Source: Lycium barbarum
Lineage: Eukaryota > Streptophyta > Magnoliopsida > Solanales > Solanaceae
Direction of reading: 5' to 3'
DNA: 64,000 nt
NCBI RefSeq assembly: GCF_019175385.1
Contig: NC_083341.1
Span: forward strand, 89,554,321 to 89,618,320
Below the pieces are notes generated by a model. That model ran no database searches, had not been told where the DNA came from, and was given only the letters and a program-made list of their open reading frames with translations. Positions 1 through 64,000 of the stretch are shown in pieces. Position numbers and translations under genes: made by a program. Each line of letters opens with the position of its first letter. Positions within the stretch are counted from its first letter, which is position 1.

Positions 1-3000
1 TTACTGCAACTTTTTCTTTATTTCCTTCCCTCACATTTCTCGACACAAGTATACTTGTCATCGATTTCTTTGTATTGGCACTCGTTTCGTCCTTCGTTAT
101 TACTTATTGGCTCTCCGGAGGGGATTCCTTTCAAATATGATAGAGCATCGCTTCACATCGATGATTCAGATAAATTCATAGTGTGTATCCTCATATTCCG
201 TATAATTAATGGTCCATGAACTACTTTCTAGTATCCGACAAACTCTTTCATATTACTCATAGGCACTGCGTCCTTTCTTTCTGTCAAAATTTCAGACTAT
301 CAATTGGTGATACTTCCGTTATAATAGTCGTTCCCGTCCGAAACATCCTTTGGATCCTATCATTTTCTCCCTTATCCTTTCTGCATTTAGCTTGTAGCCA
401 TTTTCTTGCTCTTTTGTTACTCTTACAACATGTCGCTGCGTACTTAGGTACAGTGCAAATCTTCCCGATAAGAGGAATTTAAATCATGGCATAAACATAG
501 CATAATTCATGTTGGCCTCATGGTACACTTCATTGTCAATTCGTTTCTACTTCTTCATGTACCCCTTTGATGTGCCGACATGTTCCGAACTCTTGTCCCG
601 AGCCAACAAATTTCCTTTTCCAGCGCTTGAAAAATGTTGTGATTCTTTTTAAGCCTAACGTAATACGTTCTCCCCCCCCCCTTTTAGGGGCTCCTCATAT
701 GCCAATAGTCCTTCTGTGAGATCTTTTCCAACTCTGTGCATAACATATCGAAACTTCTTCCATAAGCTTTCCTTCTCATTTTTCGTCTACATTATCATTC
801 TTATCAACATTCCCATACTTTTCCATCCACTATTAATCCTCTTACCTATTTTAACTTACTTACTCGTAGTTCTTCTTAACTATGCGTTCGCGTTGCAGCT
901 ATGCGTCCATTTTTTTCGAACGTCTCGCTACTTTTGCTCACAGCACGGAATCCTTACGGATTACACTCTCTTTATTCGTGCTCATTTAGCCTTGACTATA
1001 CTTATGGTACTATGACCGAGCGGTCTTCCATGTACATTCTTTACATTTCATTCCATTTTCTCTAGGATCAAATCTTTCAGACTTCACATGAATTCTCGCT
1101 CCACGCCTTTAATTTCCAAATCAACGGTGTTGACCCATTATCCTTATTCTTTTCTTGGTGCGTTATCGGGTTTCTATCGTTAACTTGTTAAAGTATCCTT
1201 CTTACTCCTATGATTAAGGATTTCCATTTGTTTTAGTCCCAAATATTCTCCTCTTCTTTCGACTAATCCGTTAATATACCTTTTCTACTTTCATTCTTAA
1301 CCTTCCGTAGGTTCCTTCTTCCTCGAACACTTTTCTCCTTTTGCCATGTGTGCCATCGACTCTGAAGTTCATGAAATATTACTTTATACGCGCAAATTCC
1401 TCTTCACTCTTAAGTCATCTTTTCAGAAAGGCACTTCCATAACTGAGGCATCCACGTTAATATGGCTGCACACTTATTTCTTTATGTACCTTTCAAGGGC
1501 CGAAATTCTCTAACATCGTCACAAGGCTTTATCATTCTTTTCCTGCTTCACATCCCTCGTCATAGTCACTATTTCTTTAGCCTCACTTATTGAGATTGGT
1601 TCTCGAACCTCACACATTCCTCTTGTTCTATATTACCACACTTTACCCTTTTTAGGTACTTACCTTTTAAATTTTATTCAAATAGTCTCGTACTTTGCCA
1701 GTAATTTCTCTCGGGGGGCCTCAGTCACTGAGGTTTCTTACCTTTCATTTTGTTCCGACACTTTGATCTGTTTATTTTCCAGCTACTTACTCACCTTCTT
1801 TTCCAATATCGTTGTATTAAAATTTCCAATCTTAACCTGTAGTAAAAATAATAGCAGCTTATCTTGTAACACTCGTACCATCTATTTTTGCTGTCACTCG
1901 AACTTTGGTACCTTTACTTGATTAATGCCTTCTTTACCGTAGCGCCAATTACTGGGACTCACATGTCCATCGATACGATCACAAATGAGATATCATACGC
2001 ATTCATATAATTACTACCAACTTGCTCACAAAACACTTCCAAACGCTATTCAAGCCTATCCAAATTCCAGAGCTGTGATGCACTCCCTGTCTCTTCACCG
2101 GTCTAGTCTGCCTCGTACTACGCGACCTCTTAGGGTCTCCAACCTCCCCATATATTTTAGTTTCCCCTTAAGCTACTCTAACCTTCACTTATCTCTTGTA
2201 TATGAATTTACAGAACTTTAGTGCACTTCACAGGGGGTCACCCATCCTAAGATTTCTCTCACCCCAGCACGCTTAACCCCGAAATTTTGATGAAATCTGG
2301 TAACTTAATGCTGATATAACCGTGTCCACTTCCTCGCATGACCTTCATTAAATAATCTGGAGCAGGTCGAGGTCTTACGGATTTCGAGACATTCTCGTAA
2401 CACGTCTTTCCCCTTTACAATTACTATTTTACCCTTTTCAATTCCTAGTGTTCACATTTCGCTAATGTATATACTACTTTTCGTCCCAAATTCCTAGATT
2501 CCCGATGGTGACAAATATACCTTCGTCGCCGTTATTTATAAGTATTAGGATATCAGTCTGTTCGGATTCCCACTCACCATTCTTGTATAATAATTTATAG
2601 CAAAACTGATTATCGACTTTTTGAATCCCCCGATAGACCTTGCTCCTACTAAGCCTCGAATGTTATCCATTGCAATCCTTCGGACTGCTAATCGTCCTTC
2701 TCACAATTATTTTTCACGCTACGCCCAAACCCGTAGCTCCTCTAAAGCATCACATCCCAGTTATTGTCTACTTACGATATTTCCCTTCCTCACTTCCTTT
2801 TGTTAGACATACTTAACTAAGTGACCTGATTTTTGAACGATTTTAGCAAAATCTTCTTTTACAGTTCTTACTATTCAAAATCCACACACAACTAATACCA
2901 ACAATGCCTCACAGGACATACAGTCATATGACATATTCCAGCCACCCAGAGCTTCCAATTTCCATGTAACAGAACAATTATATCAAGGCTTACCTCTATG

Positions 3001-3137
3001 ACCTTCCATATCGTTACTCGCCTTCTTTCGTCGTATGTAAGGCTTATGTAAGGAATTCCATTTTCCTATGACTTGGCTCTATCGGACGATCCGAGATAGA
3101 AAGAAGGTCAACAATCCCTAAATGCCCTGTAGCCTCC

Positions 3138-3173
3138 TGTTTATAAATGTGGCCGGCTTCACACCGATAAACA
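3138..3173 (-). promoter_or_regulatory. Leader hairpin of element A, copy 1 (candidate dimerisation signal)
   Basis: This 36-nt inverted repeat has outer arms TGTTTAT/ATAAACA (7 bp), one mismatch, an inner stem and an 8-nt loop containing the palindrome GCCGGC. Two inner positions are A/C on the plus strand, which become G-U pairs in the sense (minus) RNA. It lies 46 nt downstream, in sense orientation, of the primer site. Equivalent 36-nt hairpins occur at 13286-13321, 29471-29506 and 54345-54380. Confidence 0.6.
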
Positions 3174-3219
3174 GGACTCTACTGGACACGACTTTGAAGA
3201 CAACCGCTAGGACAAACCT

Positions 3220-3231
3220 GCTCTAATACCA
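3220..3231 (-). other. Primer binding site (tRNA-iMet type), element A copy 1
   Basis: The minus strand reads TGGTATTAGAGC, complementary to the 3' end of initiator tRNA-Met with one C-to-T difference from the usual TGGTATCAGAGC. It sits 3 nt from the LTR edge at 3235, where minus-strand DNA synthesis would start. Confidence 0.8.
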
Positions 3232-3234
3232 CTT

Positions 3235-6200
3235 TGTCACACCCTAATTTCCCTAGGGTGTGATGGGCACCCAACCCTTACTTAGGGCCGAGCGAACCCT
3301 CTGACTCTTGTTACGTACATAATCTTTTGAACTGTTAATCAGTGAAAATGACAAACATAATAAATGCTTTTGGAAACTTTCAGAAACAAGTCAAATCTGT
3401 AATCATACGAAATTTGTAACATAACATAAATGACACATCGGCTGATGAAGCCGCGTACAAAACTGACATTCTATACCCGCGACTCTGTCTGCAAAGTCTC
3501 TAACCTTGATCAGAAATCATATCATACAAACTCCGACTCGACAACACTCCGAAAGGAAGTGGAGCTCGCCAATCCAGCTGAAGCATCTTCTAACAGTGCC
3601 CTTTACCCATCTGGGTGTACCTGCGTGGCATGCAACGCAGCCCACGAAGAAAGGGGGTCAGTACGGAATATATACTGAGTATGTAAAGCATTGAATACAG
3701 AAAACAGAACCATAATCGAATCAAGCAGTACAAAAGTAAGTACATTTTTCAGGATACCAAAATACTTATTTTTCATAATGCAAATCGTGTATACTGATGT
3801 CATATGTCAGAAGAAGCACAAAAAATAAGTAGATCATCCAGAGTGCCAAAATGCGTATTTTTCCAAACACAGACCATGCGTGCCAACATCGTATGTCATC
3901 ATATACATACACACATAACAGATTCATATGTAACATAATAGTGCTGAGGATCGTACGGCCCGATCCACAAATGTATTTGTTGCGGAACGTGCAGCCCGAT
4001 CCATATACATATATTATATTGCTGTGGCACGTGCAGAAGGTTAGTACAGACAATAAGCACGATGTGCAGAATAACAAAACAACTTACTGGAAACACGAAT
4101 CATGCATGCCAAGAACGTATCCGGCCCCTTGTGGGACCCGGGGAACGTGGCGCCACCCTGCCTTTGGCGCCACACACATCATACTCTAGAAGGTTTGCTC
4201 CGTAATCTCCGTCACACATCATAATATCACATCATAAGACCAGAATATACATATACACATATATGGTTCAGCGAACCATTAACACATCATAACACCGTAA
4301 CACATCATACTCCGGAATACATATATGGCACCCGACCCTCAAGCAAGGGACCCGGCGAACCATACGCACGATATATACCGGCCCGGGACTCGGTGAAGGA
4401 GGCAATGACACATGCATGAGCAGAGTAGTGAGAAACCATATGCATATAAATAAATAAATTCCAAGACTCGATGAACAAATATATTTACCGACATCCGAAG
4501 GCTTAGAAACAAGTATCGGGTCAATCGGAATTAGTAACAGAAAGTTACGAGCTTTTGAAGTACAGAACCTTCTAAAAGCGTTTCAAAAATCATTTTTGGA
4601 AAATCAAAGCCATAATCATGTCAAGTATCTTTCGGATATCGTTATGGATCAGATCAAATTGAACTTTTGGAATCACATGCACATATAAAAATATATCAAA
4701 GACTCGATGGAATAATCGAACGTGCTAGCATTTGAAAAATCAAAACTTTAGTCATAACAATTATCTTTCGAATACCATTTGGAAACATATCAACAAACTT
4801 CGGACATCATAGATATAAATCAAAACCATATGAGACAACTTATGGAAGTCAAAAAAATATTAGCCATCCTAGTGGCTCTAAGAATAGGAAATTTGTTCGA
4901 AATCGCACATATACGTCATTTGCCCGTTTTGTAAAGATCATGCCAAAAGAAAGAAAGGGTAAGTCTTACATACCTGCTCCACGTCCTATTGGCTACGTTT
5001 ATTCGTCCAAGCTCGTTAGTCTACATTCAAGGAGATTTACAAAATCATCAGACATATTGTCACACACTTGTCTTAATCTTTCAAGTAAACTTACTTATAA
5101 TCTGCCAAAATTTCGGTAGCATTTCCCCTGTAAATACACCATCCCCGAGAATCTAACTCGGCCAAATCTACAATCAACAATCCGAGAATTCAACTTGGCC
5201 AAATTATTAACAACATTACCAACCATCATACTAACAAATTCAACAATCAATCCAAAAGTATATATATTCTAACATTAACAACCTTCCTTACACAATTCGA
5301 CGACATTTCATTTACATTCAATTCCATCACATGTATTCAAGTTAACACCAATGATCCCACATTCAAATATTAATCTGAAATCATTCTAACATGATTCAAG
5401 AATATTTCAAACAATTCACATAATATTCAAAACAACCCATTCAACATCCTACTTCATCCGAAACCTTCCAAATTCAACAAAACAATGACAACTCATTTCC
5501 TTCCTTCAATTTATGAGCTATACTAATAATTCACATACTAAAACATTATTTCCATAAATACAAGAAATGATATTATAGTCGCATTAGCTTCCAAAACCAC
5601 CTTCCAACACTTACAACTTCAACTAGAATCATCCAACTTTCATTATCAACATAGAATCCACAACAACAACAATCAAAACACTAGATAAAATAATTGGTTT
5701 ACCATTCCTACACCACACACCTATACACGGCCAACTCCACACCACACGGCTCAACACAACACACATTATTTTCATGATTTTCATTCATGTCTACATACTA
5801 CAACATACACAAACCTTCCATAACATATAAAAGAATATGAATTCTTACCTTTTTCCTCAATTTCCCACTTGACTATAATTATGAACTTGCAACAAAGAGG
5901 GAATTTCTTGCTCCAACAATTGTACCACGTTCAAGAGGACCTTCAAATTAGTAGGAATACTAAAAGAAAATATTTTTTTGGATCAAATTTGGAGGCTCCA
6001 ATTTTTCTCTTCATTGGCCGAATGACCTTTATTTTTTTGCTCTTCTACAAGTTTCTTGAAAGGTCTAAGTTTTAAGAATGAAAAAGATGACTAATTGGTC
6101 ATCTTTTTATGAATACATATTAGGCCTCCATGTGGGCCTTGGGCCACCCCACATGGCCGACCACTTTGGGCCCAAATTAGTCAAGCCCACTTTCTTTTCC

Positions 6201-6400
6201 TTTTTTTTTGTTTTGTAATTCATGAAAAATTTATTTTCCGAATTCCAAATTTGCCCTTAGCCTTCCTCCATATTTCTATGAGTCATCTTGCAAATTTCCC
6301 TTTTTACCCTTAGCCTTTCATAATTTTAGAAAATAGTCTTGCCTTTGACTTTTCGCAATTATCTCGAATTATTCGATCGTACAAAATACGGGTCATAACA
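3235..6400 (-). mobile_element. Element A long terminal repeat, left copy (3166 bp)
   Basis: It begins TGTCACACCC and ends CATAACA, so has TG..CA ends. The primer site lies just outside one end (3220-3231) and a pyrimidine run, the complement of a polypurine tract, just outside the other (6401). The same LTR recurs at 13383-16568. By eye, differences are scattered substitutions plus small indels: about 17 bp duplicated here around 4150-4175 at a GGCGCC motif, and about 35 bp absent here near 6330. It carries the three-hairpin module (3621-3677) and GGCCC/GGGAC repeats (about 4120-4400). No coding sequence is present. Because internal sequence lies on both sides, it is the middle LTR of a tandem arrangement. 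Confidence 0.9.
3621..3677 (-). promoter_or_regulatory. Three-hairpin LTR module, LTR A left
   Basis: Three successive inverted repeats are present: CTGCG..CGCAG, then a weakened CCCAC..GGGGG, then CAGTAC..ATACTG. The same order and spacing is found in the LTRs of B, D, E, F, G and L. Function is unknown; conservation suggests a cis-acting RNA or DNA structure. Confidence 0.5.
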
Positions 6401-6436
6401 TCCTCCTCCCCTTTAGAACATTCGTCCTCGAATGTT
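6401..6436 (-). promoter_or_regulatory. Polypurine tract and adjacent AGGA hairpin, element A
   Basis: The plus strand shows TCCTCCTCCCCTTT directly after the LTR end, so the sense strand has a purine tract priming plus-strand DNA. Next to it (6417-6436) is a perfect 8-bp inverted repeat AACATTCG/CGAATGTT with loop AGGA on the sense strand. The same arrangement occurs at 20249-20293, 24430-24473, 37708-37743 and 50064-50099. Confidence 0.75.
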
Positions 6437-7677
6437 CAACAGACATCATGGAGTGTTATAACACTTTGGGAGGGTCCCTCTTATAGTTCTCCTTCCTTTT
6501 TTTTTTCATGCCCATTCCTTATCTTTCACCTTATTTTCTTTGTAGTCGAACTCCTCGGTCTTTACATGAGCCCTCATTCTGTGTCACAGGTTTTCTACCC
6601 CACCATACCAAGTTAGTATCCTTGTGCTTCCTAAGTCATCTCTTCTCTGATATTGTTTCGTCACAATACCTTAACAAAAGCCACATCTTTGGTACGTAAT
6701 CTCCACTTGACGATCCAATATGGCCACAGGTTGTTTCTTGTTTTTATCTAATCTATAGTAATGCAATCTCACTTATGATGCCATAAATATGAATCGGCTT
6801 GTGGTGTTCTCTTTTCTTCGCTCCTTGCTTCTTTATGTCTTTGTCGCTATCCCCTTTTTTTTTAATCTTTCATTCCAAGTATTTACCCAGAAACATATGT
6901 ACGTAATGTTTCTTTGCCAACTATTATCCTTCGCAGTCCAATTGCGCTTACGGTGATTTATGATCCGATTTCACCTAACTTCTTAGTTCGCAACATTGTT
7001 GAGTTCTTACTGCAACTTTTTCTTTATTTCCTTCCCTCACATTTCTCGACACAAGTATACTTGTCATCGATTTCTTTGTATTGGCGCTGGTTTCATCCTT
7101 CGTTATTTCTTGTTGGGTCTCCGGAGGGGATTCCTTTCAAATATGATCGAGCATCGCTTCACATCGATGATTCAGATAAATTCATAGCGTGTATCCTCAT
7201 ATTCCGTATAATTAATGGTCCATGAACTACTTTCTAGTATCCGAAGAACTCTTTCATTTTACTCATAGGCACTACGTCATTTCTTTTTGTCAAAATTTCA
7301 GACTATCAATTGGTGATACTTCCGTTATAATAGTCGTTCCCGTCCGAAACATCCTTTGGATCCTATCATTTTCTCCCTTATCCTTTCTGCATTTAGCTTG
7401 TAGCCATTTTCTTGCTCTTTTATTACTCTTACAACATGTCGCTGCGTACTTAGGTACGGCGAAAATCTGCACGATAAGAGGAATTTAAATCATGGAAAAA
7501 ACATAGCATAATTCATGTTGGCCTCATGGTACACTTGATTGTCAATTCGTTTCTACTTCTTCATGTACCCCTTTGATGTGCCGACATGTTCCGAACTCTA
7601 GTCCCGAGCCAACAAATTTCCTTTTCCAGTGCTTGAAAAATGTTGTGATTCTTTTTAAGCCTAACGTAATACGTTCT

Positions 7678-7700
7678 CCCCCCCCCCCCCCCCCCCCCCC
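7678..7700. repeat. Poly-C tract (23 bases)
   Basis: Homopolymer run inside A internal copy 2. The matching site in copy 1 (672-681) has only 10 C. Confidence 0.9.
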
Positions 7701-8961
7701 TTTTAGGGGCTCCTCATATGCCAATAGTTCTTCTGTGAGATCTTTTCCAACTTTGTGCATAACATATCGAAACTTCTTCCATAAGCTTTCCTTTTCATTT
7801 TCCGTCTACATTATCATTCTTGTTAACATTCCCATACTTTTCCATCCACTATTAATCCTCTTACCTATTTTAACTTACTTACTCGTAGTTCTTCTTAACT
7901 ACGCGTTCGCGTTGCAGCTATGCGTCCATTTTTTTTCGAACGTCTCGCTACTTTTGCTCACAGCACGGAATCCTTACGGTTTACACTCTCTTTATCTGTG
8001 CTCATTTAGCCTTGACTATACTTATGGTACTATGACCGAGCGGTCTTCCATGCACATTCTTTATATTTCATTCCATTTTCTCTAGGATCAAATCTTTCAG
8101 ACTTCACATGAATTCTCGCTCCATGCCTTTAATTTCGAAATCAACGGTGTTGACCCATTATCCTTATTCTTTTCTTGGTGCGTTATCGGGTTTCTATCGT
8201 TAACTTGTCAAAGTATCCTTCTTACTCCTATGATTAAGGATTTCCATTTGTTTTAATCCCAAATATTCTCCTCTTCTTTCGACTAATCCATTAATATACC
8301 TTGTCTACTTTCATTCTTAACCTTCCCTAGGTTCCTTCTTCCTCGAACACTTTTCTCCTTTTGCCATGTGTGGCATCGACTCTGAAGTTCATGAAATATT
8401 ACTTTATACGCGCAAATTCCGCTTCACTCTTAAGTCATCTTTTCAGAAAGGCACTTCCATATCTGAGGCATCCACGTTAATATGGCTGCACACATATTCC
8501 TTTATGTACCTTTCAAGGGCCGAAATTCTCTAACTGTCACGACCCAACCCCGTGGGCCGGGACTGGCACCCTAGCTGGGTAACCGTACATACCTACCTGA
8601 CCGAATTTCATATCGTACAGATTCTTTTTTTCAAACGGATATTACAGAAGTAGGCCTATACAGATACGGCACGCGCGCAAACATATATATATACCTGAAC
8701 ATGCAGACATTTACAGATAAGCCGATAAGGCTAACATACAGACGAAACCCGTAACCCACACATCTATCTACAAGCCTCTACAGACATACAGAATCATATG
8801 ACGGGACAGGGCCCCGCCGTACCCAGAACTTCCATACATACAGAACATACGGAAAACAGAAGATATATATACCAAAGTACATGCTCCGAATCAAAAGGAG
8901 CTCTTCAAGATAGCAGAACCTGTGCCCTAGACTAGCGGCGTGTCACCGAGTGCGCCTGTAC

Positions 8962-9017
8962 CTGCGGGCATGTAACGCAGCCCCCGAAGAACCGGGGGTC
9001 AGTACAAAAATGTACCG
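8962..9017 (-). promoter_or_regulatory. Three-hairpin LTR module, LTR B
   Basis: Stems CTGCG/CGCAG, CCCCC/GGGGG and CAGTAC/GTACCG follow each other. The one mismatch in the last stem is a G-U pair on the sense (minus) strand. Confidence 0.55.
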
Positions 9018-9160
9018 AGTATGTAAAGCAGAAATATATCAAACATAATCATGATCTGGACCGGAAGCGCATAAATATACTAGACTGGCTCATAAGCCGG
9101 ACAGACAGAGTCATAGTCCCGACAGACGGACATAATCATGGTCTAGACAGACAGAATCAG

Positions 9161-9229
9161 AATCCATACGGACATACAGAATCGGAATCCATACGGACAT
9201 ACAGAATCAGAATCCATACGGACATACAG
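9161..9229. repeat. 25-bp tandem repeat, nearly three copies
   Basis: Units start at 9161, 9186 and 9211, each beginning AATCCATACGGACATACAGA. Looser CATACAGA-type repeats continue on both sides (about 9120-9360). Confidence 0.85.
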
Positions 9230-12200
9230 ACATAGTCGTAGTTCAGACGGACAGACAGAAATATACCTGACAGAATTATGCATGCCGAGTAGTGCAGAGT
9301 CATACTGAATCATACAGAATCATACAGAGGCATGTGCTTATATACATACTGATGGCACATGCATACAGACATACAGATCCCGGCCCTGTCTGGGGGCGCG
9401 GTAAACAGAACCCGGCCCTCTTAGTACGGGACGCGGTGGACAGACAGAATCAGATCAGATCATATGCCATCCTGGCCGCCATCCCCATACACAGATCATA
9501 GTATCATACAGACATACAGATCCCGGCCCGTACGCCGAGGGACGCGGTGAACAATGCAGAGAAATATGCACGATAACAGAACCTGGCCCGGGACGCAGTG
9601 AAGGAATGCATTGAGACAGCCACGAACAGATCCATGGGAAACCACATACATACAGACTCACATACAGACTCAATCAGACTAAAGGGTGCCAAACGGCAAG
9701 CCAAAATCAGAGTATACGGATAGTATGCATAGTACGCGCCTATATCCTACTTGGGAAGGCACGACAGATTATTATCAGAATCGGATTCTCAGATGTTCAG
9801 AAGTTATTTTATAAGAATTTCATAAAAATAGTTGTATCATAATCAAAATAATAGTTCAGATGGATTCTGAGAAAATCGGACAAAACGGAAGTATTTAAAG
9901 TATTACAGAAGATATCGGGCCTTGCGGGCCCGCCTCAGACCAACTCGAGGCAACATATGTAAATTATCGCTAATAGACCTTATGAGGTCATCCATAATCG
10001 TTTGGAAGTGTTCTGACTCCGTTTAGGGGAGTTTTGTACAAAAATTCACTTTAAAGGCAATTTGTAAGAAAATAGCTTCAATTGAATTGAAGGAATTGGA
10101 GCGGTTTTCCGTCTCGAATTCCGGGGAACGGAGTCGTACTTAAGGCTCGCGGCCGAGCCTATCACATCCAGAACATGCCGAGGAACAAAGGAAAATGCTT
10201 CACATACCTCGATAGCGCCTTACGCTCGCTTGGCGTCGATCCCAATCTCGTCCAAAATCTAGAAATGGTCAAGTGTACCATTTGTTAGTTTCAAACTTTT
10301 CAATAATCCAACTTAACACATGTTTGCCTACCGAAATTTCGGCAGCATTTCCTCTGTATATAAGACATCCCCGAGACTTAGCTCGACTCAATTCACTACA
10401 CAACAACCCAGAACAACAGCAAAAACAACAACAGACATTAAAACACACACTATGGCATCACTAGCCATCGTTTCGGCATAACGACACATTTTTCGTTTCA
10501 AACTTACATTTCCAAACCAAACTTGTTATTTTGATATTCATCACCCACCAAATTCATTACAACATACATCAGAAGCATCCATACCATTTTCACCCAATAT
10601 TCATAAGGTATGCGAACATTCAAACTTTCCATTAAGCCACTACTTTTCCAATTTTTTCTAACCTTCAACATACAAGTTCATTATACATTTCCATCTTCCA
10701 AATTCATCCACAATAATCATAATTTTCCTCTTGATACTTTCATTTCCATTTTTACATAAACCATAACAAAGTTGTATGTTTTCCTACAACAACTTAATAA
10801 CCATTAAGTTCCTTCACTCTCCTCACATAATCCATGATTAAAACAACCAAAATATTAATTCAAATCAGTCCATCAATTTCAATTAAAACAGCCCCTCACC
10901 CATAAATTTCAACAAAACAACAAACGAGTTTATAATGCTGTTTTCTCCGTTCTAATTCGTTAAAACTCTAAATAAACACTTTAATAACATAAAAGGAATT
11001 TTATAAATACCTTATCAGAAGATCCACCACGAAAATTTCATCCCCCAAGACTAATATTTATCTCAAATTGAAGGCAACGCAACGTACAACGTTTTTCTCT
11101 TCATGAGCTTCGGGATTCGGAGCTCGGATTTTGATCAAAATGATCTTCTTAGCCTTGAAGTTTTCTCTCTCTCTAATGGAATTTTCTGGATCTTTTCTGA
11201 TCTGAAATGTGGAGGAGGAGGCTGAAAACTCCCTTAAATAATAAGGAAATGGGCCTGACCCGGATTGGAATCGGGTTGGGCCCATTTCACTGCCCAGCTT
11301 GACCTTTCCGCCTTAAAATGTCCATATCTCCTTGTACCGACGTCTCCTGGGAGCCCACGACCTACCGTTGGAAACATATTTCAATTATCTACAACTTTTA
11401 TATCTGGGCATTTTCCCAAATTCTAAACTTATAATGCCGTGTTTTCCCCTCTAAGTCAGGTCATCCGAAAACGTTTTCTTAAAAATATTCGTTTGGAGGG
11501 CTTCCACTTTGATTTGGCCCCAGGGCCCTTCACGGGTTGTGTTTAACTTTACATATACGATTCATATAACTTTTCACATGTCCCAAAAAAAATATTGATG
11601 TGTGGGCCCCACCTCAGCTTACAAATAATTCGGCGTTCGAAAATGCAGGATATAACACTAACATCGTCACAAGGCTTTATCATTATTTTCCTGCTTCACA
11701 TCCCTCGTCATAGTCACTATTTCTTTAGCCTCACTTATTGAGATTGGTTCTCGAACCTCACACATTCCTCTTGTTCTATATTACCACACTTTACCCTTTT
11801 TAGGTACCTACCTTTTAAATTTTATTCAAATAGTCTCGTACTTTGCCAGTAATTTCTCTCGGGGGGGCTCAGTCACTGAGGTTTCTTACCTTTCATTTTG
11901 TTCCGACACTTTGATCCGTTTATTTTCCAGCTACTTACTCACCTTCTTTTCCAATATCGTTGTATTAAAATTTCCAATCTTAACCTGTAGTAAAAATAAT
12001 AGCAGCTTATCTTGTAACACTCGTACCATCTATTTTTGCTGTCACTCGAACTTTGGTACCTTTACGTGATTAATGCCTTCTTTACCGTAGCGCCGATTAC
12101 TGGGACTCACATGTCCATCGATACGATCACAAATGAGATATCATACGCATTCATATAATTACTACCAACTTGCTCACAAAACACTTCCAAACGCTATTCA

Positions 12201-13285
12201 AGCCTATCCAAATTCCAGAGCTGTGATGTACTCCCTGTCTCTTTACCGGTCTAGTCTGCCTCGTACTACGTGACCTCTTAGGGTCTCCAACCTCCCCATA
12301 TATTTTAGTTTCCCCTTAAGCTACTCTAACCTTCACTTATCTCTTGTATATGAATTTACAGAACTTTAGTGCACTTCCCAGGGGGTCACCCATCCTAAGA
12401 TTTTTCTTACCCCAGCACGCTTAACCCCAAAATTTTGATGAAATCTGGTAACTTAATGCTGATATAACCGTGTCCACTTCCTCGCATGACCTTCATTAAA
12501 TAATCTGGAGCAAGTCGAGGTCTTACGGATTTCGAGACATTCTCGTAACACGTCTTTCCCCTTTACAATTACTATTTTACCCTTTTCAATTCCACGTGTT
12601 CACCTTTCGCTTATGTATATACTACATTTCGTCCCAAATTCCTAGATTCCCGATGGTGACAAATATACCTTCGTCGCCGTTATTTATAAGTATTCGGATA
12701 TCAGTCTGTTCGGATTCGCACTCACCATTCTTGTATAATAATTTGTAGCAAAACTGATTATCGACTTTCTGAATCCCCCGATAGACCTTGCTCCTACTAA
12801 GCCTCGAATGTTATCCATTGCAATCCTTCGGACTGCAAATCGCCCTTCTAACAATTATTTTTCACGCTACGCCCAAACCCGTAGCTCCTCTAAAGCATCA
12901 CATCCCAGTTATTGTCTACTTACGGTATTTCCCTTCCTCACTTCCTTCTGTTAGACATACTTAACTAAGTGACCTGATTTTTGAACGATTTTAGCAGAAT
13001 CTTCTTTTACAGTTCTTACTATTCAGAATCCACACACAACTATTACCAACAATGCCTCACAGGACATACAGTCATATGACATATTCCAGCAACCCAGAGC
13101 TTTCAATTTCCAAGTAACAGAACAATTATATCAAGGCTTACCTCTATGACCTTCCATATCGTTACTCGCCTTCTTCCGTCGTATGTAAGGCTTATGTAAG
13201 GAATTCCATTTTCCTATAAATTTGTTCTATCGCACGATCCGAGACAGAAAGAAGGTCAACAATCCCTAAATGCCCTGTAGCCTCC

Positions 13286-13321
13286 TGTTTATAAATGTGG
13301 CCGGCTTCACACCCATAAACA
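13286..13321 (-). promoter_or_regulatory. Leader hairpin of element A, copy 2
   Basis: Same 36-nt structure as at 3138-3173: 7-bp outer stem, inner stem completed by G-U pairs on the sense strand, and loop with palindrome GCCGGC. It is 46 nt from the primer site at 13368. One internal-loop base differs from the other copy. Confidence 0.6.
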
Positions 13322-13367
13322 GGACTCTACTGGACACGACTTTGCAGACAACCCCTAGGACAAACCT

Positions 13368-13379
13368 GCTCTGATACCA
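13368..13379 (-). other. Primer binding site (tRNA-iMet), element A copy 2
   Basis: The minus strand reads TGGTATCAGAGC, an exact complement of the initiator tRNA-Met 3' end. It lies 3 nt from the LTR edge at 13383. Confidence 0.88.
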
Positions 13380-13382
13380 CTT

Positions 13383-16300
13383 TGTCACACCCTAATTTCC
13401 CTAGGGTGTGATGGGAACCCGACCCTTACTTAGGGCCGAGCGAACCCTCTGACTCTTGTTACGTACATAATCATTTGAACTGTTAATCAGTGAAAATGAA
13501 TAACATAATAAATGCTTTTGGAAACTTTCAGAAACAAGTCAAATCTGTAATCATACGAAATTTGTAACATAACATAAAATGACACATCGGCTAATGAAGC
13601 CGCGTATAAAACTAACATTCTATACCCGCGACTCTGTCTGCAAAGTCTCTAACCCTAATCAGAAATCATATCATACAAACTCCGACTCGGCAACACTCCG
13701 AAAGGAAGTGGAGCTCGCCAATCCAGCTGAAGCATCTTCTAACAGTGCCCTTTACCCATCTGGGTGTACTTGTGTGGCATGAAACGCAACCCTCGAAGAA
13801 AGGGGGTCAGTACGGAATATGTACTGAGTATGTAAAACATGAAATACAGAAACAGAACCATAATCGAATCAAGCAGTACAAAAGTAAGTACATTTTTCAG
13901 GATACCAAAATACTTATTTTTCAGAATGCAAATCGTGTATGCTGATGTCAAGTGTCAGAAGAAGTACAAAAAATAAGTAGATCATCCAGAGTGCCAAAAT
14001 GAGTATTTTTCCAAACACAGACCATGCGTGCCAACATCGTATGTCCTCATTTACATACACACATAACTAATTCATATGTAACATAATATTGCCGAGGAAT
14101 GTACAGCCCGATCCACAAATGTATTTGCTGCGGAACGTGCAGCCTGATCCATATACATATATTATATTGCTGTGGCACATGCAGAAGGTTAGTACAGACA
14201 ATAAGCACGGTGTGCAGAATAACAAAACAACTTACTGGAAACACGAATCATGCATGCCAAGAACGTATCTGGCTCCTTGTGGGACCCGGGGAACGTGGCG
14301 CCTCACACATCATACTCCAGAAGGTTTGCTCCGTAATCTCCATCACACATCATAATATCACATCATAAGATCAGAATATACATATACACATATATGGTTC
14401 GGCGAACCATGAACACATCATAACACCATAACACATCATACTCCGGAATACATATATGGCACCCGACCCTCAAGCAAGGGACCCGGCCAACCATACACAC
14501 GATATATACCGGCCCGGGACTCGGTGAAGGAGGCAATGACACATGCACGAGCAGAGTAGTGAGAAACCATATGCATATAAATAAATAAATTCCAAGACTC
14601 GATGAACAAATTATTTACTGACATCCGAAGGCTCAGAAACAAGTATCGGGTCAATCGGAATTAGTATCAGAAAGTTACGAGCTTTTGAAGTACAGAACCT
14701 TCTAAAAACGTTTCAGAAATCATTTTTGGAAAATCAAAGACATAATCATATCAAGTATCTTTCGGATATCGTTATGGATTAGATCAAATAGAACTTTTGG
14801 AATCACATGCACATATCAAATTATATCAAAGACTCGATGGAATAATCAAACGTGCTAGCATTTGAAAAATCAAAACTTTAGTCATATCAATAATCTTTCG
14901 AATACCATTTGGAAACATATCAACAAACTTCGGACATCATAGATATACATCAAAACCATATGAGACAACTTATGGAAGTCAAAAAAATATTAGCCATCCT
15001 AGTGGCTCTAAGAATAGGAAATTTCTTCGAAATCACACATATACGTCATTTGCCCGTTTTGTAAAGATCATGCCAAAAGAAATAAAGGGTAAGCCTTACA
15101 TACCTGCTCCACGTCCTATTGGCTACGTTTATTCGTCCAAGCTCGTTAGTCTACTTTCAAGGAGATTTACAAAATTATCAGACATATTGTCACACACTTG
15201 TCTTAATCTTTCAAGTAAACTCACTTATTATCTGCCGAAACTTCGGCAGCATTTCCCCTGTAAATACACCATCCCCGAGAATCTAACTCGGCCAAATCAA
15301 CAATCAACAATCCGAGAATTCAACTCGGCCAAATTATTAACAACATTACCAACCATCATACTTACAAATTCAACAATCAATCCAAAAGTATATATATTCT
15401 AACATTAACAACTTTCGTCACACAATTCGACGACATTTCATTTACATTCAATTGCATCACATATATTCAAGTTAACACCAATGATCCCACATTCAAATAT
15501 TAATCTGAAATCATCTAACATGATTCAAGAATACTTTAAACAATTCACATAATATTCAAAACAACCCATTCAACATCCTACTTCTTCCGAAACCTTTCAA
15601 ATTCAACAAAACAATGACAACTCATTTCCTTCCTTCAATTTATGAGCTATACTAATAATTCACATACTAAAACATTATTTCCATAAATACAAGAAATGAT
15701 ATTATAGTCGCATTAGCTTCCAAAACCACCTTCCAACACTTACAACTTCAACTAGAATCATCCAACTTTCATTATCAACATAGAATCCACAACAACAACA
15801 ATCAAAACACTAGATAAAATAACTGGTTTACCATTCCTACACCACACACCTATACACGGCCAACTCCACACCACACGGCTCAACACAACACACATTATTT
15901 TCATGATTTTCATTCATGTCTACATACTACAACATACACAAACCTTCCATAACATATAAAAGAATATGAATTCTTACCTCTTTCCTCAATTTCCCACTTG
16001 ACTATAATTATGAACTTGCAACAAAGAGGGAATTTCTTGCTCCAACAATTGTACCACGTTCAAGAGGACCTTCAAATTAGTAGGAATACTAAAAGAAAAT
16101 ATTTTTTTGGATCAAATTTGGAGGCTCCAATTTTCTCTTCATTGGCCGAATGGCCTTTATTTTTTTGCTCTTCTACAAGTTTCTTGAAAGGTCTAAGTGT
16201 TAAGAATGAAAAAGATGACTAATTGGTCATCTTTTTATGAATACATATTACGCCTCCATGTGGGCCTTGGGCCACCCCACATGGCCGGCCACTTTGGGCC

Positions 16301-16568
16301 CAAATTAGTCAAGCCCACTTTCTTTTCCTTTTTTTTTTTGTTTTGTAATTCATGAAAAATTTATTTTCCGAATTCCAAATTTGCCCTTAGCCTTCCTCCA
16401 TATTTCTATGAGTCATCTTGCGAATTTCCCTTTTTACCCTTAGCCTTTCTCAATATTTCCATACTAGTAAACAACTTGTTCATCGAAATAATTTTGGAAA
16501 ATAGTATTGCCTTTGACTTTTCACAATTATCTCAAATTATCCGATCGTACAAAATACGGGTCATAACA
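13383..16568 (-). mobile_element. Element A long terminal repeat, right copy (3186 bp)
   Basis: Near-identical to 3235-6400, with the same TGTCAC start and CATAACA end. In sense orientation it is the 5' LTR of the array. Immediately beyond its end, at 16569, Ty3 gag coding sequence of element F resumes in mid-gene, so A was inserted into F. The matching left flank and target duplication lie outside the window. The middle stem pair of the three-hairpin module (13770-13826) has changed to TTGTG/CGCAA. Confidence 0.9.
13770..13826 (-). promoter_or_regulatory. Three-hairpin LTR module, LTR A right
   Basis: The stems read TTGTG/CGCAA, a degraded C/G stem, and CAGTAC/GTACTG with a 7-nt loop. The outer pair of the first stem is T-A here instead of C-G elsewhere, a compensatory change. 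Confidence 0.5.
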
Positions 16569-19500
16569 GTTCATATGCGCTAGTCGGCCATGGTAGAGGC
16601 AGAGGGAGAGTCCCCAGTTCTAGCGATCCTCAGCACCGTGTTTATGCTTTGGCTGGATGCCAAGATCTTGAGTCTTCTCCTAACATGGTCACATGTATAT
16701 TATCGGTATTATTGATCCGGGTTCCACATTGTCATATGTTACTCCATATATTGCGGGTCGATTTAGAGTCGATCAAACCTTTTAAGGTGTCTACGCCCGT
16801 GGGTGAATCGGTAATAGCTAGCCAGGTGTATAGAAATTGTGTAATTGTGATTTGTGATCGTCCTACCATGATTGACTTGCATGAGTTAAAAATGGTAGAG
16901 TTTGATGTTATTATAGGTATGGATTGGTGGCTTCTTGCTACGCCAACGTTGATTGTAGAATGAAAATGGTTCGTTTCCAATTTCCGGGAGAACCAGTTTT
17001 AGAATGGAAAGGAAATACGGCGTCACCAAAAGGTAGGTTTATTTTCTATCTAAAGGCAAGGAAAATGATCACGAAAGGTCGCATTTACCGTCTAGTTCGG
17101 GTTCAAGATGTAGCAGCTGAATCACCGACTCTTCAGTCAGTTCCTGTAGTAAATGAATTTCCGGATGTGTTCCCGGAAGAGCTTCCAGGCCTTCCTCCCG
17201 AGTGGGAGATTGATTTTGCTATTGATGTGTTGCCAGGCACTAAGCCTATATCTATTCCTCCCTATAGAATGACACCTGCAGAATTGAAAGATTGAAGGAG
17301 CAGTTGAAAGACTTGCTTGAGAAAGGCTTTATTAGGCCTAGTTCATCCCCGTGGGGAGCACCAGTATTGTTTTTCCGAAAGAAAGATGGCTCCTTGAGAA
17401 TTTGTATTGATTATCGGCAATTGAATAAGGTGACGATTAAGAATAAATATCCTCTCCCGAGGGTTGATGACTTATTTGATCAACTGCAAGGTGCCAAATA
17501 ATTTTCAAAGGTCGATTTGAGGTCCGGGTATTATCAAGTGAGAGTTAGGGAGAAAGGTATCCCTAAGAGAGCCTTCAGAACAAGATATGATCATTTTGAG
17601 TTCCGGGTAATATCATTTGGGCTAACTAATGCGCCAGCGGTATTTATGGATTGGATGAATAATGTGTTCAGGCCTTTCCTAGATCTATTCGTGATTGTAT
17701 TCATCGACGACATCTTGGTATATTATAGATCCAAGGCAGAACATGCAGATCATTTGCATACTATCCTTGGAGTTCTTCAAACTTGAGAGTTGTTTGCAAA
17801 GTTTTCCAAATGCGAGTTTTGGTTGAACTCGGTGGCATTTCTGAGGCACATTGTTGCCGCCGATGGTATTCAAGTGGATGGTCAAACGATTGAGGCCGTG
17901 AAGACTTGGCCAAGGCCCACAACTCCTACGGAGGTTCGTAGCTTTCTGGGCTTGGCAGGTTATTACAGGAGATTCGTTGAGAGCTTTTCTTCTATTTTTG
18001 CACCACTCACAAAGTTGACCCAGAAATCAGCAAAGTTTCAATGGACAGATGCTTGTGAGCGTAGTTTCCAAGAGTTGAAAGATAGATTGACTTCTGCCCC
18101 AGTCTTGACACTTATAGAGGGATCGGAATGATATGTTGTTTATTGCGATGCTTCAGTTGTTGGGCTACACTATGTATTAATGCAACATGGTAAGGTGATT
18201 GCGTATGCTTCAAGGCAGTTATGAAAACATGACAAGAATTACCCAACCCATGTTCTAGAGTTAGCCGCAGTGGTTCATGCATTAAAGATATGGAGACATT
18301 ATTTATATAGTGTCCATGTGGATATTTATACAGCTTATAAGAGTCTTCAGTATATCTTCAAGCAGAAGGAGTTGAATTTGCGGCAACGACGATGGTTGAA
18401 ATTGCTAAAAGACTACGATGTCGATATCATGTATCACCCCGGAAAGGCAAATGTTATGGCTGATGCCCTTAGTTGCAGATCTATGGGAAGTTTATGTGAT
18501 GTACGACCAGAGAAAAGAGAAATGGCTCATGAGCTCCAGCAACTAGCTAGTCTAGGAGTTCGAGTAGTGGACTCAGGTAGCAAGGGAACTACTATTCAGA
18601 ATTTAGCAGTCTCGTCGCTAGTAGCAGAAGTGAAGAAGCGACAATACGAAGATTCCATGCTAATGCATTACAGAGATACACTCCCTCAGAAAGAGGAGTC
18701 ATCATTTGATCTTTCAGGAGACGGAGTTCTCCGATGTCAAGGCAAACTATGCGTTCCCAAGGTGGCAGGTTTATGCCACCAGATATTGAAAGAAGCTCAT
18801 TGTTCCCATTATTCTGTTCACCCCGGTGTGGCGAAGAAGTATTGTGATCTTAAGTCTGTATATTGGTGGAATGGGATGAAGAAAGATATAGCAAAATTTT
18901 TTGCTCAATGTCCCAACTGTCAACAGGTGAAAATCGAGCACCAAAAGCCGGGTTGATTATTGCAAGCCATAGAAATTCCAACTTGGAAGTGGGAAGTAAT
19001 TAACATGGACTTCATTGCAGGCTTACCCCGTTCTCGACGTAAGTATGATTCTATATGGGTGATTGTGGATAGGCTCATAAAGTCAGCTCATTTCTTACTA
19101 GACAGAACGACCTATGTGGTAGAAGATTAAGCAAGGCTTTATATTAAAGAGGTAGTGAGACTCCATGGTATTCCAGCATCTATTATCTCTGATAGAGGGA
19201 CTCAGTTTACAGCAAATTATTGGAAGTCTTTCCAAGAGGGTTTAGGGACCCAAGTGAGCCTTAGCACGGCATTTCACCCGCAGACCGATGGGCAAGCTGA
19301 GCGCACCATTCAGACTTTTGAAGATATGTTACGGGCATGTATGCTAGATTTTGAAGGTAATTGGGATGACCATTTACCGCTCATTGAATTTTCTTACAAT
19401 AATAGCTATCACTTTAGCATTAAAATGGTACCGTATGAAGCCCTATATGGGCGGAAGTGTAGATCCTCAATTGGGTGGTTTGAACCAGGAGAGGCTAAGT

Positions 19501-20081
19501 TAATAGGACTAGACTTGGTCCAGCAATCCATAGAGAAAGTCAAGCTCATACAAGATCGGTTATTAGCAGATCAAAGTCATTAAAAGTCCTATGCGGATAA
19601 TCGTCGAAGGGACTTGGAGTTCCAGGTTAAAGATTGGGTATTCTTGAAAGTGTCGCCAATGAAGGGCGTCATGAGATTTGGCAAAAAGGGGAAGCTTAGT
19701 CCCTGATACATTGGGCCCTATGAGATTGTACGAAATATAGGCAAGGTGGCCTATGAGCTAGATTTACCTCCGGATTTGGAGTTAGTCCATCCAGTTTTTC
19801 ATGTCTCGATGCTTCGAAAATGTGTTGGAGACCCTACTAAGATCGTGCCAATAAGTGATGTGTAGGTGATAGAAAAGTTGACTTATGAAGAAGTACCCAT
19901 TGTCATACTAGATAGGCAAGTACGGAGGCTTAGAAACAAAGAGGTGACCTCAGTTAAGGTTCTATGGAAAAGCAGTAAACGAGAATAAATGACATGGGAA
20001 GCGGAAGAAAGTATGCGATCTAGATACCCGCATTTATTTCAGCCCTTGGGAGAGATCCCAGACGAGATATCAAGATCATAA
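16569..20081 (+). pseudogene. Ty3/gypsy (Tekay/Del-type chromovirus) gag-pol remnant, element F
   Basis: This is the decayed polyprotein of an LTR retrotransposon. The order is: end of gag; protease (DPGSTLSYVT near 16710-16740); reverse transcriptase (17290-17900, with [17 protein letters not shown] and FIDDILVY); RNase H (about 18130-18480, with YCDAS and [10 protein letters not shown]); integrase (zinc motif near 18800-18935 with SVHPG and [15 protein letters not shown] near 19190, and GQAERT with the catalytic Glu near 19300); and a C-terminal chromodomain (about 19870-20040, TWEAEE, RYPHLF). At least eight in-frame stops and some frameshifts break it, for example near 17294, 17500, 17785, 18130, 18224, 18956, 19128 and 19581. 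Several could be CpG or CpNpG C-to-T decay. The gag start lies left of the window because A interrupts it. Confidence 0.93.
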
Positions 20082-20293
20082 GGTATGTATGATTTCCTTT
20101 TCATGTTTTTGGTCGTGTATGGCCATAGATATGTTGATATTGTGATGTAGCCCTGTGAGGCGATGATATTATGGGTCATTGTGGCAGGTTGGTAGTGCCA
20201 AATTACAGGGGAAACTCTGGCGAAATTTTCGCAGGATCCCGAGTGTTTAACATTCGAGGACGAATGTTCCAAGGGGGGGGGGGGGGGGGAGAA
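20082..20293 (+). promoter_or_regulatory. 3' untranslated region, AGGA hairpin and polypurine tract of F
   Basis: This links the pol stop to the 3' LTR. At 20249-20268 a perfect 8-bp stem AACATTCG/CGAATGTT encloses the loop AGGA. Two bases later a purine tract with a run of about 17 G (20271-20293) abuts the LTR. The tract primes plus-strand DNA synthesis. The hairpin is shared with A, C, D and E. Confidence 0.8.
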
Positions 20294-20537
20294 TGTTACA
20301 CCTTGAAAATTTCCCCGCGAACGTACAGTGGATAGGCTAACAAAGGGCATAGCGTGTACGATGTTTTAATAAGAAGGGAACGACGTTTGACGACCCTAAG
20401 TAAGATTCCAAAGGAAATTGCAATAAGAGATAGGTTATGCTTCATAATGACTAACTATAGGTTCTGAAAATGTGAAAAGTTGCAGATTTGCACTTTGGCC
20501 AGTTGATCGTAAAATGAAAAACGGACAGTAAAGTAGT

Positions 20538-20765
20538 TTACGGGCCGTAAACTACCATGTCGTATTTCAACTTCCAAAACTTCAACTTTCTGTCAAATGC
20601 TTGAATGGTTAAAGACGACTTGAAATACGGACCGTAAACTGAAATACGGCCCGTAAACTGTGTTCGTAAATCACCATGTCTCAGCTTGACTTTCTGGTTC
20701 TGTTATGATTAAATACGTCCACGAAATACGGCCCGTAAACTGTAATACGGACCGTAAACTGAGTT
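20538..20765 (+). promoter_or_regulatory. Cluster of five ACGGNCCGT palindromes in the F LTR
   Basis: TACGGGCCGTAA, TACGGACCGTAA (twice) and TACGGCCCGTAA (twice) occur within 230 bp of the U3 region. The same 10-bp palindrome class is clustered in the LTRs of the unrelated element K. It may be a dimeric factor binding site; function is unproven. Confidence 0.55.
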
Positions 20766-21829
20766 TACGACCACTGTTGTACTTTCGACAACTGTTCATT
20801 CCAGATCAGATTTTGGGTTATTAAAAAGGAGACCAAGTTTATTATTTCATTTCCACACTTCACCCCTTCTCTCTAAAACATCTCTCTACATTTATTCCAT
20901 AAGAATTCAAGGAGTATTAGTGATCAACAACATAAGCCAAGTGAATCAAGTGTAAGAAAACCGATTAAAGATCATACAAGTCAAGAAATCTCATTGGAGA
21001 TGAACTAGAGTTTTTGCTCAAGTGGAGTATTATCAACCAAGGCTTATTCCTATGACATCTAAGGTAAGGTTTATGATATTTCTATGTTGTTTAAAGTATT
21101 CGAGAGTTGAAATACTTTGATTGTAGAAGGCTATAAAAAATGGGTCATGAATGTGGAATAGTGCTATTTTGAGAAATAGCTTAACTTGAGTTATGATTCT
21201 TGATGTGTTGTGATGTAAATATGTTATAGATGATGTTGAGAACATGATATGAGCAATGTATGAGAATGGACGTCGTCGTGCGTTATGGCCATGGATAATG
21301 TGGATGAATAATGACTATCGTTATAGTATTGTGAATGTATTATTGACGTTGAGAGTTGATATACGCTATAGAGGAGACGTTGCCAGATTTTCTCTAGTTT
21401 TTGTCATGTATGCTAGCTATCGACTCTAATGATAGTATGACTTTAATGAAGGTAGAGACGTGAGCTTCGGAGGAGAACGTGCAAGTGTAGAATAATTCAA
21501 CGGAAAGGTATGTAAGGCTAACCCTTCTTTCATAAGGCATGGTTCTTTGGCCAAACGTCCAAATCCTCTATAAGACAATGACATCTTTCAAATGATTTGA
21601 TCTTCCGAGCTTGTAAGCTCACGATTCTTAATACGCCACGATTGTGCTAAGTTCCTCGTATGACGAGTAAGCCTATAAAGATAGATGTGATGAATGACGA
21701 TAATAGTAACAATGATATGGAAGACGACTATGCTGGTAATAGCGATGACGATAACCATGCCGACGATGATAGTAACTATAATAGTAAAGACGCTTATGAA
21801 CTATTATGTATATGTATCTATGTATGACT

Positions 21830-22050
21830 ATTACGGAACCCCGAGCTTATGAGGCCGGGTAGGATATGTAAATAAGTATGTTTATGATTATGTAACGCGT
21901 GCACACCTCTACAGATGGTACGGATAACCCTGACACGTTGGTAGGGCTAGGTAGATGTAACCATGACGCCTTGGTAGGGCCAGGTATGTGTAACCTTGAG
22001 CCTTGGCTGGCCAAGTATGTATGAAACACCGATCCGGCATGGTCGGGTAT
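21830..22050. repeat. Degenerate tandem array in the F LTR
   Basis: Four to five loose units of about 35-40 bp carry a CTTGGTAGGGCCAGGTATG-like core with GCC/GGC inverted ends. The copy at 59797-59957 in LTR L is a diverged, longer-unit version. Confidence 0.6.
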
Positions 22051-22351
22051 GCTATGTAGATGCTATGTATATGATATGATTATGTATATGATATGGATAC
22101 GAGTACGAATACGGATATGATACGATATGAATGTGAATAAGGGTATGTATACGAATACGAGTACAAATATGGAACGGATACGATTATGGATACAGATATG
22201 GATGTATGTACACAATACGCATTAGAAATGGAAAGTTCCTATGAAAGGCAAGTAAGTGCCTGTGACGATGATATTACCATCTCCCCTCCTGTGCTATTTT
22301 TCATGTTTCTTATTATGCTTCTACATTGATATTGATCATGCCTTACATACT

Positions 22352-22408
22352 CAGTACATTCTTCGTACTGACGTCCTTTTGTTTGTGGATGCTGCGTCAT
22401 GCCCGCAG
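22352..22408 (+). promoter_or_regulatory. Three-hairpin LTR module, LTR F
   Basis: The stems are CAGTAC/GTACTG (7-nt loop), CGTCC/GGATG and CTGCG/CGCAG. The middle stem replaces the CCCCC/GGGGG of the minus-strand families on both arms, so pairing is kept while sequence has changed. This is the best evidence that pairing itself is selected. Confidence 0.6.
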
Positions 22409-22854
22409 GTGCACAGGGAGACAGGATTGATCCATAACTACCTTCTCAGGGACTACATAGCAGAGCTCCATTTCATTCGGAGCTATAGCTTTTGGGTACT
22501 TATTCTTTTGTGTACATAATTATGGGCATAATGGGGTCCTGTCTCGCTTATGTGATATGACATACTCTTCTTAGAGGCTCGTAGACATGTGTACGTGGTT
22601 AGATGTGTTTGGGCTTGTCGGCCAATATTTTGTATATCATTTTGTTAGCCTTGTCGGCTCATGTACATTGACGTGGTATAGATCCCAATGATGATATAAA
22701 GGCATTGTTGTCCAATGGGACTAGTATGACTGATGAATAGAACTGTATGTTTAACTATGTGGCTCACCTAGATATAATTGTAAGTTCAAGCCAATGGGTG
22801 CCCGGGTGGGCTAACACCGGGCGCTCGTCGCGGCCCCCTAGACGGGTCGTGACA

Positions 22855-23235
22855 AAGAAGAACCATATGCAATGCATGTTTTAGTTTAAAAAATCATGAA
22901 TATAGATATATATACATAAGTAAAAATAACATCATCATCATAACGTTCCCCGCCTTAACAAGACTCAGTGTGAAACATACCCGGCCATAATAAGGCTCGG
23001 TGTAGTCATACCCAACTGATCAGTGGTGTGTAATACACATATATAGAGTGCACTCTAGTGCCGTACCAACCTATTATAGCTCGGGGAGTGTCATTATATT
23101 TTATACATATACATATACAGGCACATTATTGTCGTACCCACCGATTATAGCTCGGGGTGTGTTATTATATTATATACATATACATATATAGCGCACATTA
23201 GTGTCGTACCCACTGATTATAGATCGGTGGTGTGT

Positions 23236-23297
<62 letters not shown>

Positions 23298-24429
23298 GCA
23301 TGATGAACTCATGGAAACAACATATGGGTCTTTCGGAGTGACATAAGGCCAGTAACCTCCGAATACATTATATGATTATCCTCGTCAATAAGAACTCCAA
23401 TAGAACTTAGATCAAAAGTAACTAAATCATTAAATAACATATTGAATCATGAAATATAAGAAGTGGGAAGCATTAGCTCTTTATGGAACATTCGTTAATA
23501 GGTATAGTTGGATTCGTGCCAAAGAATAAGGAGAACAAAAACCTTACATACCTTGTTGGCCTCATAGGGGATCTACCACATAGCTCCTCTAGCGTCTCGA
23601 CCTTATATGTCAAGAACTCATCTTCTTCCACTTTACTTCACTTCAACAAAATTCGGATTCAACAACACGATAACACGGAGCAATGAGTTCGAAATAGAGA
23701 ACAAAACCCATATGTAGTTCTTGATAAGAGCTATACTTTGATTCCTAAAAATTTACAATTATGTTGCTGCCAAGAATTGACATTGCTGCTCCTTGTGAAA
23801 ATAGGGGTTCCATATACTTATACTTAAGTAAATAGCCAAAGTTCCATGAGAATTTTGTTGGAACGTGACTATTTATTGTGTAAGCATATACTTATACAAG
23901 TATATGAAATTTCTATGTAAATAACTCTCTTTATATTTACTAATCAGATTATATTTATCATAATGGACCATGGGCTCCACACATCACATTTGTCCTATAG
24001 GTGTCACTCCTATAAAACATGCAAAAGTGAGGAATAACTTGCTAGCTCTAGGTGCTGCCACACGAAAGAGAGGTGGTGTAAATTTACCACCTATCATTTA
24101 CTTTCTTTATCTCCACTATGAACAAACATTTAATCACTTACTCGCGTAATTAATTTCTTGATCTCAATTCACTTAAATAGTAATCCTTTTAACACATTTT
24201 ATATACCCATTGTCATAATCATTAGATATAGCATTAGCTCATAGTCTCTTTTGGCACACACAATGTTATTCCCAATCACCGTCATCACACTTTTAAGTCT
24301 GAAATTATTCTGGGACTTCACCTCCTTATACCATGAGCTCTTTATTTGCATACTTGAATATGACCAAAATTCTCAGGGTTATGTTAGTCTACCCATGATG
24401 TACACAACGTAAAAGTACGAGGTGTAATA
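22855..24429 (-). mobile_element. Left LTR of element C (3' LTR in sense), 5'-part removed by F
   Basis: Matches 30159-30692 joined to 44800-45377 of the right LTR, apart from about 350 bp (roughly 23350-23690) missing from the right copy. It should end GAGGTGTAACA as at 45377 but reads GTAATA (a C-to-T change of the terminal CA). A purine-tract complement follows. It carries CCCGGCC..CTCGGTGTG repeats (22945-23230) and a (TA)n tract (23239-23294). The first ~590 bp lie beyond element F, outside the window. Confidence 0.85.
23239..23294. repeat. (TA)n microsatellite in the left C LTR
   Basis: About 28 TA units; the right C LTR has only short TATA runs here (30345-30362, 30480-30504). Confidence 0.9.
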
Positions 24430-24473
24430 TCCTCTCCCTCCCCCCCCCCCAGTAACATTCGTCCTCGAATGTA
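24430..24473 (-). promoter_or_regulatory. Polypurine tract and AGGA hairpin of C
   Basis: TCCTCTCCCTC plus a run of C follows the LTR. The inverted repeat AACATTCG/CGAATGT(a) at 24454-24473 has sense loop AGGA, as in A, D and F. Confidence 0.7.
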
Positions 24474-24733
24474 GAGGTGTATGGGGAGGTCAACTTACTA
24501 GGTATTTGATGAGGGGGAGTGCCTCTAGAATGTATCCGTTAAACTTGTTACGCCTCTTGTATTCGTTGTAAGTAGTTGTGTATACCTTTAGGTATGGAGA
24601 TTCGTACCCGATTTTATGAGATATTAAGTACCTTACCCCGCGTATACTAAAGTACAAGTATATACTCCTTACAATACAATAGGATTAAAGTTAAATGAAT
24701 TGAATTAACACGAATCGAAGCAACTCAGGGAAT

Positions 24734-24888
24734 CAGGGACCTGTGCACTTTGACGGTGCAAAAGGACGGCCCGTCAACATGTTGACGTGGCATCTTTTCA
24801 CACCATCAACATGCCAAGGTCCCTGAATCTCAGGTTACAGAAGAACGGTGCACGTCGACAGCCGTCAACGTGTTGACGAGCTGTCGAC
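24734..24888. promoter_or_regulatory. Nested palindromes in the U3 of solo LTR G
   Basis: CAGGGACCT (24734) pairs with AGGTCCCTG (24817). Inside lies the perfect palindrome GTCAACATGTTGAC (24773-24786). A second, larger near-palindrome spans 24854-24888 with outer arms GTCGACAG/CTGTCGAC and inner GTCAAC/GTTGAC. Each inner palindrome contains two opposed TTGAC cores, the core of WRKY-bound W-boxes; binding is inference only. Confidence 0.6.
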
Positions 24889-24931
24889 CCTGCTTGTCGA
24901 CCCTGAGGCGGTGGAACTTTATTCCACTTGA

Positions 24932-24940
24932 TATATATAG
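24932..24940 (+). promoter_or_regulatory. TATA-like box of LTR G
   Basis: TATATATAG about 390 bp into the LTR, in GC-poorer sequence downstream of the palindromes, is the likely core promoter position. Confidence 0.45.
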
Positions 24941-26129
24941 CAATAAAACATTTTCCTCTTCATTTATACCCCTCCAACCAGAGAAAACCCCTAATATGTT
25001 CCTGCCAACCTTTCCTAACATATTAGTGAGATTTTAGCAAGATCTGAGCCTCGTGAACCCAAACTAGTGAAGGGAAAGTTGTTCCTAGTGTTCTATTGAA
25101 GTTGTTGAGATTAGGAGTTGGACTTGGAGTTTGATTCCCGAAGTTCTAGTTCCTTCAAGGTATGTAAATGATTCTTACCTTTGTTATTGAGTTGATTACC
25201 AAAAGTTTTAGGGATTTAAAGTGAAGGAAATATAGTTATGGAAGCGGTAAGTTGATTGAGTTTAAAGTTGAGATTAAGGACTGTTTTGGGAGATGTTTGG
25301 GAATGGATTTTATTATATTTTGATATGTAAGTATTGGTATTGTTGTTGTTTTTGATGTTTGGGTTGAATTTGAATTTGAAGGATTGTTAAGTTTATAGAG
25401 AAAATGCTGTTCGAATTTTGTTAAGTTATAAACTAGTTTAAAGGTTGGAATGTAAGCACGTTCTAGTCTAATAGTTGGCCTACTTAGTCTTGTGTGTAGA
25501 TTTGTCAAGCCCGTGAAATAAGCATAGTTAGCTTGAGGAGCGGATAAGGTATGATAAGGCTATCCCTTTTATTCTCTTGGCATGATCCTTATGATACGAA
25601 CGAAAGAAGTAAACGAGCGAGTTCCAAAGATTCTGTTCCTAGATAGTATAGGATTCATTGTATCCTTGATTTCATATGTTTCATATCTACAGCTTCTAAA
25701 GATCTATTATATTGACATACTAGCTACTTATGTTACTGGGAGATCTTATGTTACCATGAGGAGTTTAGAGCATCCTTTTACGAGTCTTTCATGCACACAT
25801 ATATACGTAAAGCTATTTTCTTACACCTCACCGTGCTATAGTTGGTCGGGCAGGCACGTAGATGTGCACACCACTGCAGTGGGTACGGTATGAGATTACC
25901 CCGGACGTGGGATGACAGGATATATGGATCGTACAATACGTTCCACATCACCAACAGTTATACTATGATATATGTATATGATTTTGAAAGAAAGCATTCA
26001 TATCATACGCCGCAGAGGCACTTTCTGTTATACAGAGTACACAGACACTTTCAGATACTGGATTAGCTTTCATGTTTCAGATATCTCTCATGATTCTTAT
26101 GTACATGTTGTTCTTATGCCTTACATACT

Positions 26130-26187
26130 TGGTATATTATTCATACTGACTCCCCTATTTCTCGGGGGTTTGCGTTCATGCTCTCAG
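26130..26187 (+). promoter_or_regulatory. Three-hairpin LTR module, LTR G (diverged)
   Basis: The first stem is TGGTAT/ATACTG: relative to CAGTAC/GTACTG, its loop-closing pair changed from C-G to T-A on both arms, and other changes are G-U tolerant. The second stem is CCCC/GGGG. The third has mostly decayed. Confidence 0.5.
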
Positions 26188-29100
26188 GTTCAGGTAGACA
26201 GACAGGCGGTTCAGCTCAGCAGGACTGGCACCCAGGAGTGGTCAGTGCCCTCTACTTGGTTCGGAGCTGCAGTCTATTTTTGGTATGGAATTTTGAAATG
26301 TATATATAGGTATGACAGGTCCCTGTTCCGTCCTTTCTACAGCTTTGTATTCTTTTAGAGGTCTGTAGATAGTTGTATATAGTTTGGATGTTATGTAGCC
26401 TTGTCAGCTCTTATTTTGTTGTACAACATATGTAGCAGCCTAGTCGGCTTGCATTGTTATTTTCAGTATATATGTATACGGGTTGTTGTGAGTTCTTGAT
26501 GCATAATTCATGGTGTTATTCTTAAAGGAGTCAGTATAGTTCAGTTAGAAGTCATATATGGGCAACCCTGTTATTCAATGAGATCTAGGTATGAGTATAA
26601 GGGTGTCTAGTCAGTAGAAGTTAGGCACTCGTCAAGACTCATCGATTTGGGTTGTGACAAAACTAGATCGCAATCGACTCTAACCACATGATTGGTTCTC
26701 CTTATATTCCGACTTTTTGTTTTGTTAACAATCATGCCATCCACACAATTCATCTTAAGGAGGGGTTATGTTCCCATCTGAAGACCATCCATATGATTTA
26801 TTCTCTTGACGTCATGGTACATCTCAGTTGATTCTGGGTGACTAGGATAATGAGAGTAATGTATCCTTACCATGATTTAATGTCATAGTCCCACTACATC
26901 TACAAAATATAATTGTCTTGGCATCTCATAACCTCATCTTTTTGTCCATCTTACCTGTTGTTACCTGATTCCATCATACTTCTTTCTTTAACTCACAAAA
27001 TCAATGGAGAATCTTCTTATTGCCGCCCTTTATTTTTCAGATTATGGTGTCGTATTTCTAAGTGACAACACTTTCCATATTCCGATTTCAACAATCGGAC
27101 TCCTAAGTAGTCAACTGGCGTAACTTGTCTAACTTCCCCTTCTCGGCCTAAGTAGGCTAGGCTGGTTATAGATTTGAGACTGACGGTGTTAGGTACAACG
27201 TTAGTTTGGTCAGATGACATAGGATGTGAATATTATAATTCTATAATAACTCAAGCAACCTCCTTCCTGATTTACATTTAGAAGGTCTTCCTTAGTCATG
27301 CTAACTTGCGAGCTTACCGTAGCACCTTAGGTGAGTTGACCCACCTATAATTACCTCCAACTGCTTTCACCTTCTCCCTTATTCTAATATTGTTTCCTTA
27401 ACCATAAACTTTAAATGCTTGCCTTGTATCTTAAGCTCAATGGTCCGTTCCTATTTGAAGCATGCATGTTGAACTTTAGCAGCCATCACTTTCATTAAAG
27501 TTTCCTTAGAGTTGGAACTGTGACCTACAAAACTGAAATCTCATGCACTCGAATCCTCTAGGTAGTCCTGTAGGGTCTAGTGGCTCATCTGTGACCTCTT
27601 GTCTGGCCACACCTAGGCTCTTCACAAGTCAATTATTGGTTGGTTGTGTCGAGCTATCTTCTAAACATTAATTTTCCAAAGAACTCCTCTCGAGCCTTAT
27701 CTCTCCGGCGCCGCTTATCCTTCATAAATCCCCAAGTTCTCAATGCCCAACTGTACTTACTATTAGTCGGTATCCCAGCCAAGTTTACTACCATCTCATA
27801 CCTAGCGCTCACACATACTTATCGTTCTAAAGCCGTGGCATATTGGTAGGGCTTAAATTACTACTATCTCATCCGCTTCTCACCTTTAGCTACAATTTAT
27901 TGCCACTATGCTATTAAGCATTTCTATAATATTATCTTGATGCTTTACCGCATTACCTCCCTCCTTTGGTAGAATAGCTAATATCTCATGCCCAAACATT
28001 CTACCCATGTAGCGTCACATTGCTACCTTTCTGCTTTTACCAATTCTTCAAACATCTGATACTTATCGTTCGCCTTACTTTAACCTTCACTTATTGGGAA
28101 CAGCTAAATAATTTACACGTATAGGGTTCCACTTATTCACAATTAGCGGTTTTTGATCTCAATGAACTTAATTTTTACTCACGATATATGTCTTAAGGTG
28201 GTCGTCCTTATTGACTTTCAAGGGTCACTCTTCTATCGTATGCCCGTTCACTGACTAATTGCGAAAAATGTTGCAGTTCCCATTACTATCAAATTCTCTC
28301 AAATTCCTAACACATATTCGATTTAAATTAACCACTATTAGTATTTCCTTAGCCAGGTTGCTAAGTCAATCTACTTATAACTCCTTCCTGAGTGGCCAGC
28401 TCACTTTTCATAATGAAGGCCTAGCCTCATGACTTGCATTCCTTGTACTTCCGACACTTGCCTCCTCTTGCCTTTTTTTTATTTGACCATGAGTCTTGTC
28501 GCACCGTCATGCCTATCCTACGACATTCACTCGCTTCTTATAGCTATGTCTTACACTTCACTTATGCTAACGGCCTATACTAACTTTACCATCTTATCTT
28601 ATTCAATAAAATCCCAACAAAACGTCCTTTCATTTCTAGTTTCTCTTCTCCTTAGCCAAGCTTGACCTTTGGTTGTTCAATTCCTCTCGTTTACTAACAG
28701 CACTAGTCATACCGAGGTGAGTGCGTATCCCATGAACAAAGATTCAACTATCTACTCCCCTGCGTTGCCTAATGCTTCAGTAGTCGTGCCTGACTATACC
28801 ATCCTTAGACACGCTATGCATATACACTGCCTAATGAGGGACTACAAACACGTTCCTCGGCAATACAATTCAAACCAACCACTGACCCCAATGCTAATGG
28901 TTTCTATAACCCGTACTAGATTCTAAAATCCCATTCCTTCCTAAAGCCGCGTCGTTGAAGTCGAGAGATCGCAACTGAAATGAGTAGTTCTAACTATGCT
29001 CAGATCACTGTTGGAAGCAGAACTGTACCACTCGCATTTCTTCATCTGAGGTTCAGATACTTACAGATCTTTCTCTCTCGGTGGCTCATGCCTTCTCCAC

Positions 29101-29470
29101 CTTACCTCTTTGCCTTTCAAACTTCTTACCTTTCCTCCTGATGTCCTCCTAACCCTTTTTCTCCCACATACAAATGAGGTGAATGTTCACATTATAATGT
29201 TCTGACTTCATGCTTGCACATCTCATGCAAGTATGATATAATGAAAGCTTTACATTCATTTTTACCATGAACATGAGTTCGGACTGAGTCTTTGTGACTT
29301 CATTCTTTCCATAGCCCCTCGTCTAACGTCTGACTAGTCGTCTGTATCTTAGTCGTTGGGATCAACATATCATGTAAGGAAGACTAGGAAGGGATTTCTT
29401 ATCACTCAGCTCTATCGCACGATATAGATCAAGAAAGAAAGGCAACAACCCTAAATGTCTTGTAGCCTCC

Positions 29471-29506
29471 TGCTTATAAGTGTGGTGCGCTACACACCCA
29501 TAAACA
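29471..29506 (-). promoter_or_regulatory. Leader hairpin of element C
   Basis: This 36-nt inverted repeat has outer arms TGCTTAT/ATAAACA (the C/A position is a G-U pair on the sense strand), an inner stem with GTGTG/CACAC, and the 8-nt loop GTGCGCTA. At the tenth stem position it has G-C where D has A-T and A has a sense G-U pair. It lies 44 nt from the primer site. Confidence 0.6.
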
Positions 29507-29550
29507 AGACTCCGTTGGACATGGATCATAGACATCCCTAGGAAAGACCT

Positions 29551-29562
29551 GCTCTAATACCA
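29551..29562 (-). other. Primer binding site (tRNA-iMet type), element C
   Basis: The minus strand reads TGGTATTAGAGC, one change from the exact complement of initiator tRNA-Met, 3 nt from the LTR start at 29566. Confidence 0.8.
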
Positions 29563-29565
29563 CTT

Positions 29566-30692
29566 TGTCACACCCCAAACTGAGGGGCATGACGGGCACC
29601 CGGCATTATCGGCCGAGTACCACCTAGCGTACATTCAATATACTCAACTTATAACAACTACGAGGAGCCATATGACGTACGTGTAACATAAAGGGATCAC
29701 CTGCATGCAGAAAAGGACCAATACAGTAATTTATATATATACACGCAAGCCGACCAGACCACTACTAATGTCTATGAAAGATCACAAAGCCGACAATGCC
29801 ACAATAACAGTATGAATACCAAACTAAGGCTGTATATAACATCTATACATATACCACCTGTCTATGAGCCTCTAAGAGTAACCATAAATGTAACATAGCG
29901 GTCAGGACAGGGCCCCACCATACCCAGAAAATATAGATAAAGCATCTATATCGTAGCATACCAAAACCGAGCAAGTCCGGAAAAAGTAGAGCCTGCAAAC
30001 TATCCGTTGAACTGTGCAAGCCTAAACAGATGGTCCTCCAACTGCCTGTCAGGACCTGCAACACAAAATATAGCGCCCTGTGCAATATGACGTCAGTACG
30101 GATAAAAGTACTAAGTATGTCAGGAAGGAGTACAACAACTAACAAGGAAACGTAATAGAAGAAGAACCATATGCAATGGATGTTGTAGTTTAAAAAATCC
30201 TGAATATACATATATATACATAAGTAAAAGTAACATCATCATCATAACGTACCCGGCCTTAACAGGACTCGGTGTGAAACATACCCGGCCATAATAAGGC
30301 TCGGTGTTATCATACCCAACTGATCAGTGGTGCGTAATACATACATACATATATATATATATAGTGCACTCTAGTGCCGTACCCATCGATTATAGCTCGG
30401 GGTGTATCATTATATTTTATGCATCTACGTATATAGTGCACATTAGTGTCATACCCACCGAGAGATCGGGGTTTGTCATTATATTATATACATATACATA
30501 TATATGATGAACTCATGGAAACAACGTCTTGGCCTTTCGGAGTGATGTAAGCTCGAAATAGAGAACAAAACCTGTATGTTGTTCTTGATAAGAACTATAC
30601 TCTGCTTCCTCAAAATTGACAATTATGTTGTTGCCAAGAATTGACATTGCTGCTCCTTGTGAAAATAGGGGTTCCATATACTTATACTTATG
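29566..30692 (-). mobile_element. Right LTR of element C, first part
   Basis: It begins TGTCACACCCC beside the primer site. It is cut at 30692 by copia element H and continues at 44795. From 30159 it matches the left LTR (22855 on). It contains a reduced form of the LTR module (CAGTAC/GTACTA at 30094-30113, with the middle and third hairpins missing) and CCCGGCC/CTCGGTG repeats (30250-30480). Confidence 0.87.
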
Positions 30693-31006
30693 TGTTAGAG
30701 CGGAAACGATAAAAATACAGTAATTAACGTGGTTCAAATCGATGTGATCTTAGTCCACGGAGATCGACAGGCACATTTATTAATATCAAGGTAGAGGGTA
30801 AGTTAGAAGATTGAATACTCTTAGGTTCTATTTTTTGTCCTACTTAATAAATCCTAGCTAGCATGTACTTATATTACTAAGTCTAATCCTTTCCTAGAAA
30901 GGATCTAAATCCCAATAACACTTGAAAGCCAACAAAGAAAAAAATTTCCTTTTATTTCTTTCTGCTTTTGAGTAGCACTTGGCTTGAATATCTTCTCAAC
31001 TTCACA
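30693..31006 (-). mobile_element. 3' LTR of copia H
   Basis: It matches 44482-44794 closely: TGTTAG start, TTCACA end, and a shared GCGGAAA.GATAAAAA.ACAGTAATTAACGTG block. Next to it, at 31007, the sense strand has AAAGTGGAGAT, a plausible short purine tract. Confidence 0.88.
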
Positions 31007-31556
31007 ATCTCCACTTTGAGATTAATTTCGAGCTTCCATATGAACATCATTCAGTCCAATGTCTCTAAGCCTATGTGAGCTAACTTCGTGTAGAAAACAA
31101 GAGACACTAACTGAAACCTTGTACGTACTAGTAGCTCTACCTTTCCCTGCCGTTATCCATTCTGACGCATCAGTTGATGAGAACTCCTGCCAAATTCATA
31201 CAAAGACTGGTCTTGACAAGAGGAACCACCTTGGTCAACATATCTGTTAAGTTGTCCTTTGTGTCAACCTTCAAGACCATAACTGTGCCTTCTTCAACAA
31301 CATCACAAATAAAATAGAATCTGATATCAATGTGTTTAGTGTGATCAATAAATCTCTGATTTTTATCAAGTGAATAGCACTCTAGCTATCATATTTTAGA
31401 GTTGGTTCATGCTGGGACCTCCTCAATTCTGACACCAAACCTTTCAACCATATAGCCTCCTTTACTACTTCTAGAGCGGCCATACATTCCACTTCTGTTG
31501 TGGACAAAGCAACTATAGACTGGAGAGTTGTCTTCCAACTCATGTAACTACGTGCA

Positions 31557-32700
31557 AGAGTAAAGATATAGCCTGTTGTTCATCTCTTTCTATCAAGACC
31601 ACCTGTAAAATTAGAATCCACATAACCAAGGACCGAAAAGCCTTCATTTCTAATCCTACAAAAAGTTAGACCAACATTCGAAGAACCTTTAAGATATCTC
31701 AATATCCACTTAATTGCTTCCCAATGTGTCTTACCCAAACTAGACATGAATCGACTTACCAAACTCACTGCTTGAGCAATATCAAGTCGAGTGCAAACCA
31801 TATCATACATAATGCTACTAACTGCACTGGAATAAAGAACTTTTGACATGTACTGCACCACTTCCTTTGATTGCGGTGCCATCAAAGAAGAAAGTCTGAA
31901 ATGTTGTGCTAACGGTAAAGTAACGAGTTTACATTTATCCATGCCAAACCTCTGAACTACCTTCTCAATCTACTTCTTCTGTGAGAGATATACCTTATCG
32001 TTCTTCCTGTGAATCTCCATTCCAAGGATTTTCTTAGCTTCACCTAAATCTTTCATGTCAACCTCCTTACTTAGCAGTTTTTTCAAATCATTTATCTCTG
32101 TCATACTATTAGCAGCAATAAGCATGTCATCAACATATAACAATAAATAAAATATTTTAATTATCAGATACCATCATGTGATACACGCATCTATCAAATG
32201 CACTTATCGAGAAACCTTTAGTAATCATGAACACATCAAATCTCTTGTACTACTGTCGTGGTGATTATTTCAAGCCATACAAAGATTTATTCAATTGACA
32301 AGCCTGGTCTTCTTTTCCTTCAATAAGGAAACCCTCGGGCTGATTCATGAAGATCACCTCTTCAAGTTCACCATGTAAGAATGCAGTCTTGACATCAAGC
32401 TGATGAAGCTTCAAGTCATAATGGGCAACCAAAGCTACTAACAAACAAATTCAGATATGCTTCACGACTGGTGAGAAAATCTCATTGTAATTAATTCCCT
32501 CCTTCTGACAAAAGCCCTTAGCAACCAATCTCGCTTTGTATCTAGCATCTTCTACACCCGGAATGCCATCCTTTTTTTTGAAGACCCATTTGCAACCAAC
32601 AGTTCTCTTCCCCTTTGGTAGACTCGCAAAATCCCATGTATGGTTCTTTTCCAGAGACTCCATCTATTCAGTCATGGCTAAACGCCATTAATCAGATTCA
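31557..32700 (-). pseudogene. Copia H reverse transcriptase and RNase H remnant
   Basis: From about 32663 the minus strand reads [23 protein letters not shown] and KARLVAKGF, the start of the copia RT. Then come disrupted RT blocks, including a region where the active-site part can be sensed but is out of frame. From 31942 it reads YSSAVSSIMYDMVCTRLDI and EAIKWILRYLKGS, the RT tail and the start of RNase H (GYVDSNFTGG). Stop codons near 31940-32450 separate the pieces. RNase H is interrupted near 31580, where RKR is followed by a stop. Confidence 0.88.
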
Positions 32701-33745
32701 CCACACATAGTAGCTTCTGTAAATCTTGAGGGTTCCAGATCCTTTATTTCCTCCTCGACAGTAGCTAATCCATAGGCCACAAGATTAGCTTGTGAAGGCT
32801 GAGGATAATATTTTGGATTAGGCTTCAGAGTTTGTTTGTCCCTTACCGTAGTTATTCTGTATGCTTCACCTTCCGTTACTACTGTGTGAGCTTTTTCATT
32901 ATCTTACTCCACCTGAGTCACTTGATCCTCCTGCTCAGTGAGTTTCACATTTTCCTCCACCATTTCTATTGTAAGAGCTTTGTGTCCTACAAACTCAATA
33001 GAAGTCTTTCTAGGATCAAACATAGAGGACTCATCAAAAGTAACATCTCTACTGATTATAAACTTAAGAGGATATAAACTCCATATTCTATATCCTTTTA
33101 CCCCTTCGGCATATCCCATAATAAACCATTTCGAGCTCTAGTTTCTAGCTTTCCACTACTTACATGATAATATGAGGGACATCCAAACATTCTTCGGTAC
33201 GAGTAATCAGACGGTTTACCTGACCATACCTCATTTGGAGTTTTGAAGTCAATCGCCGACGCTGGAGAATGATTAACAACATAACAAGCAGTATTTACTA
33301 TTTCCACCCAAAACTCCTTAGGCACCTTGGCATTAGAGAACATACATTGTGCTTTCTCAAGAAGAGTGTGGTTCATCATTTAAGCTACTCCATTTTGTTG
33401 AGGTGTATAAATAATAGTTCTATGTCTCAATACACCATGAATCTTGCAGATATTGTCAAACTCTTTATTTCAAAACTCCAAGCCATTATATGTTTGAAGA
33501 CACTTAATCTTTCTGCCACACAGATTTTCAATTCATGTCTTCCAGTTTTTGAAATTCTTAAAACATCACTTTTAGCCTTTAAGAAGAATACCCAAACCTT
33601 GCGTGAAAAATCATCAGTGAAAGTAAGAAGATACCTCTTTCCACCCTTGGATGGAACCTGAGATGGACCCCATAAATCTGAATGAATGTAGTCAAGTACC
33701 CCTTCAATTTTGTGCTTTCCCGTGCTAAAGCTGACTAGTTTTTAC
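32700..33745 (-). pseudogene. Copia H integrase remnant
   Basis: Near 33690-33655 the minus strand reads HSDLWGP, the conserved copia integrase stretch with the first catalytic Asp, and continues TFTDDFSR. The 33379-33098 segment reads KVPKEFWVEIVNTACYVVN, PNEVWSGKPSDYS and MFGCPSYYHV, typical of the integrase C-terminal part. Frames change several times between these blocks, so no functional enzyme is possible. Confidence 0.88.
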
Positions 33746-34262
33746 TTTCCAAGGACACAATGCTCACAAAAATCAAGTGTACTAATCTTCTCACCTTTCA
33801 AAAGGTTTTGGTTACTCAAAATTGCCAACCCCCTCTCGCTCATGTGACCTAATCTCATATGCCACATCTTATCCTTGTCATCATCTGATAACTGTGAGGT
33901 TGCAGCATTCGTAATACCTAGAATGGTGCTACCCATAAGTAAATAAAGTCCACTCTCCAGTTTGGCCTTTAACATGACCAGAGAACCCTTGATCACCTTG
34001 CAGATTCCACCTTCACCCCCATGCTTATATCCGAGCTTATTAAGAGTACCAAGAGAGATCAAATTCTTGTTCAAATCAGGAATATGTTGAACATTAGACA
34101 ATGCTCTTATGATGTCGTCATGACATCGCATACGGGCTGAACCAATGTCTGCTATTTTACATATTGCATCGTTTACCCACATGTACAGTCTCATTCGTCT
34201 GCTTATAGCTAGCAAACCAATCTTTTATGAAGCACATATGAAACGTATAAGCTGAATCTAAA
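33742..34262 (-). pseudogene. Copia H protease and gag-pre-integrase remnant
   Basis: Near 34255 the sense reading gives LDSAYTFHMC, the copia protease site with Ala in place of the usual Gly after Asp-Ser. Further on come NVQHIPDLNKNLISLG, and then MWHMRLGHMS with CEHCVLGK, the His/Cys zinc-binding gag-pre-integrase domain. The 34215-33742 segment is one 157-codon open stretch, but it begins after a frameshift. Confidence 0.9.
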
Positions 34263-34264
34263 AT

Positions 34265-35008
34265 TCACTTCTGTGTTTGAATGTCATCTGTTGAAGCAGT
34301 TAGCATATAATCTTCTCCAGATGTCTGAGCTACCTGAACCATAGATGCAATGGCTGTTGTTTTACCAATCTTCTTATTCGGGCAATCCCTCTCAAAGTGA
34401 CCATTTTGATGACAACCCCAACATTCAGCATCCTTCCTACTCACCCTTTTCCTAGACTTTAACCTAGCTACTGATTTGCCTCTGCCTCTTTGGCTCGAGC
34501 GACCTCTAACCGTCAAACCCTCACCATTGTCCTGTTTCTCACCATTGTTGATATGGTTTCTTAATTTATCTGAATTCAATGCATGTCTTACCATCTATAA
34601 TGTGATCACCTCCGTACTGTACATCTTTAAATTAACTACGTCTTTGTATGTCGATGCTACTGAAAATAGTAGACTGCACGCCAGTTCTTCATCTCCCACT
34701 TTAATATCAGCATGAGTAATATCCATAGCCAATTTATTAAAAGTATCAAGATGATCCTGTAAAGTTGTACCTGTCTTCATCTTGAAGGTGTGTAAACACT
34801 GCCTTATAAACATTCTAATTGTTACTGATTTCTTCTGGTAGAGATCTTTAAGTTTCTTCCACAAACTCGTAGCTGGTTTCTCAGTACTAACTTCACATAA
34901 CACACTGTCTGATAAGGATAATTAAATTGCGATAAACGCATCCATCTCAATCTTCTGCTTCTCGGCCTCTTTCGTATTTTTGGGATACGAGTCTTCAAAA
35001 GAATAGAC
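34265..35008 (-). pseudogene. Copia H gag, C-terminal part with zinc knuckle
   Basis: The sense reading includes SLWKKLKDLYQKKS, DHLDTFNKLAMD and KVGDEELACSLLFSV, the UBN2-type capsid region of copia gag. After a stop near 34595 comes a basic RGR-rich stretch with the knuckle CWGCHQNGHFERDC (C-x2-C-x4-H-x4-C). The gag is cut at 35008 by element E and resumes at 44330. Confidence 0.92.
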
Positions 35009-35477
35009 TGTCACGACCAAAGCCCATGGGCCATGACTAGTGCCCGAGTTGGACACTCGTATACAGACCTGTTAAATATAGTCAACTGAAACTAAGGACC
35101 GAATGGAAACATATAAAAGCAACTATAGGTTCACAATGCCCTACATCATCATAAACCTGTCTCCTGAGGAGTCACAGCTGATCAAAGCATAACACAATAC
35201 GCAAGCCGACAAGGCTGCCACTTTATACGGGGATATCTAATACAAACCATATCGACACAGCTGACCAAAATCTATATACAACCCACATATGTGTACAGAC
35301 CTCTAAGAGTGTAAAAGTGAAATATGACGGGACAGGGCCCTGCCGTACCCCTGGATATGCAGAAGTGTATATCAAAAGATCTGTACCAAAGGAGTCTAGG
35401 CTCCGGAACAATGGAGCTCTCCAAAATAGCTTAGCTGAAGTCCTAGGATGGAGGATCACCATACCGAGTGTTTGTAC

Positions 35478-35534
35478 CTGCGGGCATGAAACGCAGCCCC
35501 CCGAAGAAAGGGGGTCAGTACGAGATATGTACTG
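35478..35534 (-). promoter_or_regulatory. Three-hairpin LTR module, LTR E left
   Basis: CTGCG/CGCAG, CCCCC/GGGGG and CAGTAC/GTACTG, all perfect stems; loops are 9, about 7 and 7 nt. It is the cleanest copy in the window. Confidence 0.6.
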
Positions 35535-35737
35535 AGTATATAAAACATGAAATACAATAAGGAACTCATAACTGAATAAAAGATTACTGGAGGAAAATAT
35601 GATAATCAAAGATACCAATGCACCTGTGTCTTACGAGATGAGAATCATGCATGTCTATATCATATACCATACCCGGCCCATTATGGGACTCGGTGAATAA
35701 AGTCATCATATACTATACTCGGCGCCATAATCACATC

Positions 35738-35741
<4 letters not shown>

Positions 35742-35798
<57 letters not shown>
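35742..35798. repeat. (TA)n microsatellite, LTR E left
   Basis: Pure TA run; the sister LTR has a (CA)n(TA)n compound tract at 42392-42450 instead. Confidence 0.92.
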
Positions 35799-35800
<2 letters not shown>

Positions 35801-37301
35801 GTACCCGGCCCACTAGTGAGGGACTCGGTGAACAATGCAGTGAAACTATGCACGAAAACATACCCGGCCCGGGACTCGATGAAAGATTTATTAACAGCAT
35901 GCACGAGCAGAGTAGTGAGCAACCATATACAAACTAAATCATCATCTGAGACTCAATAGAAAAGGTAGAATGAACTAACACTTGAGCATCAAAGATAACA
36001 ATCATATCAAGTACCCCTTAAATGTCATTATGGATTATATCAAATAGAACTTCAGGAATCATAGACACGTATCATGATAATGTGAAATAGGTTCTTGATA
36101 TCAAGAACATTAGCCATCCTAGTGTCTCTAAGAATAGGAGTTTCTTTGGAGCTTATACATTCGTCGTCTGTTTGTCTCACATAGATCATGCCAAAAAGAA
36201 AGAAGGGTTAGTTTAACATACCTGTTATAGATCAACCGTAACCAAGCTTGCTTCGTCGCCCCTTTAGCCTATTAATATGAGAGTAACACTATTGTTAATA
36301 AACTACGACTTCCCAAACTTATAAATCTACAACCAATCACTTATGGGAATCACTCCTTAGTTTATACTCCTTGATTAGCATTTTGATTAGTTAAGAACTT
36401 AACGGAATCAGGCAGCATTTCCTCTATATAGCTCACCTAACCCGAACTTCTAATTAATCTACGGTTATCACAACAACACCAACACCAAAACCAGCAACAA
36501 CGATAATAGAAATAATCATATCAAATCCTTAAAATCCATCCCATAAACAACCCAATAACCTCTCTTAATCCTTTTTCAATCCAAATCATTAACATCAAAG
36601 ATTATACACCAAACAGACCAACATACGCTTTGTATACGATATGTTATACACTTCTTTCTTCCAAATTTAGGAGCCATATCAACAACACGACAACAACAAG
36701 AACAACAACACATAAACATAAAACCACACTTTTAATCTTTCAACTCAACAAGTACAGCCCACAACTTCATGAACATCTAATCCAATTCATGTCTCAACAA
36801 TCTCATAAAAACAACTACAACTTAAATTATCAAGATTCCTTCATTTTTAACACATAATCCATAACAATAATAACAACAACAACAATCAAACCCAATCCAA
36901 TTAGAACAACTCCAATTCAGCCAACTTACAACGCCAACAATAATCATGTAATTTTCTTACTTCCAATTTCATCTAATACAATTTAATCTCTCCATTACAA
37001 CATCACTAATTCCAATTACATTTCAAGAAGGATAAATCTTACCTTAAATTGATTAGGATAGATCCTACAATCACTTGCACCAATTGCACCACTTCTTCTT
37101 CTTCAATTTAAATTCTAACTTTGCTACTCCCTTGCACACGTAAAGCACCCTTGGAATTTAATTTTTTTGCTATCAAAATCTTGAGCCTTATTGTGGACTG
37201 CCATGGCTGTGAGCTTGGCAGCCATGGCTGTTCATGGTTCTTGCTTTCAATTGAATTGAGAAGATGAAATATGATGTGATTAGTCATCACTAATGAGTCA
37301 T

Positions 37302-37304
<3 letters not shown>

Positions 37305-37369
<65 letters not shown>
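37305..37369. repeat. (TA)n microsatellite at the TATA position, LTR E left
   Basis: About 32 TA units; the same place in the right LTR (about 43976-43995) has only a short TATA stretch. Confidence 0.92.
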
Positions 37370-37372
<3 letters not shown>

Positions 37373-37707
37373 GCCTACCTTGTTGACATTTGGCCAGCCC
37401 ACTTGACATGTGTCCCATTAGCATGTCATCATCCATGCTCCAATCAAATTCAGCCACGTTTTGTGGGGCCTACTTAGTGGTCTAATTAGCTTAATTAATA
37501 CTTAATCCCCACTTAATAATCTGATCATGGTTAATTAATCACTAATCTTCACTAATATCTCTACCAATTTTAATTAATAAGCAAACCGTGTATTATTAAA
37601 ATCGGGATTAAAAAGTCCTTGTCTCATATCTCAAAAATAATCTCGTCCTTGAACTTATGTCGATTAGCTTATGAATAATCCAACGTAGAAAAATACGGGA
37701 TATAACA

Positions 37708-37743
37708 TCCTTCCCCCCTTTGGAACTTTCATCCTCGAATGTT
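37708..37743 (-). promoter_or_regulatory. Polypurine tract and decayed AGGA hairpin of E
   Basis: TCCTTCCCCCCTTT follows the LTR. The inverted repeat AACTTTCA/CGAATGTT at 37724-37743 keeps the sense loop AGGA but has lost one pair. Confidence 0.65.
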
Positions 37744-40700
37744 AGACTAGTCCTGCACTCCCAGTACTTCCTTAAATGTTCTTTTATTGAATTATGCCCT
37801 TCACATGCCTTTGCATTGGTCGATTCCCTTCAATTTATTATAACGCATTCCAGATCTCTAAGTAACCATTCCCGTAATATTTCTCCTTGCTCTTACCTCT
37901 CGAGGTAATAGTTCCACGTCATTGTCTTTACTCTCCTCTTCATTTCGCAGTTGGTTGACGGTTGTATTGCGAGCTCTTCTGCTGAAATCTTATTCTCTTC
38001 CTGGTGCACCTAGTCATAACTCGACTCTTTCTTCTTCTATAAGTTACTCCCTTAAGATGTATCGTTCAATTCATCTTACCTCTTAATCTTTACATAAGAT
38101 TTTATAACGCGCAGACGTCCCTCGTCGATTTATTAGACTTTATAATCCTGGGAGTAATTCATGCCTCTGGTAACCTATAGACCCTTCGCAGACTCTACGA
38201 TTAAAACGAAATTTCCCAAGGTGTAACACTATTTTACTTTAATAACCTTACATTGCTCTGCTGTTCCAGTCCATATTCTGTAGCCTTCAGCCTCATGTAT
38301 CACTTCTCGACTTCTTTTTTTTTTTAAAGATTTTGACTGTCACTTTGCTTTTAGCTCTTAATCTTGAATTTTTTGAGTTGGCTATCAAGTAGCGCTGGAG
38401 TACCCTCATATATAACTTTACATAGCTGCTCTATGATTTATCTATCATTAACTGGTATAATTCTGAAAGAATTTTTGATCTGACATATAAATTCACCGTC
38501 TTCTAGTAACCAGCTCGTTCTATTTCCTCTTTACTCAGATTTGCTCTTAGTTTTTCTGTCACACACTATATTGCAATCTTTACAAGAATATGCAAAGGTG
38601 CTCAAATTAGCGCAAGAAATACCATAGTGTCGTTTCACTATTCTTCATGCTTTACCTTGCATTCTCCTCTCATATCTTACAATTGGTATCGGGATAAATC
38701 TTCGGTACAACCATGGGCTTGTCCTATTTTCCCTCAGTACTAATTCTATCTCGGTAATTTGGCTCAAACCATCTTTACATCTTTCCTTAATGCGCCCAAA
38801 ATATCGTAACCACATTGTTATTACTGAATCCTTACTCTTCTTATCAAGTACTAACTTGGTCTCATTCTTAGCATACAAATATTCGTAGGTTGTATAACTA
38901 TTCTTGTACAACTTGTATAAAGTATATTTAATCTTAGTTATAGTCTTTCCTTCTCCCGATTCATTCTGCTTTACATATCTCATCCGTACTAAAACTCGCT
39001 CATAGCCTATCTTATCATACTCTTTTCCCTTCAGTTATTCCCCCCTTTGATTTTCTCATATCCTACTATAGGAGATTTTCTATCCCTTCCCTTTGTTACT
39101 TATAAGTCGCAATATAATTAGCGCACAACTCTATTGCCAAATCTTAGCCTCTAATCTAGTATAGCATTTCTATCCTTTACCATAACTCTTAAGTTACTCG
39201 TTACCATTCTCTTATCGTACTCTTTCTTTTTATAAGACCCACTTTCTAATGTCTTATCATTCAAGGTCTTTACAAATAATTCTTAGCACTGTCTCAAATA
39301 CCATTCTAACTTCTATCCATTTATTGCTGGCTTTCAGATCTTACTAACTTGTTTCAGCAAGGGATCTCACTTGAAGTTTAAGCATCCATATCAAATATAT
39401 TGCAGTGTCAATTGTTTCCATCTTACACTTGCATTTCTCTCACCCGCTTCCCCCCTTAAGGGTGTACTTATACCATTATCTGTTCATATTCTGCTCTATG
39501 TCCCTATTTCCAATCTCAAATTCATCTGATCCCTTTTCCAATTCACTTGGTATACTGTACCATATCCATGTCCTTTCTTTATAATTTATAACTTTGATTA
39601 TCCACGTACGAAACCTTAACAAAATCACGAAGTGACGAGAACCTTTCTATATATAGTATAAAATCTCATCTGATAATTTGTACTCAAGTAATGCAACCAA
39701 TGTAGTAACTCACCCAAGGCCACATTCGGTTTAATGCAATCAACAATTAATTATCACTTGTAATCGTTCCAAATTCTCAATTAGGTAACACTTATATCCT
39801 GATGATAAGTGTCCAAAGTTTTCTTGTAACATTTTCTTTATCCCAACCTATATCATCTATTTCCTTTAATAAATTTACAATACATCATTTGTTCGTCAAG
39901 CTTACAGTCCTTGTCCTATAAGGATTTCACTATTTCCGAGGTGAAGTCATATACGCGCACTACTCCTTTATGCCTTATACTCCTTTACCCTTGTTGTGTA
40001 CCCAACACTGACTTGTAACTTACTCAAAATAATATCAAGTTCTTCTTAATAATGGTCTTATCTTATCACCTTGTTGTCGTACTACACCTTTAAGTTTGTA
40101 GCTATATATTTTCCTTTCGTTCTATACCCATAATCAATTAATTACGTCTATCTTGGGTGCTTCCTTTAGAATTACCTTACCATTTCTCCAGTCTATGTCC
40201 ATCTTTTACTCTATGCACAAGAAATCTTATGCTACCACTATATCCTTCGGAAAACATTACTTCTGCATAACCCTTTTCTCATTTTTAAAAAGTATTTTGT
40301 TCATCCCTGTGTGTTCTTATCATCCCAGTCATTTTATCGCACTCATTCTACCTCATTTCCCATCTATCTGTAGTTTGTTCTTTCATAATTCCATCACTTA
40401 TATTACTTGTGTTCTCGGCTATACGTATCATAACCCGTTACTACACTGTTATCTCGCTTTCTTCTTATTACCTTCTTTCAATTGCTCATTCTTTTCTTCT
40501 GCTCGCTATCATTTCTGTTACCACATAATCTTTTTTCTGAACTTTTCCATACAAAACATTATAAGTCTTTCTTATTCGTTCTACAGCTCGCTTTTCCGTT
40601 TCACACTTGCCTTTATACTCTAGTCACATAGATCACGTCATATCTTTTAGGCACTTCCTCACTAGGCTTTGCTCATTTTCATAACAATACTTATTATATT

Positions 40701-41641
40701 CACATTACATCCTGTTCGTAATCAATCCTATAGTGTAACACTTCTTAACCTTTTACCCTTTCTGGTCAATCTTATCCTTAATACCCCACAAGCTGTCTTA
40801 TCAATACATTCATATTCGTCACAATTCTTCTTCCTCTGTACTCTTATCTCAATCATACTATTACTTCTTCTAACTATAAACTAGTCGTAATTTATCCCTG
40901 CTTGTCAATTCAGTTGATACCTCAATATAACACTCTATTAAAATTTTCCAGCCTTTTCTAAATGATCTTTTATTATCACAAGCCCTTCCAAATTGTCCTA
41001 GCATTCCCTTTTTACCATATTGATATCGACCTCATAATTACTATTACCATCAATTCAACGGTTAACTTATTTCTCGAAGTCAGGCGTACTCACAACTTAG
41101 TCAAATCTTATCATTACTGTTGACATGACCTTTCAAGACTTTTTTACGAACCTATATCTCATTCTTTTTTTATTCCTAGGAAAATTTTGGCAGAGTTTCC
41201 TCTGTATTTCTTACTATCCCAAAACCTGCACGCAGGAAATACCAACAATGCCTCACAGGGCCAACATATATATGTATATATATATCATATGATAGCCACA
41301 CAGGGCTCCCAGTATCAACAACCGTATGAAATTGATGAACTTACCTCGTATGTCCAACTCAAACTATACCTGTTATACTTTCCTATTTGCTTTCCTTTTC
41401 AATCTTTAACTGCAGGTTTCAATCATACCTGCAACATTCATACCGTATCTAACATATACCCTGCTTACCTATCTTTTTACTGATTCATTCAGCTTCTTCT
41501 GTTCCCACTTTATAACTGAACTTATCATCAATATATATACATTCAATCCATCTTCTTACTATATTTACAATTACTAACCTTGATGATGACCAGTCGCCCT
41601 TCTGTATATACAATTTCTGATAATGTAACCGAGGATGAACT

Positions 41642-41653
41642 GCTCTGATACCA
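41642..41653 (-). other. Primer binding site (tRNA-iMet), element E
   Basis: The minus strand reads TGGTATCAGAGC, an exact match to the complement of initiator tRNA-Met, 4 nt from the LTR at 41658. Confidence 0.88.
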
Positions 41654-42126
41654 CTTTTGTCACGACCCAACCCCATGGGCCATGACTAGTGGCCGAGTTG
41701 GACACTCGTATACGGACCTGTTAAATATAGTCAACTGAAACTAAGGACGGAATGGAAACATATAAAAGCAACTATAGGTTCACAATGCCCTACATCATCA
41801 TAAACCTGTCTCCTGAGGAGTCACAGCTGATCAAAGCATAACACAATACGCAAGCCGACAAGGCTGCCACTATATACGGGGATATCTAATACAAACCATA
41901 TCGACACAGCTGACCAAAATCTATATACAACCCACGTATGTCTACAGACCTCTAAGAGTGTAAAAGTGAAATATGACGGGACAGGGCCCTGCCGTAACCC
42001 TGGATATGCAGAAGTCTATATCAAAAGATCTGTACCAAAAGAGTCTAGGCTCCGGAATAATAGAGCTCTCCAAAACAGCTGAGCTGAAGTCCTAGGCTGG
42101 AGGATCACCATACAGAGTGTCTGTAC

Positions 42127-42183
42127 CTGCGGGCATGAAACGCAGCCCCCCGAAGAAAGAGGGTCAGTACGAGATATGTACTG
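42127..42183 (-). promoter_or_regulatory. Three-hairpin LTR module, LTR E right
   Basis: CTGCG/CGCAG and CAGTAC/GTACTG are perfect. The middle stem has one mismatch (GAGGG for GGGGG). Confidence 0.55.
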
Positions 42184-42390
42184 AGAATATAAAGCATGAA
42201 ATACAATAAGGAACTCATAACTGAATAAAATATTACTGGAGGCATATATTATAATCAAAGATACTAAAGCACATGTGTCTTACGAGATGAGAATCATGCA
42301 TGTCTATATCATATACCATACCCGGCCCCTTATGGGACTCGGTGAATAAAGTCATCATATACCATACTCGGCGCCATAATCACATCATCA

Positions 42391-42391
<1 letters not shown>

Positions 42392-42450
<59 letters not shown>
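42392..42450. repeat. Compound (CA)n(TA)n microsatellite, LTR E right
   Basis: About 15 CA units then about 14 TA units. Translated on the minus strand it yields a meaningless YIYI/VCVC peptide. Confidence 0.92.
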
Positions 42451-42455
<5 letters not shown>

Positions 42456-44329
42456 TATACCGTACCCGGCCCTCTAGTGAGGGACTCGGTGAACAATGCA
42501 GTGAAACTGTGCACGAAAACATACCCGGCCCGGGACTCGGTAAAAGATATATTAACAGCATGCACGAGCAGAGTAGTGAGCAACCTTATACAAATTAAAT
42601 CATCATCTGAGACTCAATAGATTAGGTAGAATGAACTAACACTTGAGCATCAAAGATAACAATCATATCAAGTACCCCTTAAATGTCATTATGGATTATA
42701 TCAAACAGAACTTCAGGAATCATAGACATGTATCAAGATAATGTGAAATAGGTTCTGGATATCAAGAACATTAGCCTTCCTAGTGTCTCTAAGAATAGGA
42801 GTTTTTTTGGAGCTTATACATTCGTCGTCTGTTTGTCTCACATAGATCATGCCAAAAAGAAAGAAGGGTTAGTTTAACATACCTGTTATAGATCAACCGT
42901 AACCAAGCTTGCTTCGTCGCCCCTTTAGCCTATTAATATGAGAGTAACACTATTGTTAATAAACTACGACTTCCCAAACTTATAAATCTACAACAAATCA
43001 CTTATGGGAATCACTCCTTAGTTTATACTCCTTGATTAGCATTTTGATTAGTTAAGAACTTAACGGAAATCAGGCAGCATTTCCTCTATATAACTCGCCT
43101 AACCCGAACTTCCAATGAATCTCCGGTTATCACAAAAAACCAACAACAACACCAGGAACAACGATAATAGAAATAATCATATCAAATTCTTAAAATCCAT
43201 CCCATAAACAGCTCAAACAACCCAATAACCTCTCTTAATCCTTTTTCAATCAAAATCATTAACATCTAAGATTATACACCAAACATACTAACGTGCGCTT
43301 TGTATATGATACGTTATACATTTCTCTCTTCCAAATTTAGGAGCCATATCAACAACAACACGACAACAACAAGAACAACAACACATAAACATAAAACCAC
43401 ACTTTTAATCTTTCAACTCAACAAGAACAGCCCACAACTTCATGAACATCTAATCCAATTCATGTCTCAACAATCTCATAAAAACAACTACAACTTAAAT
43501 TATCAAGATTCCTTCATTTTTAACATATAATCCATAACAATAATAACAACAACAACAATCAAACCCAATCCAATTAGAACAACTCCAATTCTGCCAACTT
43601 ACAACGCCAACAATAATCATGTAATTTTCTTACTTCCAATTTCGTCTAATACAATTTAATCTCTCCATTACAACATCACTAATTCCAATTACATTTCAAG
43701 AAGGAGAAATCGTACCTTAAATTGATTAGGACAGATCCTACAATCACTTGCACCAATTGCACCACTTCTTCTTCTTCAATTTAAATTCTAACTTTGCTGC
43801 TCCCTTGCACACATAAAGCACCCTTGGAATTTATTTATTTTTCTTTCAAAATCTTGAGCCTTATTGTGGACTGCCATGGCCGTGAGCTTGGCAGCCATGG
43901 CTGTTCATGGTTCTTTCTTTCAATTGAATTGAGAAGATGAAATATGATATGATTAGTCATCACTAATGAGTCATTATTATATAAATATATATATGCAGCC
44001 TACCTTGTTGACATGTGGCCAGCCCACTTGACACGTGTCCCATTAGCATGTCATCATCCATGCTCCAATCAAATTCAGCCACGTTTTGTGGGGCCCACTT
44101 AGTTGTCTAATTAGCTTAATTAATCCTTAATCCCCACTTAATAATCTGATCATGGGTAATTAATCGCTAATCTTCACTAATATCTCCACCAATTGTAATT
44201 AATAAGCAAACCGTGTATTATTAAAATCGGGATTAAAAAGTCCTTGTCTCATATCTAAAAAATCCTTGAACTTATGTCCATTAGCTTACGAATAATCCAA
44301 CGTACAAAAATACAGGATATAACATAGAC

Positions 44330-44431
44330 TAATCCTTCTCTCTGTACCAACACCATGATCTTGATCTTCCAGATGTTGAAGTTTTTACTTCGCCTATCAA
44401 AATTCGCTACCTCAAGCTTCATAGATGCCAT
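44330..44431 (-). pseudogene. Copia H gag, N-terminal part
   Basis: The minus strand starts ATG at 44431 and reads MASMKLEVANFDRRSKNFN, then WKIKIMVLVQREGLV, the usual beginning of copia gag (short N-terminus, then F-D-G..W..K). It is interrupted at the TAGAC target site by element E and continues at 35008-34265. Confidence 0.88.
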
Positions 44432-44465
44432 AGTCTCCTCGTCTCCTAGATCTCATGATATTTAG

Positions 44466-44478
44466 GCTCTTAATACCA
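44466..44478 (-). other. Primer binding site of copia H (altered)
   Basis: The minus strand reads TGGTATTAAGAGC, resembling TGGTATCAGAGC with one change and an extra A. It lies 3 nt from the LTR start at 44482. Confidence 0.65.
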
Positions 44479-44481
44479 ATT

Positions 44482-44794
44482 TGTTAGCGCGGAAATGATA
44501 AAAACACAGTAATTAACGTGATTCAGATCGATGTGATCTTAGTCCACAGAGAACGGCTGGCACTTTTATTAATGTCAAGGGAGAAAGTAAGTTACAAGAT
44601 TGAATACTCTTAGGTTCTATGTTCTGTGATACTTAATAAATCCTAGCTAGCATGTATTTATACTACTATGTCTAATCCTTTCCTATAAAGGATCTAAATC
44701 CCAATAACACTCGAAAACCAACAAAGAAAAAGTTTCCTTTTATTTCTTTCCGCTTTTGAGTTGGAATTTTCTTGAATATCTTTCCAACTTCACA
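44482..44794 (-). mobile_element. 5' LTR of copia H
   Basis: The 313-bp partner of 30693-31006, beginning TGTTAGCGCGG and ending TTCACA. The TCAAG beyond it is the likely right target duplication. Confidence 0.88.
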
Positions 44795-45377
44795 TCAAGT
44801 AAATAGCCAAAGTTCCATGAGAATTTTGCTAGAACGTGACTATGTATTGTGTAAGTATATACTTATACAAGAGAATGAAATTTCTATGTAAATAACTCTC
44901 TTTATATTTACTAATCACATTATATTTATCATAATGGACCATGGAGTCCACACATCACATTTGTCCTATAGGTGTCACTCCTATAAAACATGCAAAAGTG
45001 AGGAATAACTTGCTAGCTCCGGGTGTCATTTACCACCCATCCTTTATTTTCTTTATCTCCACTACGAACCAACATTTAATCACTTACACACATAATTAAT
45101 TTCTTGATCTCCATTCACTTGAATAGTAATCATTTAAACACATTTTATATACCCATTGCCATAATCATGAGATATAACATTATCCCATAGTCTGTTTTGG
45201 CACACACAAAATACTATTCCCAATCACCGTCATCACACTTTTAAGTCCGAAATCATTTTGGGACTTCACCTTCTTATACCATGAGCTCTTTATTTTCATA
45301 CTTGAATATGACCAAAATTCTCAGGGTTAAGTTAGTCTACTCATGAAGTACATGACGTAAAAAAATGAGGTGTAACA
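44795..45377 (-). mobile_element. Right LTR of element C, second part
   Basis: It continues the C LTR interrupted at 30692. It matches 23845-24429 of the left LTR and ends GAGGTGTAACA. The bases that follow (ACGACC) differ from those beside the left LTR, so the element boundary is here. Confidence 0.87.
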
Positions 45378-46969
45378 ACGACCTCACCACAGATCTTAGT
45401 TTCGCATTCAGGGCCTGTTGAGCCGGATGTGAAGGGAGGAGAGCAGGGCTTGACATGTCTAGTTTCCCCTCGAGTTTAACATTATGATAGGGCTGCTACG
45501 AACGTTAGCGTTACCGAGGTACTGGATAGTCCTCAGTCTTGGGAGTTTGTTAATCAGGGATCGCCAGTATATGTTATGAGGTATGTACAAGAGGAAAAGG
45601 ATAGTTAGACTAAGAGAAGGAGAGTAGTTGATAAAGATAGGAGGGTTCTGCTTCGAAGCGTATCTTCTCAAAGCTCTCATGTACAGGACCAGGATAGGCT
45701 ACTTACAGGTATACTAACACCCCCCTCCCCCAACCACCCAATTGAAATTGCTTGTGTTTATATGTATGAATTTTGGAACCTAGAGTGCTATTATTTACTC
45801 TATTGATAAAGGTTATAGGAATTTGATGTTGAAAGGGGATCAAAATAGAAGTGACGAAATCATGACACCATTTAGATGTCACTACCGAAGGCAATAAAAC
45901 ATACTATTCCATCCCCCTCCCTCTAGTGATATCGGATCAAGGTACCCCATGTTTACTTTATGTTGAATACCTGAGCGGAAGAAAGTCAAAAGTAGGGCTT
46001 AGATACTTATGGCAGGATACATGGTACAAATATGTAAGTAAAAGCTCATCGAAGTAGGTAATGTAGGTGAAAAGATAGCTCAGGATCCAAGTAAGGATGA
46101 ATAGAAATAAGAGGAATTAGTAATGCTAAGAATATCTCGGGCAGGTTTCAAGCATGATAATGAGACGAGCTGCTAACAGATAAAATGGATGGAAATCAAG
46201 TCAAATACGTATAAAGGAACAAGGGGACCTGGAGAAAAGAAGAGTCGAGCTGCGATAGTGACGAAGAATCATAGATAAAAAAATGAGTTAGGTTAAGAAG
46301 TAGACCACGCAAGCAAAGGAGTTTCGTCTACATACCCCGAGATAACTATATAAGCTGAATTTAGCTGAGAACGGGTTGCACGATTGGTAGAGAAGTGAGT
46401 CGTTAAATGTGATAAGCGCCGCGGGGGAATGATCGTCTCCGAAAGAAGGGAAAAGGACGCTAATGCCAAAAAAGTAAGTTGAGTTAGAGCTAACATCGAA
46501 ATATGGATATAAGGGATTCATCATGATTAGACGATGACTAAGGATAAAGAGACGAACGATTAGACATGGGAAAAGATATTGATAAGCAACGAAAGGAAAG
46601 TCCTTGTAGATTAATCATGACAGGCAATATTATGAGCATGCATTGTGAAGTAAAATGATCTTTAGCACGGCCAAATAAAGTACGTATGCACGTTTAGGTC
46701 TCGCTAAACACCTGAGGGATGTCGGAGCCGCCCTAGTGTGAAATATGTACCCTAATGATTAATTGGCTCTCCTAGAAGAAAGAGATCAAAAGTAACAAAA
46801 CGGCTCGAGAGAAGCAAAGAGGGGGGCTGAAAGGCAACGATGACCTTACAAGTGGAGCGAATGAGCAATGTAAGTTTAGAAAATCGAATTTCACCCCAAT
46901 ACACCACAAGGAAGTTAAGACAGTGTGAAAAAGGTCAGGAAACCATAATGTGGAAAGGAAGAGGATAGA
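45378..46969. other. Unassigned purine-rich stretch, probably old retrotransposon interior
   Basis: This is 1.6 kb between the end of element C and the start of element K. The plus strand is purine-rich, the mirror image of the A, C and E interiors, so it may be the inside of a plus-strand non-coding element. I see no LTR ends, primer site, tRNA or protein domain. The ORFs are below 80 codons. A C-rich patch lies at 45718-45740. Confidence 0.4.
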
Positions 46970-47418
46970 TGATGTGCCCGGAAGTTATGGCACATCCTAG
47001 GTCTTTTTACGAGAAGTTTTACTTATTTTTAAGCAAGTTAGTGTCTATTTAATGTGTTTTTAGTGCTTTTCAGGTAATGGAGCAGATTTAGAATGAAAGC
47101 AGTTAAAGTGCAGAAATTGGCTGTAAACTCAATATACGGATCGTATTCTCAAATACGGGCCGTATTCCATGGGCGCATTTAAAGATAAGCAGAACCAGAA
47201 AGGCATGCTGAGAAGATCGTGAAATACAAACAACTTTTACGGACCGTATTCCACTTTACGGTCCGTAATTCAAAGCGAACAACTTTGGCAGTAAGTTGAA
47301 GTTTCTCAAATTGAAAGACGATCATGCAGAAGACGGACCGTATTTTGATTTACGATCCGTCTTCTGCATGATTGTATTTCACTTTGCAAAAATTCAACTG
47401 ACTGCCAAATATCTAAAT
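46970..47418 (+). mobile_element. 5' LTR of element K (Athila/Tat-like), first part
   Basis: It begins TGATGTGCCCGGAAG and matches 63445 onward. It carries ACGGACCGTA-type palindromes (47142-47165, 47236-47275) and the left arm of a long foldback (47190-47344). Element D interrupts it at 47419, and it resumes at 57160. The exact first base is uncertain by a few nucleotides. Confidence 0.82.
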
Positions 47419-48368
47419 TGTCACGACCCAACCCCGTAGGCCGTGACTAGTGCCCGAGCTGGACACTCGTACACAACTGTTAACTATAACTGTTCACAAA
47501 TAGCATAATAAAGAACTTATATATACATAATAAGGCAGGACGTCGTCTCAAAACTGTCACATATATATATGTGCCATAGCAACCTGTCTCCTGAGGAGTT
47601 ACAACTTTCAACAGATAATATCGCACATAAGCCGGCAAGGCTGTCACAATATAGGGGGAACGTCCCAGCCATACACGAGCCAACAAGGCTACCATAACAC
47701 ACGGCTTCCAAAACACATACGTATACGTATCTAAGCAAGCCGACAAGGCCGCCACTACACACAACATCCTAAAACATATATATGCGCAAGCCGACAAGGC
47801 TGCCACTACGAATGGGTACGCCCCAAAACATAAGTCATATATACACAACTAAACAACAACTATATACAGACCCACACATATGTCTACAGACCTCTAAGAG
47901 TAACGACAGTATCATATGACGGGACAGGGCCCTGCCGTACCCCTGGATGGACACATATATACAACAAAAGGGATCTGTACCACAAGCCAGGCTCCGGAAC
48001 AAGGGAGCACTCCAAGATAGCTGAATAGATATCCTAAGCTGGCGGATCACCAAAACGGGAGTCTGTACCTGCGGGCATGAAACGCATCCCCTGAAGAAAG
48101 GGGGTCAGTACGAAATATGTACTGAGTATATAAAGCATGAAATATAGTAAAGAGGATCATAACTGAAACAGATATTACGAGAAACAGGTATGACTTTTAA
48201 AACATCAATACACTTGCCTCATGAAATGAAAATCATGCATATCAATATCATATATCATATATATAATGTGTCCCGACCCTCTAGTGAGGGACTCGGTGAA
48301 TAAAGTCATCCTATGCCCTCCTGGCCGCCATAACATATCATCATATCATCGTATCATTATATCATCAT

Positions 48369-48403
<35 letters not shown>

Positions 48404-50063
48404 CGTGTCCTGGCCCGGGACTCAGTGAAAGATATAACAACGGTAAGCACGAGCAGAGTAGTAAGCAACCATACCCATATAAATCATTTCTTAAGACTCA
48501 ATAGATAAGTAGAAAAATCAATGCTCGAGTAACAATCGATAGTCATATTACATTTTCTTTGAATGTCATTATAGAATCTTTCCGGAATAGGAACATTTAT
48601 GCATCGTTTACTACCCAATCACATAGAAGACCCGAGGGCAGTAGCTCGACTATTCTAAGAATTCTAATATCAAGAAGTGAATAAGAATCATAAAACTTGC
48701 TCGGAACTTATGAATAGAGTTACCCCGAAGCTCATATCGTGTCATACTTATATCTAGAACATGCCAAAAGAAAGAAGGGATGGGCTTTACATACCTTTAG
48801 CGTTTACTCGCAACCCAACACGTATACGCTGCCCAATAGTATCTCAACCTATATTAAGACGTCAAGAACTACGATTAAACTACGAAGAGATTCAAAACGC
48901 ATTCTAATGTTAGTAACTCCTTTCTAGACAATTAGACGACGTTTCGCTTATATTCAAACCAACTACACACAACCAAGCCAACATCACTAATCATGCATTC
49001 AAGTATCAACCGGAGACTATTCAAACATGACTCGAGGACACTCCGAATAGCTCGTACAACACTCTAAAATAGCCCAACTAACACGCAATACAACGTATAA
49101 TCTTCCAAGTTCGACAAGAATAACAACAACACATTCTTTTCTTCTAATTTCATGAACTATGCCAACAATCCACACGTTACAATATTATTCATATAAATGC
49201 AAGAAACTATATTAACATCAGATTAGCTTCTACAACAACCCACAAACAATTACAACTCCAACTTGAACCATTAAGCCTTCATTCTTACCATACAATCCAT
49301 AACAACAACAACCAAAATACCAAGTAAAATCAATTCACCCTTTCATGTACAAACAGCCCCTACACGGCCTCAACACCATCACACCTAGTTCAAAGATTTT
49401 CATTCATTTCTACACACTACAACACGTTCAAACCACCCTTAATATATGCAAAAGAAAGTTAAACCTTACCTTAAACACTTGACTTCTCAACTTGACTAGA
49501 ATTTGTGCCTTGAATTTAATACTTGTTCTTGCTATCTAGGATCAATCCCACGTTGTTATACACCTTCCAAAGGGTTGAAATGGCTGAGAATCTGTTTTTT
49601 TTTATCAACAATTGAGCTTCAATTTTTTGCTCAACCATGGCCGAATGCCTTCTTTCACTATCTCTATGTTTTCTATTTTGTTGAAGATGAAGAAATGAAT
49701 CCTTAGTCATCAAATTTCATTATATATGGAACTCATATTGGTGACACATGTCCAGCCCTTGACATGTGTCCCATTGACATCCAAGGACCAATCGGATTTT
49801 GCCCCATGTGTGGCGCCCACTTAATGCACTAATGACTTGATTAATATTAGTTAATCACTAATCCCTACTTAATAATCTAATCATGGTTAATTAATCCCTA
49901 ATAGCCAATAATATTTCTATACCAAATAAAATTTATAAGCAGTTATGCATCGAAACAAAATCGGAAGTTGAAAGTCTCTACCTTGTATCCCAAAATAGTC
50001 TTGTCCTTGACTTGTCGCGATTAGCTTAAAATATCCCAATGTACAAAAATACGGGATGTAACA
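47419..50063 (-). mobile_element. Left (3') LTR of element D
   Basis: TGTCACGACC to GGATGTAACA. It contains four copies of an AGCCgacaaGGCT unit (about 47629-47810), the three-hairpin module (48069-48124), GGCCC/GGGACTCGG repeats (48270-48430), a TA microsatellite (48371-48402), and a sense-strand TATA-like CCATATATAATG near 49716-49730. Confidence 0.93.
48069..48124 (-). promoter_or_regulatory. Three-hairpin LTR module, LTR D left
   Basis: CTGCG/CGCAT (one end pair lost), a CCCC/GGGG stem, and perfect CAGTAC/GTACTG. Confidence 0.5.
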
Positions 50064-50099
50064 TCCTTCCCCCCTTTAGAACATTCATCCTCGAATGTC
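50064..50099 (-). promoter_or_regulatory. Polypurine tract and AGGA hairpin of D
   Basis: TCCTTCCCCCCTTT after the LTR, then AACATTCA/CGAATGTC at 50080-50099, with sense loop AGGA. Its two A/C positions become G-U pairs on the sense strand. Confidence 0.72.
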
Positions 50100-50207
50100 G
50101 AACTAATCTCACCCGGTCTTACAGGGACTTCGGGGGAGTCTCCTTTATTGTTATAACATATCGTTTTATTCACCAATCAATATAGTCAACGAGGAGTTAG
50201 ATTACCT

Positions 50208-53200
50208 TTATTGGAAGGATCTCCAGAAGTTAGCTGTAAACTGGGCCCCTCTATCGGAGATAATGGCTGTGGGAATCCCGTGAAGTCTCACTATCTCTTT
50301 GAGGTACAATCTGGCATAGTCCTCAGCTGAATATGTAGTTCTGACAGGAAGAAAGTGGGCTGATTTTCTCAACCTATCAACGATGACCCAAATAGAGTCA
50401 TATTTCCGCCGAGTACGAGGTAAACCTGTGACGAAGTCCATATTGATCACTTCCCATTTCCAGGTCGGAATCTCCATCTCCTGTAATAATCCACCAGGCT
50501 TCTGATACTCAATCTTAACCTGTTGGCAATTTGGGCACTGAGCAACAAACTCTGCTATGTCCCTTTTCATGCCATCCCACCAGTACAAACATCTGAGATC
50601 GTGATACATTTTCGTTGACCCTGGATAAACAGAATAAAGGGCACAATGTGCTTCTCTCATAACCTGTTGCCGTAACCCTACAACCCCAGGTACACATAAT
50701 CTGCCCTTATATCGTAGCACTCCATCAGGTGGAACCTCGAATGGGGTCCCCTCTTTCTCAAGGGCTATATCTCTATACTGTGCCCAAACAGGGTTTTCAT
50801 ACTGGCACCGCTTTACCTCTTCTATAATGGAGGGGTCAGCAACCTCTCGAACAGAAACCCCGCCATCTCCAGAATCAGCTAAACGAACTCCAAGACTAGC
50901 TAGTTCATAAATCTCACGGACTATTTCCTTCCCTTCTAGTTGCACGTCCGCCAAGCTGCCCATATATTTACGGCTAAGTGCATCTGCTACGACATTTGCT
51001 TTCCCTGGATGGTATAGAATATCAACATCATAATCCTTCAGCAATTCTAGCCATCTTCTCTGCCGTAAATTCAGCTCCTTCTGCTTAAAAATGTATTGGA
51101 GGCTTTTATGATCCGTATATATATCAACATGTACGCCATATAAATAATGTCTCCATATTTTCAGAGCATGAATCACCGCTGCTAACTCCAGATCATGGGT
51201 GGGATAATTCCTTTCGTGCTTTCTGAGCTGTCGGGAGGCATAGGCTATAACTCTGCCATGCTGCATCAACACACAACCTAACCCAACACCCGAGGCATCA
51301 CAATAAATAACATAGCCATCTGGCCCCTCAGGAAGCATCAAAACCGGAGCCGTGGTCAACTTCTCCTTCAACAACTGAAAGCTTCGCTCACAAGCATCGG
51401 TCCACTGAAACTTGGCTGCCTTCTGTGTTAGCCTTGTTAAAGGCGCTGAAATTGAGGCAAACTTCTCCACAAACCTCCTGTAATACCCTGCCAGCCCCAG
51501 AAAACTGCGTACCTCGGTCGGCGTCGTAGGCCTCGGCCAAGTCTTCACCGCTTCAATCTTCTATGAGTCTACCTGAATGCCATCAACTCTGACAATATGC
51601 CCCAAGAATGCTACTGCAGTTAACCAGAATTCACATTTAGAGAACTTGGCATACAATTTCTGGTGCTGGAGCACCCTGAGTACCGTCCTCAAATGATCTG
51701 CATGCTCTTCTTCTGATCGTGAATAGACCAGAATATCATCAATAAATACAATCACGAACAGGTCAAGGAATGGCTTGAACACTCGGTTCATTAAGTCCAT
51801 AAATACCACTGGAGCATTGGTCAGCCCAAAAGACATTACTCTAAACTCATAATGCCCATATCGGGTCCTGAATGCAGTCTTCGGAATATCTGCTTCTCTT
51901 ACTCGCACCTGATGGTAGCCTGACCGCAAGTCTATCTTTGAGAAGCACTTAGCACCCTGCAACTGGTCAAATAAATCATCAATCCTGGGGAGAGGATACG
52001 TGGTCTTTATTGTTACTTTATTCAACTGCCTATAATCAATACACATCCGCAGCGACCCATCTTTCTTTCTCACAAATAATACCGGTGCTCCCCAAGGTGA
52101 TGTACTGGGCATGATAAAACCCTTTTCTAATAAATCTCTCAGTTTCTCCATCAATTCCTTCAGTTCTGCAGGTGCCATCCTGTAAGGAGGAATAGATATG
52201 GGCTGAGTGTCTGGTAGTACCTCTATAGTGAACTCTATCTCACCCTCAGGGGGAAGGCCTAGAAGTTCATCTGGAAATACATCGGGAAACTCACTAACTA
52301 CCGGCACTGACTGAAGAGTCGGCGCCTCTGTCTTCAGGTCGGGCACTCGAACCAGATGATACATATAGCCCTTTCTGACCATCTTCTTTGCCTTGAGGTA
52401 TGAAATAAACTTACCCCTCGGCGATGCTGTATTTCCCATCCACTCTATAATTGGCTCGCCTGGGAACTGAAATCGGACTATCTTGCCTCTACAATCAACG
52501 TTAGCATAACAAGAAGCTAACCAATCCATACCCATAATAACATCAAACTTAGTCATATCTAGCTCTATCAAATCTGCCTTAGTGAAACGACTATATATGA
52601 TCACTGAACAATCTCTATATACTCGTCTTGCTATAACAGAGTCTCCTACTGGTATGGCTACCTCAAATGGTTCAATCAACTCAGGTTTTATTCCGATTCT
52701 ACTAGCAACAAAGGGAGATATATATGATAAGGTGGAGCTTGGATCTATCAATGCATATACGTCCCGAGAGAAAATCGATAATATACCTGTAACCACATTT
52801 GGTGACGCCTCCTGATCCTGCCCACTAGCCAAAGCATATATGCGGTTCGAAGGACCGCTAGAACTGGAAGCTCCGCCACGGCCTCGACCATGGCCTGCTG
52901 GTGTCTGAATACCTTGCCCCATAGGGCGCATAGCCACAGAAGAAGATGAACCAGCAACTGACCCAGTAGGCTGAGCTGCACCACCTGGAACACCCCCATA
53001 CGGACACTCCCTCATGATATGGCCTTGACGGCCGCAAGAAAAACAAGCACCTGTAGCGAGACGGCATTCCCCCGGATGGCGCCTGCCGCACCGAGGGCAC
53101 TGAGGCATAGATGGTCTCGTCTGGCTTAAACCTCTGCTCAACTGCGAACCCGAAGACCTGGAGCTCTGACCAGCTCCTGAATACCCCGTGCTGTCAAATC

Positions 53201-54235
53201 TCCTACCAGTGAACTGTGGGGGTGCACTCCGTGCTGGCTGAGAAGGATATCTATTATGCTGCGAGTAGGGCTGCCTGCCTCGAAACTCGCCATAATACCC
53301 AGCTGATCTAACTCTCTTATGCTGACCCCTGTCATGATCTCTCTCAGGATGACATCCTCTATGTCGGTCCTCTACCCCCTGTGCGTATGCCTGCACTTGA
53401 GAAATATCCATACCGGGCTGAGAAGCCATTATCATACAACTATTGATCAAGTAACGGTCCAGCCCCATCACATAATGATGGACCCTATCAGCCATATCAG
53501 CTACAATAGTGGCTGCATGTCTAGCCAACGAATCAAACTCAAGGCTATAATCTCGAACACTCCTGCCATTCTGCCTCAGGTGTAGGAATCTATCAACTCT
53601 GGCTCGCCTCATCTCCGGAGGTAGAAAGTGGCCAAGAAAGGCCTCTGTGAACTCATCCCACACCGCTGGAGGAGCACCCTCGCCCCTAGACAATTCCCAG
53701 GACTCATAACATTTAACCGCTACATCTCGTAACCGATATGAAGCCAGCTCGACAGACTCAGTCTCAGAAGCTCTAATTATCCTCAACGTACGCTGCATCT
53801 GCCGAATAAACTCCTGGGGATCCTCCCCGGTCTTTGACCCATAGAACTCTGGAGGATTACAAGTCAAGAAATCACGAGCCCTTAAGCTATCATGTCTGTC
53901 CGCATAATCACCTCCTAACCCGTGCCTGCGGGCCTGCCCTGCCACTAGTCTGGTCAATAACTGAACTGCCTCTCTCATAGCCCATCCCCCGCCCCTGGCT
54001 GAGGAGGTGGAGGTTCGGGTACTGGACCCTAGGAAGCTGGCGGTGGTGCCGCCCCCTGACTTGCAGTTGCTGCTGCTCTACGCTCCTCTGATAGTGGCGG
54101 TGTAGCAGAGCTCGCTGACTGGAGCACGACCTCAGACGCAAGATGGGCATGAGCCCTAGTAACTCTCCGGGTCTGGCTGGTCTCTCCAGCCACTGATTTA
54201 CCCTTCTGGGCAGCTGTCGCTTTCTTTGGAGGCAT
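50208..54235 (-). pseudogene. Ty3 chromovirus gag-pol, nearly open, 3'-deleted (element D)
   Basis: Gag starts MPPKKATAAQKG at 54235. A TAG at 54029-54031 and a frameshift near 53980 separate this tail from an 805-codon frame (53978-51561). That frame holds the capsid region, two Cys/His motifs ([26 protein letters not shown], about residues 311-324), protease ([13 protein letters not shown], residue ~409, with DPS instead of DTG or DPG) and RT ([25 protein letters not shown] near residue 745). A lone TAG (51561-51563) precedes 446 more codons in the same frame, with RNase H ([14 protein letters not shown]) and integrase ([22 protein letters not shown]). The zinc-binding His of SVHPG is Tyr. 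The frame stops at 50208, before the third catalytic residue (Glu). Confidence 0.94.
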
Positions 54236-54344
54236 CGCTGTAAACATAACAATCCGTTAGGGAGGAATTAACCTGTTAATACAGCTCTATCGCACGATCT
54301 AGAGTAAGAACGAAAGGTAACATCCTAAATGTCCTGTAGCTTCC

Positions 54345-54380
54345 TGTTTATAGATGTGGTGCACAACACATCGATAAACA
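54345..54380 (-). promoter_or_regulatory. Leader hairpin of element D (candidate dimerisation signal)
   Basis: Outer stem TGTTTAT/ATAAACA (7 bp), one A/G mismatch, inner stem GATGTG/CACATC (6 bp), and the 8-nt loop GTGCACAA, whose first six bases are a palindrome. It lies 43 nt from the primer site, between it and the gag start. Architecture, length and position match the A and C hairpins. Confidence 0.68.
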
Positions 54381-54423
54381 AGACTCTACTAGACACGGTC
54401 TGTAGACACTCCGAGGATGAACA

Positions 54424-54435
54424 GCTCTGATACCA
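54424..54435 (-). other. Primer binding site (tRNA-iMet), element D
   Basis: The minus strand reads TGGTATCAGAGC, exact, 4 nt from the LTR edge at 54440. Confidence 0.9.
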
Positions 54436-54439
54436 CTTT

Positions 54440-57154
54440 TATCACGACCCAACCCCGTAGGCCGTGACTAGTGCCCGAGCTGGACACTCGTATACACCTA
54501 TTAACTATAACTGTTCACAACTAGCATAATAAAGAACTTATATATACATAAAAAGGCAGGACGTCGTCTCAAAACTGTAGCATATATATATATATATATA
54601 TATATGTGCCATAGCAACCTATCTCCTGAGGAGTTACAACTTTCAACAGATAATATCGCACATAAGCCGGCAAGGCTGTCACAATATAGGGGGAACGTCC
54701 CAGCCATACACGAGCCAATAAGGCTACCATAACACACGGCTTCCAAAACACATACGTATACGTATCGACGCAAGCCGACAAGGCCGCCACTACACACAAC
54801 CTCCTAAAACATATATATGCGCAAGCCGACAAGGCTGCCACTACGAATGGGTACGCCCAAAAACATAAGTCATATATACACAACTAAACAGTAACTATAT
54901 ACAGACCCACACATATGTCTACAGACCTCTAAGAGTAACGACAGTATCATACGACGGGACAAGACCCCGCCGTACCCCTGGATGGACACATATATACAAC
55001 AAAAGGGATCTGTACCACAAGCCAGGCTCCGGAACAAGGGAGCACTCCAAGATAGCTGAATAGATATCCTAAGCTGGCGGATCACCAAAACGGGAGTCTG
55101 TACCTACGGGCATGAAACGCAGCCCCCGAAGAAAGGGGGTCAGTACGGAATATGTACTGAGTATATAAAGCATGAAATATAGTAAAGAGGATCATAACTG
55201 AAAAAGAGATTACCAGAAACAGGTATGACTTTTAAAACATCAATACACTTACCTCATGAAATGAAGGTCATGCATATCAATATCATATATCATATATATA
55301 ACGTGGCCCGGCCCTCTAGTGAGGGACTCGGTGAATAAAGTCATCATATGCCCTCCTGGCCGCCATAACATATCATCATATCATCGTATCATTATATCAT
55401 CATATCATATATATATATATATATATATATATAACGTGTCCCGACCCTCTAATGAGGGACTCGGTGAATAATGCAGTGAAACTGTGCACGAAAACATGTC
55501 CTGGCCCGGGACTCAGTGAAAGATATAACAACGGTAAGCACGAGCAGAGTAGTAAGCAACCATACGCATATAAATCATTTATTAAGACTCAATAGATAAG
55601 TAGAAAAATCAATGCTCGAGTTACAAACGATAGTCATATTACATATTCTTTGAATGTCATTATAGAATCTTTCAGGAATAGGAACTTTTATGCATCGTTT
55701 ACTACCCAATCACATAGAAGACTCGAGGGCAGTAGCTCGACTATTCTAAGAATTCTAATATCAAGAAGTGAATAAGAATCATAAAACATGCTCGGAACTT
55801 ATGAATAGAGTTACCCCGAAGCTCATATCGTGTCATACTTACATCTAGAACATGCCAAAAGAAAGAAGGTATGGGCTTTACATACCTTTAGCGTTTACTC
55901 GCAACACAACACGTGTACGCTGCCCAATAGTATCTCAACCTATATTAAGACGTCAAGAACTACGATTAAACTACGAAGAGATTCAAAACGCATTCTAATG
56001 TTAGTAACTCCTTTCTAGACAATTAGACGACGTTTCGCTTATATTCAAACCAACTACACACAACCAAGCCAACATCACTAATCATGCATTCAAGTATCAA
56101 TCGGAGACTATTCAAACATGACTCGAGGACACTCCGAACAACCCGTACAACACTCCAATACAGCCCAACTAACACGCAATACGACGTATAATCTTCCAAG
56201 TTCAACAAGAATAACAACAACACATTCTTTTCTACCAATTTCATGAACTATGCCAACAATCCACACGTTACAATGTTATTCATATAAATGCAAGAAACTA
56301 TATTAACATCATATTAGCTTCTACAACAACCCACAATCAATTACAACTCCAACTTGAACCATTAAGCCTTCATTCTAACCATACAATCCATAACAACAAC
56401 AACCACAATACCAAGTAAAATCAATTCACCCTTTCATGTACAAACAACCCCTACACGGCTTCAACACCATCACACCTAGTTCCATGAATTTCATTCATTT
56501 CTACACACTACAACACGTTCAAACCACCCTTAATATATGCAAAAGAAAGTTAAACCTTACCTTAAACACTTGACTTCTCAACTTGACTAGAATTTGTGCC
56601 TTGAATTTAATACTTGTTCTTTCTATCTAGGATCAATCCCACGTTGTTATACTTCTTTCAAAGGGTTGAAATGGCTGAGAATCTGATTTTTTTTTATCAA
56701 CAATTGACATCAATTTTTTGCTCAACCATGGCCGAATGCCTTCTTTCACTATCTCTATGTTTTCTATTTTGTTGAAGATGAAGAAATGAATCCTTAGTCA
56801 TCAAATTTCATTATATATGCAACTCATATTGGTGACACATGTCCAGCCCTTGACATGTGTCCCATTGACATCCAAGGACCAATCGGATTTTGCCCCATGT
56901 GTGGGGCCCACTTAATGCAGTAATGACTTGATTAATATTAGTTAATCACTAATCTCCACTGAATAATCTAATCATGGTTAATTAATCCCTAATCTCCAAT
57001 AATATATCTATAGAAAATAAAATTTATAAGCACTTGTGCATCGAAGCAAAATCGGAAGTTGAAAGTCTCTACCTCGTATCCCAAAATAGTCTTGTCCTTG
57101 ACTTGTCGCGATTAGCTTAAAATATCCCAATGTACAAAAATACGGGATGTAACA
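54440..57154 (-). mobile_element. Right (5') LTR of element D
   Basis: Matches the left LTR. Its first two bases are TA instead of TG (TATCACGACC), a G-to-A change at the very end. It has four AGCCgacaaGGCT units (54665-54840), the three-hairpin module (55104-55159), and TA runs at 54582-54605 and 55406-55432. Confidence 0.93.
55104..55159 (-). promoter_or_regulatory. Three-hairpin LTR module, LTR D right
   Basis: The CTACG/CGCAG stem has one A/C position (G-U on the sense strand); CCCCC/GGGGG and CAGTAC/GTACTG are perfect. Confidence 0.58.
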
Positions 57155-57159
57155 TAAAT

Positions 57160-58282
57160 GACTAAATACACTTTGAAATACGGACTGTAAAGTGGAATAC
57201 GGTCCGTAAAGGTTGTTCGTATTTCACCATCTTCTGAGCATGCCTTTCTGGTTCTGTAAAATACGGTCTGTATTTCAAGACGTTGCAAGTGCTCATGTCT
57301 TGAAGGAAACCCTGGGCGTAAACTGGTTAACGATCAGTATTGTAATATACGGACCGTATTTTGTATCGACGGTGACCAAAGTGTAAATCTGTAACTTTGA
57401 CGTTTCTAGAACCTATAAATAGCCATTGTAGCGTTTTAATTGTTATCAATTATTATATTTTTGTCTCTTGACTTAGAACATCAAATACTCTCTAGTTTTT
57501 GAAGATTTAAACATCAATTCAAGTATTATGAATTCCTATTTTCTTCCAAAGTAAGCAATTATGAATTCTTAAATTTCTTATTTCTTGTTCTTTGTCATGA
57601 GTAGCTAAATTCTCTTACTAGGGTTGTGAACCCAATGATGGGTGTTTTGTGATTGATATACACAAAATGGATTATTAGGGTTTATTTATTCTGCACTCTT
57701 CCTTCATAATTAATGGTTGCAAACATTGATTAATGTCATAAATCTTGATTTGTTTGGGAAAACAATTAGGGTTGGTAAGAATAAATAACAAGAACTCAAA
57801 GCTTTAAGCTTTGTTTAATAAATTCACTTAGGAATAAGAAGAATTTACTTGGCATAATTAACCGTTCTTCATAGTTACTTTTTATATTTGGGAAAATCAT
57901 AGGAAGAGATAATCCTTATTTATTGGAAGTAGTAGAGATTCATATAAAGGTTAAGTGCATTCATATAATGATCCATTAGAAGTATATCAAGATCAATACC
58001 CATGATCATACACCTTACCTAACGGGGACACAACCTTGGTTTCTTTTACCATAAATTACAACCCACAACAATTAGTTAGGAATTAGTCATCAACAACCAA
58101 CTTTTATAAAAATCATCAGATCAAGACATTAGAACTGAATTAAGCATTCTACGAGTTTAGTAACCTTTTCACACCATATTCCCTGTGGGATTCGACCCTA
58201 ACCTAGTTGGGTTACTATATTTGACATCTATATTTGACATCGTCCGTTTTACGCTAATTAAGGGTGTAATTTAAGCGTATCA
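57160..58282 (+). mobile_element. 5' LTR of element K, second part
   Basis: Resumes after D and its duplicated target. It contains more ACGGACCGTA-type palindromes (57178-57210, 57258-57272, 57345-57358), a TATA box (57413-57420), and an end GCGTATCA just before the primer site. With 46970-47418 the LTR is about 1.57 kb. Confidence 0.85.
57413..57420 (+). promoter_or_regulatory. TATA box of the K 5' LTR
   Basis: CTATAAAT followed by AGCCATTGTA, a good plant core promoter motif. It is preserved in the 3' LTR at 63969-63976 and lies downstream of the palindrome cluster. Confidence 0.65.
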
Positions 58283-58287
58283 AATTT

Positions 58288-58305
58288 TGGCGTCGTTGCC
58301 GAGGA
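58288..58305 (+). other. Primer binding site of element K (tRNA-Asp type)
   Basis: TGGCGTCGTTGCCGAGGA resembles the TGGCGCCGTTGCCGGGGA primer site typical of Athila/Tat elements, with two substitutions. It is 5 nt after the LTR end. This supports the lineage call. Confidence 0.82.
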
Positions 58306-58402
58306 ATACGATTTTGAAATTACTAAATAGTATTTCCTTTTATTGAAGTCTTTTACTTATTCCATCACACCTTGTTTGCTATTCCTTGTAAACCAGGTGA
58401 AC

Positions 58403-58690
58403 ATGAATCAAAATTAGCAAAACCAACGTGTTGGTAACCAAGGGAATCGATTGAATAATCAGTCAAATGAATCAGATGAATAAAATGTTTTTGTTGATCT
58501 TATTCCAGAGGAGGACTATGCATCTGCTATTATTCATCCTCGATGTGGAGCTGCAAGAGTAAAAATTAACTCTTCTCTATACCAGTTGTTGAAGCTTGAG
58601 GGCTACTTTTGGAACTCTACCGAGAATGACCCTCAATGTCATTTGCAGAATTTTGTGGATATATGTGCTAATCACATCCAAAACAGGAGA
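58403..58690 (+). pseudogene. Element K gag fragment (Athila/Tat-like)
   Basis: ATG at 58403 begins MNQN then a stop; after a further stop near 58480 the frame reads PRCGAARVKINSS, LLKLEGYFWNS and NDPQCHLQNFVDIC. The last resembles the 'EDP..HL..F..IC' motif at the start of Ty3 gag domains. The gag is cut off around 58690, where truncated LTR L begins. No protease, RT or integrase follows. Confidence 0.7.
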
Positions 58691-59796
58691 AACAAGTGCA
58701 AGAAACTCACTAGGGTTCACCAAAGGCAAGAAATTCCATGGGAAGTGGAACTAGGGTTTTGCTCAAGTGAAGTATTTCCACTCAAGGCTTATTCCTACAC
58801 CATATAAGGTAAGTTTTATGGTATTTACATGTTATTTAAGGTGTTAGAAAGTTGAAACACTTGGATTGTTGAAGGGTATAGGAAATGGGTCATGAAAGTG
58901 GGAATAGTGTCATTTCTTAGTAGTAGTTTGGAGTGAATCATGAATATTGATATGTTGTGATTGTAATCACGTTATGAATGATGTTAAGAGCATGATAGGA
59001 ATGTTAGATGAGAACGAATGCAAAGTTGTATTGTGATCATGATTATGGATGCCCTTGAGAGGAAATTGTGGGGATTGGATAATGATGAATTTGATAAAAG
59101 TTATTGATGATGATATTATGAATGTTATTATTGACGTTTGGGAGTTGATATATGATATGGAGAAAGTGGTAGAAACAAAGGATTTTCTGCTCTAATTTCC
59201 GTATCTTAGTTCAAACGCGCTTATGTTATCGACTAGCTAATATGAGTATGAACTTTCTTGAAGGTAGAAACGCGAGAAACGAAGAAGAACAATCAAACGA
59301 TAGACTAGCTAAACGAAAGAGGTATGTAAGGTTAATCCTTTCCTTCTAAGGCATGAATCTTCCTAATTTTCTATGATCTTCCTATATAATGGAAATTAAG
59401 AGTCCATGACTATACAGAGCTACATACGCACATGACAAAGAAAGGAGATACGTTACAAGTATGATAATGATGATGACGAATATAGGTATGAAGTATCCTA
59501 GAGTAAAATAAGATGTCCATGAAGCTAATGATCCTAAGTATAGTTTAATTGATGATTTTCCTTGTGTACACTCAACTTAAAATGATAGTTCCTCCAAGGT
59601 GAGACATAACGATTATGATTACTCCATAATATAATCGGGGGTTCACGACCTTATGTCACCCCGACATAGCCATGGTTACCTCCAAGTCCTAATGTAGGAT
59701 TAATTATGAAGGTATGAAGATGTTAAGCTATGATAAGATTATGATATTCCTATGAGATGTGTAACAATGATGAGTTATGATTGATTATATGATGAT

Positions 59797-59957
59797 ACGA
59801 TTCCATCGTGCCTAGTTGGCCGGGCATGTCACCACGAAGGTGGGCTGCATACGATTCCACCGTGCCTAAATGACCGGGCATGTCACCGCTAAGGCAGGCT
59901 GCTATGTTTACACCGAGCCTAGAGGGCCGGGCATGATCACCACTAGTGGGCGGCATA
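59797..59957. repeat. Tandem repeat of about 53 bp, three copies, in LTR L
   Basis: Units start near 59797, 59851 and 59903, each with CCGTGCCTA..CCGGGCATGTCACC and a GGCTGC end. Confidence 0.8.
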
Positions 59958-60156
59958 TGATGGTTACCCAGACACAGGTTAGCGATGATGATTTATGTGA
60001 TACGCTGATGTATGCACTATGATGATACATGTACTATGATTATGTATATGATATGTGTATGAAATGTAGCCACTTTTAAAAGTTACGCAGGTTGTATCTT
60101 CACCTTATGACTTATGATTTCTCTATCATGTTCATTTCATTCATGCCTTACATACT

Positions 60157-60213
60157 CAATACAATATTCGTACTGACGTCCGTTTTCTTTGGATGTTGTG
60201 TTCATGCCCATAG
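60157..60213 (+). promoter_or_regulatory. Three-hairpin LTR module, LTR L
   Basis: CAATAC/GTACTG (one mismatch), CGTCC/GGATG as in F, and a weakened third stem. Confidence 0.5.
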
Positions 60214-60627
60214 GTAGGCAGACAGATGGTATAGATCCATAGGAGCCATTAGAAGATTTGCAAGAGCACTCCATTATTTCGGAGGTGCTATTTGGTTAAT
60301 TCTTTTGTGTATATATAGGTATATGTATTTTGGGCACGACGGGGTCTTGTCCCGTCCATATGTCTAGTACTCCAGTAGAGGCTCGTAGATACGCATGTGT
60401 GGGTAGTATGGTCTCACGATGTTACTATTGTATATATGTATTATTTTTATAGCCGAAGGGCTTATGTATATTAAAGTAATTATGTTTCCAAATGAAAAAT
60501 GGTTTTCCTATGACTATGAGTATATGAATATTAAAGAAGTGTATAATGAGTATGACGAGTAATAGAATGAGTGGTGCTCGGTAGTTATCCCCAGCTACCC
60601 GTCATGGCCCCTAGTCGGGTCGTGACA

Positions 60628-61928
60628 CCAACGCAAAGGCATAAGAAAGAAAGTGCGCTCGAACTTTAATTTGAGAGATGAACCCTCCAATTCGGAAGGG
60701 GAAAAATCAGGATCTGAGTGCGCAGAAGTTATACTACCATCGAAGGTCAGAGGGGCCCCTACGCAAGGTACATTGACAAGGCCATCTAAACCCCCAGCCA
60801 TGACACCATGCAGGTCCGAGTCGGAACCCGCCCAGTCTGAAGAGGGGGGCTCGGATGCGGAAGCACCAAGTAGGGGGGCAACACAACAAATTGATCAAGA
60901 AAGTGGCTCAGAAGAGCCAAGTGCTAGTAATACTCCGGATGATGGTACACCGCCAGTGGTTCGTAAATTAGACGTCCGAACCTAACGACCGGAGGAAGAA
61001 ACACTCTGATTCTCGGTAAAAAGGTCAAAGGAATTGTATGATCAATGGATAGCCGGTACAAAAACTGGGGGAAAGCCGCAGAGGAAAATATTCGAGGAGC
61101 GGCGACTGATTTTTGATGGTGTCTAGGAACATCCAAAGATGGATGAGACCGTCAAGATGTGTAAGCTGGATGGCTTCACTCACGAACCAGGAGAGTATGC
61201 TCCGTACATTGTGAGGGAATTCTATGCGTCATATGGGGTTGTGTTGCTGTCTATGAAGAAGCCGAGTCACGTTTGGCATCAAATACCTATATTGGAGAAT
61301 GTGACAATTTGGAACTCCCATGTTGATATTTCCTCCAAGGCCATCAACAGAGTTCTATTTGGCAATGATTTTATGGCACCTACCGATATGAGCCTGTATC
61401 TAGACAAGAGGGATAGGAAAGACAGGAATGTGTGTGGAAATGGACTGCCGCTACTATCACCTCTGAGCCACACAAGCAAAAATGGACAAATGATAGAAAA
61501 GTAAAAATTGGTAAGAGTTGCTTGTTGGCGGAAGCTATGTTTTGGTGACTTAGGAGCAGACCACACCCGGTGGGGAGTCTATTTCATTGAGGAGTGAGTT
61601 GGAGAGGATGAAGAAGGAGCTTGAGGCGCTCAAAGTGCAAGGTATGGTAGCCGCACCTGTGCCATCACCACGTGCCACTTTGCCAAGTACAATTAAGGTG
61701 TTGGATCTGCTGGAATCTAAGAAGGAGGCGGAGGATGCCGAGCCCCTTGTACGGGACATAGGCAAGAGGGCCCGTGAGACATCTGAGGACCCCGAGGAGT
61801 TGTCTTAGATGTTGAAGAACAAGGAGGAAAGGGAGATACAACAGGCCATCTTTCAGTCCTTAGTTGAGCCACAACGCCGATCAGGCGAATCCATTAGCAA
61901 GCCGCCTGAAGAGGCAGGCCAGTCATGA
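60628..61928 (+). pseudogene. Broken ORF with 'putative plant transposon protein' (Transposase_32-like) domain
   Basis: One reading frame runs from the end of L through an acidic Ser/Glu/Pro-rich N-terminus (about 60650-60985, SNFNLRDEPSN). Stops lie at 60983-60985 and near 61013 and 61123. Then comes a domain (61139-61460) with VREFYASYGVV, SSKAINRVLFG and PTDMSLYL, which resembles the plant-specific Transposase_32 family often found in Athila-like elements. After a frameshift near 61510-61580 follows a Lys/Glu coiled coil (ELERMKKELEAL, 61587-61808), a stop, and a short tail to a TGA at 61926-61928. The role of this protein is not established. The upstream part, with pol, is missing. Confidence 0.65.
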
Positions 61929-63444
61929 GATACACACAGCGCCTAGGGCGCCTAAGTACAACCTCTTTCCCTTGTTCTTATACTTGATGCACTAGGGACA
62001 GTGCTTGACTTTTCTATTGGGGGTGGGAGTGTTAGTATTGTTGTATTGTAAATATATGTTTAGGAACCCCTTCGGCTTTTCTTTGCCAGAGTTCTTTTCG
62101 TGAGGGGCTTTGTTTTTGTTGAAACTGGCATGTTTAGGTTGTTGCTTAGGTTGAATAGAGTAGTTTTGGCATATTGTTATGGTTTGTGAAATTTTGGACC
62201 CCTCGAAAATTTGAAAAATGCATACTTAGAAGAGTTATTTGTTGACATGATTGATTCTTTATATGACATTATGACTATTGGGGTATAGTGTGTGATGAAT
62301 GACTACTTAGGAGGTCACAAGTGTAAACATAATTGTCCTTATGCCAATGTGCTTGTGAATTGTTAGTGGGTTCAGTTTACGCATGTATAATCTAGAACTT
62401 GTCCGGTTGGTCTTGTTTGAAATTCGAAAGTTGTTTGGTTGTGAGATGATCTTAGGCTTTCTTTGCGTAAATAGTAACTTTGCCTAAATAAGCCTTAACC
62501 AAAATTTCAAATATCCCTTTTTGAGTGTTTTTACCTTTTTCTTGGCTAGCCAATTATGAAACCTTACCCTTTGTGCAATTAACCCATCTTCACACTCATT
62601 CCCTCCTTGATGCTACAAGATAGATGAGGCAAAATGCCTAAGTTGGGGGTGAATTAAATGTGGAGTAGATGTTAAAAACATAAGCTGGGGATGGTGGAGT
62701 TTGCTAGTGGAGATCCGATTTGGTAATTGCATATTAAAAAAAAGAGAAAAAAATCAAAAAATTGTAACATAAAAAGATTTGTAAGTTGGTTAGGAATAAA
62801 ACCACATCGAAGTCGAAAACTCGAAAGAAAATAAAGGGCTTGGAAAGAAAGGAGGTGAATTAAGGTGAAGAGACGTTGTAGTGTTCAAGGAGGTTGAGTC
62901 ACAATATCCAAAAAGTATCCTACCCTCCTCTAAGCCTACATTACAAGCCAAAACAAGTCCTAATGTGATCACAACCGAACAAGCCTAGGATGAAAACACA
63001 GAAAATAAGGGCAAGCCTATGGTGTTTGCATGTGTAGATATGAATTTCTTTATGAGTGTGAGTGTTTTTCTCTTCTCTTTCGTCTTCGTCCCATTATTGT
63101 TGTATATATGTGTGTTGGGACATCCTTTGGCCTGTGTGAGGGCATAAGGATGAGAATTGAGCAAAATAAAGTGACCGCCTAAAGTAGCGTTTGTGTGCAT
63201 CATAATAAGTTCGATAATGTAATGTCATGCATTGAGATTCATTGTTAGACATAGTGTTCTTGGGTTGTGTATATGGTTTGAAAATCAAAAAATGGTGTGG
63301 TTCTTGGAAGAAAAACATGTGTGTCGGTAGTTGAGAGTCAAAACTAATGTAGACATTCTTACTCTATGATATCTAGGTGTTAGATTGAGTCATTGTGTTG
63401 TATGGCTTGCTTGAGGACAAGCAAATAATTTAAGTTGGGGATGT
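61929..63444 (+). mobile_element. 3' non-coding region of element K with hairpin and purine tract
   Basis: This is 1.5 kb of T/G-rich sequence without domains. GGACAGTGCTTGACTT..TTGGGGGTGGG near 61995-62030 is typical of the 3' part of Athila/Tat elements. The region ends with the hairpin at 63407-63424 and the purine tract at 63432-63441. Poly-A-rich and repeated GGGGG patches occur; nothing coding is visible. Confidence 0.75.
63407..63441 (+). promoter_or_regulatory. AGGA hairpin and polypurine tract of element K
   Basis: Perfect 7-bp stem TTGCTTG/CAAGCAA with tetraloop AGGA (63407-63424), then AAGTTGGGGA (63432-63441) as the purine tract, just before the 3' LTR. The layout and loop sequence equal those of the Tekay-like elements, although the stems differ. 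Confidence 0.72.
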
Positions 63445-64000
63445 TGATGTGCCCGCATGTTATGGCACATCCAAGGCCTTTTTACGAGAAGTTTTACTTA
63501 TTTTTAAGCAAGTTAGTGTTTATTTAATGTGTTTTAGTGCTTTTCAGGTAATGGAGCAGATTTAGAATGAAAACAGTTAAAGTGCAGAAGTTGGCCGTAA
63601 ACTCAATATACGAACCGTATTCCATGGGCGTATTTAAAGATAAGCAGAACTAGAAGGGCGTGCTGAGTAGATGGTGAAATACAAACAACTTTTACGGACC
63701 GTATTCCACTTTACGGTACGTATTTCAAAGCGTATTTAATCATTTAGATATTTGGCAGTAAGTTGAAGTTTTGCAAAGTGAAAGACGATCATGCAGAAGA
63801 TGGACCGTAAATCAAAATACGGTCCGTATTTGAGGAGGTTGCAAGTGCTCATGTCTTGAAGGAAACCCTGAGCGTAAACTGGTTTACGGTCCGTATTGTG
63901 ATATATGGATCGTATTTTGTATCGACGGGGACCAAAGTGTAAATCCGTAACATTGACGTTTTCAAAACCTATAAATAGCCATTGTAAGGTTTTAATTGTT
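63445..64000 (+). mobile_element. 3' LTR of element K (cut by the window end)
   Basis: Begins TGATGTGCCCGCATG and matches 46970-47345, then 57270-57450. It lacks the second arm of the foldback. Palindromes of the ACGGNCCGT type occur at 63605-63835, and the TATA box is at 63969-63976. Confidence 0.87.

What the first reader, a model, noticed from the sequence alone, without database searches (positions are those of the whole stretch)
54345..54380. Covarying hairpin with palindromic loop downstream of the primer site: a candidate kissing-loop dimerisation signal
Seen: elements D, A (two copies) and C carry a hairpin of exactly 36 nt, placed 43-46 nt after the primer site in sense orientation (54345-54380, 3138-3173, 13286-13321, 29471-29506). 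All have a 7-bp outer stem, about one mismatch, about a 6-bp inner stem and an 8-nt loop. Stem position 10 is A-T in D, G-C in C and a sense G-U in A. Other substitutions give G-U pairs only on the sense strand, as expected for RNA. Loops contain palindromes: GTGCAC in D, GCCGGC in A, and a shorter GCGC in C. Known: retroviruses such as HIV-1 use a hairpin with a 6-nt loop palindrome between primer site and gag to start genome dimerisation. Inference: these elements use an equivalent signal, and the coding element D shares the architecture with protein-less A and C, which could explain packaging in trans.
Basis: partly seen in the sequence, partly recalled or inferred. Interest (0 to 1): 0.88.

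Follow-up and report, generated by a model that had tools for sequence, protein, structure and literature searches.

The report
RNA dimer hairpin in plant retrotransposons
Three kinds of plant jumping element in this stretch, two of them without any long protein gene, carry the same long RNA hairpin just after their replication start site, and its self-complementary tip is predicted to let two copies of the RNA pair up, likely so that they are packaged together.

Summary
The hairpins are real. At all four stated places, 43-46 nt after a primer site, the 36-nt hairpin is the tip of a ~68-nt stem-loop ("SL1") with 26-27 pairs in D and A. On the sense strand it folds far better than shuffles (z -4.5 to -7.1), and less well antisense. 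The apical stem is conserved (5 of 32 columns vary), the loop is not (6 of 8). Yet loops stay self-complementary: six letters in D and A, four in C.

The covariation claim is weak. One pair changes on both sides while staying paired, and a shuffle test on four sequences shows no excess. C's lower stem is frayed. Element E, with primer site and a D-like LTR, lacks SL1, as does an outside relative. D is itself defective (gag broken, integrase cut short).

Best reading: a dimer-initiation/packaging stem-loop of a plant Ty3/gypsy group, kept by non-coding relatives. The RNA structure is well supported by computation; kissing dimerisation is inferred. Such signals are known in retroviruses, proposed for Ty1 and Ty3, and mentioned for barley BARE, so this is a new variant of a known kind. 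The family-wide test could not be run: the own-genome search did not complete.

The parts
54329..54396 (-). SL1 of element D: whole 68-nt stem-loop (6 bp, A-A, 4 bp, 2x2 purine loop, 10 bp, C-U mismatch, 6 bp, 8-nt loop)
   Evidence: (MFE -30.7, z -7.08)
54345..54380 (-).
   Evidence: z -3.89
54359..54364 (-). self-complementary loop hexamer GUGCAC of D
54424..54435 (-). primer-binding site of D, TGGTATCAGAGC
   Evidence: tRNA-iMet assignment from general knowledge
3122..3189 (-). SL1 of A1; loop hexamer GCCGGC at 3152-3157
   Evidence: (-33.4, z -5.67)
3220..3231 (-). primer-binding site of A1 (one mismatch)
13270..13337 (-). SL1 of A2; loop hexamer GCCGGC at 13300-13305
   Evidence: (-36.8, z -6.62)
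13368..13379 (-). primer-binding site of A2
29455..29522 (-). SL1 of C; apical stem intact (17 pairs counting G-U), lower stem broken by three A-C mispairs; loop UAGCGCAC, GCGC at 29487-29490
   Evidence: (-27.4, z -4.54)
29551..29562 (-). primer-binding site of C (one mismatch)
54289..54298 (-). second conserved motif of the leader, AUCGUGCGAU, self-complementary with central U-G/G-U; in D and C it falls in or across a small hairpin loop
54233..54235 (-). likely gag start codon of D, 93 nt after SL1
51561..53978 (-). D open frame: capsid (Retrotrans_gag), CCHC knuckle, protease, RT
50208..51548 (-). D open frame: RNase H and the first part of integrase (cut short)
41642..41653 (-). primer-binding site of element E, whose leader lacks SL1 (negative case)

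Best explanation
The feature is a conserved 68-nt stretch, predicted to fold into an RNA stem-loop (SL1), in the leader between primer-binding site and gag of a group of plant Ty3/gypsy retrotransposons and their non-coding relatives; its exposed self-complementary loop is predicted to start dimerisation of two genomic RNAs by loop-loop kissing, which likely couples to packaging by Gag. Shown by sequence and computation: the stem-loop as folded, its place, its strand bias, the conserved stem with a changing loop, and loop self-complementarity. Inferred: the kissing contact, opening into a longer duplex, Gag recognition, and trans-packaging of A and C RNAs by a helper that carries the same leader.
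For: Sense-strand folds of the 68 nt: -30.7, -33.4, -36.8, -27.4 kcal/mol, z -7.1, -5.7, -6.6, -4.5; antisense z -5.2, -4.3, -3.9, -0.7. In a 500-nt context the 16 apical pairs have mean probability 0.97-1.00 and the loop is unpaired at 0.98-1.00 in 4 of 4. 103 of 108 cells pair on the sense strand against 89 of 108 on the antisense; 17 G-U cells against 3 A-C. Sliding the 3' partners by 1-3 columns drops pairing from 95.4% to 34-58%. Apical stem varies in 5 of 32 columns, ungapped flanks in 29 of 51 (Fisher p 2e-4), loop in 6 of 8 (loop versus apical stem p 0.003). Loop self-pairing as stable as seen occurs in 3.5% (D), 0.26% (A) and 3.3% (C) of 5000 random 8-mers of leader composition, and in 4.5%, 3.6% and 10.5% of permutations of the same letters; combined p 0.012 for D and A, 0.008 for all three. 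In the window at large, 32 of 487 hairpins with 8-nt loops and stems of 6 or more, simple repeats dropped, have a 6-nt palindrome in the loop (6.6%; 4 of the 32 lie in SL1, counting both strands). Of the stretches compared (A2 11658-16568, C 24430-31006), the LTR-end/primer-site/leader block is by far the longest match (187 nt at 79%; the other two are 62-100 nt and inverted). Published precedents, as passages.
Against: No significant covariation: 361 of 500 shuffles reach the observed score; 0 pairs changed on both sides against the commonest pair. C's loop is palindromic over 4 nt only, and its lower stem has three A-C mispairs. In D the most self-complementary hairpin loop of the first 400 nt is the second motif (GAUCGUGCGA, -9.8 kcal/mol), not SL1 (-7.9); in C and A2 a non-SL1 octamer (UCCUAGGG, -11.0) is also strongly self-complementary. 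On the antisense strand D, A1 and A2 also fold better than 200 of 200 shuffles. E has primer site and a related LTR but no SL1 and no self-complementary loop in 400 nt. An outside relative (L001, RT 77% identical) has a different leader hairpin and no strongly self-complementary loop (best -3.7 kcal/mol). D's GUGCAC and C's GCGCAC differ by one transition, so D's palindrome could come from C-to-T decay. D and C loops are not independent, and the hairpin was noticed partly because of its palindromes, so the p-values are optimistic.
Confidence: 0.5

Rival explanations
1. SL1 is a Gag-binding packaging hairpin that works as a monomer; loop self-complementarity is incidental.
For: The stem is the conserved part and the loop changes freely. 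C's loop is not a full palindrome, yet its apical stem is intact. Purine-only 2x2 internal loop in D, A and C (alignment).
Against: Loops of D and A are more self-complementary than most permuted loops. In retroviruses packaging and dimerisation are described as tightly coupled (passage).
Confidence: 0.25
2. SL1 serves another cis function of the RNA: nuclear export, control of gag translation (the start codon lies 93 nt downstream), or presentation of the primer site.
For: Position between primer site and gag start. A kissing-loop RNA export element exists in mouse MusD (passage in PMC12786077).
Against: A and C have no long frame to translate yet keep SL1; loop self-complementarity would be unexplained.
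Confidence: 0.12
3. No present function: A, C and D inherited or exchanged one leader by recombination, and the hairpin is a relic that has not yet decayed.
For: Covariation not significant with 4 sequences; E and L001 lack it; the copies are not young (LTR pairs of D 94% and E 93% identical; the two A copies 95.8% over LTR plus internal part).
Against: Apical stem much less variable than flanks of the same leaders (5 of 32 against 29 of 51 columns, p 2e-4), and strand-biased pairing.
Confidence: 0.13

Closest known systems
Retroviral dimer initiation site (HIV-1 SL1 and kin)
   Same: Stem-loop in the 5' leader with a self-complementary loop; a GC dyad is described as conserved (passages), and D and C loops have one
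   Different: Plant Ty3/gypsy element; A's loop has CG at its centre; also on relatives without long coding frames; dimerisation untested
Yeast Ty3 dimerisation site DS/PAL6 (PMC11381356, passages seen)
   Same: Same superfamily; palindrome in the apical part of a short hairpin; kissing dimer proposed
   Different: PAL6 lies in the gag reading frame, not between primer site and gag; no sequence comparison was made here
Yeast Ty1 SL1a-SL3a kissing loops (PMC5454406, passages seen)
   Same: Loop-loop pairing proposed to start dimerisation and packaging; authors suggest loop divergence may keep Ty1 and Ty2 RNAs apart
   Different: Ty1 pairs two different loops; here one loop would pair with itself; Ty1/copia, not Ty3/gypsy
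Barley BARE1/BARE2 (PMC3735527, passages seen)
   Same: Plant element without Gag said to keep conserved dimerisation and packaging signals and to be packaged in trans
   Different: Ty1/copia; the signal itself is not described in the passages I saw

Membership tests
Kissing-loop dimer initiation site | Stem-loop between primer site and gag | tested here: met
   D: 36-nt tip 43 nt after the primer site, SL1 ends 93 nt before the gag ATG. A and C have the primer site but no gag found
Kissing-loop dimer initiation site | Stable stem with unpaired apical loop | tested here: met
   Predicted only: 4 of 4
Kissing-loop dimer initiation site | Six-nt self-complementary loop | tested here: inconclusive
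   2 of 3 element types (D, A); C has 4 nt
Kissing-loop dimer initiation site | Covariation of the stem across relatives | tested here: inconclusive
   4 sequences only, no excess over shuffles
Kissing-loop dimer initiation site | RNA dimerises through the loop; loss lowers packaging | not testable with these tools
   Needs RNA experiments
Ty3/gypsy LTR retrotransposon (element D) | gag, protease, RT, RNase H, integrase in this order between LTRs | tested here: met
   Pfam matches on 6 separate pieces; integrase incomplete; LTRs 94% alike
Chromovirus (element D) | Chromodomain after integrase | tested here: not met
   D's frame ends inside the integrase core, about 145 nt before the LTR. A chromodomain-like stretch was seen by eye, from recall, in fragment B only; no profile was run on it
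Large non-coding LTR derivative, LARD-like (A, C, E) | Two LTRs, primer site, long internal region without gag/pol | tested here: inconclusive
   Longest stop-free stretches 192 (A2), 129 (C) and 173 (E) codons, all antisense; longest sense ones 87, 107, 129. Matches to D's six protein pieces: none in A or E, one 40-residue integrase match in C. Two LTRs seen for A and E; C's second LTR and left border are inferred from partial matches only

The most novel reading that the evidence does not exclude
The SL1 loop is a mate-choice tag: each plant retrotransposon family carries its own self-complementary loop, so RNAs pair and are co-packaged by loop type. A would pair only with A (A-A -12.1 against A-D -2.2 and A-C -1.9 kcal/mol), while C could pair with D (-7.0, near D-D -7.9 and C-C -8.1). 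Non-coding elements would thus either ride as heterodimers or keep to their own kind, and the loop would govern recombination between families.
Probability: 0.18. Interest if true: 0.75.

Novelty: new variant of a known kind. Interest (0 to 1): 0.5.

Why it matters
How plant Ty3/gypsy RNAs are chosen for packaging, and how elements without proteins hitch a ride, is little studied as far as I could see. In a 2025 review of the plant LTR life cycle no word of the main text begins with "dimer", and my ten paper searches listed none that, by title and opening abstract lines, describes such a signal in plant Ty3/gypsy elements; that is a limit of these searches, not proof of absence. If SL1 is the signal, it gives a defined 68-nt RNA for a simple dimerisation test and a marker for finding non-coding elements mobilised by the same helpers.

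Tried and rejected
Rejected: chance hairpin (0 of 200 shuffles as stable in each of 4). DNA inverted repeat with no RNA meaning: less likely because pairing is better on the sense strand (103 against 89 of 108 cells), though by my own hand count of that table 8 pairs show G-U-type against 3 A-C-type changes, which is not significant. Known RNA family: no Rfam match to SL1 (best mir-606, 17.2 bits against a cut-off of 80). Covariation as proof: not supported. A first control on loop palindromes in the window (370 of 856 hairpins with stems of 6 or more) seemed to make them commonplace, but it was swamped by AT repeats; with 369 simple-repeat hairpins dropped it is 32 of 487.

Led nowhere: exact patterns in viral contigs (0 matches; 2 loci, each with a frame of over 750 codons and no leader resemblance, judged chance) and in genome contigs (0). 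RT search in viral contigs: no relative among 64 and 101 pattern matches. RT search in genome contigs: 4 loci of 143 pattern matches, judged by me to be eukaryote contamination of bacterial records; only L001 held an exact primer site (L002 and L003 had two-mismatch matches in unfit places, L004 none), and it lacks SL1.

Full report
WHAT IS THERE. The window is plant DNA dense in LTR retrotransposons. Among the best 120 of 7996 hits of the RT piece of element D, the named ones are plant proteins, with Solanum and Withania members at 75-82% identity and Tanacetum, Helianthus and Cucumis in the same list; one unnamed short contig reaches 93%. I infer a Solanaceae host but did not identify it. 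Five primer-binding sites, all on the minus strand, match TGGTATCAGAGC with 0 or 1 mismatch (up to 2 allowed): D 54435, E 41653, C 29562, A2 13379, A1 3231. Assignment to initiator tRNA-Met is from general knowledge.

THE HAIRPIN. Folding longer pieces shows that the 36 nt are the tip of a 68-nt stem-loop. From the base: 6 bp, an A-A mismatch, 4 bp, a 2x2 purine internal loop, 10 bp, one C-U or G-U position, 6 bp, 8-nt loop; in C the lower part is frayed. Sense-strand energies are -30.7 (D), -33.4 (A1), -36.8 (A2) and -27.4 (C) kcal/mol, with 0 of 200 shuffles as good in each; antisense energies are -25.8, -24.9, -24.1 and -14.8, with 0, 0, 0 and 44 of 200 shuffles as good. In 500 nt of context the 16 apical pairs are predicted at mean probability 0.97-1.00 and the loop is open in 4 of 4; the 10 lower pairs at 0.66 (D), 0.98, 0.99 (A) and 0.26 (C). 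A covariance model of the four finds these four places (on both strands, sense scoring higher) and otherwise one chance-level match (10.4 bits, E 2.4) in the window; no Rfam family matches.

SELECTION. Among the four leaders, 5 of 32 apical stem columns vary, 7 of 20 lower stem columns, 6 of 8 loop columns, and 29 of 51 ungapped flank columns (33 of 55 with gaps). So the apical stem is constrained and the loop is not. Pairing is kept in 103 of 108 cells on the sense strand (89 on the antisense), with 17 G-U and 3 A-C cells; the 3 A-C cells are all in C's lower stem, and the other two unpaired cells are the C-U position of D and A1. True covariation is not shown: no pair is changed on both sides relative to its commonest form, and 361 of 500 shuffles reach the observed covariation score. 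Position 10 (A-U, G-U, G-C) is the only pair that varies on both sides and is paired in all four, and it does so through a G-U step. Four sequences, two of them near-identical copies, have little power for this test.

THE LOOP. Loop octamers are UUGUGCAC (D), AAGCCGGC (A) and UAGCGCAC (C). Self-pairing energies as linear duplexes are -7.9, -12.1 and -8.1 kcal/mol. Such values or better occur in 3.5%, 0.26% and 3.3% of 5000 random octamers of leader composition and in 4.5%, 3.6% and 10.5% of permutations of the same letters; combined p is 0.012 for D and A, 0.008 with C. As a further control, 32 of 487 window hairpins with 8-nt loops outside simple repeats have a loop hexamer palindrome; before simple repeats were dropped it was 370 of 856. 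D and A differ in two of three loop pairs, each on both sides, so the palindrome is there in both in spite of sequence change. C keeps a four-letter palindrome. D and C loops differ from each other by one transition within the hexamer and are not independent. Linear duplex energy is only a proxy for a kissing complex. SL1 is not the only self-complementary place: in D a second hairpin loop (GAUCGUGCGA) scores better (-9.8), and in A2 and C an octamer near the primer site (UCCUAGGG) scores -11.0.

WHAT KIND OF ELEMENTS. D codes capsid, CCHC knuckle, protease, RT, RNase H and part of integrase, between LTRs 94% alike. Its gag start is followed by an in-frame stop and the capsid frame is another one, and its integrase frame ends before the rest of the core domain. 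A, C and E have no long sense frames (longest 87, 107 and 129 codons). Of the stretches compared between A2 and C, the longest match is the LTR-end/primer-site/leader block (187 nt, 79%), the others being 62-100 nt and inverted; A2 and D share LTR pieces too (up to 599 nt at 68%). That is what one expects if the leader carries signals read by shared proteins, but an exchanged leader would look the same.

NEGATIVE CASES. E has a D-like LTR (pieces of 70-96%) and primer site but no SL1; the best self-pairing among 11 leader hairpin loops is -1.0 kcal/mol. L001, in my judgement a contaminant contig in a bacterial record, with RT 77% identical to D's, has another strong hairpin after its primer site but no strongly self-complementary loop (best -3.7). 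SL1 is thus a feature of a subgroup, not of all related elements.

MECHANISM. I think it most likely (0.5) that SL1 starts genome dimerisation by loop-loop kissing and is part of the packaging signal. Shown: the stem-loop (as computed), its place, strand bias, constraint, and loop self-complementarity. Inferred: kissing, conversion to a stable dimer, Gag binding, packaging of A and C by helper proteins. The main rival (0.25) is a monomeric Gag-binding hairpin.

KNOWN SYSTEMS. Ty3 5' RNA dimerises in vitro through PAL6, which in vivo is placed in the apical part of a hairpin and lies in the gag frame (PMC11381356, passages). For Ty1 a two-loop kissing complex is proposed (PMC5454406, passages). 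Retroviral sites hold a GC dyad in a kissing loop (PMC12789967, passages). For plants, a BARE paper mentions conserved dimerisation and packaging signals in the Gag-less BARE2 (PMC3735527, passages). The idea is therefore known; its occurrence as a defined stem-loop in plant Ty3/gypsy elements and in their non-coding relatives is what would be new. Of the other listed papers I saw titles and opening abstract lines only, apart from passages of PMC5035971, PMC2829016, PMC4974528, PMC7215508 and PMC12786077.

LIMITS.

Noticed in passing
12355-12475 (minus) and 2207-2327 (minus): A 5S-rRNA-like stretch lies in the sense strand of A's internal region, in both copies (Rfam 40.2 bits against a cut-off of 38 in A2; the A1 counterpart was read by offset, not scored). 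Cassandra elements carry 5S in the LTR (passages); here it is internal.
   Followed up: partly
1-16568: A appears to form a shared-LTR tandem: internal, LTR 3233-6400, internal 6401-13379, LTR 13381-16568; A2 holds a ~3.1-kb insertion (8535-11657) that A1 lacks, part of it like D's LTR, with an apparent 5-bp target duplication.
   Followed up: partly
about 6401-6440, 50064-50103, 37709-37750 (minus): A short hairpin ACATTCG-AGGA-YGAATGT directly before the polypurine tract is shared by A and D and nearly by E, perhaps a second conserved cis signal.
   Followed up: no
54289-54298, and leaders of A and C: A second conserved leader motif, AUCGUGCGAU (one change in A1), self-complementary through U-G pairs; in D and C predicted at a small hairpin loop.
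   Followed up: partly
16586-20000 (plus): Remnant pol of another Ty3/gypsy element (RT 79% like D's) that continues through integrase to a chromodomain-like stretch (by eye) which D lacks; it begins right after A2's LTR, so A likely inserted into it.
   Followed up: partly
L001 1235-1434: Retroelement like those of plants in a record titled Labilibacter sediminis, probably contamination; a different strong hairpin follows its primer site.
   Followed up: partly
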